This document shows, in pieces, positions 1-64,000 of a stretch of DNA of 64,000 nt. Each line of letters opens with the position of its first letter. Position 1 is the first letter of the stretch. A model generated the notes under the pieces. The model did no database searches. It was not told where the DNA came from and was given only the letters and a program-made list of their open reading frames with translations. Where the stretch lies: the NCBI RefSeq assembly GCF_041381155.1, contig NC_091146.1, positions 34,509,328 to 34,573,327 of the forward strand, in the 5' to 3' direction. The stretch is from Argopecten irradians (Eukaryota; Mollusca; Bivalvia; Pectinida; Pectinidae). Made by a program: the position numbers and the translations under genes.

Positions 1-235
1 AGAAACACCCCTAAAGTTGTGATTCCGTTGTCACTTTCTCTATGTATGGAATGATTAAATTGAATGTTTTTTTTTGTTTTGTTTTTGTTTTATATAATTA
101 GGAAATATTACTCTGATATCATACCTTATGTAAAAATTTTACCTCAACCAATATCTGAAAAAATTTCATTAAAAGAATTATAAACCTTTTTAATTTGAAT
201 CAGCATTGAAACTTCATGATTTTCTCCCCTTACAG

Positions 236-3200
236 GATCTTCCTGTCCCTAAGATCCAGGGTTTCAAACATCGACGCCGACAGTGAAGTATGAACGTAAA
301 AAGAAAGTGATGCCTGTCCACGCTAATGAGAGTAAAGCTTTGGAGAACTGGCAGTAGAAAATGCGTGAAAGGAAAAAACAGCAAGGATATATCTCAAGTA
401 ATTACTGTTACTATTACGAGCCTTTTTTGTTTTTCATAGTTGTCTGCCCTTGTTTAATGGTTTAATTACTGTAAACCAACTATCTTTCTCGTGCGATTTC
501 CATTTTTAATTTTGTGGTCCAAGTGAATTCGTGAATATTTATCTCTGCTAATTGATATAAAAATCACTTGTATCATATTCTTTAAATGTTTAAATCTGCT
601 AACGATTATCTTTACAAACTAATTATTGAATTAGAAATCACGAAATTTAGTAAACGCGAAGGAAAGTTGGTTTACAACATCAGTTATGGACCTTTGATTG
701 TTGAGGTCAATATGTTGTTATACTGCCCTGGAAGAATTAAATAATGACAGATGACGTCATAGCTGCGGTAAATGCATAAACATGGCATTATTAGAACTGG
801 GTTGTTTATGGAGTCATTATTTTAAATTTTACCAGCGGGTTATAATGACACCATATAGACTGAATGAGAGGTCTGTAGCTGGTTTTAAAAATATCATTAG
901 CATTATTTTTAATAAAAGAACGATGGTCTAAAGACACCACCCTGATGGACTCCCTGTTTGGGCAAATTGTGAACAACCACAATATGGACTTGTTCCTTTA
1001 AATGGAAACGTTGAATACTGTAAATCACATGATCATGTATTAGCCAATGAGAACAATGGAAAATCAGCGCATATCTTATTGATCAGTACTTCTTTGGCTT
1101 TCTTGTGAAAATAGCATTCCTTTTATTCCCCATCTTGAAATCAGGTTTATAGTTGTACAGTAGATCCCTGGTAACCTTGACGTAGATTGTCTGGAAAACT
1201 CACAATCTGAACATACAGGGAACAGATTTCCGGAAAGTCAAATACTGACTCTGTAGCTCTATTTTTGGGGATAGAATGTTGCTTTAATGATTCAATTTTG
1301 CTTGTTACGAGCATTTTCATTGGCTTGAAAATTTACTTTATCAGCCCATAAAGGAAAAAATGGCTTTGCGGTTTATTTAGAGTACACTCAGTTTTTTATG
1401 TTATATCTCCAGTACAGAAAAATCAATTCAAGGCCATCTGAGGAAAAATCCGGAGGATCTAGCTATGAACGCCGCTGATAACTAATGTAAGATCCAGGAG
1501 GAACACTACATCATCGACAGGACAATTCCTGCCATCAACTACAGAAAAGGATGTTAGTAAACTGTAAATGTGGTCATTTTCACGAGGGGGAAATTTACGC
1601 TAATCACGCTAAAGCCGCTTGATCGCGAAAATTCCCCCCTCGCGTAATGTTTTGTACATGTATGAATTTAATGTCTAATAGTGTATATATCGCACCGCGA
1701 AAGCTGCATGGATACAAAATCGAAAAATTAAGCACTCACGAAAATATCCACATTTACTATATATATTTTTATGTTCAACACAACTCATGAGGGAGAGGAA
1801 TTGGGGGTGGCTTATTAGGGCACAAAATAACACAATATAAATTTTCTACGAGGGAGAGGAGTTGGGGGCTTATTAGGGCACAAAATAACACAATATAAAT
1901 TTTCTACGAGGGAGAGGAGTTGGGGGCTTATTAGGGCACAAAATAACACAATATAAATTTTCTACGAGGGAGAGGAGTTGGGGGCTTATTGGGGCACAAA
2001 ATAACACAATATAAATTTTCTACAAGGGAGAGGAGTTGGAGGCTTATTAGGGCACAAAATAACACAATATAAATTTTCTACGAGGGAGAGGAGTTGGGGG
2101 CTTATTAGGGCACAAAACAACACAATATGAATTTTCTACGAGCGAGAGGAGTTGGGGCTTTTATAAGGGCACAAAATAACACAATATAATTTTCTATGAA
2201 GAGGAGTGGGGGCTTATAGGGCACAAAATAACACAATATAAATTTTCTAGAGGGAGAGGAGTTGGGGCTTATTTATAAGGGCACAAAATAACACAATATA
2301 AATTTTTTCTATGAGGGAGAGGAGTTGGGGGTGGCTTATTAGGGCACAAAATAACACAATATAAATTTTCTATGAGGGAGAGGAGTTGGGGGTGGCTTAT
2401 TAGGGCACAAAATAACACAATATAAATTTTCTACGAGGGAGAGGAGTTGGGGGGCTTATTAGGGCACAAAATAACACAATATAAATTTTCTACAAGGGAG
2501 AGGAGTTGGGGGCTTATTAGGGCACAAAATAACACAATATAAATTTTCTACAAGGGAGAGGAGTTGGGGGCTTATTAGGGCAACAAAATAACACAATATA
2601 AATTTCTCAAGGAAGGAGTTTTATTAGGCACAAAATAACACAATATAATTTTCTAAGGAGAGGAGTTGGGGGCTTATTAGGGCACAAAATAACACAATAT
2701 AAATTTTCTACAGGGAGAGGAGTTGGGGGCTTATTAGGGCACAAAATAACACAATATAAATTTTCTACAAGGGAGAGGAGTTGGGGGCTTATTAAGGGCA
2801 CAAAATAACACAATATAAATTTTCTACAAGGGAGAGGAGTTGGGGTGGCTTATTAGGGCACAAAATAACACAATATAAATTTTCTACAAGGGAGAGGAGT
2901 TGGGGGTGGCTTATTATGGCACAAAATAACACAATATAAATTTTCTATGAGGGAGAGGAGTTGGGGGCTTATTATGGCACAAAATAACACAATTTAAATT
3001 TTCTCTGAGGGAGAGGAGTTGGAGAGGAGTGGGGGGCTTATTCAAGGAAACAAAATAGAAGTTTTGGAAGAAAAAAAATTCTTTTTGTACTAGGACAGAT
3101 ATTTATCTGCCAAAGTAAACATGGATTCTTTGATGCTTTTCAGTGAAATATAATCAATAATCAAATTTTGTTCACATTCTATCACATGAATTTTTGATAA

Positions 3201-6200
3201 TTTGGGATACATTACCGGTTGTATAATCATCATACAGTCATTTAAACCATGTGATAGGGGTGTTTATATAACGTTTTTAAAAATCCTTTTCCAGAAGAGG
3301 GGAAGGGCTCTTATAGGAGAGGGGTGCTAATTATGGTGTACATGAATACAGTATTCATTTAATTTCTGTTTCTTTTTTTAAGAAATAAGTTGATCATAAA
3401 CAGCGATGTATATACATTTCTTTCACGGCTTCTGAGTTTTTGTTTTCTCCCTCACCATGGGAACACCACAATCTATCCACCCCATTGCCAGGTACTGATA
3501 GTAAGCTGTTGGTTTTTCTCTGGTTACTCTGGCTTTCCTCCACCATGTAAGCCTTGCACATCCTAAATGACCCTAGCTGTTAATAAAATGTTCAACTTAA
3601 ATCAAACCCTTGCTGTGAAACATTGTATCCAATCACTTTCCATCTCCTTATATGGAACCTGGACATTAAAGATGCTCCACCGCCGACAGAGCATAAACAT
3701 TACCCATCATTTGAACAATATCTGATGTATATGCGTCTAATTGACTCAAAAATACAATAAAATAACATATTCTTCTGTTGGTAATGCACAATCAGTACTT
3801 CGTTCCATATAGGGCATACTGCCATGACTTTTTTTCGGGATGCAATTAATCAATATATTATCTGAAAAGCTTTAAGTTATTTTGTAACTGAAGAAAAATA
3901 CAAATTTGTCTCTTTTGATAAAGAAAAAATACCATTCGTCAGAGGTGAAGCATCTTTAAAAGACGTTTCATGTTTTATCTTATATAATGACACTTGTATT
4001 GCATATTATAGATCGGGTGGGCAGCGAGTTTTGGAAACAGCAGGCGAGATTCGGAGACGACGTATCCGGCATCCAGTAAGTGTCAATTAAAATGTCAAGT
4101 GAGATAATTCATATCTGGAGCTAAAATAAAAGTGGTGTATCATTTATCATTATATTGAAGATAAAGTCTATGTCTGATAATATAAAAAGTATTTTTTATC
4201 GCATAAAGGGAGACAATTCATATCTGGACTTAAAATGTGATTACATGTATAAGACAAGAAAATTCTGAGATTAGAAATACCACACAGACAAGGGGAGATA
4301 ATTCATGCATTCAATTTTCAATCATATAAGGGAGATAAATCAAATCTGGAGCTAAAAATGATTAGAAATACAGCAGTGTTAAATGCCACACAGATAAAGG
4401 AGATAATTCATACATGCAGCTATGTCGTTCGTACAGCTCATTAAAAGTGTACTAAAATGATTAGTGTAAATTTGAGCTTGTGAATCAGGATAATTTGAGG
4501 TAAAGTTTTTCTTTACTTTGGTATGATTTTTTTCATGATCAAGAACAATGCCATTGTTTTATGGAACATCAGAACTTTGACCCTTGACCTTTCCCTATGT
4601 TAGGCGATGTTACCTTGATAATCCTAACCTTTGACCTTTGATCTTTCCAGTATGACCTTGACCCAGTCAGAGCGAGGCTATCCACGCCCTATAGAGCACG
4701 TTGGCATTCCCCAGGGGGTGAGGAATGAGAAAGGCTGGAACTGGTCGCCGACACATACCACCCCTGTCCATTACCTGTGGCATAAGGCCCAGTACCTGTC
4801 CGAGAGGAAGAGCGAGCTACAGCCAATCATAGACGAACTGGACCCTCATCAACCAGTCAGTGTCTCATTCATGTTTTTACCTCTAATTTTAGCGAGAAAA
4901 ATCATCTAGGCCATGCCTGTTGTTCGATCATTTTTAGCTCACCGTTTTGACTTTGACCCCGGGGGCAGGAGGGGCAGGGCCCAATAGGAGAAATAGAGGT
5001 AAATCTTTTAAATTAATACTAGTCATATAGTTCTACTTGGATTGTAACCAAATTTGGCCCACAAACATTCTTAGGGGAAGGCATTACAAACAGGGCCTCT
5101 TGTTCATGATTTCTTCTACTATGTTCTCAGAAAACATTGAACCACTTTTATATATAGACCATACTTTTACAAAGTCAAGGTTAAATGTAGTGTTTCCAAT
5201 TTGCCAACATTATATAGCGAAGATTACCCTTTCACATGTTTACAAGTAGTTAATTACGTACTATTGTTTACTATGAGCTCATGTCCAATTATTATATAAA
5301 TGGGTTTAATACTACAACCCACAAGGCCGGAATAAATCCAGTTCACATTATCACAGCTCATTAACCAAATATCAATGGGCTTTTCACTGGTAAACAAATT
5401 TTCATGTGCAGGTTAATGATTGGTGATATTGACTTATTGTTTCTATATTTAGAATCAAAGAGACAAGGCAACCATACACCCAGAACGCCAAGACACGGAC
5501 ATCGAATTTACAGATCTTTTTCGATAAATATCCTGAGGAGGACGAGGAGAACTTGTAAGCACTACATGATTAGTAATGTAACCTAGAGGGTGTGACATGT
5601 AATAATAGAATCATTCCCTACCTAGAGGGTGTGACATGATAATAGAATCATTCCCTACCTAGAGGGTGTGACATGATAATAGAATCATTCCCTACCTAGA
5701 GGGTGTGACATGATAATAGAATCATTCCCTACCTAGAGGGTGTGACATGATAATAGAATCATTCCCTACCTAGAGGGTGTGACGTGATAATAGAATCATT
5801 CCCTACCTAGAGGGTGTGACATGATAATATAATCATTCCTACCTAGAGGGTGTGACATGATAATAGAATCATTCCCTACCTAGAGGGTGTGACATGATAA
5901 TAGAATCATTCCCTAATGAGATCATTCCTACTAGAGGGTGTGACGTGATAATAGAATCATTCCCTACCTAGAGGGTGTGACATGATAATAGAATCATTCC
6001 CTACCTAGAGGTGTGACATGATAATAGAATCATTCCCTACCTAGAGGGTGTGACATGATAATAGAATCATTCCCTACCTAGAGGGTGTGACATGATAATA
6101 GAATCATTCCCTCCTACCTAGAGGGTGTGACGTGATAATAGAATCATTCCCTACCTAGAGGGTGTGACGTGATAATAGAATCATTCCCTACCTAGAGGGT

Positions 6201-9200
6201 GTGACGTGATAATAGAATCATTCCCTACCTAGAGGGTGTGACGTGATAATAGAATCATTCCCTACCTAGAGGGTGTGACGTGATAATAGAATCATTCCCT
6301 ACCTAGAGGGTGTGACGTGATAATATAAAATCATTCCCTACCTAGAGGAATCCCCCGAGAGTTTTTTAGGTCACCTGAGACGAAGTTCGTATCAACCAAG
6401 TTTGACTGTATATGATTTTACGAATGGTTTCTAGATAACAGTTAGAACAGCAGTGTTAAGCTTTGAATTCTGACTAAATTTATGATATATTTGAGTTATC
6501 TGTCCTTATAGGTAGGTATGGATTGTTTTGTCATGATTTTATAACGTGATGAGTATGAGTATAACGCCATATTTTTATTAGAAAATGACGTAATTTTTTG
6601 CTCACAAAGTAACGACATTACAATTTGTAATAACCTACAATGGAGATAACTCTCAAATATTCATAAACAGAATACCAGAAATAGATATTTTACTACCAGG
6701 CAATTACAAACACTTTTTTTTGATGTTCAAAATTGTCACAGGAAAAAATAGTCTTCTAAGTATCTTAAACATTGCATCACTCCTAAAAACTTTTACCAAA
6801 CAGTTGTTTTAGATTTGGCATGTAGCCATGAAATTATTCACCCCTAAACACACATTTAGACTCTTCTAAATCAAAGACAAGTCCAGTCTATTACGAAATT
6901 TCAGGGGTGAAAGTGTCCGGTTGTATGTTATCTTTCTTTGCTAAAATCTTCCCAGTGTCCAATATATTACGTTTTTACTAAAAAAACACCATCAGTTGTT
7001 TGTGAGTATAAGACCCAAATCAAGAAAACTTTTTTTTTCCCTTGACAGGTGTAATTCTGCCAGGTGAGACGATGAAGTTCCCGTTTGTATTTAAATCTCC
7101 TAGTGCTGGGGTGTTCCATGAACAGTGGAGATTTGAGACGCGTCCGACCCTCTGTGGAGGGGCCGCTCTCATTGTTACCCTCCGCGGCATAGCTCTTCAG
7201 GAAGATAAATACCTCAAAGAACGTGAGGAACTTGAGGTATGATTTCGAAACCTAAGTAAAGGTCATTATCGATGTTAACAATGAAGATTCATTTCACTGT
7301 TTTGCTGTCAGGCACGGTGATAGTCAACAAACGTGCAGTAATTACGACGATGGCGGGAAACATAAGACGTATTCAACCCAATAAAGGCTTCCGTCCCTAT
7401 ATGCACCCCTCTCCTTATTGAGGATCACTTACAATGACTTAAATACAAACTGAAAGTAGGAAAACCGTGAAGATTTCTCTTGTTTTGATTACTAAGGCCA
7501 AACAAAAACATATCTCTGTTTAGGGTTACCCGACCGTCCCTAATTTTTTACCCCCGACCCTGTTTTTTTTCCCACTTTTCTACGAAAAAAAATTTAAAGT
7601 AGCAATTTTGATGTCAGACTCTGGTTTCGACCATTATTTCAGAGTGATAGATGCCGACCATATTTATTTTTTTTTGGCCTTATATGTAATTTGATTAATG
7701 GTCTACTCAGTGTAATAATTGTGTGAAGTGTCAGCCCAAATTTGGTCCTGATAGGTACTCCATATATCTATTTTCAATTTTTAACCGCCCTGGGTACTTA
7801 TTGGGTCGAAATACGGTAATGAAAATATTTTTCCGGATCGACAAAATATTTCAAGAACAAGGCCTGTGAATCTGATACAAGTTTGAGTTGACAACAATGT
7901 GAAAGCCTGATAATGAAATTTAAACTCTTTGACTATAATCAAATTTTTTTGAATTTTTTTTTTTAACTTTTTCAGTTAAAATCAAAGAAAATTTGGCTAG
8001 CATCAATAACTAGCATTATGATATTCATTTAACAAGTCAAATTATAAGGTAAAAACTTAAAAAAAATTATATGTTGATATTTTAGCGAGACTTGCAGCAG
8101 AAACAAGCAGAGCAGATGGTTAGGCAGGTGATGTTTGATATCATCAGTGGTATAAAAACTCCCGACCGCCCAAGTTCTCCCGTCGACAACTACATCACTG
8201 AAGAGGAGATATTCGCCCGTAACAACCCGAAGGTAAGTTCTCTGTTGCTTGATGTAAAATGAAATATTTGCCTGTAGTTACTCTACAACTTAAGCCTGGT
8301 CCAGGGTTTGATAATTAATATTTTATCTTACAGCTACATTACAATTTAGCCTAGTCCAGGGTTTGATAATTAATGTTTTATCTTACAGCTACATTACAAT
8401 TTAGCCTAGTCCAGGGTTTGATAATTAATATTTTATCTTACAGCTACATTACAATTTAGCCTAGTCCAGGGTTTGATAATTAATATTTTATCTTACAGCT
8501 ACATTACAATTTAGCCTAGTCCAGGGTTTGATAATTAATATTTTATCTTACAGCTACATTACAATTTAGCCTAGTCCAGGGTTTGATAATTAATATTTTA
8601 TCTTTACAGCTACATTACAATTTAGCCTAGTCCATGGGTTTGATAATTAATAATTTTAATCTTACAACTACATTACAATTTAGCCTAGTCCAGGTTTGAT
8701 AATTAATATTTTATCTTACAGCTACATTACAATTGAGCCTAGTCCAGGGTTTGATAATTAATGTTTTTTTCTTACAGCTACACTACAATTTCACCCTGGT
8801 CCAGCAGCTGAAACAAATACATCTGATGATGGTCCCGGAGGAGGAGAGAGAAAGCCGAATCTGGGACTTGTCTATTGAGGATCTAAAAGAGCTGACAGTT
8901 TAATTCACCCTGAAGTTTCATAATGGACTGGTCTAGTCTTTGATTTAGAAGAGTCTAAATGTGTTTTCAGGGGTAAATGAATAAATTGTAACAGCAAAGT
9001 CAGATTGATCATAAAACCAGAACTTGTCTAAACTGAATTATTTTTATATGGACCAGCATATTTGACTGGTATAGACAGGTTTTTGGATTGTGCAGGTTTT
9101 ATTTACTACGAAGGAAAATGCCATACACTTATGTCTGAGTACACAGAGATCTGAATTAGATAACGGCTAGTTTTGCTAAGTTATACCGACTTTGTTTGTT

Positions 9201-11759
9201 TCACATTTTCATATGACTGTCTCATAGTCAAATGTTGTGCTACTATGAATATCATGGACATGAAGTTGTAAAAGGGAGATAACTTTCAGATAGAATGTTT
9301 AAATCAAAGTTAATCATATAAGTGATATAACAAAATTTGTTTGTTCAAAAAATTTCATAAGATATATGATATTCAAAACAAGGGAAGGGGGAGTTGTATA
9401 AGATAATGATAGCTTAATTGTTAATTCGAATCTGGACAAAGGGAGATAATTTGCTAGTTAATACCTAGTTTGATAGATACGGGGGGTAATTGTTAGTTGA
9501 CATATTAATGAATATTTAGGGCAGCTAACAAGTAAAGGGAGGTAATTTAGTAATAAAATTGGTTAAGGGGAGATAATCAATTAGTTCTATTATTTTAGGA
9601 CTTGCTGGACATGGACGAAGATGACGAGAGAAAAGAAAACTTTCTTCACCAGCTCAACAAAAATGTTTCCAAGATGGCCTACACCCCTCATGTCCCTGTC
9701 AAGAAAAACCTCTACAAAGTTGGGTAGGTCACAAGAGAAAATGTTATCACTCAAACATTTAGTAAAAATGACATGGCAAAAATATCAGAATTTATTGAAT
9801 TGTCTAAATGAGTTTCCAAGGCTTGTGCCTATGCATAGTGCGCACTCCAATTTTTCACTTGTCAATATCTGAAAAAAAGTGTGTGTTATATGAGCAAAAT
9901 ATGGTAATATATCATCATTAAAGAGAAAGAAAGAAAAAGGCAAAACGAGACTTCCTAAATAGTATTCACCTTAGTATTGTTGTCAAAAAGTGTTCAAATC
10001 TTTGAAAAAAAAAAAAAAAAATCTCTGGAAAAGTTTTAGTAATCCATAATAGAAATTATAGTAAAACCTCTTACCTAAATATGATTGGACCGATGTTGAA
10101 ACTTTTAAGTTAAATACAGACACAAGCATAAATAAAGGCCCACTACCTGTCCGAAATGTTTTTTTGATACGGCTTTTTTAGGTCATCTGACCCGAAGGGT
10201 CAGGATGACCTATTGTCATCATGCACCGTCCGTCGTCGTGCGCCGTGCGCTGTCCGCCGTGCGCTGTGCATAAACTTTTCATTCAAACGACTTCTTCTCA
10301 ATAACCGAAAGGCCCAGGGTACTGATATTTGGCCTGTAGCATGCTGGGATGAAGGGCTATCAAGTTTGTTCAAATGAATGACCTTGACTTTCATTCAAGG
10401 TCACAGGGGTCAAATAGGCTAAAATCTTTAAAACAACTTCTTCTCAAGACCCAGAAGGCCCAGGGTACTGATATTTGGGCCTGTAGCATGCTGGGATGAA
10501 TGGCTACCAAGTTTGTTCAAATGAATGACATTGACCTTCATTTAAGGTCACAGGGGTCAAATAGGCTAAAATCTTTAAACAACTTCTTCTCATGACCCAT
10601 AAGGCCCCAGGGTACTGATATTGGCACCTGTAGCATGCTGGTATGTAATGACTACCAATTTTTGTTCAAATGAATAACATTGACCTTCATTTAAGGTCAC
10701 AGGGGTCAAATAGACTAAAATCCTTTAAACAACTTCTTGTAAATAACTAAGAGGCCTAGATACCTGATATTGGCCCGTGACATGCTTGGATGAATGGCTA
10801 TGAGTTTTGTTCAAATTAAAGACCTTGACCTTCATTCAAGGTCACTGTGGTCAAAAAGGCTAAAATCTTTAAACGACTTCTTCTCAAGAACCAAAAGGCC
10901 CAGGATACTCATATTGGGCCTGCAGCATGCTGGGATGAATGGCTATCAAGTTAGTTCAAATGAATGACCTTGACCTGATTTCAAGGTCACAAGGGTCAAA
11001 AAGGTGAAAGTCTTTAAACGACTTCTGATGAATAACTAAGAGGCCTAGAGACCTGATATTGGGCATGTGACATTCTGGGATCAAGGGCTACCAAGTTTGT
11101 TCAAATGATTAACCCTGATCTTCAATCAAGGTCTCAGGGGTCAAATAAGCTAAAATCTTTAAACGACTCTGTTGTATTGTGCTAATAGTTAGATGACCGT
11201 TAAGGCCCATGGGCCTCTTGTTTCATATGGGATTGATATTATATGTTTGATGATAGGTTTCAATTGCAAGAAGATTAGCTTATGTGAAAATACTTATAGT
11301 ATGCTTATATAGTATGAGCTTAGCTCAGCTATATACCTGCTATTGTTTGTGTCTTTAAAACAGGTTATAGCATATAGCCCACATTTTTTTTTCTATTTTT
11401 GTAATAATTTCCATAGATAACCCACATTAGACATATTTTTATGTAACAAATTGTATAGCTCGCGAGCAATACGCAGGAAATTTCGGTAACACATTTATAT
11501 AAATATAGCGATAGTAATCAAGACTTCATACACATGATGAAAGCATTAGTAATATATTAGGGTCATAATTTCTAACTCCACGGTAAAGAATTTTTCATTA
11601 ATTTTCTGTATGACCTGTTAATGATTGGTTTCAGGCCTCGGAATATATAATTAATACACACATTGACAAATAATTAACTTTTAACTGTGCTTTTTGTAGG
11701 TCTATCGCAAGCAAAGCGACTGCGGCCTGTACAGGATTTCTCCCAACTGTCAAATTCAG
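236..11759 (+). CDS. MYCBPAP: MYCBPAP-like gene (MYCBP-associated protein), 3' part, with frame disruptions
   Basis: Exons placed by AG/GT sites and phase: 236-397, 1418-1552, 4012-4075, 4651-4855, 5453-5554, 7049-7236, 8086-8232, 8778-8897, 9599-9723, 11700-11759. Conserved MYCBPAP blocks are visible: KNPEDLAMNAADN (exon 2), YRVGSEFW across the exon 2/3 junction, TLTQSERGYPRP and ELDPHQP (exon 4), GVILPGETMKFPFVFKS and ETRPTLCGGA (7049 exon), then SPVDNYITEEEIF and LHYNFTLVQQL. The family binds MYCBP and is linked to sperm and cilia biology; that role is family knowledge. Oddities: exon 1 changes frame near 270-283 and has TAG at 355-357; exon 2 has TAA at 1483-1485; exon 5 reads correctly only if a T run (5515-5521) is one base shorter. 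Phase also does not join 5554 to 7049, so at least one central exon is missing or unrecognised. Later exons are clean. It may be a decaying gene or an error-containing haplotype. The 5' exons lie outside the window, and the final exon is not identified. Confidence 0.85.
398..1417 (+). other. MYCBPAP intron with a small inverted-repeat element and a degenerate transposon end
   Basis: No coding signal. At 471-675 an inverted pair (GTAAACCAACTATC on the left, its complement ending at 675) marks a 205-bp MITE-like element. Around 1155-1225 is a degraded match to one end of the pogo-like element described at 48067-49214 (cagtagatccctgg, then tctggaaaactcacaatc and cagggaacagatttcc). Confidence 0.5.
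1563..1758. mobile_element. MITE-like inverted-repeat element
   Basis: The left end GTAAATGTGGTCATTTTCAC is mirrored by a right end reading ...gaaaatatccacatttac, giving imperfect TIRs of about 23 bp around roughly 150 bp of non-coding DNA. No clear target duplication was found. It lies just downstream of MYCBPAP exon 2. Confidence 0.5.
1780..3050. repeat. Minisatellite, ~58-62 bp unit, ~20 copies
   Basis: The unit contains gggagaggagttgggggc, then ttattagggcacaaaataac and acaatataaattttcta. Copies differ by small indels and by an optional gtgg insertion. It lies in the intron between MYCBPAP exons 2 and 3. Sequence after the array (3296-3355) resembles the right end of the 46846 MITE family, so the array may have grown inside such an element. 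Confidence 0.9.
3051..4011 (+). other. Rest of the MYCBPAP intron, with a SINE fragment
   Basis: The stretch is AT-rich with no exon. At about 3510-3607 there is a plus-strand fragment of the tRNA-derived SINE found whole at 32695-32920, recognised by ggtttttctctggttactct, ggctttcctcc and cctaaatgaccctagctgtt. The other bases show nothing further that can be assigned. Confidence 0.5.
4937..5104 (+). mobile_element. Short copy of the hairpin-ended AGCTCACC...CTTGTT element family
   Basis: It starts with agctcacc and keeps pieces of the internal unit of the 37453-38607 copy (gaccccgggggcaggagg, aaatagaggtaaatc, aaccaaatttggcc). It ends in gggcctcttgtt. It is an internally deleted copy in a MYCBPAP intron. 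Confidence 0.7.
5581..6350. repeat. Minisatellite, 37-bp unit, ~20 copies
   Basis: The unit contains acctagagggtgtgac[a/g]tg followed by ataatagaatcattccct. Copies near 6120-6310 mostly carry the acg variant and earlier ones acat, which suggests local spread of variants. It sits in the MYCBPAP intron where the missing central exon would be expected. Confidence 0.92.
7364..7818. mobile_element. Nested MITEs in a MYCBPAP intron
   Basis: The outer ends are gtattcaacccaataa (left) and ttattgggtcgaaatac (right), matching the TIR family at 46846-47049. Inside, 7494-7682 begins aaggccaaacaaaaaca and ends tttttttggcctta, a second family also seen near 14040, 36520, 38750-38900 and 49567. No coding capacity is seen. 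Confidence 0.6.
8283..8777 (+). repeat. 55-bp tandem array made of the next exon's splice acceptor, ~9 copies
   Basis: Each unit contains atcttacag followed by ctacattacaatttagcct. The functional junction just after the array reads ttcttacag then ctacactacaatttcaccct. The array therefore copies the acceptor and the first exon bases of the MYCBPAP exon at 8778. Read as exon, each upstream copy meets TAG after six codons, so only the last acceptor is productive. Confidence 0.9.
10180..11223 (+). mobile_element. Hairpin-ended element with internal ~150-bp tandem units (AGGTCATC type)
   Basis: The 5' end folds: aggtcatc, then tgaccc-gaa-gggtca, then gatgacct. A CCGTCCGTCGTC-like stretch follows. 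About six diverged units of roughly 150 bp contain gcccagggtactgatat and tcaaggtcacaggggtcaaa. It ends aaggcccatgggcctcttgtt. A minus-strand relative is at about 25236-25636. No transposase ORF is present, so it is non-autonomous. Helentron-like mobilisation is one possibility but not shown. Confidence 0.75.
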
Positions 11760-14620
11760 GTGTGTAATATATGCTTGTAATAGTTATATCAATGAAAATC
11801 CAAACACTCTAGTTCAGGTCCGGATTTCTAGAAACACATTTAAAAAAAAACCTGACCTATTCACAAGGGTATATTTCCATTCTACTTTCAGTTTCCCGTT
11901 TGATCTATGTTAAACCAGATGGGTAATATCACGCTATGAACTCCAATCTGGTCAAGCGTATGAATATTTAACGTTTCCGCCGCGTCACGGACAGTGTATA
12001 CAATATATACTTACGCCCATACATAACGGTCAAATAATTTAAAAAGTGGTTTTATAGTGTGGTCTATGAAATCTAATAGTATTATCATGTTTACAAAATA
12101 GCATTTATTAAAAAATATCATTGCATAATTTTCATTTGTTCGCTTGTTTCAAACCGTTTTGTGTTGAACTATATTCAAAAGCTGATGATATGGCTGTTCC
12201 GTTTATTATTAAACTTGGTGACGTCAACACTTGCGCAAGCGGGAAAATTCAAAGGATATACGTGTATAGTGTTGAATTTTAATAATCGTAATGGAAATAT
12301 AAGTAATAAACTGTAACCAGATTGGACATACAGTTTATATGGACCCCATCCGTCCTAAAGATAAATAGAATGGCGCCCTAACGGGCGCCATTCTATTTAT
12401 CTTCCTTCCGGATGGGCTTCATATCAACTGTATGTCCAATCTGGTAACAGTTTATTGCTTAAACAAACAATACACATGTGGAAAATCAACACTGAACATA
12501 CATTTTAAAGGCGCTGAAAATAAATCCCGTAAGTATAAATAAAAATTAAAAGTTCTATTTTTAACGTCCTATTTCTTTGCCATTTTGAATGGTATGATCT
12601 TGAAATTGGTCACTATATGTCTGAGAGCATGTTCTTTCGTATGCGTTATTCAAAACATTTCTATGATTATGTTCATTTGACCTCCTAGCGAACTCTTGGC
12701 CTTGACGTAATTCTGATAAAATAAAGTGAGAATAACGAAACGCACACGGTGCACAGCGTACGGTAATTAAGTTATGAGCGTTAAAATTTCGATCGAAAAA
12801 AATAATACACAGTAATTAGACATTGATTAAATGGCACACACAATCAAACACAAGTCCAGTCTTTGATCGGAATAAACACCGTTTTAGAACTGTCATCTTC
12901 ATGTTGGCGACTCTATTTGTTCTTAATATACAGTCTTGTAAAAGCAATAAATATCCCTGTCTCCAATAATTGGCCGTTCGTTATCTATCTGTAATGACCA
13001 AATTGCCAAATTTCATGACTATATTACCGCCATTTTTCCACACATGACCTTGAAATGTATATAGTGTTGTAGACAATGTATATATATATATATATGAAAA
13101 ATCAACACTCAACCTCAAAACGTAAAGACGCTGCGAGCTCACAAACTACGCCTAATTTAAAGAAAACGAATTACATTATTTCCGCCATTTAGCTGTATAT
13201 GACCTTGATAACCCATAACTGTTACAGACAAACTTCTACACAATACATAACCTTGGCATTTCATATCCATTCATCTATCTATCAGGAAATTTAATTAATT
13301 ACGGTAAAATGTACGTTAAAATTGAACGAAACGTCATATTCGCAGAGTTTTACTTCAGCAATTTGTAGAGTTACGACTTTGAAATTTATCCCAGTTGTAG
13401 ACAATATGCTGAAGTTTCCATGTAAGAAACGGTACATTAAATGATAAAGGAGCTGCAAGCTCACAATTTACGTAAAAAATTACGGAAAACGAACGAATCA
13501 CCATATTGTCAGAGCTGTATTACCGCCATCTAGCCGTATATGACATAACAAAAACATATTCATATTAGCCAAAAGTTTAAACAATACTTGTGTGAAAAGT
13601 CAACACTGAACATACAGGTATAAAGGCACAGAAGGACAACTAAAAATTAAAAGTTAGATCTTTGATGTCCTAAATCTCCGCGATTTTGAATAACATGTCC
13701 TTGAAATTGATCATTATATGTGTCTGAAAACATGTTCTTTCAATTGCGCCCTTCAAAAAAATCATTTTTGACCTTTGTTTGACCTCATTTGACCCCTTAG
13801 CGAACTCTTGACATTGACACAATCTCTGATTACATATAGTGAGAAAAAAAACGTCCAACATCATGACCTACCTAAATGACTAAACGTAAACGTTTTACAA
13901 CGTACTGTGATGAGTTTATGAACGTTTAAAACCTTGATTTTTTTTTACAAACTCGAACGTACGTTTCAAGACATCATCGATGTACATAACGTCTCCGAAG
14001 ATAAGCGTTCGTGAACTAAAGTGATAAGAAGAAAAAAATAGAATAAGGCCAAAAAAAACATATGTCTGTTTAGGGTTACATTGGCAAAAATATAGGGTCG
14101 GTCGGTCGGGAGGATTTTTTATTTATTTTTATTTTTGGTATTTTTTAGTGTCTTTCACTCTAAACTGATGGCCGGAACCGGAGTCTGAGATCGAAATCTC
14201 GACTTCTTAAAAAAATGTAGAAATGTAATTATATATAGGAAACTCAACAATTCTCTGGGTCCGGCGCGTGATGTTTGTGATGTCTATGTTGACCTATAGT
14301 CATCACGTTCCGTCCATAGTCGTCCGCCGTGCACCGTCTACCATCCGTACACTTGTCATTCAAACAACTTCTTCTCAAAACGTTGGAAGTAATAAAACAA
14401 TATTGAGCGTGCTAGTTATTAACTAGTAGTTGATTAAATGTGACTATCCCTTGCCCAGGACCCAGTTTATGTAACTAGGGCAGCTGTCAAGGAATTGTAA
14501 TAAAGAAATATACGTACTAATCATAAAAAACAAGGAATGTTATAAGTCATCAAACAAGATACCTTGGGTTAATGATATAGATTATTATCTATCAGGTTGA
14601 ATATCAATGATCTAAACACT
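11760..14620. other. Gene-poor AT-rich stretch with repeat remnants
   Basis: No convincing exon was seen. It holds the long palindrome at 12305-12456, a remnant of the aaggccaaa family near 14040-14220, and a 5' remnant of the hairpin-ended family near 14271-14400 (ccgtcc..gtcgtccgcc followed by aacaacttcttctcaa). Upstream exons of the nSTAND3 gene could lie here, but none was recognised. Confidence 0.4.
12305..12456. repeat. 152-bp near-perfect palindrome
   Basis: Two arms of about 76 bp meet at ggcgccctaacgggcgcc with almost no loop. The outer arms read accagattggacatacagtt on the left and its complement on the right, ending in aataaactg/cagtttatt. Only a handful of mismatches separate the arms. 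It is probably a foldback or MITE-type element. Confidence 0.85.
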
Positions 14621-15700
14621 CAAGGAAGATTCTGTCAATCACAAAACTGATAGATGGAAAATCAGGAAAGATTCTGTCAATCACGAAACTGATTGATGGA
14701 ATGTCAGGAAAGATTCTCAATTACAAAACTGATTGACAGAATATCAGGAAAAATTCTGTCAATTACAAAACTGATTGATGGAAAATTAGGAAAAAATTCT
14801 GTCAATTACAAAACTGATTGATGGGATATCAGGAAATATTCTGTCAATTACAAAACTGATTGATGGAAAATTAGGAAAAATTCTGTCAATTGCAAAACTG
14901 ATTGATGGGATATCAGGAAATATTCTGTCAATCACAAAACTGATTGATGGAAAATTAGGAAAAATTCTGTCAATTACAAAACTGATTGATGGAAAATTAG
15001 GAAAGATTCTGTCAATCACAAAACTGATTGATGGAAAATTAGGAAAGATTCTGTCAATCACAAAACTGATTGATGGAAAATCAGGAAAGATTCTGTCAAT
15101 CACAAAACTGATTGATGGAAAATTAGGAAAGATTCTGTCAATTACAAAACTGATTGATGGAATATCAGGAAAGATTCTGTCAATCACAAAACTGATTGAT
15201 GGAATATCAGGAAAGATTCTGTCAATTACAAAACTGATTGATGGAAAATTAGGAAAAATTCTGTCAATTACAAAACTGATTGATGGAAAATTAGGAAAAA
15301 ATTCTGTCAATTACAAAACTGATTGATGGGATATCAGGAAATATTCTGTCAATTACAAAACTGATTGATGGAAAATTAGGAAAAATTCTGTCAATTGCAA
15401 ACCTGATTGATGGGATATCAGGAAATATTCTGTCAATCACAAAACTGATTGATGGAAAATTAGGAAAAATTCTGTCAATTACAAAACTGATTGATGGAAA
15501 ATTAGGAAAGATTCTGTCAATCACAAAACTGATTGATGGAAAATTAGGAAAGATTCTGTCAATCACAAAACTGATTGATGGAATATCAGGAAATATTCTG
15601 TCAATCACAAAACTGATTGATGGAAAATTAGGAAAGATTCTGTCAATTACAAAACTGATTGATGGGATATCAGGAAATATTCTGTCAATCAGAAAACGTA
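14620..15700. repeat. 39-bp minisatellite, ~28 copies
   Basis: The unit contains attctgtcaatcacaaaac and tgattgatggaaaattagg, with variants atatcagg and aattaca. The unit is a multiple of three without minus-strand stops, so long spurious minus-strand ORFs (period of 13 residues with FPSISFVIDRIFP) run through it. It lies directly upstream of the nSTAND3 exons. Confidence 0.93.
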
Positions 15701-15968
15701 TTTCTATAGTCATCCACATTAACTACATTGACAAGCAATTGACAACAAGAAAATATTTTCATCGTTAAATACTCATGGTGAAGTTGTAATATCAATAAAT
15801 GTATTACATATATTTGATGGTATTACAACATAGTGGTACAATATCGCATACCGGACCAGTTGTGTGAAAAAAATATTTTTGCGTGTAGATAGATATGTTT
15901 ATTTTAGGTTGTATGATCTATATTATAAAACTAAATTATACTTATGTGAAATGATTTTTATTTTACAG

Positions 15969-18375
15969 ATATCCATCCCGACCTATTACATAAAATAGGT
16001 GAGTCTTTTCAAATTATATCTACATGTGCAATATGATATTACAGCGTGAAGATTTAAAGATTACGATTTTTTTACCAGTTATAAACATTTTCTTTGACTT
16101 TGATCACATATAATGATAACTTCAGCGACACACTATCTTTTTATCAGCTGTTTTGTCTTTTTTTGTATTTTTAGAAACAACTGTTAATAGGATCAAGACA
16201 GAAAAAGGAAAACAATTCATACAGACCAAAGCGTACCATGATGCTCAAGAGAAGCTCCGAATGAACAGGGTTTTAGTGATCAAGGGGAACACGGGGGACG
16301 GGAAGACGTCTACCACATTCCAGCTGGTTCACTGGTTGATGGAGGAGGAGCAGTGCAGAAAACCACTTCAGCTTCATGAAATTAAGGATTTGAAGTTACT
16401 GGCTCCACATTCTGATCTTGTTTGTATTATTGATGACATATTTGGTGAGAGAGATATTGGTAGATCGGAAGTACAAGAGTGGAACAAGAGTCTGAAAAAT
16501 GTAGAAACACTTTTTGCTAATAAACAAAACCAGACAAACATCCTGATTATCACAATTCGAAATGAAATATTTAATGTTTTGGAAGAAAAATCTCTGGGGA
16601 CAGTTTTTATGAAGGACAACATAATTGATCTGAGCTCAAATGAGTACAAAATCAAGGAAGAAAAACAAAAACTATTAGCAATGTACACGCCAACAAATCT
16701 GACATGGACAGAGGAAGAAGAGGAAAAAATTGTAGCTTATGCACCTCATATTGGATTCCCTCAATGTTGTCAGCTTTTTTATAATTCTGCTGAATTGCAG
16801 AAAAAACGAGCAGAATTTTTTGAGAAACCAGTTACATTTTTCATAGAGGCTCTATCAAATTTACCAGAATGTCCTGCCATTCTGTTTCTCTTCCTCAATG
16901 GTGGAGAAATATTGGTGAATGGTCTTGACCCAAATGCGAATAAAGTAAACAAAACACTGTTAGAACTAGCATTTAGCATTGAACTGGTTGATAATGAAGA
17001 GAGGAGAAGCAGGGAGTATGAGGAGAAAGTAGATTTTGTAAAAGAGAGTTTAGATAAGCTATTAGGATTTTTGGTAAAGAAGGGGAAACATTGGTCTGGT
17101 AGGGAAGTGTACAGATTTGATCATGATTCTATATATGTAACAGCAGCTCTTTTGTATGGAAAGAAAACACCTGTTGGGTATATAAAACATTGTCCCAGCA
17201 AAGCACTTAGTTATCTAACAACTTTAGAAACATCTACAGATATGGTTGTCATATCATCTGGTCATTACAATGATTTGTGTGAACGTTTGCTCCGAGAGAT
17301 TGAGAGTGTGAAGAGGTATGATTATGCTGTGATTGGCTCTCTAGATGTGTGGAAAGATCGTTTATTTGTTGAGATATTTGACAAGCTTTTGGATGAGAAA
17401 AAGGTTAATAAACTCAACATATTGAATAAAGCATGTAAGTCTGGATTAGTTGAATTAGCTTCGTATCTATTGGAAAAGGGAGTCAAACCTGACAAGGACA
17501 CAGATTGGTGGGGATTAATTTCAAGAGGTGATGAGGATGGTGAGGTAGATGAGAATGTACTCAATGAAGTTGTTGTTTACCTGAATGATGAGATAAAATA
17601 TGACTTGTTAAATAAAGCATGCAAGTCTGGTTCCTCAAAGTGTGGTATATCTCTGCTTAAAGTTGGGGCCAAACCTGACGAGAAAACAATGTTAGATGTG
17701 GCAGAGGGAGGGAGTATGGATCTCTATAATATACTACCACAGTTTGGCGTCACTCCTACAGGGAGGGATTGGGCAGGTTTTCATGCCCTACATGTGGCGT
17801 GTTGGTCTGAGAGATTAGAAATAGTGACTGCGTTGTGTGATGATTACCCACACCTCGTACAAGTTAACAATACGTTCGGATTATCACCGCTTCATAGAGC
17901 GGCGGGGACAGGAAACTGTTCTATTTTCCAGACTGTAGAGAAAACTATACATAAAGTCAAGGATGAACAACACAAATGTGAAACAGTAGACGAGCGTTTG
18001 ATACGTAGAAGTCAGTACATGTGTCAGTTAGTAGACAGTAAAAGGGGTACTGTTTTACATTGGACTTGTATGTTCGGAGGTAAGGATTTGTGTGTGTATA
18101 TATGTAGGACTTACCCCGCCATGACGGTGTGTATAGATGATAAGGGTTATTATTGTCTACATTATTTAGCTATATATCAAACAGATGTAGACTGGTTCAT
18201 TGAGTGCGAGATGTATGTGAGAAAACAGATGGAATCATTACAGCAGAATTATGATATCAAAAACTTACTGGACGGGATGGGGAAATCTGTTTTGGACCAC
18301 GCAAAGGAAAGAATGGAGAGACAGGGTGAGAGAAAGAACGCTTTGTATGACCATCTTCTGGATGTGTTTTTCTAA
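15969..18375 (+). CDS. nSTAND3-type NTPase with C-terminal ankyrin-like repeats, last two exons
   Basis: A 30-nt micro-exon (15969-15998) splices in phase to 16175-18375, reading ...HPDLLHKI then ETTVNRIKTEKGKQFIQT. The large exon carries a Walker A P-loop GNTGDGKT (16285-16308), a Walker B VCIIDDIFG (16420-16446) and a sensor-like strand ILIITIRNEIF (16540-16572). It then has an all-helical middle and degenerate ankyrin-like repeats from about 17400 (NKACKSG twice, FHALHVACW, GLSPLHRAAGTGN, GTVLHWTCMFGG, GYYCLHYLA). The stop is TAA at 18373-18375. The reading frame opens at 16153 with TTG, not ATG, and an acceptor (tatttttag) precedes 16175, so the N-terminus lies in upstream exons not found here. 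STAND NTPases are signalling switches often linked to innate immunity; for this gene that is inference. The family assignment rests on motif order. Confidence 0.85.
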
Positions 18376-18417
18376 ATAATATCATTCCCACTCATGTATA
18401 AATTTCAGATGAAATAT

Positions 18418-18482
18418 AGGAATCGAACTCCGGTCCTCTGACTTGGTAATCTAACGCTCGTAATCAACTGATCGAGCGAAAG
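18418..18482 (-). repeat. tRNA-like SINE head or tRNA relic
   Basis: On the minus strand a D-arm-like GCTC...GAGC pair and a B-box-like GGAGTTCGATTCC lie at tRNA spacing. The acceptor stem cannot be formed, so this is not a functional tRNA gene. Confidence 0.5.
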
Positions 18483-18589
18483 AAAATGTCTCTATCCAGC
18501 GTGAGAGGTATATTACATTTGATATATTGGCGTGTTCACGAGAGGTTCTACATATATCTATTCTCTATATGACTGATACTGCATGGGAG

Positions 18590-19130
18590 TACATGTATAC
18601 GTTAGGTTTTATATATAAAATGTATGTGTTCTGTATAAGACTTTGATACTGGGAGTATAAGTTAGATTTGATCTATAAAATGTATGTATTCTGTATATAA
18701 CTTTGATACTGGGAGTATATGTTAGATTTGATCTATAAAATGTATGTATTCTGTATATAACTTTGATACTGGGAGTATATGTTAGATTTGATCTATAAAA
18801 TGTATGTAGTCTGTATAAGACTTTGATACTTGGAGTATATGTTAGATTTGATCTATAAAATGTATGTATTCTGTATATGACTTTGATACTGGGAGTATAT
18901 GTTAGATTTGATCTATAAAATGTATGTATTCTGTATATAACTTTGATACTGGGAGTATATGTTAGATTTGATCTATAAAATGTATGTATTCTGTATATGA
19001 CTTTGATACTGGGAGTATATGTTAGATTTGATCTATAAAATGTATGTAGTCTGTATAAGACTTTGATACTGGGAGTATATGTTAGATTTGATCTTTAAAA
19101 TATATGTATTCTGTATTTGACTTTGGGAGC
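18590..19130. repeat. 60-bp minisatellite, ~9 copies
   Basis: The unit contains ctttgatactgggagtatat, then gttagatttgatctataaaa and tgtatgtattctgtatat. The copies are very uniform, so expansion is likely recent. It lies downstream of the nSTAND3 gene. Confidence 0.92.
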
Positions 19131-19147
19131 ATATATTAACATTTGCT

Positions 19148-19570
19148 AGGCTTGTTCACAATACGCAAACAGGCCTATTAGCCAACATCCTCGATATTCC
19201 AGAGATTCCGATCACTTACGATCACTACAACCCTGGACTATCTCATAGTAAAAATGGAGGCAACAGAATAGAAGAGGTAATTTAGTCATTTAATGTACAT
19301 CAAAAGAGCCGTATAACGGTACACTGTGGTTGACTGTGTGGCTTTGATGTTAGGCGTCGCTCTCTCTGTAGTCTTCAAAGGAAATCTTTACTAGCATGTG
19401 ATTGGTCAAATGTTTTCCGCTGAGCTGCCTTCAATTCACTATGAGATAGTCCAGAGGTGTAGAGATCGTAAGTGATCGGAAGCTCTGGAGTATCGAGGTT
19501 GACTAGCCAAGTATGTTTACTATAACTGCATGGTAACATTGACCTTTGAACTTGCGTACGAAAATGCAAT
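19148..19570. repeat. Imperfect inverted duplication
   Basis: The segment 19148-19256 (tccgatcacttacgatc, ggactatctcatag) returns inverted at about 19434-19560 (ctatgagatagtcc, gatcgtaagtgatcgga, tatcgaggttgactagcc). The arms are about 110 bp with a 180-bp spacer. No ORF is credible. Confidence 0.65.
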
Positions 19571-20182
19571 ATATAGGCCTACTTTTTAAGAAACACATGA
19601 TTTTGTTTACATTTTGTAGTGTTGTTTTTCATAAAATTTGAAAAAAATGTCACCACAAATACATTGTATCATCGAACACAAGTGAAATTGTTCCATACAT
19701 CGGTGAATCTACCGTAGATAATCACATGGCTCCCAAGGATGTAATATCGTCAAGTCAGACGACAATCTCAAACACATTGAGCTATTTGAACACCGGTGTT
19801 TTGACAACTTCGGCAAACTCTAGTGACTGTAAAAAGCGTGCTCCAGGTTCGCCTCGCTTCACAACGGTCACTGAGTTGACACATGTGGCCGAGTACAAAT
19901 ACTTTATGTAATTAACTTCTATATTAACATTTAATAAAAATAAATACATATTTAAATACATGATTTGATAAAAAAAAATAATCTCTGAAAGTTATTTTGT
20001 TTGTCATGTTTATTTTACAATAAAAAATATGGAACCTTTTGTCGTCGCGGATGAATAATTCTACCGTATGTGAAGAGTCATCATTGGCTGTTCAATTGAG
20101 TTAGCTTCTCCCATTTATGACCGACTTTTATTGAATAATTACGTCACTTTCAAATGTCTATTATATTGCATAAACTATAAAT

Positions 20183-20690
20183 AACAAGAGATCCCAGGGG
20201 GATCTTGGCGCCCACCAAAGAATGATCTATGTCTGATAATGGAAAGGGGATCTTTTCTCTGCTTTTCAAATTTCAACTACATAATACATTCTGTATGAAA
20301 TTTGAGCCTGATCCCTTCAGTACTTTCTGCGAAATAGCGATAACAAACTTCAACTATCCAAATCCTAGATGGCGGTCTGTCGGCCATCTTGTTCATCGAT
20401 TGGTCCAAAAATGCAATATGCGCAACCAAGGCCCTAAGGGAACCTGCATACACTGTATGCAATTTGAGATGGATGCTTTCAGTACTTTCTGAGAAATAGC
20501 GGTAATAAGCTTTAAATACCAAAATCAAAGATGGTGGCTAATCGGCCATCTTGTTGACCAATAGGTCCCAAAATATAATATGCACAACTAGGGCCCTGGG
20601 GTAACCTGCATATGAAATTTGAGAAAGACCCCTTTAGCACTTTCTGAGAAATAGCGGTAACCAACTTTTAACTATCAAAATCCAAGATGG
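20183..20690. mobile_element. Hairpin-ended element, AACAAGAGATCCC type
   Basis: It starts aacaagag plus a hairpin agatccc-agg-gggatct. About three diverged units of roughly 140 bp follow, each with actttctgagaaatagcggt and atggcggtctgtcggccatc or its variants. It shares only the AACAAGAG-plus-hairpin end with the GGCCC families. The small ORFs inside are not credible genes. Confidence 0.6.
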
Positions 20691-20694
20691 CTGC

Positions 20695-22295
20695 ATGGAG
20701 GGGACGGTGTGGATATGCTCCTGAAGGGGGTGGGGTGATTGTGTTCCTGAAGAGGGTGAGAGTGGATGTGTTCCTGAAGGGGGTAGGGGATGGACGTAAT
20801 CTGTTCCTGAAGGGATGGGTGGGTGAATGTGTTCCTGAAGAAGGTGAGAGTGGATGTGGTCCTGAAGGGGATTAGGATGGATGTGTTCCTGAAGGAGTGA
20901 GTGTGGATGTGTTCCTGAAGGGGGTGAGAGTTGATGTGTTCCTGAAGAGGGCTGGGGATGTGTTCCTGAAGGTTAACAGTGGATGTGCTTCTGAAGGGAT
21001 TGGGTGGATGTGTTCCTAAACGGGGTGATAGTGGGTGTGTTCCTGAAGGGGATTAGAATGGATGTGTCGCTGAAGGGGATTAGGATGGATGTGTTCCTGA
21101 AGGGGGCGAGAGTGGGTGTGTTCCGGAAGGGGTAGGGATAGATGTATTCCTGAAGGGGGTGAGAGTGGATGTGTTTCTGAAGGGGATGAGAGTGGATGTG
21201 TCCCTGAAGGGGGTGAGAGTTGATGTGTTCCTAAAGAGGTGAGAGTGGCTGTGTTCCTGAAGGGGTTAGAGTTGATGTGTTTCTGAAGGGGATTAGGATG
21301 GATGTGTTCCTGAAGGAAATTGGGATGTAAGTGTTCACGAAGAGGGCGAGAGTGGGTGTGTTCCTAAAGGGGGTTAGAGTGATTGTGGTCCTGAAGGGGA
21401 TGGGAGGAAATGTGTTCCTAAAGAAAGTTGGTGGTTGTGTTCCTGAAGGGGAGAGTGGATGTGTTCCTAAAGGGACTGAGAGTGGATGTGTTCCTAAAGG
21501 GACTGAGAGTGGATATGTTCCTAAAGGGACTGAGAGTGGATGTGTTCTTGAATGGGGTGGGGTGAATGTATTCTTGAAGCCAAAATAATCCACCACTTTT
21601 CACCTCCCCATCATACTTATAGAGCTATATAGATATTTTCACTCTCGGATTTGGCATCGGGAATCAAGACTACATAATATGAAAATAAAGTAGAGTGCAA
21701 TCTACCTCTAGTTAAACTGAAGGGTATGGGGTTGGATATGTTCCTGAAAGGGGTGAAGGTGGATGTGTCCCTGAAGGGGGTGAAAGTGGGTGTACTTTTG
21801 AAGGGGGTAGGGGTGGATGTGTTCCTGAAGGGGGTGAAAGTGGGTGTGTCCCTGAAGGGGGTGAAAGTGGGTGTGTCCCTGAAGGGGGTGAAAGTGGGTG
21901 TACTTTTGAAGGGAGTAGGGGTGGATGTGTTCCTGAAGGGGGTGAAAGTGGGTGTACTTTTGAAGGGGGTAGGGATGGATGTGTTCCTGTAGGGATTGGG
22001 TTGATGTGTTCCTGAAGAGGATGAGAGTGGGTGTTTTCATGAAGGAGATTTGGGTGGATGTGTTCCTGAAGGGGTGAAAAAGGATGTGTTCCTGAAGGGG
22101 GTGACGATGGATGTGTTCCTGACGGGTATTGGGGTAGATGTGTTCCTGAAGGAGTGAGTGTGGATGTGTTCCTGAAAGGTATTGGGGTAGATGTGTCCCT
22201 GAAGGAGTGAGTGTGGATGTGTTCCTGAAGGGGGTAAGAGTGAATGTGTTCCTGAAGGGGGTAAGAGTGGATGTGTTCCTGAAGGGGTGAGAGTG
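20695..22295. repeat. Two-block minisatellite, ~27-30 bp unit
   Basis: The units contain gtggatgtgttcctgaaggg. Block 1 runs 20695-21590 and block 2 runs 21720-22295. Each block is followed by the same ~110-bp sequence (atattttcactctc, atttggcat, aaataaagta, gtgcaatctacc, agttaaact), so the two blocks come from duplication of a larger segment. The repeat-encoded ORFs on both strands are by-products. Confidence 0.9.
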
Positions 22296-22429
22296 GACCC
22301 CATCATTATATATATATAGAGAGATATTTTCACTCTCATATTTGGCATTGGGGTACAAGACTACAAAATAAATATGAAAATAAAGTAAAGTGCAATCTAC
22401 CACTAGTTAAACTTGCGTACATTACAGGA

Positions 22430-23850
22430 ACAATCTGTACATTTTTCTTGGTTTCCGGGGTAGCTTGGTTTGAGTTTAACATAAAAAAATTATTTTAGTG
22501 TCTGATTTGATTTTGGGAATTTTGTTGTTGAAAGTAGTATTTGCAAAAACTATAAATCGCAGTAAAAACATTTAACAACAAGAATAATTATTTTATTGAA
22601 TATCTGTTTTACCTGTTGACCGTGAAATCAAATTGCTTTGAAAATATATTGGATTAATTACATCAATATTATATTTACATTGTAATTTTCTGTTCTTCCC
22701 AACTGATAATTTGCATGAGTTTTATTCAACAAAATATTTTGCTTTTAGCATCACTTTAAAAGATATGAAGAAGTATAAACAGCTATATGATGTCAGTGCG
22801 TATTGGCGCATACAGAGTTATCTGTCCTTGAGGATAGACAGCGATAGTGATGTAACTATTTAGTGATCAAAAAAGAAAACTCACCTCGCTTCTTTGAAAA
22901 ATATGATATGTTCTTGTATACACATGACATCACAATCAATACCGACCACAAGGGCAGATAACTCTGTAATTATGTCTTCTGTACAACCAAGGACCAAGAT
23001 GACAAGGATAAGTCACTCAGGGTTGTGGACGAATACATCGTGAGCATTTTTCGGTTTGTGCACTGACCGTGACTTAGACGACAACTGACTATGACGTTGG
23101 ACGACAACTGACCATGACATTTGGCGACAACCGACCGTGACGTTTGGCGACAACCGACCGTGACGTTCGGGACAACTGTTCTCCCTTTGATATCCGCCGG
23201 CGCAACCTTTGATATAGCTTGCCAGTGGCAGGCTTACGTCTTACTTTCTGAAGCAGGCAATCATTACATAATGTTTTATGAACAACATTTCTTCTAAATC
23301 TAGCAAGGATTAAAGGTTATGAAATTAAGGTTTACATTGTTGTTTCATTTGACTTGGTAAGACAAGTATTTGTTGAGAAAAATGGTTTTCAGTATTGGTT
23401 CATAGGTATCTCGCATGATGAGATAGTGACGAATCCTTATTCCTTATTATCCTTGGTACATGTACAACCCTATTTCATGTTTGTATATTACAGAGTTAGC
23501 TCCCTTGCGGGTAGGTATCGATTGTTACGTTATTATTTTGTGAGCACAGTTCAAAATGGTTTTCACTATTGGTTCATAGGTATCTCGCATTATGAGATAG
23601 TGACGAATCCTTATTTCTTATTATCCTTGGCACAACCCTGTTTCGTCTTTGTATATTACAGAGTTAGCTCCCTTGCGGGTAGGTATCGATTGTTAGTTAT
23701 TATTTTGTAAGGACAATTCACGCTGTTTTCTCCGAAAAGTATGACGTTATCGCAAAGCACATGACATCACAATCAATACCTACCGGCAAGGGCAGATAAC
23801 TCTGTAATATGCAAATACAGAACAGGTAAACAGACAAATAAACAAAATGG
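22430..23850. other. Intergenic repeats between the nSTAND3 gene and KTI12
   Basis: There is no gene. About 22806-22970 is a MITE whose ends read acagagttatctgtcctt and aagggcagataactctgt; related ends occur near 23490, 23790 and 41462-41600. The stretch 22990-23480 (cctttgatatccgccgg, cttactttctgaagcagg) recurs at about 31750-32165. The stretch 23375-23700 is an in-frame duplication of about 165 bp, which creates a meaningless 118-codon ORF. Confidence 0.55.
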
Positions 23851-23852
23851 AA

Positions 23853-26800
23853 TCACCTCAGCCCTTTATTGAGGTATTGTACAAACATGTTACATAACAT
23901 AGCTGTATCACTAACAGGATGCATCTTTGTATATACAATAAACTGCCGACGGTGGCGCTGTAACTCTCCCAGGGTCAAAGGTCGTAGAAGTGTGATCTGA
24001 CGAAAGACAAAAAATATCAAATTACTGAAAGTACTGTAAAGTTTTACAACTATAACAGAAGGAAAGTATTCTAACTTCTTACATAATAATTTGTTTTGGA
24101 TAATGATATTTTTTGAAAAGCTTTTGAAAACATTTGTTAATTCCAAAATTTGTAATTTATCAAAGCTATGATATAAATGTCACTGGTTAACAACTCTCTT
24201 TAAGTTCACTTTTGAAACGTTTAAAATTAAAATTCTTGTCTTATTGACTGTTTACTTGCATCTTTTTATATCATATTTTATCATTCATTTTATATCTGAA
24301 GAATTAAACATATTTTAAAATGTTGCTGTAAACATCAATTAGTATCGAAATAACAAAATGAATAACGATGAGTAAGTAATTCTATAAATAGATATAGGTA
24401 CCTTTTCCTTTGTGCCGGGTATTGTTATTTCATCGCCTGGGACGCTCGTCTTCTGGGAAGCCATAAGTACCTAAATGTTCAACAGTAATAACACAGGCAA
24501 GTTAATCAAAGTACTGATAGTACTGCAAACACAACGCAACAGAAACAGATGAATTACCAAAATATATAAACCATTATAAAACTGATTATATTAAAAATCA
24601 TAATAGATGATAACCATTATAAAACTGATATTATCTATTATGATTTTTTCACTAGTGAACCATTACAGAATAGTATGTATTAACTGTGGTGACAAGATTT
24701 GAAATTCATTTGCGTTGTGTTAAAAATGTATTGATAAAACTTTTTTTTTACAACCAATGATTTTTTTAAATATTAAAGTAAATATTTAAGTAACATAAAT
24801 TTAGTCCAATGAGATGTAGCAAGAGTCATCATCTAAGCATATGCCTGGTTTACAGGTGGAGGAAAGCCTAAGTACCCAAATTAAAACCACCGATCAGCAG
24901 CCAGTACATGGCAACTGCCCCACATGGGATTCTAACTCGTGAACCAAGAGGCGGAGAGCTAGAGGTAATATGTTGGGACATAACCACTCGGCTACCGCGG
25001 AACCTCAAGTCAAGGGCAATTTGGTGTTAGAAATGTTTATAAATCATGTAGCTTCTTTATGATCCGACCGCAAGAACTGCTTGAATCGCAATCATACGAA
25101 TCCATCCTAGTGAAGAAGTATATCAATCCTTTCCATCAAATACATTACATTTAATGCACAATAATTAATTTTTCTTTGTTTTCAAACCAAATCTGGCTTT
25201 CTGTCAATACCATTTCTGCATACCACTATGGAAAACAAAAGGCCACATGGGCCTTAACGGTCATCTGACTGTTAATACAATAAATAGTAGAACTGAAATA
25301 CACAGTAAGTTATATTATACCTTTAATGATTTTAGTCTTTTTGACCCCTGCGACCTTGAATGAAGGTCAAGGTCATTCATTTGAACAAACTTAGTAGCCC
25401 TTCATTCCACCATGCTACAGCCTAAATATTTGGTGTCTAGGCCTTTTAGTTATTGACCAGATGTCATTTATAGATTTTAGCCTTTTTGACCCCTGTGATC
25501 TTGAATGAAGATCAAAGTCATTGATTTGAACAAACTTGGTCCCTTCATCCCAGCATGCAACAGGCTCCATATCAGTACCCTGGGCCTTTCGGATAATGAG
25601 AAGAAGTTGTTTGAATAAAAAGTTCAGATGACCTAAAAAATCTGAGGATGGAGCAAAACCCCAACGTTATCCACAGGGGGCCAACTCAATGAAAATGGAT
25701 ATTGTCATACATTTTTTGTATTTGGAGGATGTACTGATGAGTATATATGACAGTCATGTGATTTTTTTCGAAAAAAACGAGATTTGAAAAATTATTAAAA
25801 AATCAGGATATTTACTATAAAACAGAGAAAGGGACGACAGTCGCCATATTGGAATTTTTACCCCCACCTCGATTAAAGTTAATTTTTTCACAATAGTATA
25901 CCTTTTTTCCTAGAGTCATAGTCACGCATCAGTCCTCCGATAATCCATAATCACACACTTACCATGCAAAAGCATATAAACGATGTCTATATAGTCGAAC
26001 GCAATATTTTAATCCAAAATTACCGGCGCTTTCTGACTTGTGACATCGAAAGCAATGTCCTAGTGAAGAGCGATTAGATTGTAATTCAATGGGTTTAGTC
26101 AGAGGTATTCCGATACGTTTTAATATTCAAATTTTCCGCGAAAACAAACGTATCGGAATATCTCTGACTAAACCCATAGAATTTACACTGCAGGGGTAGT
26201 CACTCTAGAAATCTAGAATTATTTCTATACATAGGTGAAAGAATGATGTTATAAGATAAAATCCTGTGCTAACCTCATTTCAGCAGGAAGTTTACAAATG
26301 GCTACGTTCCATCATCACTGGAGATGATAGTACCGCACAAAAGTTACTGGGTATCACAAAGTGCATAAATTAATCCCATTTATAAGCACCGATGTCTTTT
26401 TTTAAAAATTTTTTTTATCAGATTATGAAACAAGAGGCCCAGAGGGCCTGTATCGCTCACCTGTTTTTTTGTTAGTAATTATCACAAGAATAAAATGTGT
26501 TTGGCAACTATTGTGAGAATCATCCCCTACAGTATACTTACACTGACAGTGTCCTGGGTGATTTTGTCAAGCTCATACAGGAAATTTGTAGAGGACAGTG
26601 GTTGCTGAAGAAATTAAAAAAGAAATTTATATTCTTACAAAGTAATTTTATTTCAGCTATTTGTAAACTGAATGAAATGGAAAAAGAAATTTATATTCTT
26701 ACAAAGTAATTTTATTTCAGCTATTTGTACCCTAAAGTACGGTGGAGGTATAATTTTAAAGGAAACTTATACTCTGTCAACAGACTACCCATCTACCTTA

Positions 26801-29519
26801 TCTCGGTCACCAAATTATGACATATGAAACATTTGTAAAACATACAGAAAGCTTAAAGTTATATTGCATGCTAATTTCACTGTAACGATATGCTACAGAT
26901 AAGATTAATTATCATTAACTCAGTTGATATTTATTGAAGTTATCGTGTTTGGGTACAATAACAATATTATTCCTCAGGGAAGTATCTACGTAAGTTAAAA
27001 TCGGAAAAGTCCCATTTTCTCACTCGTTCGAGATCTTTCAATCAAAATTTTTACAATTTGTTCAATTTATTTTTTTGCGTTCACACTTTACATTTTGTGT
27101 TCACACTTACATTTTGTGTTAACATTCCTATTTTGTGTTTAATAATGTTACTTATGTGTTCACATTTACATTATCTGTTCAATGTCGTATACTATGTTCA
27201 AAACCCAATTTGTTATACATTTATTTGTTCAAACTTACATTTTGTGTTCACACTTACGTTTTTTGTTCAAACTTAAATTTTGTGTTCAAACTTACATTTT
27301 GTGTTCACACTTACGTTTGTGTTCAAACTTACGTTTGTGTTCAAACTTACGTTTTGTGTTCAAACTTAGATTTTGTGTTCACACTTACATTTTGTGTTCA
27401 AACTTAAATTTTGTGTTCAAACTTACATTTTGTGTTCACACTTACGTTTGTGTTCAAACTTACGTTTTGTGTTCAAACTTAGATTTTGTGTTCACACTTA
27501 CATTTTGTGTAGCCATATTTGGGGGAGGAGGTTTCCTATTTAGCAGAGCATCAACAATCTGGTCCCCTGGCAACCTGTCTCCCCTCTGCAGTGTAAATAA
27601 TGGACTGTCCCATCTTTGGTTTGAGTTTGGTGGTTCAAATCTCATAATTAAAGCATCAAGTCTACAAAATATTTTTTTTCACAATTAAGTCATAGTTTTT
27701 TTCTCTGTTAATTTTATGACTACTTGCTGGTAGGTATAAGCCCCAGGAGCAAAAAATAAACAAACATATTTTAGGATCTAAGCTTTAAAAGGAATGTGCA
27801 TAATACAGTATAACCCCTCTAACTCGAACCAGCATTCCTCGAATACCCCCAATTTGTCAAACTGGTCGCATGGTCCAGTCCGTTTCCCTATATACAGTGG
27901 ACCCGCAATAATGTGGATGCCGATAGTCCGGAAATCTCACCATCTGGACAAAAATGTCAGGGAACGGATTTCCTTAACATCATTTATACTCACTAGTCCG
28001 GATATTCGGATTCCAAATCTGGAACTCCATATAAAATAACAATTTCATTGGTCCATAACAATGTTCAAAACTATTTATTATCAGGGTTTTGTTAGGCCAA
28101 GGACGTAGATATAGGTTCTTGGTTAGGTAGTTTGAAACAATCCGTTACATCGGATCAAGAGTGGTACTGTATAGGTACATAGCTATACTGGCAAACATCG
28201 TATACAAACAACGATGACTTTTGGTTTCGTCTTTCAAAAAAGAAATACGTTAATTTCATATAATTAACATAATGATATGGGAAAAAACTTTAAAACAGAA
28301 CAAATGAAGTATTTATTTTAGTACATGTAAGTTGCATAAAAACCTATGATATTGATTACAAGATCAAGGGGAGTAACTCGTACATGACATTTTAAAATTG
28401 ACCAAGAACATGAAATTCAGCAGTCCGGAAAATTTGTAATCCGGACGGTTTAGCTAGGCTGGCAACGAAGATGTCCGGATTATCGAGGGTCCACTGTATT
28501 TCCTCTAATAAAACCCTAAATAGCTCAAACAGCTATTCATTGAATACCCTTTATTCCTCAAACAGTTTATCCCTCAAACAGTCTTATACCTGGTATCTGG
28601 TATTTTAGTAAGCTCCAAGACTTGTACAAATTGGGCTGGGCAATACAAATATTGTAGGGGTTATTTGTAAACATTGATACAATTTTTAGGGGTAATTGAC
28701 AGGTTTTTGATGGGAATCTAATCCCTGTGTACGCATATTATAACTGGAGCACTGATATTTCTAACAGTAGATGAATGACAAATCCTGATTTCTTATCCAC
28801 AAATATAACTGGCTACACTAACAGTAGATTGCTATGGAAACTTACACTTCCTGTGTGTATTGTTGATCTGGTTCTCTCTCCTGGTTCCAGCCAGATACAG
28901 TGTCTTTACTGCTGTCACAGAACACCTGTAAAATTATATCAACATTGTACCTTATAGGAACTTTAGGTTCAATGAATAGGCCCATGAGACCTGTATCATT
29001 TACCTAGACATCTCCTCATTTACTCTGCTGGATAATAAACTCAAAAACTCTAGGGAGGTTGTGGAGAGGGTGGTTGGTAGGGTTGGTGGGGTGGTTGGTA
29101 GGGTCAGGAGAGGGTGGTTGGTAGTGTGTGGGGAGGGTGGTTTGGGTGTAGGGTCAGGAGAGGGTGGTTGGTAGGGTCAGGAGAGGGTGGTTGGTAGGGT
29201 TGGTGGGGTGGTTGGTAGGGTTGGTGGGGTGGTTGGTAGGGTCAGGAGAGGGGGTTGGTTGGTAGTGTGTGGGGAGGGTGGTTTGTAGGGTCAGGAGAGG
29301 GTGGTTGGTAGTGTGTGGGGAGGGTGGTTTGTAGGGTGAGGAGAGGGCGGTTGGTAGGGGTGTGGGGAGGGTGGTTGGTAGGGTGGCTGGTAGGGTATGG
29401 GGAGGGTAGTTGGTAGGGTGGATGGTAGGGTATGGGGAGAATGATTGGTAGATGAGTTGATGAAGGGAGTGAGATAATGATGATGATGATGATGATGATG
29501 ATGAGATGATGATGATATA

Positions 29520-29604
<85 letters not shown>

Positions 29605-32600
29605 GATAATGATGATGATGATGAGTGATTGGTGGATGTAGGGTCATGTAGAGGAGATATAAGTATGAGAAGAATACCGATATAAACTAAAGAACCACAC
29701 GTACCGTACACTGTGGGGTCTGGCACGCCTTTGTGATACAGTATAACTCATATCGAAATCCTATAACACAGAAAAACAGAGGAAAAATAAAATGTGTTAT
29801 TGGCAACATAAACAAGGGTAGTTATCAACTCTCAAAATGATTTGTGTTGTACAGTCGATTGAAGGGGTTAGATAGATCCAAACTTAGGATTTCAAGACAA
29901 CTCTTAAAACATATACTTCATGGTAATGGTAATAGGCAATGTAATCTAAAATATCTTCAGTGTTTGACATTTTATTTTTTCTTCATTAATCAATTAAAAA
30001 CCATAAGCCTTGATGAACCATTCCTATGTCTTCAGATGCCTTATAAACGTTAGTAACACCATTGAAATTATGTACTGTAAAAATTGTTTTTTGTGACTGC
30101 TGTATGTTTAGATGGAAATATATTTGCAGAAATCACTTTACAATTACAAATTTATAAGACTGTTCAAATGTGAAATGAAATCCTATGTAAAAATTTAGTC
30201 ATGGTCTGAGTGTGTACTAATTTCACTACACTTTAGATGTAAATAGCTTTTTGGCAGTACTGCTAAAAATCATTTTCATCTCTTATTTGTACATGTAAAA
30301 TTAAAAACTTATCATAACAAGCAAATTCGTGAAATCAATATCCCTTGCTATTCGTTAATCAAAGGCCCATAACTCCACCAAATAGGGTCCAATAAAAGTC
30401 TGGATCAGACTTTGCAAAGGCCTTGTGACATTTAACCATGTTACGATGTTTTGAGAAAATCTGATAATATTTGCGAGAGTTATTGAATGGAAACAGACAA
30501 AATAGCGTTTTTTCAAAGGCCCATAACTCCGCCAAATAGGGTCCAATCAACGTCCGATCAAACTTGGCCTAGGCCCTGAGACATTTAAGCATATCACCAA
30601 TTTTTGAGAAAATCCAGTAATAATAACTTGTCATAAGACTTTCTTTGTCAGTATTGACTTATTATGCAGAATAAGGCATTCACTAATTTTTGTTATGACA
30701 CTAAATAAGGTTACTACAGACACCTACAGAGTTATCTGACCTTTGCTATATGAAAGTATTTAGTTTACACACAGCGGAATATCTTTACCTTTAATGTAAT
30801 GGGCTTATTTGCCAGTAGGGACTTATTTGTAACTTGTCATAAGACTTTCTTTGCCAGCATTGACTTATTATACAGATGAATAAGGCATTTTCTGATTTTT
30901 GTTATGTTACATTGTAAGTAATTTTACCTTTGATATAATTTAACGAGTCCAGGATAACCACATCCTCCTTGTTTACATATCTGAAAAAAAATGTAGTCAA
31001 ACAGTGAAAGACTTTACAAATCAAGGCCAACAAAATAAAATAACAGTTTTTCAAGAATGACCCTCCAAAGTACAGTAAATCAAAGGAAGTCTTATTTGAT
31101 AAGGCCAAAATAAAATAAAACTTTGTTTCCTTCCATCTTCGCTCACATACACTTAAATAAACAGTAATATAAGATAAAGAAAGGTTTTACAATACAAGGC
31201 CAAAATAAAGGGATAGTTTTTTCTTCTGTCCTCTTCTGACATATAAAACAAGAGGCCCAGAAGGCCTGTATGGCTCACATGTTTTTTTTTGTATTTTTTT
31301 TTTACTAACTATCACAAAAAGTCTTACAATCAGAAATAGTAAAATTGACACAACATTTAGCTTAATTTTGAATCCCAACCATATAACGACGTTATCAATA
31401 TCATATGACTATGAGTGTTAGTCAAAGCTAAGTTTCACAATTTGTGCCAATTTGCGAAAGTTAAACGCATGCAAAAAATGGTTAGTTTATAGTATGTTGA
31501 CATTTAATTTATGCTAACCCAAGAAACTCACCTCTGAATGGCAGATTTTAATGTACCCCGTACGTCCTTTTCCTTCTTGGAGTCTGATCAATTGTCCAAT
31601 GAAAACAAAACAAATCATTTAAGAAAAAGCTTCTACAAAAGAATCGCAAAATTTCGAATTAGTTTCAACTATATGTACCTTTTCATGAACTTTTAACAAA
31701 ACAAAACACTAGAAATCTCTCATCGATCAATCCCTTCTTTACCTCCGCAAGGACGTATATGAGAAGGATAAGTAACAATGGGCTTTGGGGAAGTACAACG
31801 CAGGAGCTTTTGTGTTTGTGCACTGACCGTGACAATGGGCGAAGACTAATTTTCCTTTGATATCCGCCGGTGCAGCCTTTGATGTAGCTTGCGGGTGCGA
31901 GGGTTACCGTCTTACTTTCTGAAGCAGGCCGTCATTTCATGAGCTGTCATATTTTTTTAACGACAATTTAAGACATATCTTCTAAATCTTCCGTCCTTAA
32001 AGCAAGTAATAAACGTTGTGAAAATTAATAAACTTTACATTGGTGTTTCGTTTGACTCGATAAGACAAGCATTGTCATTGTTGAGAAAAATGGTTTTTAT
32101 TCACGGTTCATAGGCGTCTTGCGTGGTGTTCAGTAGTGTAAACAGACAGTGACGAATCCTTCTCACTTATTAATCCTTGACCTCAGAAATATTTTTAGTT
32201 TAATTACAACCATTTTTATATAATAATTATACTTTTGGGTGCATGATGTTCATTTACTATACTTGTACTAATTCTAACAACGTCCTTCAACTTCACAGTA
32301 TAATCAGCTGACCAAAAACGAAATATCTATTATGTAAATACTGTATTCAACCAATAAGTGCCCCTATCCCTATCAAGGAGGGAGGAATGTGGTCAATCAT
32401 CCGATCTACTGCTGTATAAACGTATCAAATATAGATTGGTGACCTGCAAGTAGCTCAGCGGTAGAGCATTTGGCTAGTGTTCGGAGGTTCCAGGTTCAAA
32501 TCCCAGTCTGGCTGCTACATTTTCACCTCTCCTAGGTTACAACATTGGTGCCGACTAAAATACCTACGGTGGTGCTATGTTATGGGTCTTGTATAATGTC

Positions 32601-32999
32601 ACTGAGGGCGAACGCCGAAGACATTGAGAAAGAAGGGAGGAATGTAGCGGGATTGGACTGGGTCTATCATCTTATCCAACGTTATGTTAAAACAGGTTTG
32701 GTTTGGTTTGATTAGTTTAACGTCCTATTAACAGCCAGGGTCATTTAAGGACGTGCCAGGTTTGTTGTTGGAGGAAAGCCGGAGTACCCGGAGAAAAACC
32801 ACCGACCAGCAGTCAGTACATGGGTACTGCCCCACATGGGATTCAAACTCGGCGATCCAGAGGTGGAGGGCATGTGGTAATATGTCGGTACATCTTAACC
32901 ACTCGGCCACCGCGGCCCCCAAAAACGGAAATGGGTTCAACATAACATATATATATATATATATATTTAAACTAACAATGTGTTTCAATTTTTTATTTC

Positions 33000-33035
<36 letters not shown>

Positions 33036-36000
33036 TAAATAGTAGCAGATTGGACTCATCAGTGACTAGGTAGAGAAATCGGCTTGTGTTCAGATAGAAC
33101 GAATATACGTACCCGGCCTACTATACCTTTCGGCCGGGTACGAATTGGTCCCTATATGTCGTAGTGGAGCACTGCCTCCGAAAATCACTCGGGCACAGTT
33201 TTCTATACGTTTTTGTAGGTTTCCAATTATTTTTATGCGTATACATGAATTTACATATTATTTTTGTCCAAAACAAACATAACTACCATTCTTAATATCT
33301 ACCGTACCGCTCCCAAGACGTCAAATTCACAATTTGTGGACTTGCCGTATAAATTCCCTTCAGAAAGACCTTCATATGTATTATGTAAAAAAAATAATGC
33401 CTCGATGAGAATTTTATATTTGATGTAGTTCAGTTATATTCCCTAGTAGGTAAGCGATGTTAAACAAGTACGATAAAATGCGAAGAAACGTTTTATAATG
33501 GTTTGCATAATCATTACTTTGCTCCATTAGCAGTAATAGGCACCAATTGTAGCTCTAAAGACGACACCATTTTCTGTCTTAAAGTCTTTAGAGCTACAAT
33601 ATTGCAGCTAGTGTTCAGAGGTCCCAGGTTTGAATCTCGGTCTGGCCGCTACATTTTATCACAGGTATCTTGACGTTGTGTCAATAATTTATATATATAT
33701 ATATAGTGTATAGGGTATTTTCGTAATATTTATTATTGACAAGCTCCTATGATTCTATCCTCTCAGGTCCGTTATACGTGTAGTCAGATTTGGCTATATA
33801 GTCAAATCTAGCTATATAGCCAGATTTAGCGGTGCTACCGGAGTAGCTACTGTTTTAGAGGAAAAGATATCAAAGTCAGTGAGAAGGTGTTATCTTTTCC
33901 GCTACAACACTAATCCAATAATATTAGATCTCGATATTGAGAAACTTCTGATGTGCAATACCGAGATCTAATGCCCGATCCCTATATGAGTCTTCGCAAC
34001 TTACGCCCCCGAATTACAGCGGAACTTTGACGGCCGCTTTGACGCTTAATTACGAAGTGAAAAACTTACCAGAATGTCAAAAAACATGTATAGCGTGAAT
34101 CAGTAGTTATCCATGAACACATCCTGGTATAAGAATAGGTATGACATAACATTAATCCACGGAATAATCACACATTTTAGAGCTGACCCATAGCAATTAT
34201 GTGCATCGCTGTATAATCTAGGTTAATTCCTATTCAAATTTTCGTCACTTCCGGTTTATCAAATTATAGTACGGTGTATCAAGTGGAAAGATAATATCAA
34301 TAGTGGTAACCAAGGTTGTTTATATGCACAGAAAACACGTATTTTTTTTATCAGTTTTGATTGATTCTGGAAATATTTAAATAAATTCATGCATTTTAGT
34401 CGAAATACCGCAAGATATTTTATAGATAATGATATGTTTACTTTCCGTCACCATTCCGTAATTTGTAACAACCGAGTAAAAATGGCGACAGGGTAGACTT
34501 ACAAATAGTGGTGGGGGTAAAGAAATGTCTAAAATCGGTATAAAAGTGCAATAGTGACGTTTTGAATTTTGGATTTAACATGATTTGGGATAATTCTTTC
34601 AGGATATGAAAGGTTACTGGGTCGCGACCAGTTACCGTGATTTTCACGAGGTTTTTTAAGGGTTTTGTCAAAACTAACACACAGAAGGCGTTGAAAATCG
34701 ACATGAATTATCTTAAGTCCAAGATACTTCAGTAACAACAGTCGTTGTTTAATTTTGATAATATGTTTTTTGACCAGACGCCATTTATTTTCACCGCTAA
34801 TTGGTACAGTTGACGAGACATACAGGACCAGTTACCGTGATTTCAAAATGGAAAGGAAATGCGCTTTTAAAAACATGCTTATTGCACCAAAACTTAGTTT
34901 GTGTTTTACTAAAGCGACCAACATCTATTTGATATCTATTAGAGGAATAATATAATCGTAATGCATGGTTATTTTGGGATCCAGTGACTGATCGAAAGAA
35001 TCACGGAAAAAAGGACTGTCTAAAGGTGCGTTCGATAGGTGACCGGGGAATCACTAAAAACAGGATTCAGCTCTGGGCAGGAGTAAAATTAGACAAACAA
35101 AAGTGTAAACGACCTAAAACTTACAGAAATTGAAGGCATACATATTAATTTATTTTGTATGGAAAAAAAGTAAACACAAGACGTCTTAACCAGGTAAAAA
35201 CTACCTTCTGTTTTACGATCCTGTCCATCCATGCCCGATCGGTAATTTGCCATATACCCGTTATTTTGCATACTCTGACCTACTTTGATGCAGACGAATT
35301 TTGGAAACGACTGACAAATAAAATAAACGATGATTTCATGAAATTTCAGGATTAAAATGCAAGTAAGTCATGATTTCAAGCTATCCCCCGCTGTGATTTA
35401 GTGTTGCAAACTTTGATTTCAAAAGAAAAACGTAGATGTGTTGTCAATATCGGTTGCAAATGAATTTTTTTTGTTGAATGAACACTTGAATGGCTACCGT
35501 GATTTAGCTGTTCAAAAAAATCCTAAAAATTGTGCGGGAGATAAAGTGTGCGCAGAAATCACGGTAATTGGTACATCACGGTAACTGGTCGCGACCCAGT
35601 AGTTTAAACACAACTTGAAATTTTGAATTTATATCGAGCCCATTTCTGCGCCGTGTGAATCCTACCTCGATTGTTAGAGGTTAGACACGACGTAATGATC
35701 AAAAGTGTCTCGTCGTGCTATACCTCTAACATTGTTGGAGTACTACAACACTAGCTACTACCGGACCTGCCTCTCCTGTTACACGTAAACTACGGTCAAT
35801 CCTAGTCCGCTTAAATAGATATAAACAGGCGATCAATCAGAATTTAGAGACTGCGATTATGGTCAGTTTTAGCGGAATAGACAAATCCATGATCCACATC
35901 AAATGCCAAGTGATGGTTTACCATATTCATCAACAAGACAACGTCTGTCGATCCGTCAAAACTGGTTACTGATCATACGGAATTTCCAATTTTACCTGAA

Positions 36001-36146
36001 TACGCAAGGTTCCTGTCAACACCAATGGAGTGATCGCTGACTACTGTTACAGATAAGCTGCAATGTGTTTCCAAATACTGTTTTATCTCCTGAGTTCGCG
36101 AACTTTTCCCACTACAAGGAAATCCACACATCACAATGCAAGGCAT
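23853..36146 (-). CDS. KTI12: KTI12, Elongator-associated P-loop protein, complete, nine exons
   Basis: Exons in transcript order: 36146-35996, 31583-31532, 30980-30928, 29760-29705, 28925-28846, 27661-27502, 26604-26542, 24470-24402, 23996-23853. They total 828 nt, giving 275 aa plus a stop, with every junction GT-AG and in phase. The N-terminal P-loop is [10 protein letters not shown] (residues 7-16). [20 protein letters not shown] (about 74-93) gives the Walker-B-like strand and family signature. Then come [58 protein letters not shown] and a C-terminal block [16 protein letters not shown]...KMHP...[11 protein letters not shown]12 supports Elongator in wobble-uridine modification of tRNA (family knowledge). 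The length is close to the yeast protein. It shares a 208-bp upstream region with DUT. Introns are filled with repeats, and exon 6 abuts an array built from its own donor. Confidence 0.96.
23865..23870 (-). promoter_or_regulatory. AATAAA hexamer inside the last KTI12 codons
   Basis: The minus strand reads CTC AATAAA GGG CTG AGG TGA, so the hexamer ends about ten bases before the stop codon. No other AATAAA was seen in the next ~35 nt, which are T/G-rich. If used, cleavage would fall just past the stop, leaving a tiny 3' UTR. The hexamer may simply be coding sequence. Confidence 0.35.
24842..25006 (-). mobile_element. tRNA-derived SINE copy
   Basis: On the minus strand the head reads CCGCGGTAGCCGAGTGGTTA (A-box type). 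It is followed by a degraded B-box region, then ctgccccacatggg complement and the conserved tail (aagcctaagtaccc on the plus strand). It is the same family as 32695-32920. It lies in KTI12 intron 7. Confidence 0.75.
25236..25636 (-). mobile_element. Hairpin-ended element, minus-strand AGGTCATC-type copy
   Basis: It starts acaaaaggccacatgggcct and taacggtcatctgac, has about two internal units (cctgcgaccttgaatgaagg, gaccttgaatgaaggtc) and ends cagatgacct. It is the reverse orientation of 10180-11223, in KTI12 intron 7. Confidence 0.65.
26083..26174. repeat. Inverted repeat, 38-bp arms
   Basis: Arms at 26083-26120 and 26136-26173 (atgggtttagtcagaggtat and atctctgactaaacccat) flank a 15-bp loop with few mismatches. 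It would form a stable hairpin in KTI12 intron 7. It is probably a small foldback element. Confidence 0.75.
26428..26472 (-). mobile_element. Terminal remnant of a hairpin-ended element
   Basis: aacaagaggcccagagggcc then tgtatcgctcacctg is the complement of the 3' end of the 37453-38607 copy. The body is missing. A similar remnant is at about 31245-31290 (aacaagaggcccagaaggcc) and another near 41770-41803 in reverse. Confidence 0.65.
26605..26735 (-). repeat. Two-copy duplication of a polypyrimidine/acceptor-like segment
   Basis: About 55 bp upstream of KTI12 exon 7 (transcript sense) are present twice. Each copy carries gaatataaatttcttttt followed by an AG: the true one is aatttcttcag and the upstream one catttcattcag. 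It resembles a starting stage of the acceptor arrays elsewhere in the window. Confidence 0.6.
27060..27502 (-). repeat. ~19-bp tandem array made of the KTI12 exon 6 splice donor, ~20 copies
   Basis: In transcript sense the unit is acacaaaat then gtaagtgtga. Exon 6 ends ACACAAAAT and its donor is gtaagtg, so the array repeats nine exon bases plus the donor. Variants replace gtaagtg with ctaagtt, cgtaagtt and similar. It fills the start of KTI12 intron 6. Confidence 0.9.
27806..28570. mobile_element. Outer pogo/Tigger-like element remnant, interrupted by a second element
   Basis: The left end CAGTATAACCCCTCTAACTC resembles pogo/Tigger termini, and the interior has cattcctcgaataccccc. Related AT-rich sequence (cccttt..ttcctcaaacagttt) resumes after the inserted 27895-28496 copy. 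The right terminus could not be fixed. Confidence 0.45.
27895..28496 (-). mobile_element. Non-autonomous pogo/Tigger-like transposon, 602 bp
   Basis: The ends CAGTGGACCCGCAATAATG and ...gattatcgagggtccactg are flanked by TA on both sides. The terminal sequence matches the 48067-49214 copy in reverse orientation. There is no transposase ORF. It lies in KTI12 intron 5. Confidence 0.8.
29050..29455. repeat. G-rich minisatellite with quadruplex potential
   Basis: Units around gggtggttggtagggt and caggagagggtggttggtag repeat for 400 bp. Runs of GGG at short spacing on the plus strand (C-rich in the KTI12 transcript) could form G-quadruplex DNA. It lies in KTI12 intron 4. Confidence 0.8.
29474..29625. 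repeat. (TGA)n microsatellite
   Basis: About 150 bp of tgatgatga repeats with a few interruptions. It yields spurious poly-His and poly-Ile minus-strand ORFs. It lies in KTI12 intron 4. Confidence 0.95.
32441..32640 (+). mobile_element. tRNA-derived SINE, second family
   Basis: The A-box region tagctcagcggtagagc and B-box ggttcaaatcc are at tRNA spacing, followed by cagtctggctgctacatttt and a non-tRNA body. A partial copy of the head lies at about 33606-33660. It is not a functional tRNA because the acceptor arm does not pair. Confidence 0.7.
32695..32920 (-). mobile_element. tRNA-derived SINE, full-length copy
   Basis: On the minus strand the head is GGCCGCGGTGGCCGAGTGG (Ser/Leu-like A box) with a B-box-like gagtttgaatccc. 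A conserved central block (ttctccgggtactccggc), gaccctggctgttaatagg and a tail of repeated aaacc end the element. Fragments occur at 3510, 24842, 42415 and 58755. The exact SINE family name was not determined. Confidence 0.85.
34617..35599. mobile_element. 983-bp TIR element with TA target duplication
   Basis: The termini CTGGGTCGCGACCAGTTACC (plus GTGAT) are perfect inverted copies over 25 bp and TA flanks each side. The tip contains the palindrome GGTCGCGACC. The motif accgtgatt recurs inside (34833-34845, about 35505, and inverted near 35000 and 35560). Only short ORFs are present, so it is non-autonomous. Its superfamily is unassigned; Tc1/mariner-like on the TA duplication alone. It lies in KTI12 intron 1. 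Confidence 0.8.
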
Positions 36147-36354
36147 TTTCCTGAACGGAAGTAGAATCTAAAAAACATACTATTCTCAATCACCTTGACG
36201 CTTAACGATCACGTTATTCGTTATTCGTTAAAGCGTCTAGAGACAGTGACAAGTCAAGTATCGGGACACCTCGGGCGTTTTCACTACGTGAAGGAAATTG
36301 CGCGGGAAAGAGAAACCTCAGATATAACGCGCCATAATTTCTAGGTAACCCGGT
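36147..36354. promoter_or_regulatory. Bidirectional KTI12/DUT promoter region
   Basis: There are 208 bp between the two divergent start codons, less repetitive and more GC-containing than the surroundings. GCGGGAAA at 36302-36309 fits the E2F consensus (TTTSSCGC on the other strand), in keeping with S-phase control of dUTPase genes. A TAA in frame directly before the DUT ATG (36346-36348) fixes that start. No TATA box was evident at a convincing place. Confidence 0.7.
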
Positions 36355-39300
36355 ATGCCCGAAGTGCTAGTCGAAGAACAAGAACCTGAAGCAAAAAAGC
36401 AAAAGACGATGCCGCTAGACAATGTCATTCTAAGGTTTGCTAAACTGACGGAGAATGCCTTCACCCCAACTCGAGGCTCCAAACTGGCAGCAGGCTACGA
36501 TTTGTATAGGTAATTACAGAAACATTAGGCCAAAAAAAAATGTCTGTTTTGGGTTACATTGACAAAAAATTTTTTATTGTCTTTCACTCTAAAATAATAG
36601 CCAGAGAGCGATTTCTCGAAACAAAAGTTCAGACTTAAGTCTTTACCTTATGATATCACTGAAGGCAAGGCCTTAAAGGGCGCAGCCAGACGTTTCAGTA
36701 AACATTACTTATGCAATGTTAAAAAGTTCAATTTATGGAAAAATAAACGGAGCCGAATTTGACGTTCTGTCAATAATATATAGTATACATATATTAAAAA
36801 ATACCCCTATATACTATATAAAAAACACCAGGAATGAAATGCATCGCTGGCCAAAATGTTCACCACCTTCGGTAAAAGTTCTGTAAAATTTGTTCTGGGC
36901 AATGTCTGCATGTGTCACCGCTCCTATAATACAATAAGTTGTTATTCTTCACATATATCAACACTAACCTGTTCACAACCCCATCACAATAAGTTTAATC
37001 CCATGTCATTTTGGAAGTTTGCAGATTTCGCGGCCACTTTGTTTTGTTCCCGAATCCATGCGCTGATATTTTTTTAATATATGTATACTATATATTATTG
37101 ACAGAACGTCAAACTCCTGTGAATAAACGGAGCCGAATTTTCTGTTTATCTTTTATTCATATATCTCACTCTATCCTTGTCCCAAAATCCCCATTTTAGA
37201 AGGAAATCCACATAAGAGGAAGAAGAATTTTTTACACCTTACCAATAACCGCCTTCATGAGTGAAAGATAGTATATATGAGAGAAGAGAATATATTATTA
37301 TGTATGCTTCTTTTTATGTGTGGACGGAATAGTGTGATTGTTCTTGAATGGTTGATATAAGATGAAAGTATGATAATTGACAGTATGATGAGATAATAAA
37401 GACGATGTGATGATGAATGCTGATGATGAAGATGAAGATGTTGATGATTATTAGCTCACCTGGCCCAAAGGGCCGGTGAGCTTATGTCATGGCGCGGCGT
37501 CCGTCGTCCGTTGTCCGTCGTCCGTCCGTCTTCGTCGTCCGTCGTCCGTCTGTCCGTCAACATTTCCTTTAAATCGCTACTAGTCATAGAGTTCTCCATG
37601 GATTGTAACCAAATTTGGCCACAAACATCCTTGGGGGAGGGGGAACAGAACTTGTATAAATTTTGGCTCTGACCCCCCGGGGGCAGGAGGGGCGGGGCCA
37701 AATAGGGGAAATAGAGGTAAATCCTTTAAATCGCTACTAGTCATAGAGTTCTGAATGGAATGTAACCAAATTTGGCCACAAACATCCTTGGGGGAAGGGG
37801 AACAGAACTTGTATAAATTTTGGCTCTGACCCCCCGGGGGCAGGAGGGGCGGGGCCCAATAGGGGAAATAGAGGTAAATCCTTTAAATCGCTACTAGTCA
37901 TAGAGTTCTGCATGGATTGTAACCAAATTTGGCCACAAACATCCTTGGGGGAAGGGGAACAGAACTTGTATAAATTTTGGCTCTGACCCCCCGGGGGCAG
38001 GAGGGGCGGGGCCCAATAGGGAAAATAGAGTAAATCCTATAAATCGCTACTTGTCCTAGAGTTCTGCATGGATTGTAACCAAATTTGGCCACAAACATCC
38101 TTGGGGGAATAAGAACAGAGTTTGCATAAATTTTGGCTCTGACCCCCCGGGGGCAGGAGGGGCGGGGCCCAATAGGGGAAATGGAGGTAAATCCTATAAA
38201 TCACTACTTGTCCTAGAGTTCTGCATGGAATGTAACCAAATTTGGCCACAAACTTCCTTGGGGGAAGGGGAACAGAACTTGTATAAATTTTGGCTCTAAC
38301 CCCCCAGGGGCAGGAGGGGTGGGGCCCAATAGGGGAAATAGAGGTAAATCCTTTAAATCGCTACTAGTCCTAGAGTTCTGCATGGATTGTAACCAAATTT
38401 GGCCACAAACATCCTTGGGGGAAGGGGAACAGAAATTTGTGTAAATTTTGGCTCTGACCCCCTTTGGCAGGAGGGATGGGGCCCAATAGGGGATTTAGAG
38501 GTAAATATTCAAATTCCTTCAGAAAAAAAAACAATGAACCTGTATTCAGAACATTACTTGGCATTACAAACCAGGTGAGCGATACAGGCCCTCTGGGCCT
38601 CTTGTTTCTTATATTTTCATGTATGCATTACCTTAGAAGTGATTCGCACATCGTGTCCGAAGATCGTGCCCTTCGGGCACGAAAGGCTGCGCCCTTATAA
38701 CTTATATGAATACTTTTGACTTCAGCCAAGTTTGTTTCGAGAAATTGGGGCCAGAAGTGGAATCTGAGATCGAAATCCCCACTTTTACTTTATTTTCGTA
38801 GAAAAGTGGGGAAAAAAATTAGGGTCGGGGGTAAAAAATTAGGGTCAGTCTCGCGATCGGTCGGGTAACCCAAAACAGACATGTATTTTTTTGGCCATAT
38901 AGATTATTTCTGGTAGGCCAATTATGATTAATTTATGAGCAAAAAATATGTGCGCCATGAGCAGCAAAACACGAACTACAGTGACCAATAAGGCCAAAAC
39001 ATGAATATTGTGTTATTAGTTTGTCTGTCAACAATGAAATCCGTTGGGTTTTTTTTTCAGGAGCCTATGATTATCTGATTATTATTCTCTCAATAAAATT
39101 CATTGTTATTTTTCAGTGCATAATTCCTCCAATGAAATTCTTTGTCACTTTTTAGTTGCTAGCATAAGTATTATATTCCTCCAATTAAATTCAGTGTTAT
39201 TTTTCAGTGCCTTTTATAAGTATAATTATTCCTCCAGTGAAATTCATTGTTATTTTTCAGTGCCTATGAGTATACATATAATTCTGCCAATAAGATTCCT

Positions 39301-42300
39301 TATTATTTTTCAGTGCCTAGTATATTATATTTTTTCTCCCATGAAAATCATGGTTATTTTTCAGTGCCTTTTATAAGTGCAAATTCCTCCAGTGAAATTC
39401 ATGGTTATTTTTCAGTGCCTATGAGTATACATATAATTCTTCCCATAAGATTCCTTGTTATTTTTCAGTGCCTAGTATATTATGTTTTTTCTCCAATGAA
39501 AATCATGGTTATTTTTCAGTGCCTTTTATAAGTATAATTATTCCTCCAGTGAAATTCCTTGTTATTTTTCAGTGCCTAGTATATTATATTTTTTCTCCAA
39601 TGAATTTCATTGTTATTTTTCAGTGCCTAGTATATTATATTTTTTCTCCAATGAAAATCATTGTTATTTTTCAGTGCCTTTTATAAGTATAATTATTCCT
39701 CCAGTGAAATTCATTGTTATTTTTCAGTGCCTATGAGTATACATATAATTCTTCCAATAAGATTCCTTGTTATTTTTCAGTGCCTAGTATATTATGTACA
39801 TGGTTATTCCTCCAATGAAATTCATTGTTATTTTTCAGTGCCTAGTATATTATATTTTTCTCCAGTGAAAATCATTGTTATTTTTCAGTGCCTTTTATAA
39901 GTATAATTATTCCTCCAATGAAAATCATGGTTATTTTTCAGTGCCTTTTATAAGTATAATTATTCCTCCAGTGAAATGAAATTCATTGTTATTTTTCAGT
40001 GCCTATGACTATATTTTTCCTGTTTTTTTCAGTGCCTATGACTATATTATTCCTGTTATTTTTCAGTGCCTATGACTATACTATTCCTGTTATTTTTCAG
40101 TGCCTATGACTATACTATTCCTGTTATTTTTCAGTGCCTATGACTATACTATTCCTGTTATTTTTCAGTGCCTATGACTATATTATTCCTGTTATTTTTC
40201 AGTGCCTATGACTATATTATTCCTGTTATTTTTCAGTGCCTATGACTATACTATTCCTGTTATTTTTCAGTGCCTATGACTATACTATTCCTGTTATTTT
40301 TCAGTGCCTATGACTATACTATTCCTGTTATTTTTCAGTGCCTATGACTATTATTCTTATACTGTTATTTTCAGTGCCTATGTTATTTTTCAGTGCCTAT
40401 ATTATTCCTGTTATTTTTCAGTGCCTATGACTATACTATTCCTGTTATTTTTCAGTGCCTATGACTATATTATTCCTGTTATTTTTCAGTGCCTATGACT
40501 ATACTATTCCTGTTATTTTTCAGTGCCTATGACTATACTATTCCTGTTATTTTTCAGTGCCTATGACTATATTATTCCTGTTATTTTTCAGTGCCTATGA
40601 CTATATTATTCCTGTTATTTTTCAGTGCCTATGACTATACTATTCCTGCCAGACAGAAACAGATAGTTAAGACAGATATTCAGATAGCTCTGCCAGATGG
40701 ATGTTACGGCCGTGTAGGTGAGTTGTCTCCCCTTGTCAGTGCTTATGCTGGTACTGATAGTGAAGTAATCACTCCAGAAAAGAAAAGTGGTCTTTATACA
40801 CAGGTGCAGTTGTGTTGAAAATTTATTAATTGGAACCCAAGAAAAGTGGTCTTTTTAAGCAGAATGGTCACTTAAAGGTTTTGTTACCGTCCTATTACCA
40901 GTCATATAAGAATAAGAATATATTCCCATATTGATCTATTTTCAGAATATTTCATATTTTTGAGTGAATTATCGTACAGACATAAAACCCAGTCATTGCT
41001 TGACCTTTTGAACTCTGATTGTTGTATTATTACACCAGAGCCTAACTGCCAATGTTAATACTGGAAAATATCATACATTGGGCTTCGTTGCGGATCACAT
41101 CGGGCTTGCAACACTATCCGCAATGGGACAGAATTCATACGCTGCCAGGAACATAGCAGAGACGGGGTATAATTATGTGTTCAATAGTTCCCTCCCCTGT
41201 CGCTATTGCCTCAGGTAGACTCTGATCTTGATGAGAGTTCCCTCCCTTTGCAGAGAGTTGACATAAACGTTCATCCCGGTTCCAAACTAAATTGCTGACA
41301 AAAAATGGTTAGATCTAGTAAGAGAAACTTTGCACTGTCACTTTTGAGATAATGTATGGATATTTTTATTTTTCAGCCCCCCGGTCAGGGTTAGCAGCAA
41401 AACATTTCATAGATATTGGAGGTATGTAGTATACTATCACAAAGTATGCCGCTTTTGTATTTTACAGAGTTATCTGCCCTTGGGACATCATATGTTTACA
41501 AGCACAACATATTTTTAAGAGAAAACCACATGGCTTTTGCTAGCAGATTAATTACATCACAATCTATACTAATTGGCAAGGGCAGAGAACTCAGTGATAT
41601 GCAACGACGTAATTAGACAATATTGGTAAAGTAGTATGGGTAAAGAGCAATTATTAGCCCAAAATTAATCTTTGAAATAGGCCTATTCCAATTTAAAGTC
41701 CTTCTGTTGGAATGAATTGAGATTAGGTTCAAATCATGCAAACGCCCTGCTTCTAGACTTGGATAAAACAGGTGAATGATACAGGCCTAATGGACCTCTT
41801 GTTATTTTATGCAACATTTGTATCTGTCTATTTTGAATTACAGGAAATGTTTCATGGTTGGCACTTACTTATTTTGTGGGAAGAAATGTTACTGTGCATT
41901 TAATAACGTATGAAAAATTTTGTTGGGTTTTATATTTATGGTTCATTATAATGTTAGGAACCATAAAAATAACAAAAAATTCTACAAATCAAATAGTTAG
42001 TGCTATATACTGTTCTCATAATAAAATTTGTTTTCTCTGCAGCGGGCGTGATAGACCAGGATTATCGCGGAAATGTGGGTGTAGTCATGTTCAACCATGC
42101 GGAGAAAGAGTTTAAAGGTGGGTAATATTCATTGTGAAATTATAGCTAAAAATTTAGGACCAAGGCCGGATGTTTTATAATATTAAATTTGTTTGGGTAT
42201 GATTTCGGTTATAATGGCATTGATGGTGATTATTATATTTTATATTGGGCTGTGTGACTGGGCGGTGTGTACATGTGCTGCTTGGTGTCTTTGGTGGCAT

Positions 42301-45300
42301 GCTTCAGTGAGATAGCACTATAATAAGGGCAAGAGTTTCACTATCACAAGGAGACACAACACAAATATACCACAGTCTCCCAAAACACGCTCTCTGCACT
42401 TCATAGATGCTACACACTAGTGGAGGCCGTCCTTACATGACCCTGGCTGTTAATTGGATTTAAATTAATCAAATCTATGTATGATGTTTCTTGTACAACA
42501 TTGAAAATCACTAAAGGGAGTTGTCTGAAAACCTTATAAATGGAGTTGTTTATTGTCAGCTTGTCTGTGAAAACCTTATAAATGGAGTTGTTTATAGTCA
42601 GCTTGTCTGTGAAAACCTTATAAATGGAGTTGTTTATAGTTAGCTTGTCTGTGAAAACCTTATAAATGGAGTTGTTTATAGTCAGCTTGTCTGTGAAAAC
42701 CTTATAAATGGAGTTGTTTATAGTAAGCTTGTCTGTGAAAACCTTATAAATGGAGTTGTTTATAGTCAGCTTGTCTGTGAAAACCTTATAAATGGAGTTG
42801 TTTATAGTCAGCTTGTCTGTGAAAACCTTATAAATGGAGTTGTTTATAGTTAGCTTGTCTGTGAAAACCTTATAAATGGAGTTGTTTATAGTCAGCTTGT
42901 CTGTGAAAACCTTATAAATGGAGTTGTTTATAGTCAGCTTGTCTGTGAAAACCTTATAAATGGAGTTGTTTATAGTCAACTTGTCTGTGAAAACCTTATA
43001 AATGGAGTTGTTTATAGTTAGCTTGTCTGTGAAAACCTTATAAATGGAGTTGTTTATTGTCAGCTTGTCTGTGAAAACCTTATAAATGGAGTTGTTTATA
43101 GTCAGCTTGTCTGAAAACCTTATAAATGGAGTTGTTTATAGTTAGCTTGTCTGTGAAAACGTTATAAATGGAGTTGTTTACAGTCAGCTTGTCTATGAAA
43201 ACCTCATAAATGGAGTTGTTTATAGTCAACCTGTCTGTGAAAACCTTTTAAATGGAGTTGTTATATAGTCAGCTTGTCTGTGAAAACCTCATAAATGGAG
43301 TTGTTTATAGTCAACTTTGTCTGTGAAAACCTTATAAATGGAGTTGTGTATAGTCAGCTTGTCTGTGAAAACCTTATAAAGGAGTTATTTATAGTCAGCT
43401 TGTCTGTGAAAACCTCATAAATGGAGTTGTTTATAGTCAGCTTGTCTGTGAAAACCTCATAAATGGAGTTGTTTATATAGTCAGCTTGTCTGTGAAAACC
43501 TCATAAATGGAGTTGTTTATAGTCAGCTTGTCTGTGAAAACCATATAAATGAAGTTGTTTATAGTCAACTTGTCTGTGAAAACCTTATAAATGGAGTTGT
43601 TTATGGTCAGCTTGTCTGTGAAAACCTTATAAATGGAGTTGTTTATAGTCAGCTTGTCTGTGAAAACCTAATAAATGGAGTTGTTTATAGTCAGCTTGTC
43701 TGTGAAAACCATATAAATTGAGTTGTGTACGTAGTCAGCTTGTCTGTGAAAACCTTATAAATGGAGTTGTTTATAGTCAGCTTGTCTGTGAAAACCTTAT
43801 AAATGGAGTTGTTTATAGTCAGCTTGTCTGTGAAAACCTTATAAATGGAGTTGTTTATAGTCAGCTTGTCTGTGAAAACCTTATAAATGGAGTTGTTTGT
43901 AGTCAGCTTGTCTGTGAAAACCTCATAAATGGAGTTGTTTATAGTCAGCTTGTCTGTGAAAACCTCATAAATGGAGTTGTTATCCCCCGCCCAACGAAGT
44001 TGGCGGGGGATATACAAATGGGTTCCGTCCGTCCGTCTGTCCGTCTGTACGAATGGTTTCCGGAGCATAATTCTAAAACCAGTAGAGATATATCCAAGAA
44101 ACTTCATACACACATTGGTCTTATGGTCTAGTAGTGCCTTTTGCTATTTTTAGGTTTTCATTTTTTGCATTTTTTCCGTAACCATGGAAACATTGCTGAA
44201 AATATCATATTTTTGTACCAGGTTCGTTTCCGGAGCATAACTCTAAAACCAGAAGAGATCTTTCCACGAAACTTCATAGACACATTGGTCTTATATGGTC
44301 TAGTAGTGCCTTTTGTTATTTTAAGGTTTTCACTTTTTGTACTTTTTTCTGTAACCATGAAAACATTGCTGAAAATGGCAGATTTTTGTGTAAGAATCGT
44401 TTCCGGAGCACAACTCTAAAACCAGCAGAGATATTTCCATGAAACAGACACATTGTTCTTATGGTCTAGTAGTGCCTTTCGCTATTTTTAGGTTTTTATT
44501 TTTTGTGCTTTTTTCTGTAACCATAGAAACATTGCTGAAAATATCATATTTTTGTAGCAGGTTCATTTCCGGAGCATAACTCTAAAACCAGCAGATATTT
44601 CCACGAAACTTCATAGACACATTCTTTTTATGGTCTAGTAGTACCTTTTGCTATTTTTAGGTTTTCATTTTTTGCACTTTTTTCGTTACCATGGAAACAT
44701 TGCTGAAAATATCATGGTAAATGGTAAATGTTACTTTGCAAAACTCCACCCATCTTTGTGTATATATAAAGTCTAATATAAATGTCAAGGCTGTATACCT
44801 GATTCAACAATTGCAGCCCCGCTCTACTTGAATTATACTCCATCTTTCTTCAGCTCAACTTCCTTTTTCCTGTTTTTTTTTATACACATAAGTCTCCACA
44901 ATCAAACTTACTTCAGCTTTGATATCTCCATTGGCGGGGGATCTGAATGACTATGTCCTTGTTTATAGTTAGCTTGTCTGTGAAAACCTTATAAATGGAG
45001 TTGTTTATGGTCAGCTTGTCTGTGAAAACCTTATAAATGGAGTTGTTTATAGTCAGCTTGTCTGTGAAAACCTCATAAATCGAGTTGTTTATGGTCAGCT
45101 TGTCTGTGAAAACCTTATAAATGGAGTTGTTTATATAGTCAACTTGTCTGTGAAAACCTTATAAATGGAGTTGTTTATAGTCAGCTTGTCTGTGAAAACC
45201 TCATAAATCGAGTTGTTTATGGTCAGCTTGTCTGTGAAAACCTTATAAATGGAGTTGTTTATAGTTAGCTTGTCTGTGAAAACCTCATAAATGGAGTTGT

Positions 45301-48300
45301 TTATAGTCAGCCTGTCTGTGAAAACCTTATAAATGGAGTTGTTTATAGTCAACTTTTCTGTGAAAACCTCATAAATGAAGATATTTTATACTGTTAACAA
45401 ACTTAAAGGTGATTGAATCGCTCGACTTTTCTGCGAAAACCTCATAGTTGGGAGTTGCTTTGTGTGTGATATGACCTTGAAACTTTCGTAACTTTTGTAG
45501 ACAGTGTTCCAAATAGTGTATAGCCAGTTGTAGGGGATGATATTTTCACGTTTTCGTGGGACATTGCTATATAATCGCGAAAATTTGATCCGCAAAATAA
45601 TGAAAAATGGTTGAATGATATCTACTCTTAAATGCATCGCGAAAATTTGAAGTCGCTGAAATTTGATTTCTCGGTTTTAGATCAAATTTCGAACATAACC
45701 AGCTATACAGTAATGTAGATATTTAATCACTCGACTCATCTGCGAAAACCTAATAACTGTAGTGTTGGGAATCGGTTGCATTTTCATTAGGGCTGGGTAT
45801 TGGAAGGTCTAAAACGATACGATACGTATTGACAATTCACTGAAACAATACACGATACGCATTGACGATACAGTGGACCTCTTTTTCAAATTCAGTTCAC
45901 CATCGTGTTTTGAATATTGTGATAATTAAAGACAATTTTGATAAAACATTCTATAACATGGAAAAAATCTACCAAACATTTGATTCGGTTTATCATCTGT
46001 GTTAATTAATTTCTGTCAATTCGTATTCTTAGTTATGAAAAGGCATTTCTAATCCATCTAGGTGACACAGATGCTTTAAACACTTCCTTTTGATTGAGAT
46101 GCTCTTACTTGAATAATGTTTTAGAATATATTTTGTTTGGAATTTCCTATTTCTATAAAGAAAACAGTATGTTGAGTTGTTAAAACGATACAGCGATATA
46201 CAGTATGTTTGCGTATTGATATTCGATACGCTGCTGAAAACCGATACGTATCGGTATATCGATATATTGATCCAGCCTTAATTTTCATGATGGATCATCA
46301 CTTCCAAGCAAGTGACTGATGATGACTAATGATCGATCATGAGCTGAAGTTTACTTCATAGATTTCATTTTATTTACTTTTCTACCAAATTACCAGTCTA
46401 CTTTCACTTTTGTTTCTGGGAAAATCCATATGTCCTGATGTTGTAGCGGGGATCGTCTTTCACACATTTACATTGGAAAATGAAGATGTATTATTGTCTA
46501 AGTGCTACATTTCGTTGAAATTGTTTTCCTAATAAAACGCTAGCTTCCTTGGCGAGAAACACCTGCCGTGACCCACAAAAATCTTATCATTATATATTGT
46601 AAATGTAAGTCAAACTGTGATCGATCATGAACGAAGATCGATTAATCGAAACAACACTAAATAATTGGATTTATTTTTCAGTCAACAAAGGTGACCGCAT
46701 TGCACAGCTTGTCTGCGAGAGAATTTACATACCAGAGCTAGAGGAAGCTGAGGTAATCCTAAACAAAATATGTTCCTTACCTTTTAGACATTTCTTATCA
46801 TCCTAGTTTCTTTCTTTTTCAATGACAGCTCTGTCACAAATTCAATACCGTATTCGACCCAATAAGTGCCCAGGGCGCTTCAAAAAATTGATAAAAATGA
46901 AAAGGTGCTAATAAGTTAAAATTATTGCAAATTTATACCGTTTTATGTAATTTTGGTCCTTATTTATGCCTGGGCAATTGAAATTGAGGCCTCAAAAAGG
47001 GGGAGGGGCGCTTATAGGGACATGGGCGCTTATTGGGTCGAATACGGTAGTTGTAAAATAATAATGTAGTCCAGAGGACAGACAAGCTTTTCTGTTGTCA
47101 AACAGTGCTTGTTACACATCCAATATTTAGTATGTCGTAGTGATGGGTAATTGGTTTGAAATCATAATCGATTATTGATTTGTAATCGGAAGTCATAAAC
47201 CGATCGATAATCGAATAAATTATCGGTTTCTAGTTAATAAATATTTTGGATATGAAATTCTGCTGTTATAATTTGCTGTCATTCTCATTGGTATAGAATA
47301 CTGACACAAAATTAAAGCTTAAAGTCTTAATTAATCAAGGTTCTTGTAATATTTCATTTTCTGTTGAGAAAAGATAGTACATTTCACAGCTACTCAGGCC
47401 AGTAACCATTGAAGGATATTTGTTCAATTATACCTGGTGTGTAGAAAATAAATCTACAACATACATTGTACCTTATATATTTTTGATAGCAATTATCAAT
47501 TATGGATTTTCATAATCGATAATCATAATCGGTAAGGGCATACTAATCGGCCCACTAATGGTGTTCCGATGAATCAAGTTTGTCGAGTATCATTGGTTTG
47601 AGGTGTTTGATCAATTAATCGAGTTAGAAATCTGTAATCGAGTTTGTAGATTTTCCGACACCATAATAAACGAAAAAATAAAGTTAGCTGATCACTAAAC
47701 ATTAAAAAAAATCATAGCAAACTTGTTAAAATCATTCCCTTGTGTTTGGTTGTCACTCATATCATTTCAAATTTTAAACCTTTAGACGAAATTGAAGAGC
47801 GCATAAGCACTACGTAGTAATGTAAACATTAAGGTGCGCATGGTTTGTGAAGAAAATAAACGACATGAAAACATGACAGCAGAGAGGCCTCGCGATCGTG
47901 AGCCTTTGAAGGAAATTTTTATATGTTATACATCACGGAAAAAAATAATCAATTTTAATTGATCATTGATTGGTTAAACAAAACTGATGATCGACCATGA
48001 AATTTCAACCGATTCCCAACACTGCGGCCCTCACTAGTATGTTGTAATGTGTATCTACAAAATATACAGTGGACCCTCGATAATCCGGACACCTCCGTTC
48101 CCAGCCTAAACCGTCCGGATTACGAGTTTTCCGGACTGCCGAATTCCGTGTTCTTAGTCAATTAAATTGTCACGTAAGAGTTACTCCCCTTGACCCTGTA
48201 ATCAATGATAGGCTTTTATGTAATATACGTGTATCATAATTAATACTTCGTGTGTTATGTTTTATAGGTATTTTTATATCATTCCGTTAAAAATATTGAA

Positions 48301-49924
48301 TAAACGTATTTCTTCTTCAAAATACGAAACCTAAAGCCATTGCTAATTGTGCACTATGTATGCATATAGCTACGTATCCTACTCTTGATCTATCGTACGG
48401 CAAATTGCCTAACAAAGGATCAATATCATCTACGTTCTTGGCATAAAAAACTATGATAACAAATAGTTGCGAACATTTTATGAACTCATATAATTGTTAT
48501 TTTGTATAATGTGTGTCTTTAATTACCATTTCTACAAGTTTGCTTTCTGACTTACAGACGTTTGTAACAACCACGCGCCCGTTCACGTCTAACTTCGTGC
48601 ACAGTGTCACACACGTGTAAATGGCATATGCCGTAGCCTTTATGTCTTATACCATAGGCGATGAATTCGAATAGATTCACATACTATCTCACTTTATTGT
48701 ATCCGATACTCATAGCGATATATTCTGCATTCAAAACAAGTAAGGTATCTACAGCATACGTACCCGTACCCAAGCTCAAACTGCATGTTTAAAAGCGTGT
48801 GGCTAAACATATATTGCGTATCTCAATAACAACACTGAAGTTTGATCTCCTATAGAAAACCGTTACATGACTGCATATACCCGTGTGAAAGGTGTTCAGG
48901 TAAACGCCCGTGGCTATGACCTGGCAGCCGTCGTTATGACAACACACTCAGTGTCAAGTGATTGTGTGTATTGTACACATGACTGTAGCTGGCCTTGGAT
49001 TTTCTCGGCACGTGGCGACAACAAATTGTCCGGATTATTGCGGGAATTTATTAACGAAAATTACATTCCGTTCCCAAAATGGAGTTCTGGATTCGGAATA
49101 CGAATTTCCGGACTAGTGAGTATAAATAACGTTACGGAAATACGTTCCCTGACATTTCCGTTCGGATTGTGAGTTTTCCGGACTACCGGCGTCCGGATTA
49201 TCGCGGGTCCACTGTACTGTAAATGTATTTTACCATAATACACGTATTTATTCCACTTTCAGGCCATTGTATAAATGTACTGGTTGTTGGATAAATATAT
49301 CGATAGATTCCACTAGTGGAATAACAGCTCTGGTCTTTTGATTGGTTGAGATTTTCACAAATCAAAATGACATCGTGTTTCTGTACTCGGATCGTTGCTT
49401 GCAGAAGAAACCACTTTTGAAGGTGTATGTGTGACAATGTTATAAATTATAATCTTGCATGTTTTTCGATTAGTTGCATAAACTATCGACTCAAAAGGGA
49501 CTTTATTTATTGGTATTTCTTGCCGTTAGAGAACCTTGGGGTGATTTCGGTAGAATTAGCACACTTAGGCCAAAAAAAAAAATGTATGTTTCAGGTACCC
49601 CTACCTACCCTAGTTTTTACTTCCGACCCTCCCCCACCCATCCTAAAAAAAAAAAAAAAAAAAATTCTCGACCGACCTACCCTATTTTTTTCAGTCATGT
49701 AATCTGAAACATGCATATAATTTTGTTTGGCCTTAGCTATAGGCGGGACTTTAACTTGGTTACATTGGTTTGATGATCATGATATTATTTAGATGGGAAG
49801 TAGATGTCAATTTGTCATAAACATGTCAGAATGTAGTTTTGACAATGATTAGTTTCATGTTCAAGTACCTAATTTCTTTATTCAAAAAAGACGTTTGGTA
49901 AGTAGGAATGCGTGGATAGTGTGA

Positions 49925-49958
<34 letters not shown>

Positions 49959-52010
49959 TATTTATTGAGGGTGGCATATTTAGCATGGAGCTAATCTTCC
50001 ATATGGCCCTCAATTATATAAACACAAACAAAATTGACATAAATCATCAAAATATACATCACATGCATATGATAACAATCTATATAGAATACAATGGAAA
50101 AACACAAGTGAAATGAAACACATACATTACTGTTTCATATACAGTATACGTATACTGTATAGTATATATTCCTTAAACGAAATAATAGGAACTGTTTTGA
50201 TATAGGTAACATATATTAAGCATAATATAAATAAATAATTCATTTAGATTATCAAGTTTGATAGTAAATAATTTCTTAACTTTTGCTTAAAAGTTACAAA
50301 GGATGTGGAGTGTGTTATATCAAGTGGAAGATTATTCCAAGATACAGCTCCAGAGTAGCTGAATGACTTCCTCATTGTCTCTGATTGTAACTTAGGTAAA
50401 AGGAGTTTATTTTCTGTAGCTGATCTGAGTTTGTACAAGCAAGAATTTTGACAAGTTTCAATTAAAGTACATATATAATCCGGTGTCATATTATGCAGTG
50501 CTTTATAAACCAAAATTACAGTATGATATTTTAATCTGAGTTCAAAAGGGAGTGCTTTAGCTTCTTTAAAAAGGGCCAAACTGTCAGATAGTATTGGTTT
50601 ATCTAGCATTATTCTAAGAGCTTTCTTTTGTAGTTTTGTAATATGATTTATTTGTTAAATCAATTCCATATCCAACAACCACTCGCTATGTATGTAGCCT
50701 CTTTTGAGTTGATTTTGAAATAGTTATGGCAACATGTTGTGAGTTGTATATTGCCCTTGACGACATGTTGTGAGTTGTATATTGCCCTTGACGACATGTT
50801 GTGAGTTGTATATTGCCCTTGACGACATGTTGTGAGTTGTATATTGCCCTTGACGACATGTTGTGAGTTGTATATTGCCCTTGACGACATGTTGTGAGTT
50901 GTATATTGCCCTTGACGACATGTTGTGAGTTGTATATTGCCCTTGACGACATGTTGTGAGTTGTATATTGCCCTTGACGACATGTTGTGAGTTGTATATT
51001 GCCCTTGACGACATGTTGTGAGTTGTATATTGCCCTTGACAACATGTTGTGAGTTGTATATTGCCCTTGACGACATGTTGTGAGTTGTATATTGCCCTTG
51101 ACGACATGTTGTGAGTTGTATATTGCCCTTGACAACATGTTGTGAGTTGTATATTGCCCTTGACGACATGTTGTGAGTTGTATATTGCCCTTGACAACAT
51201 GTTGTGAGTCGTGTATTGTCCTTGACAACATGTTGTGAGTTGTATATTGCCCTTGACAACATGTTGTGAGTTGTATATTGCCCTTGACAACATGTTGTGA
51301 GTTGTATATTGCCCTTGACGACATGTTGTGAGTTGTATATTGCCCTTGACGACATGTTGTGAGTTGTATATTGCCCTTGACGACATGTTGTGAGTTGTAT
51401 ATTGCCCTTGACAACATGTTGTGAGTTGTATATTGCCCTTGACAACATGTTGTGAGTTGTATATTGCCCTTGACGACATGTTGTGAGTTGTATATTGCCC
51501 TTGACGACATGTTGTGAGATGTATATTGCCCTTGACAACATGTTGTGAGTTGTATATTGCCCTTGACAACATGTTGTGAGTTGTATATTGCCCTTGACGA
51601 CATGTTGTGAGATGTATATTGCCCTTGACAACATGTTGTGAGTTGTATATTGCCCTTGACAACATGTTGTGAGTTGTATATTGCCCTTGACGACATGTTG
51701 TGAGTTCAATGTATATTGCCCTTGACAACATGTTGTGAGTTGTATATTGCCCTTGACGACATGTTGTGAGTTGTATATTGCCCTTGACGACATGTTGTGA
51801 GTTGTATATTGCCCTTGACGACATGTTGTGAGTTGTATATTGCCCTTGACAACATGTTGTGAGTTGTATATTGCCCTTGACGACATGTTGTGAGTCGACG
51901 TCGTGTATTGTTGTTGCTATAATTTTTTTAATTTTTTAATTTTTTTTTTTCAGTCACTAGATGACACGGACCGAGGTTCTGGTGGATTTGGATCTACAGG
52001 GCAAAAATGA
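36355..52010 (+). CDS. DUT: dUTPase (deoxyuridine 5'-triphosphate nucleotidohydrolase), complete, six exons
   Basis: Exons 36355-36509, 40626-40717, 41377-41421, 42043-42117, 46682-46752 and 51954-52010 total 495 nt, giving 164 aa plus TGA, all GT-AG and in phase. All five motifs of trimeric dUTPases are present: I AAGYDLYSAYD (45-55), II PRSGLA (84-89), III GVIDQDYRGNVGVV (99-112, with the conserved Asp and Tyr), IV GDRIAQLV (126-133), V RGSGGFGSTG (153-162, the C-terminal P-loop-like arm). It hydrolyses dUTP to dUMP and pyrophosphate, keeping uracil out of DNA and feeding thymidylate synthesis. The short charged N-terminus has no mitochondrial presequence, so the product is nuclear/cytosolic. 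Exon 2 is preceded by about 35 copies of its own acceptor. Introns 4 and 5 carry nested transposons and two large minisatellites. Confidence 0.97.
36761..37110. mobile_element. TIR element flanked by 19-bp direct repeats
   Basis: The left end gacgttctgtcaataatata is inverted at the right (tatattattgacagaacgtc); the arms extend about 40 bp. Flanks carry aataaacggagccgaattt on both sides (36742-36760 and 37122-37140). The repeat is adjacent on the left and offset by 11 bp on the right. It lies in DUT intron 1. Confidence 0.65.
37453..38607 (+). mobile_element. Hairpin-ended element with ~150-bp tandem units (AGCTCACC type)
   Basis: The 5' hairpin is agctcacc-tggccc-aaa-gggccg-gtgagct, followed by a cgtccgtcgtccgtt-type run. 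Then come about six units of 150 bp, each with aaatcgctactagtcatag, accaaatttggccacaaac and gaccccccgggggcagg. The 3' end is caggtgagcgatacaggccc then tctgggcctcttgttt. The units are highly alike, so the array is young. It lies in DUT intron 1. Confidence 0.85.
38640..39050. other. DUT intron 1 stretch with an aaggccaaa-family MITE copy
   Basis: 38720-38900 is a minus-strand relative of the 7494 and 14040 copies (gagatcgaaatccccac, attagggtcgggggtaaaa, taacccaaaacagacatg, tttttttggcc). Nothing else is recognisable. Confidence 0.55.
39050..40625 (+). repeat. Tandem array of the DUT exon 2 splice acceptor, ~35 copies
   Basis: From about 40010 the unit is 34 bp: ttatttttcag plus 23 bases starting tgcctatgactatac and ending ctattcctg, exactly the exon 2 start. 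From 39050 to 40010 units are longer and of three alternating kinds (cctatgagtatacat, cctagtatattatat, ccttttataagtata), all sharing ttatttttcagtgcc. Using any upstream copy reads SAYDYTIPVIFQCL then TGA, so only the last acceptor gives dUTPase. Confidence 0.95.
41455..41610. mobile_element. MITE with acagagttatctgccctt ends
   Basis: acagagttatctgcccttg on the left is mirrored by caagggcagagaactcagt on the right, about 150 bp overall. It is the same family as 22806-22970. It lies in DUT intron 3. Confidence 0.6.
42118..42526 (+). other. DUT intron 4, proximal part
   Basis: No exon. 42415-42470 is a SINE tail fragment (gaccctggctgttaattgg). The rest is unremarkable. Confidence 0.4.
42527..45380. 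repeat. 42-bp minisatellite split by a mobile element
   Basis: The unit contains cttataaatggagttgttta and tagtcagcttgtctgtgaaa. About 34 copies lie at 42527-43980 and about 10 more at 44960-45380, interrupted by the element at 43983-44950. The unit is a multiple of three, so the minus strand shows a spurious 14-residue repeat (TINNSIYKVFTDKL). It lies in DUT intron 4. Confidence 0.93.
43983..44950 (+). mobile_element. CCCCCGCC-hairpin element inserted in the 42-bp array
   Basis: The 5' hairpin is atcccccgccaac-like (cccccgcccaac-gaa-gttggcggggg), then ccgtccgtccgtctgtccg. Four diverged ~160-bp units follow (tttccggagcataactctaa, cttatggtctagtagtgcc, gtaaccatggaaacattgct). It ends near ttggcgggggatctgaatg. 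Its architecture matches the 10180 and 37453 elements, but its sequence is different. Confidence 0.75.
45760..46659. mobile_element. hAT-like non-autonomous element, interrupted
   Basis: The ends are TAGTGTTGGGAATCGG (left) and ...cgaaacaacacta (right). Flanking 8-mers AATAACTG (45752-45759) and AATAATTG (46660-46667) are an 8-bp target duplication with one change. It is interrupted by 45788-46280. Its right end is only 22 bp before DUT exon 5. Confidence 0.75.
45788..46280. mobile_element. hAT-like MITE nested in the previous element, 493 bp
   Basis: The ends TAGGGCTGGGTAT and ...gatccagcctta are flanked by a perfect 8-bp duplication ATTTTCAT (45780-45787 and 46281-46288). The interior is rich in cgatac/gtatcg motifs. 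There is no transposase ORF. Confidence 0.85.
46846..47049. mobile_element. 204-bp MITE with TACCGTATTCGACCC ends
   Basis: TACCGTATTCGACCCAATAA on the left is inverted at the right (ttattgggtcgaatacggta), giving TIRs of about 27 bp. Related or decayed copies are at 7364-7818 and near 3300 and 32339. It lies in DUT intron 5. Confidence 0.8.
47557..48025. mobile_element. Probable hAT-like element with a near-match target duplication
   Basis: It begins taatggtgttccgatgaatc and ends accgattcccaacactg, resembling the 45760 ends. The flanks CGGCCCAC and CGGCCCTC differ at one base. Sequence just before it (47147-47556, many ataatcgat motifs) may be a further related element without clear ends. Confidence 0.45.
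48067..49214 (+). mobile_element. Non-autonomous pogo/Tigger-like transposon, 1148 bp
   Basis: CAGTGGACCCTCGATAATCC and its inverted partner (ggattatcgcgggtccactg) are bounded by TA at 48065-48066 and 49215-49216. Such ends with a TA duplication are typical of pogo/Tigger elements. There is no transposase; ORFs up to about 100 codons inside look random. It lies in DUT intron 5. Confidence 0.85.
49567..49735. mobile_element. aaggccaaa-family MITE
   Basis: It starts taggccaaaaaaaaaaatg and ends ttttgtttggcctta. The interior is ccctaccctag and gaccctccccc with a poly(A) run. The same family is at 7494, 14040, 36520 and 38750. Confidence 0.6.
49926..50690 (-). mobile_element. LINE (non-LTR retrotransposon) 3' fragment
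   Basis: A minus-strand reading frame at 50244-50609 has the C-terminal signature of LINE ORF2 proteins: LRLKYHTVILVYKALHNMTP, then YKLRSATENKLLLP, AVSWNNLPLDI and FKQKLRNYLL. Upstream in frame is ITKLQKKALRIMLDKPILSD after a stop. A short 3' UTR ends in a (TTA)n tail at 49926-49960, typical of CR1/Rex-like lineages. It is 5'-truncated and dead, in DUT intron 5. Confidence 0.85.
50735..51893. repeat. 31-bp minisatellite, ~37 copies
   Basis: The unit contains atattgcccttgac[g/a]acat and gttgtgagttgt. Copies differ mainly at one G/A position. The unit lacks stops in all three minus frames and 31 is not a multiple of three, so three long overlapping minus-strand ORFs (336-408 codons) run through it; none is a gene. 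It ends 60 bp before DUT exon 6. Confidence 0.95.
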
Positions 52011-52580
52011 GCAAGTGATCGATGAGGAGTTTGTAAATAGATAAAATGTAGGTGTGTAAATAGATAAAATGTAGGTGTGAAAGATACTGTATCAGAACTT
52101 GTGTAGGTGTGAAAGATACTGTATCAGAACTTGTGTAGGTGTGAAAGATACTGTATCAGAACTTGTGTAGGTGTGAAAGATACTGTATCAGAACTTGTGT
52201 AGAGCAAATGTTGCAAAAGACTGTGTGTAAAATTTGTTTAAATCTGCATTTACTATTCAATTGTAAAAGATTCACCACCATGTGTTCAGAATATTTGTAC
52301 AGAGGCCTATGGGTCTATTATAGATTATGGGGGTTTTCCCCGGCCCCTTACATGTATTATTGAGTGTGCCATTTATATATAGCTAATTGGAATCTCATAT
52401 CACAGACTGACCTCTAGAATTTATGAGCTTTCTTGTATTGTTCCATATGTGGTATAGTTTTAAATGGAGATATTTGTGTATATCTAGTACGGAATACTCA
52501 TGATGATTGATGCTAATCTCTAAGGAGTTGTAAGGAATTCCTCTATATTTTATATATTCCGTAGTACATCTCCTCTCAAT
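52011..52580 (+). other. Probable DUT 3' UTR, proximal part
   Basis: Five 32-bp tandem copies (gtgtaggtgtgaaagatact...) lie at about 52065-52200. No AATAAA was seen close after the stop codon; one occurs at about 52724. The rest is featureless. Confidence 0.45.
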
Positions 52581-52589
52581 GCCATGCTA

Positions 52590-55500
52590 TCATTCATTGT
52601 CGCGTCATTATCACATTAAATGTCAACACAAATAATGTCATCACTCATTGTAATGTCATCATTCATTCAATATCATTATCCCCGATAGTGCTATCAATGA
52701 AATATGCTCATTGAATGTTGTTTCAATAAATCATGAAGTGTCATCACTCATTGAATGTCATTTTGTTGTCATCATTCATCATTGTCATCCTGTTGTCATC
52801 ACTCATTGTAATGTCATCCTGTTGCCATCATTCATGGTACCGTCATCTTGTTGCCATCATTCATGGTAATGTCATCACTCATTATAATTTCATCCTGTTG
52901 TCAACACTCATTGTAATGTCGTCCTGTTGTCATCTCTGATTATACGGTCATCTTATTGTCATCACTCATCTTAATGTCATCCTGTTGTCATCACTCATTG
53001 TAATGTCATCGTGTTGTCATCACTCATTGTAATGTCATCGTGTTGTCATCACTCATTGTAATGTCATCCTGTTGTCATCACTCATTGTAATGTCATCCTG
53101 TTGTCATCACTCATTGTAATGTCATCGTGTTGTCATCACTCATTGTAATTTCATCCTGTTGTCATCACTCATTGTAATGTCATCCTATTGTCATCACTCA
53201 TTGTAATGTCATCCTGTTGCCATCACTCATTGTAATGTCATCCTGTTGCCATCACTCATTGTAATGTCATCCTGTTGTCATCACTCATCTTAATGTCATC
53301 CTGTTGTCATCACTCATCGTAATGTCATCGTGTTGTCATCACTCATTGTAATGTCATCCTGTTGCCATCACTCATTATAATGTCATCGTGTTGTCATCAC
53401 TCATTGTAATGTCATCGTGTTGTCATCACTCATTGTAATGTCATTGTGTTGTCATCACTCATTGTAATGTCATCCTGTTGCCATCACTCATTATAATGTC
53501 ATCGTGTTGTCATCACTCATTGCAATGTCATCGTGTTGTCATCACTCATTGTAATGTCATCCTGTTGTCATCACTCATTGTAATGTCATCCTGTTGTCAT
53601 CACTCATTGTAATGTCATCCTGTTGTCATCACTCATTGTAATGTCATCCTGTTGTCATCACTCATTGTAATGTCATCACATCACTCATTGTAATGTCATC
53701 CTGTTGTCATCACTCATCGTAATGTCATCCTGTTGTCATCACTCATTGTAATGTCATCCTGTTGTCATCACTCATTGTAATGTCATCGTGTTGTCATCAC
53801 TCATTGTAATGTCATCCTGTTGTCATCACTCATTGTAATGTCATCCTGTTGTCATCACTCATTGTAATGTCATCCTGTTGTCATCACTCATTGTAATGTC
53901 ATCCTGTTGTCATCACTCATTGTAATGTCATCCTGTTGTCATCACTCATTGTAATGTCATCTGTTGTCATCACTCATTGTAATGTCATCTGTTGTCATCA
54001 CTCATTGTAATGTCATCCTATTGTCATCACTCATTGTAATGTCATCCTGTTGTCATCACTCATCTTAATGTCATCCTGTTGTCATCACTCATCGTAATGT
54101 CATCGTGTTGTCATCACTCATTGTAATGTCATCGTGTTGTCATCACTCATTGTAATGTCATCCTGTTGTCATCACTCATTGTAATGTCATCCTGTTGCCA
54201 TCACTCATCGTAATGTCATCCTGTTGCCATCACTCATTGTAATGTCATCCTGTTGTCATCAGTCATTGTAATGTCATCCTGTTGTCATCACTCATTGTAA
54301 TGTCATCCTGTTGTCATCACTCATCGTAATGTCATCCTGTTGCCATCACTCATTGTAATGTCATCCTGTTGTCATCAGTCATTGTAATGTCATCCTGTTG
54401 TCATCACTCATCGTAATGTCATCCTGTTGTCATCACTCATTGTAATGTCATCCTGTTGCCATCACTCATTGTAATGTCATCCTGTTGTCATCACTCATCG
54501 TAATGTCATCCTGTTGTCATCACTCATCGTAATGTCATCCTGTTGCCATCACTCATCGTAATGTCATCCTGTTGTCATCACTCATTGCAATGTCATCACT
54601 CATTATAATGTCATCGTGTTGTCATCACTCATTGTAATGTCATCCTGTTGTCATCACTCATCGTAATGTCATCCTGTTGTCATCACTCATTGCAATGTCA
54701 TCGTGTTGCATCATCATGTAATGTCATCCTGTTGTCATCACTCTTGTCATGTCATCACTCTTGTCATCACTCATTGTAATGTCATCTGTTGTCATCACTC
54801 ATCGTAATGTCATCTGTTGTCATCACTCATTGTAATGTCATCCTGTTGTCATCACTCATGTAATGTCATCCTGTTGTCATCACTCATTGTAATGTCATCC
54901 TGTTGTCATCACTCATCGTAATGTCATCCTGTTGTCATCACTCATTGTAATGTCATCCTGTTGTCATCACTCATCGTAATGTCATCCTGTTGTCATCACT
55001 CATTGCAATGTCATCGTGTTGTCATCACTCATTGTAATGTCATCCTGTTGTCATCACTCATTGTAATGTCATCCTGTTGTCATCACTCATCGTAATGTCA
55101 TCCTGTTGTCATCACTCATTCAATGTCATCACTCATTATAATGTCATCTGTTGTCATCACTCATCGTAATGTCATCCTGTTGTCATCACTCATGTAATGT
55201 CATCCTGTTGTCATCACTCATATGTAATGTCATCGTGTTGTCATCACTCATCGTAATGTCATCCTGTTGTCATCACTCATTGTAATGTCATCCTGTTGTC
55301 ATCACTCATTGTAATGTCATCCTGTTGTCATCACTCATTGTAATGTCATCCTGTTGTCATCACTCATTGTAATGTCATCCTGTTGTCATCACTCATCGTA
55401 ATGTCATCCTGTTGTCATCATTCATTGTAATGTCATCACTCATTATAATGTCATCGTGTTGTCATCACTCATTGTAATGTCATCGTGTTGTCATCACTCA

Positions 55501-57680
55501 TTGTAATGTCATCCTGTTGTCATCACTCATTGTAATGTCATCCTGTTGTCATCACTCATTGTAATGTCATCCTGTTGTCATCACTCATTGTAATGTCATC
55601 CTGTTGTCATCACTCATTGTAATGTCATCCTGTTGTCATCACTCATCGTAATGTCATCCTGTTGTCATCACTCATTGTAATGTCATCCTGTTGTCATCAC
55701 TCATCGTAATGTCATCCTGTTGTCATCACTCATTGTAATGTCATCCTGTTGTCATCACTCATCGTAATGTCATCCTGTTGTCATCACTCATGTAATGTCA
55801 ATGTTGTCATCACTCATTGTAATGTCATCGTGTTGTCATCACTCATCGTAATAATGTCATCCTGTTGTCATCACTCATTGCAATGTCATCACTCATTATA
55901 ATGTCATCGTGTTGTCATCACTCATCGTAATGTCATCCTGTTGTCATCACTCATTGTAATGTCATCCTGTTGTCATCACTCATGTAATGTCATCCTGTTG
56001 TCATCACTCATTGTAATGTCATCCTGTTGTCATCACTCATTGTAATGTCATCCTGTTGTCATCACTCATTGTAATGTCATCCTGTTGTCATCACTCATTG
56101 TAATGTCATCCTGTTGTCATCACTCATTGTAATGTCATCCTGTTGTCATCACTCATTGTAATGTCATCCTGTTGTCATCACTCATTGTAATGTCATCCTG
56201 TTGTCATCACTCATTGTAATGTCATCATCTGTTGTCATCACTCATTGTAATGTCATCTGTTGTCATCACTCATCGTAATGTCATCATGTTGCCATCACTC
56301 ATTGTAATGTCATCCTGTTGCCATCACTCATTGTAATGTCATCCTGTTGTCATCAGTCATTGTAATGTCATCCTGTTGCCATCACTCATGGTAATGTCAT
56401 CCTGTTGTCATCACTCATTATAATGTCATCCTGTTGTCATCACTCATTGTAATGTCATCCTGTTGTCATCACTCATTGTAATGTCATCCTGTTGTCATCA
56501 CTCATCGTAATGTCATCCTGTTGTCATCACTCATTGTAATGTCATCCTGTTGTCATCACTCATTGTAATGTCATCCTGTTGCCATCACTCATTGTAATGT
56601 CATCCTGTTGTCATCACTCATCGTAATGTCATCCTGTTGTCATCACTCATTGTAATGTCATCCTGTTGTCATCACTCATTGTAATGTCATCCTGTTGTCA
56701 TCACTCATTGTAATGTCATCCTGTTGTCATCACTCATTGTAATGTCATCCTGTTGTCATCACTCATCGTAATGTCATCCTGTTGTCATCACTCATTGTAA
56801 TGTCATCCTGTTGTCATCACTCATTGTAATGTCATCCTGTTGTCATCACTCATTGTAATGTCATCCTGTTGTCATCACTCATTGTAATGTCATCCTGTTG
56901 TCATCACTCATTGTAATGTCATCCTGTTGTCATCACTCATTGTAATGTCATCCTGTTGTCATCACTCATTGTAATGTCATCCTGTTGTCATCACTCATTG
57001 TAATGTCATCCTGTTGTCATCACTCATTGTAATGTCATCCTGTTGTCATCACTCATCGTAATGTCATCATGTTGTCATCACTCATCGTAATGTCATCCTG
57101 TTGCATCACTCATTGTAATCACTGTTCATCATGTAATGTCATCGTGTTGTCATCACTCATTGTAATGTCATCCTGTTGCATCACTCATCGTAATGTCATC
57201 CTGTTGTCATCACTCATTGTAATGTCATCCTGTTGTCATCACTCATCGTAATGTCATCCTGTTGTCATCACTCATTGTAATGTCATCCTGTTGTCATCAC
57301 TCATCGTAATGTCATCCTGTTGTCATCACTCATTGTAATGTCATCCTGTTGTCATCACTCATTGTAATGTCATCCTGTTGTCCATCACTCATTGTAATGT
57401 CATCCTGTTGTCATCACTCATTGTAATGTCATCCTGTTGTCATCACTCATTGTAATGTCATCCTGTTGTCATCACTCATTGTAATGTCATCCTGTTGTCA
57501 TCACTCATTGTAATGTCATCCTGTTGTCATCACTCATCGTAATGTCATCCTGTTGCCATCACTCATCGTAATGTCATCCTGTTGCCATCACTCATCGTAA
57601 CGTCATCCTGTTGCCATCACTCATCGTAACGTCATCTTGCTGCCATCACCCAATGTAACGTCATCACTCAATCGTAACAT
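52590..57680. repeat. Giant 29-bp minisatellite, ~5.1 kb, ~170 copies
   Basis: The unit is tgtcatcctgttgtcatc then actcattgtaa. Variants (cct/cgt before gtt, gtc/gcc, attg/atcg) occur in recurring runs such as blocks with tcactcattataatgtcatc, so multi-unit segments have been copied. Edge units (52590-52950 and 57590-57680) are the most diverged, as expected when the array centre is homogenised. Confidence 0.97.
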
Positions 57681-57788
57681 CAATAATAGTTCGATATGAT
57701 TAATGTTTTCAATGTTGCCTCTTCATTCATGAGTTGACATTAGCCTGTGTACCGTTATGTATGTAAGCCAACTTGTAGACGATCATTG

Positions 57789-57794
57789 AATAAA
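57789..57794 (+). terminator. Candidate DUT poly(A) signal
   Basis: AATAAA lies in unique sequence just after the giant array and is followed by a gtctttgtg stretch. If used, the DUT 3' UTR would be about 5.8 kb and contain the whole minisatellite. The AATAAA at about 52724 is an alternative that would exclude the array. Confidence 0.4.
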
Positions 57795-57942
57795 GTCACT
57801 GAATCTCCCACTGTCTTTGTGAATTCAGTACCGCGCAAACAGATTAAACTTCATTAGGATAAAATGGTACATATCAAAGGATTCTATTTTGTCAAGTAGA
57901 TATCGGTAAGACAAAACAAAGGCATCAAACTGTGACTATATA

Positions 57943-57948
57943 GTTTAT
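57943..57948 (-). terminator. Candidate poly(A) signal of the Arkadia-like gene
   Basis: The minus strand has CAATAAAC here, about 150 bp from the plus-strand AATAAA, so the two genes may end tail-to-tail. It would imply a 3' UTR of about 5.2 kb made largely of minisatellites; nearer signals have not been excluded. Confidence 0.3.
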
Positions 57949-58059
57949 TGACAATACAGAAAGGCAAGGTACATTATTGTAATAGAAACTCGTCACTACA
58001 CCAGCCATTTGTGGCCCAGAAATTTGTATACCACACAAGGCAAGGAGACCTGTACAATA

Positions 58060-58455
58060 GAACAGGCATTTGACCCGATAATGACACGACGTTGTACAGT
58101 GTTGTGTTTGACCCAATATGACATGACGTTGTACAGTGTTGTGTTTGACCCAATATGACATTGACGTTGTACAGTGTTGTGTTTGACCCAATATGACATG
58201 ACGTTGTACAGTGTTGTGTTTGACCCGATATGACATTGACATTGTACGGTGTTGTGTTTGACCCGATATGACATTGACATTGTACGGTGTTTGTGTTTGA
58301 CCTGATATACAGTGTTGTGTCTGACCCGATATTTCATGACGTTGTAGTGTTGTGTTTGACCCAATATGACAGTGTTGTTTGACCCGATACAACATGACGT
58401 TGTTCAGTGTTGTGTTTGACCCGATATGACATGGCGTTGTATAGTGTTGTTTGAG
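58060..58455. repeat. Minisatellite, ~45 bp unit, ~9 copies
   Basis: The unit contains gtgttgtgtttgaccc[g/a]ata and tgacatgacgttgtaca. Truncated copies lie between 58290 and 58400. It produces a spurious minus-strand ORF. Confidence 0.85.
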
Positions 58456-58754
58456 TATGAAATGCACCTTGCCAGTTAACACCAAACGTAAAGCCTTATT
58501 AGATAACAAAAATAGCCCACCACTCACTATTCTACTGGAATCTACTGAACACACCAATTGCTCACAGAAACAGGTCATCAGTACTGTGTATGGAAAAGCC
58601 AAATGATCAAAAGTCCCAATTTGGCAGCTGGTCGAGTACTGTATCATAACTGCTGTTTACGGTACCATTTGATCAAGTGGCTTCTCCACACTGGTATTTA
58701 TTGTCTGGATCCAAACATGTTACTGGAGTAAATTTCATTTTTACAACTGAAGTT

Positions 58755-59150
58755 CGGCACCTTAACCACGCTGTCACTGTGACCCAGAGGTGGAGGGCTA
58801 GTGGTAGAATGTCTGACACCTTATCCACTCCGTCACAGAGACCCAGAGGTGGAGGGCTATTGACAGATTGTCAGACACTTTAACCACTCAGTCACGGAGA
58901 TGCAAATACTGGAGTAAATTTCATTTTTACAACTGAAGTTCGGCACCTTAATCACGCGGTCACTGTGACCCAGAGATGAAGGGCTAGTGGTAGAATGTCC
59001 GACACCTTAACCACTCCGTCACAGAGACCCAGAGGTGGAGGGCTATTGGTAGAATGTCAGACACCTTAACCACTCCGTCACAGAGACCCAGAGGTGGAGG
59101 GCTATTGACAGATTGTCAGACACTTTAACCACTCAGTCACGGAGACCCGA
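58755..59150 (-). repeat. Tandem array of a SINE head, ~7 copies
   Basis: The unit of about 60 bp contains cttaaccactccgtcaca, gagacccagaggtggaggg and ctattggtagaatgtcagac. This is the tRNA-like head of the 32695-32920 SINE family (in reverse) repeated head-to-tail. A 50-bp block (actggagtaaatttcatttt...) is also duplicated at 58720 and 58909, showing a higher-order step. Confidence 0.75.
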
Positions 59151-59159
59151 ATTCATATC

Positions 59160-60805
59160 AATGTGAAAATATTACCAAACAATATAAAACAATCACCTGG
59201 TAGGAATTGGTTTCTGTGAGAAATATGATGTGTTCATTATTTTATAGTTGTTGAAAAAAGATACAAGAATAAATTTTGGTTAATTTTCGGAATCAAATTC
59301 TCAAAGCTTTCTTTTATTCTAACGTTAATGTAACACTCGAGAGCATTGTTTCCACTGAAGCGGGATTAAGGTTTACAAGTTAATGTAAGTATCTTGGTCT
59401 GTACAGGGACCTATAATTCACCATCCTACTGCTTAGATACTACACAATCCCTACACAAGGCGACAAAAAAATCCGAAAACTTTAAAACATGGTAAGGACA
59501 TGATTACAAAGCTAAAACATTCTAGTGATGCAGATCAAGTGTTCCAACATCCTTTGTGACATATAGTATATATATGTGTGTAAACACTGATATTAGTTCT
59601 GGAAAGCTTCATTTGGCTGCATTGCCTACCCCTTCTACCCTAAATTACAAAGTGGGCCAGCCTATTAGTCATTTTGGACCGGTCCATTGTGGCCTATAGA
59701 GAATAACAAATATAAAATCACATAATATAAAGCCAGCATATTTTCAATAGAAATCACTTTCAAAAAAAATTGCACAAATTCAGTTAAAAGTCATTCAAAA
59801 GCACAACATACTTGGTAAAAACTACTATTGACTAGTATATATAGTGAGTAATTAGTGGTGGGGTAGCGACTCCTCCCAGATCCACACCACCCGTGGTCAG
59901 ATGGTCATCTGACCAGGAGATCACCCACTCGGTAAGGACCACAAAGCCCTTGACCAGTCACATGACCCTCCCTCACGCTCGTCAATGTAACATATCACGA
60001 CACTTTTACAAAGTCCCATTGATGTAATAATATACCCTGTTTGTTCCTCATGACTGTAGATATAGAACATACCAAACCCATACTGACAGGAAACCATTGT
60101 AAAGGGTCTGGCTTTGTTTACGTTCTTGGTCGATAGATACTTATGAACTTTGATTTCCCAAATTACTCCATTATGGATAGATGTTGTTAATTTTTACATA
60201 TGAATTTGTGGCTTATAAGAGTCTGTTAAATAGATCAATATGTCAACACCAGAAACAAATTTTGTACCAGTCTTGACAGGTGCTGACCAGAAATGGTATC
60301 TAGGATTGCAATAGACTTGATATGGACATAATATAGAATAAGCCACTAAGAAATCTTGTTTTGGAAAGTTCACAGATATCTGCAGTCATTCTGACAGGGT
60401 TCCACACTTCACAGTGTTTCATGATATCTGACAATATACAATCATAAATTTTCCCTGAATTTCGATGTCGTTGAAATCAGTTAAAAAAATCTGACAATCT
60501 AATTCTTAATAAATACAATTTTCTATGCATAAAAAATTAAACAGTAACCCATTATCACGCATAAAAATCATATTGCTGCTACAAAGAAAAATACATTGCT
60601 GCTGTTTAGATCATGTGACCTATTTACACTCGCACTCAAATCATGTGACAAGGTCATGTGACCTATTTACACTCGCACTCAAATCAGGTGACAAAGTCAT
60701 GTGACCTATTCACACTCACTCAAATCATGTGACAAAGTCATGTGACCTATTCACACTCGCACTCAAATCATGCGACGGCCTTGTGGCCATGATTGTATGT
60801 AACAA

Positions 60806-60841
<36 letters not shown>

Positions 60842-61280
60842 CATTAATAGCACGTTAATAGCACATAATCATTCTTATAAGTTAAAAGGCATAAAAATAG
60901 ATAGCACACATGATACTTAATTAACCTCTGACCTTCAACCTTTACCTACTGACCTCTAAAATCAAAATACCAAGTTTTGGTAATTTTTCCACAAAAATCA
61001 ATACTATTTTTCATGAATTTTGCCATCCTAAAAAAAGTACCAAACTAGTAAAATTTAAAAAATTTGAAAACATGGTAAATTACTAAACATTGATTTCTAG
61101 AATTTTTACAAAGTGAAGCCAATTTACAGAATACTTATTGCAGAACACCAACAGCATTTCTATAGCAACCAGCAAGAGAGAAGCAAAAATGAGTGTGACG
61201 TTGTACAAACTCAGTTTGCTGTGACAGTCACCCATGCCAAAAACATGTAGCAACATCAGAATTCCCAGGGTAGTTACAGG
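59160..61280. other. Gene-free stretch, probable 3' UTR of the minus-strand gene
   Basis: No exon is evident on either strand. It contains about four ~44-bp copies of catgtgacctatttacactc plus gcactcaaatcatgtgac at 60605-60775, and a (TA)n run at about 60810-60838. The rest is ordinary AT-rich sequence. Confidence 0.45.
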
Positions 61281-61289
61281 ATCTTCATG

Positions 61290-62398
61290 GTGAAAGGGAT
61301 ACCAATAGTGACAGGAGGGATACCCATAGAAACAGCAGGAATATCCATAGTAACAGAAGGAATACCGATAATGACAGGAGGGATACCCATAGTGACAGGA
61401 GGAATACCCATAGTGACAGGAGGGATACCCATAGTGACAGGAGGGATACCCATAGTGACAGGAGGATACCCATAGTGACAGGAGGGATACCCAGTGACAG
61501 AAACAAGGAGGAATACCCATAGTGACAGGAGGAATACCCAGTGACAGAATACCCATGTGACAGGAGGGATACCCATAGTGACAGGAGGGATACCCATAGT
61601 GACAGGAGGAATACCCATAGTGACAGGAGGGATACCCATAGTGACAGGAGGGATACCCATAGTGACAGGAGGAATACCCATAGTGACAGGAGGGATACCC
61701 ATAGTGACAGGAGGGATACCCATAGTGACAGGAGGAATACCCATAGTGACAGGAGGGATACCCATAGTGACAGGAGGGATACCCATAGTGACAGGAGGGA
61801 TACCCATAGTGACAGGAGGGATACCCATAGTGACAGGAGGGATACCCATAGTGACAGGAGGGATACCCATAGTGACAGAGGATACCCATAGTGACAGGAG
61901 GATACCATAGTGACAGGAGGATACCCATAGTGGACAGAGGGATACCATAGTGACAGGAGGGATACCCATAGTGACAGGAGGGATACCCATAGTGACAGGA
62001 GGGATACCCATAGTGACAGGAGGGATACCCATAGTGACAGGAGGGATACCCATAGTGACAGGAGGGATACCCATAGTGACAGGAGGATACCATAGTGACA
62101 AATACATAGTGCAGGAGGATACCCATAGTGACAGGAGGGATACCCATAGTGACAGGAGGGATACCCATAGTGACAGGAGGGATACCCATAGTGACAGGAG
62201 GGATACCCATAGTGACAGGAGGGATACCCATAGTGACAGGAGGGATACCCATAGTGACAGGAGGGATACCCATAGTGACAGGAGGGATACCCATAGTGAC
62301 AGGAGGAATACCCATATTGACAGGAGGAATACCCATAGTGACAGGAGGGATACCCATAGTGACAGGAGGGATACCCATAGTGACAGGAAGAATACATA
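61290..62398. repeat. 21-bp minisatellite, ~50 copies
   Basis: The unit is gggatacccatagtgacagg plus a. Degenerate copies at 61465-61560 and 61880-61960 break the register. Because 21 is a multiple of three, heptad ORFs appear in several frames on both strands (e.g. MGIPPVT on minus). These are not genes. Confidence 0.96.
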
Positions 62399-62799
62399 GT
62401 TAATTGATTTAGAGTCCCATTGTGACCAGAAAATCCTCATAATTTTATCTGGTGATTGGATATACAATGCTGTGGTGAAATTATTGTTGACATCCAAATT
62501 TCCCATCACTTGGCTGAAGGTTTATAATAATAATGCTTAGTACTCAGCTGGAGTGATCTCCCCTTGTTTATTGATCACCATGATAACTGCAGTAGGCCAG
62601 CTCTGCAGACAATAGTTTGTCCTGAGAAATCTGACTGATACCCTTGACCTTTTGACCTGAGGTTTCGCTAACAACCAGACCTGAGTTTTCAAACCTCAAC
62701 TGTCCAATCAACATCAAAGCAAGCGATCACATGCCACCAATGGAGCCTAGAAAACATGATTTGTCATCACGACACCAGAAAATGCTGTATAGCTCAGAC

Positions 62800-63155
62800 C
62801 AACTTCATAAAGGACGCTGCAGACCAACTTTTATGAAGGGCGCTGATGACCAATTTTCACGAGGGCGCTGACGACCAATTTTCACGAAGGACGCTGACGA
62901 CCAACTTTTACGAAGGACGCCGACGACCAACTTTCACGAAGGACGCCGACGACCAACTTTCACGAAGGACGCCGACGACCAACTTTTACGAAGGACGCCG
63001 ACAACCAATTTTCACGAAGGACGCCGACTAACAACTTTCACGAGGGACGCCAACGACCAATTTTCACGAAGGATGCCGACGACCAACTTTCACGAAGGAC
63101 GCCGACGACCAATTTTCACGAAGGACGCCGACGACCAATTTTCATGAAGGACATT
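62800..63155. repeat. ~27-bp minisatellite, ~13 copies
   Basis: The unit contains gacgaccaactttcacgaag and gacgcc. It begins with diverged copies (aacttcataaaggacgctgc) and lies in the 3' UTR just after the Arkadia-like stop codon in transcript sense. Confidence 0.9.
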
Positions 63156-63215
63156 ATAGTTATACTCTAACAAATTCCCATAGAGAAGGTTGAGTAGGTC
63201 ACTTCCCATGTCCAA

Positions 63216-63832
<617 letters not shown>

Positions 63833-64000
63833 CTGAATATCAAGACTAATACTTAAACTTGATGTTGATACTTAAAAGTCCATCTGTTAGATTTATTAAT
63901 ATTTTTTTTTCTTTATCATAATTCCTATGTAAATTATAGAAGTCACCTGATTACAAAAAAAGCCACAACAGCACAGTTCAGTCTGTTTCTCAGTCAATTA

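Follow-up and report, generated by a model that had tools for sequence, protein, structure and literature searches.

Tandem repeats that cross exon–intron boundaries, termed mirages, have been described in the Adh3 and globin genes of amphioxus (PMC3087553). In the globin gene BflGb6 the units join the end of an intron to the start of an exon, and in BflGb9 it is the 3' boundary of an exon that is duplicated. The portion of that report available to us describes AG or GT signals in many units, unstable array length and regular splicing that is reportedly undisturbed; BflGb6 carries six or three units of 150–160 bp depending on the haplotype, units in Adh3 measure 10–72 bp, and repeats of the mirage type are proposed as a source of new introns (PMC3087553).

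The human CBS gene offers two further examples, as far as the accessible text of PMC2630376 extends. In the variant 844ins68 the intron 7/exon 8 junction is duplicated, and the distal copy, which is followed by the full exon, is strongly favoured; the paper's wording for this site is "donor", and we take it to be an acceptor from its position at the intron 7/exon 8 junction and from the 3' splice site paper cited there. The same gene contains a 31-bp VNTR, c.1444_1467+7(16_21), whose unit according to its name comprises 24 exon and 7 intron bases and is present in 16–21 copies (PMC2630376). For Argopecten irradians, the accessible part of PMC7090048 yielded nothing on splice junctions.

Here, we analysed a stretch of 64,000 nucleotides from A. 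irradians (the window), in which the dUTPase gene (DUT) harbours a real, extreme and probably tolerated boundary minisatellite of the mirage type.

Results

Anatomy of the DUT locus

The dUTPase gene lies on the plus strand (36355–52010) and is intact, with six exons and GT–AG ends at all five introns. Coding exon 1 (36355–36509) ends at the donor GTAATT and is followed by intron 1 (36510–40625), which contains the array; exon 2 (40626–40717) starts at the last acceptor of that array and is followed by the donor GTGAGT. Exons 3 to 5 occupy 41377–41421, 42043–42117 and 46682–46752, and exon 6 (51954–52010) includes the stop codon. The complete coding sequence yields a product of the trimeric dUTPase class that matches PF00692 (E 5.6e-50), finds its closest solved structure in the dUTPase chain 2hqu_A (E 7.9e-73) and is identical to the NCBI dUTPase of A. 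irradians in 164 of 164 residues. This agreement with the NCBI protein (164 aa) bears out the original prediction as to the gene, the extent of exon 2 (40626–40717) and a bivalve origin. DUT is regarded as an essential gene. The NCBI protein may itself be a prediction made without reads across the exon 2 junction, a circumstance that counts against the explanation we favour below.

The end of intron 1 presents 37 acceptor-like sites of the form TTT..CAG between 39060 and 40625, which fall into two sub-arrays on the plus strand. The older one (39050–39988) comprises 17 acceptor-like units, of which 15 consecutive ones measure 50–58 bp; they are preceded by a 56-bp unit with an altered core and by a 91-bp unit that hides an extra degenerate site at 39155, and TRF additionally fitted a period of 155 bp to this series. 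The younger one (39989–40648) has 20 units, including 16 with a length of exactly 34 bp, and its final unit reaches 23 bases into exon 2. Each 34-bp unit consists of 11 intron and 23 coding bases, so that the array covers exon 2 bases 40626–40648. Ten of the 16 units are identical, including the terminal exon copy, five carry a single C-to-T change, and the last one combines the same change with an altered start; the four remaining younger units measure 33, 36, 19 and 28 bp. Allowing up to three mismatches, TTATTTTTCAGTGCCTATGACTATACTATTCC occurs 17 times in the window, always within 39989–40646, and not once in any of 100 shuffles. The expectation of about 35 tandem 34-bp copies over 39050–40717 thus holds from 39989 onwards, where the 11 + 23 anatomy was recognized correctly, and fails for 39050–39988, which is made up of the 17 older and mostly 50–58-bp units. 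Two properties of mirages are found here: the 34-bp DUT unit spans an exon–intron boundary, and many units carry splice signals (37 acceptor-like sites in DUT, and 12 GTAAGT in the donor array of the neighbouring KTI12 gene described below).

Reading frame and acceptor choice

When exon 1 was joined in turn to each of the 37 acceptor-like sites, exon 2 remained open for the last one only, as had been predicted, and all 36 upstream sites led to a stop. We rejected the idea that the lone open frame reflects design: the extended exons would be long and AT-rich, where stops are expected, and 34 cannot be divided by 3.

Local splice-site strength was likewise rejected as the reason for acceptor choice. 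With a matrix built from the 12 other DUT and KTI12 acceptors, 16 of the 36 upstream sites equal or exceed the score of the last one, and with so few training sites the score gaps among near-identical units (6.6 versus 10.7) are noise. The acceptor at 40236 is identical to the last one from –155 to +23, and the choice between these two must therefore depend on position or on sequence downstream of +23. Local strength, in short, does not single out the last acceptor. Beyond the unit, the 69 remaining bases of exon 2 have a purine content of 59%, compared to 35% in the 23 exonic bases of the unit. The proposal that acceptor choice depends on position receives indirect support from the NCBI protein, which contains the exon starting at the last acceptor, from the local identity of 40236 and from the human CBS analogue as described in the accessible part of PMC2630376. 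For the alternative proposal of regulated unproductive splicing, the single hint is the acceptor core that stays unchanged in 15 older units (see Discussion).

Related arrays in the same window

The head-to-head neighbour of DUT is KTI12, on the minus strand, for which a nine-exon model reproduces the 275-residue A. irradians protein of NCBI exactly. Its exon 6 (27661–27502) ends in a mirror image of the DUT arrangement: the donor, ACACAAAAT followed by GTAAGT, is the first unit of an array of 19-bp units (27510–27073, minus strand) with 12 GTAAGT, and this first unit holds the last 9 bases of the exon. Joining the 12 GTAAG sites to exons 7–9 gave a full-length protein from the exon-proximal site only, and the NCBI protein contains that junction. 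Among the other GTs of the array, 5 of 43 reach the score of the true donor. At its other end, intron 6 terminates in two copies of about 64 bp (26605–26729, minus strand), each ending in CAG and neither reaching into exon 7 (start at 26604); this acceptor repeat breaks off at the junction and so falls outside a strict definition of mirages by units that cross the boundary.

A related trace was seen in another scallop. In the annotated KTI12 of Ylistrum balloti (P0123), NMATQN flanks VSLPELSSLPPL on both sides, precisely at the junction of the Argopecten donor array, and the residues encoded by exon 7 are missing. It is the only case of a duplicated junction peptide (1 of 240) among the DUT and KTI12 matches listed (out of 7998 and 1643, respectively). 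The model reads like a translation through a duplicated donor; unless it is an annotation error, it counts against the favoured explanation, since a rule favouring the exon-proximal site may then not always hold.

A third array belongs to a decayed MYCBPAP-like copy (PF14646 match). Its nine units of about 55 bp (8284–8804, plus strand; eight with AG, one with AA) each contain the first ~26 bases of the exon, and the last unit alone runs on into it. The value of this locus as a working example is weakened by in-frame stops in exons upstream and by differences at several residues from the A. irradians MYCBPAP-like protein of NCBI (P0243), which probably represents another copy. The DUT arrangement, though extreme, is not unique to this gene, as the KTI12 and MYCBPAP-like arrays in the same window show.

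Tandem arrays make up 35% of the window (22,425 of 64,000 bases in 37 hand-merged TRF loci), and we compared splice junctions with this background. Close copies within 2 kb, defined as at least 25 of 30 identities between 30-mers, were found for 2 of 26 splice junctions of DUT and KTI12, compared to 158 of 600 random intronic points placed no closer than 30 bases downstream of a donor and 60 bases upstream of an acceptor; the two-copy KTI12 acceptor repeat fell below this threshold (best 17/30). By hand-merged TRF intervals, 3 of the 26 junctions lie inside arrays. An enrichment of arrays at splice junctions is thereby rejected: junctions are not preferred targets, and arrays are simply common enough that some cross them. 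In the two intact genes, the arrays enter the exon by only 9 bases (KTI12) and 23 bases (DUT), an extent that would be compatible with purifying selection on the coding sequence.

We also looked for a foreign origin of the DUT unit. A 25-base piece of it had no exact match in a viral contig collection, and within the window every Rfam family stayed below its gathering score; a mobile origin is still compatible with either result.

Discussion

Probable splicing at the last acceptor

We consider it likely that the DUT array is a minisatellite of the mirage type which is tolerated rather than selected, and that the last acceptor is the one spliced. A tandem duplication over the intron 1/exon 2 junction would have founded the minisatellite, which would then have grown in at least two rounds, the older giving units of mostly 50–58 bp and the younger the 34-bp series next to the exon. 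The last acceptor is the sole copy attached to the rest of exon 2, that is, to a purine-richer exon body and a downstream donor, and exon definition with exonic enhancers would favour a copy attached to the exon body. Upstream copies would act as decoys whose use leads to an early stop and presumably to mRNA decay. On the simplest reading, it is the preference of splicing for the copy attached to the exon body that makes drift of the minisatellite tolerable. We infer each of these elements, namely use of the last acceptor in RNA, the role of the exon body, decay of mis-spliced RNA and neutrality of the array.

An acceptor core unchanged in 15 older units

One property of the array is hard to reconcile with pure neutrality. 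Across 15 consecutive interior units of the older series (39208–39999), the 15-base core TTATTTTTCAGTGCC shows no parsimony step, compared to 27 steps in 30 other gap-free columns, and pure neutrality does not account for this absence of change; the expectation for the core is 13.5 steps (Poisson P 1.4e-6, for units picked after looking). Adding the three outermost older units gives 9 steps versus 16.5 expected (P 0.033), and in the 18 of 20 younger units that measure at least 33 bp there are 2 steps versus 5.8 expected (P 0.07). Counting each gap column as a step lowers the P values to 1.8e-8 and 7.2e-5, which are inflated. When we tested 19 arrays for clustering of quiet columns, both DUT sub-arrays were the most extreme (3/2000 and 1/2000 permutations, uncorrected for shared descent of the units; older series entered as 39205–39986, its outermost units left out), and the quiet windows of both sit on the acceptor.

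An array that grew around its core would explain this uniformity as well as selection does. Units may have been seeded or converted around the core without any function in splicing, which would add to the explanation by a tolerated minisatellite and would not replace it. The core is common to the older and the younger series while the remainder of the unit differs, and array growth has plainly been recurrent here. No process has been demonstrated, on the other hand, that homogenizes 15 bases and leaves the flanks different, and none of the other 17 arrays has an equally extreme quiet window (next lowest 25/2000). We hold this addition as tentative and, on the whole, somewhat unlikely.

Selection could instead have acted on the upstream acceptors themselves. 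If a variable share of DUT pre-mRNA were spliced to them, the resulting stops would trigger decay, and dUTPase levels would be set by array length or by the supply of a splicing factor. The unchanged core of the 15 interior units, the rank of the DUT sub-arrays for quiet columns with windows on the acceptor (shared descent being uncorrected), and the stops behind every upstream site all speak for such an array of poison acceptors. The strength of the first point is reduced by the choice of units after inspection, by the much weaker P values once outermost or younger units are considered, and by the double role of the core, which also serves to define the units (none was skipped between 39208 and 39999). 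Moreover, the GT has disappeared from several KTI12 donor units, and in the MYCBPAP-like array the core is not conserved (6 or 7 steps versus 6.2 expected). We regard selection for poison acceptors as improbable. We judge it very improbable that the decoy acceptors form a functional bank, with selection in a large population preserving the polypyrimidine tract and the AG of each decoy against drift elsewhere in the unit, and with array length tuning the share of DUT mRNA that decays and thereby the level of dUTP.

An assembly artefact, with an array that is shorter or absent in the animal, seems highly implausible: assembling long tandem arrays is difficult, but stutter would hardly invent units that differ between an older and a younger series and among variants, and similar arrays are present at several loci.

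Comparison with known boundary repeats

With tolerance of the minisatellite and use of its last acceptor as the favoured explanation, the locus provides a natural test of splice-site choice, in which 37 acceptor-like sites compete and the one at 40236 matches the last over the entire interval from –155 to +23. The mirror-image donor array of KTI12 adds to this test, and reads over both loci would reveal the weight of the exon body relative to the splice signal. In the literature we found, boundary minisatellites are those of amphioxus and human CBS, and our analysis now suggests them for scallops. There, they bear on gene annotation, given the distorted appearance of the Ylistrum KTI12 model, and on the idea, put forward in PMC3087553, that new introns originate from repeats of this kind.

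As far as the accessible text of PMC2630376 goes, human CBS 844ins68 resembles DUT in that the duplicated junction runs from an intron end into the beginning of the exon; it differs in being a human polymorphism of two copies, for which RNA evidence is reported. The 31-bp VNTR of CBS resembles the KTI12 donor array instead, and it differs from the acceptor array of DUT by lying on the donor side with a larger share of exon (PMC2630376). The amphioxus mirages also consist of minisatellite-like units, and those of BflGb6, as described in the available portion of PMC3087553, combine an intron end with an exon start as those of DUT do. The difference is one of scale and setting: BflGb6 carries six or three units, whereas a single mollusc intron carries 37 acceptor-like sites, and the gene next to it has a donor array.

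Genomic neighbourhood of DUT

DUT, the dUTPase gene, and its neighbour KTI12 lie head-to-head, with the start codon of KTI12 at 36146 on the minus strand and that of DUT at 36355 on the plus strand; 208 bases separate the two start codons (36146-36355), and this arrangement suggests a shared promoter. Within intron 1 of KTI12, a tRNA-Thr(agt) is predicted on the opposite strand to that gene (32445-32515).

Further tandem repeats lie in and next to DUT. Its first intron holds six tandem units of 157 bp (37565-38506), which precede the acceptor array, and a minisatellite with a period of 58 bp and about 86 copies extends over nearly 5 kb directly downstream of the gene (52739-57665).

Elsewhere in the window, a single open frame of 751 aa (16120-18375) carries nSTAND3 NTPase and ankyrin repeats. 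The MYCBPAP-like copy on the plus strand (229-9724) carries in-frame stops in its upstream exons. It differs from P0243, the 433-aa MYCBPAP-like protein of A. irradians at NCBI, which probably represents another copy.
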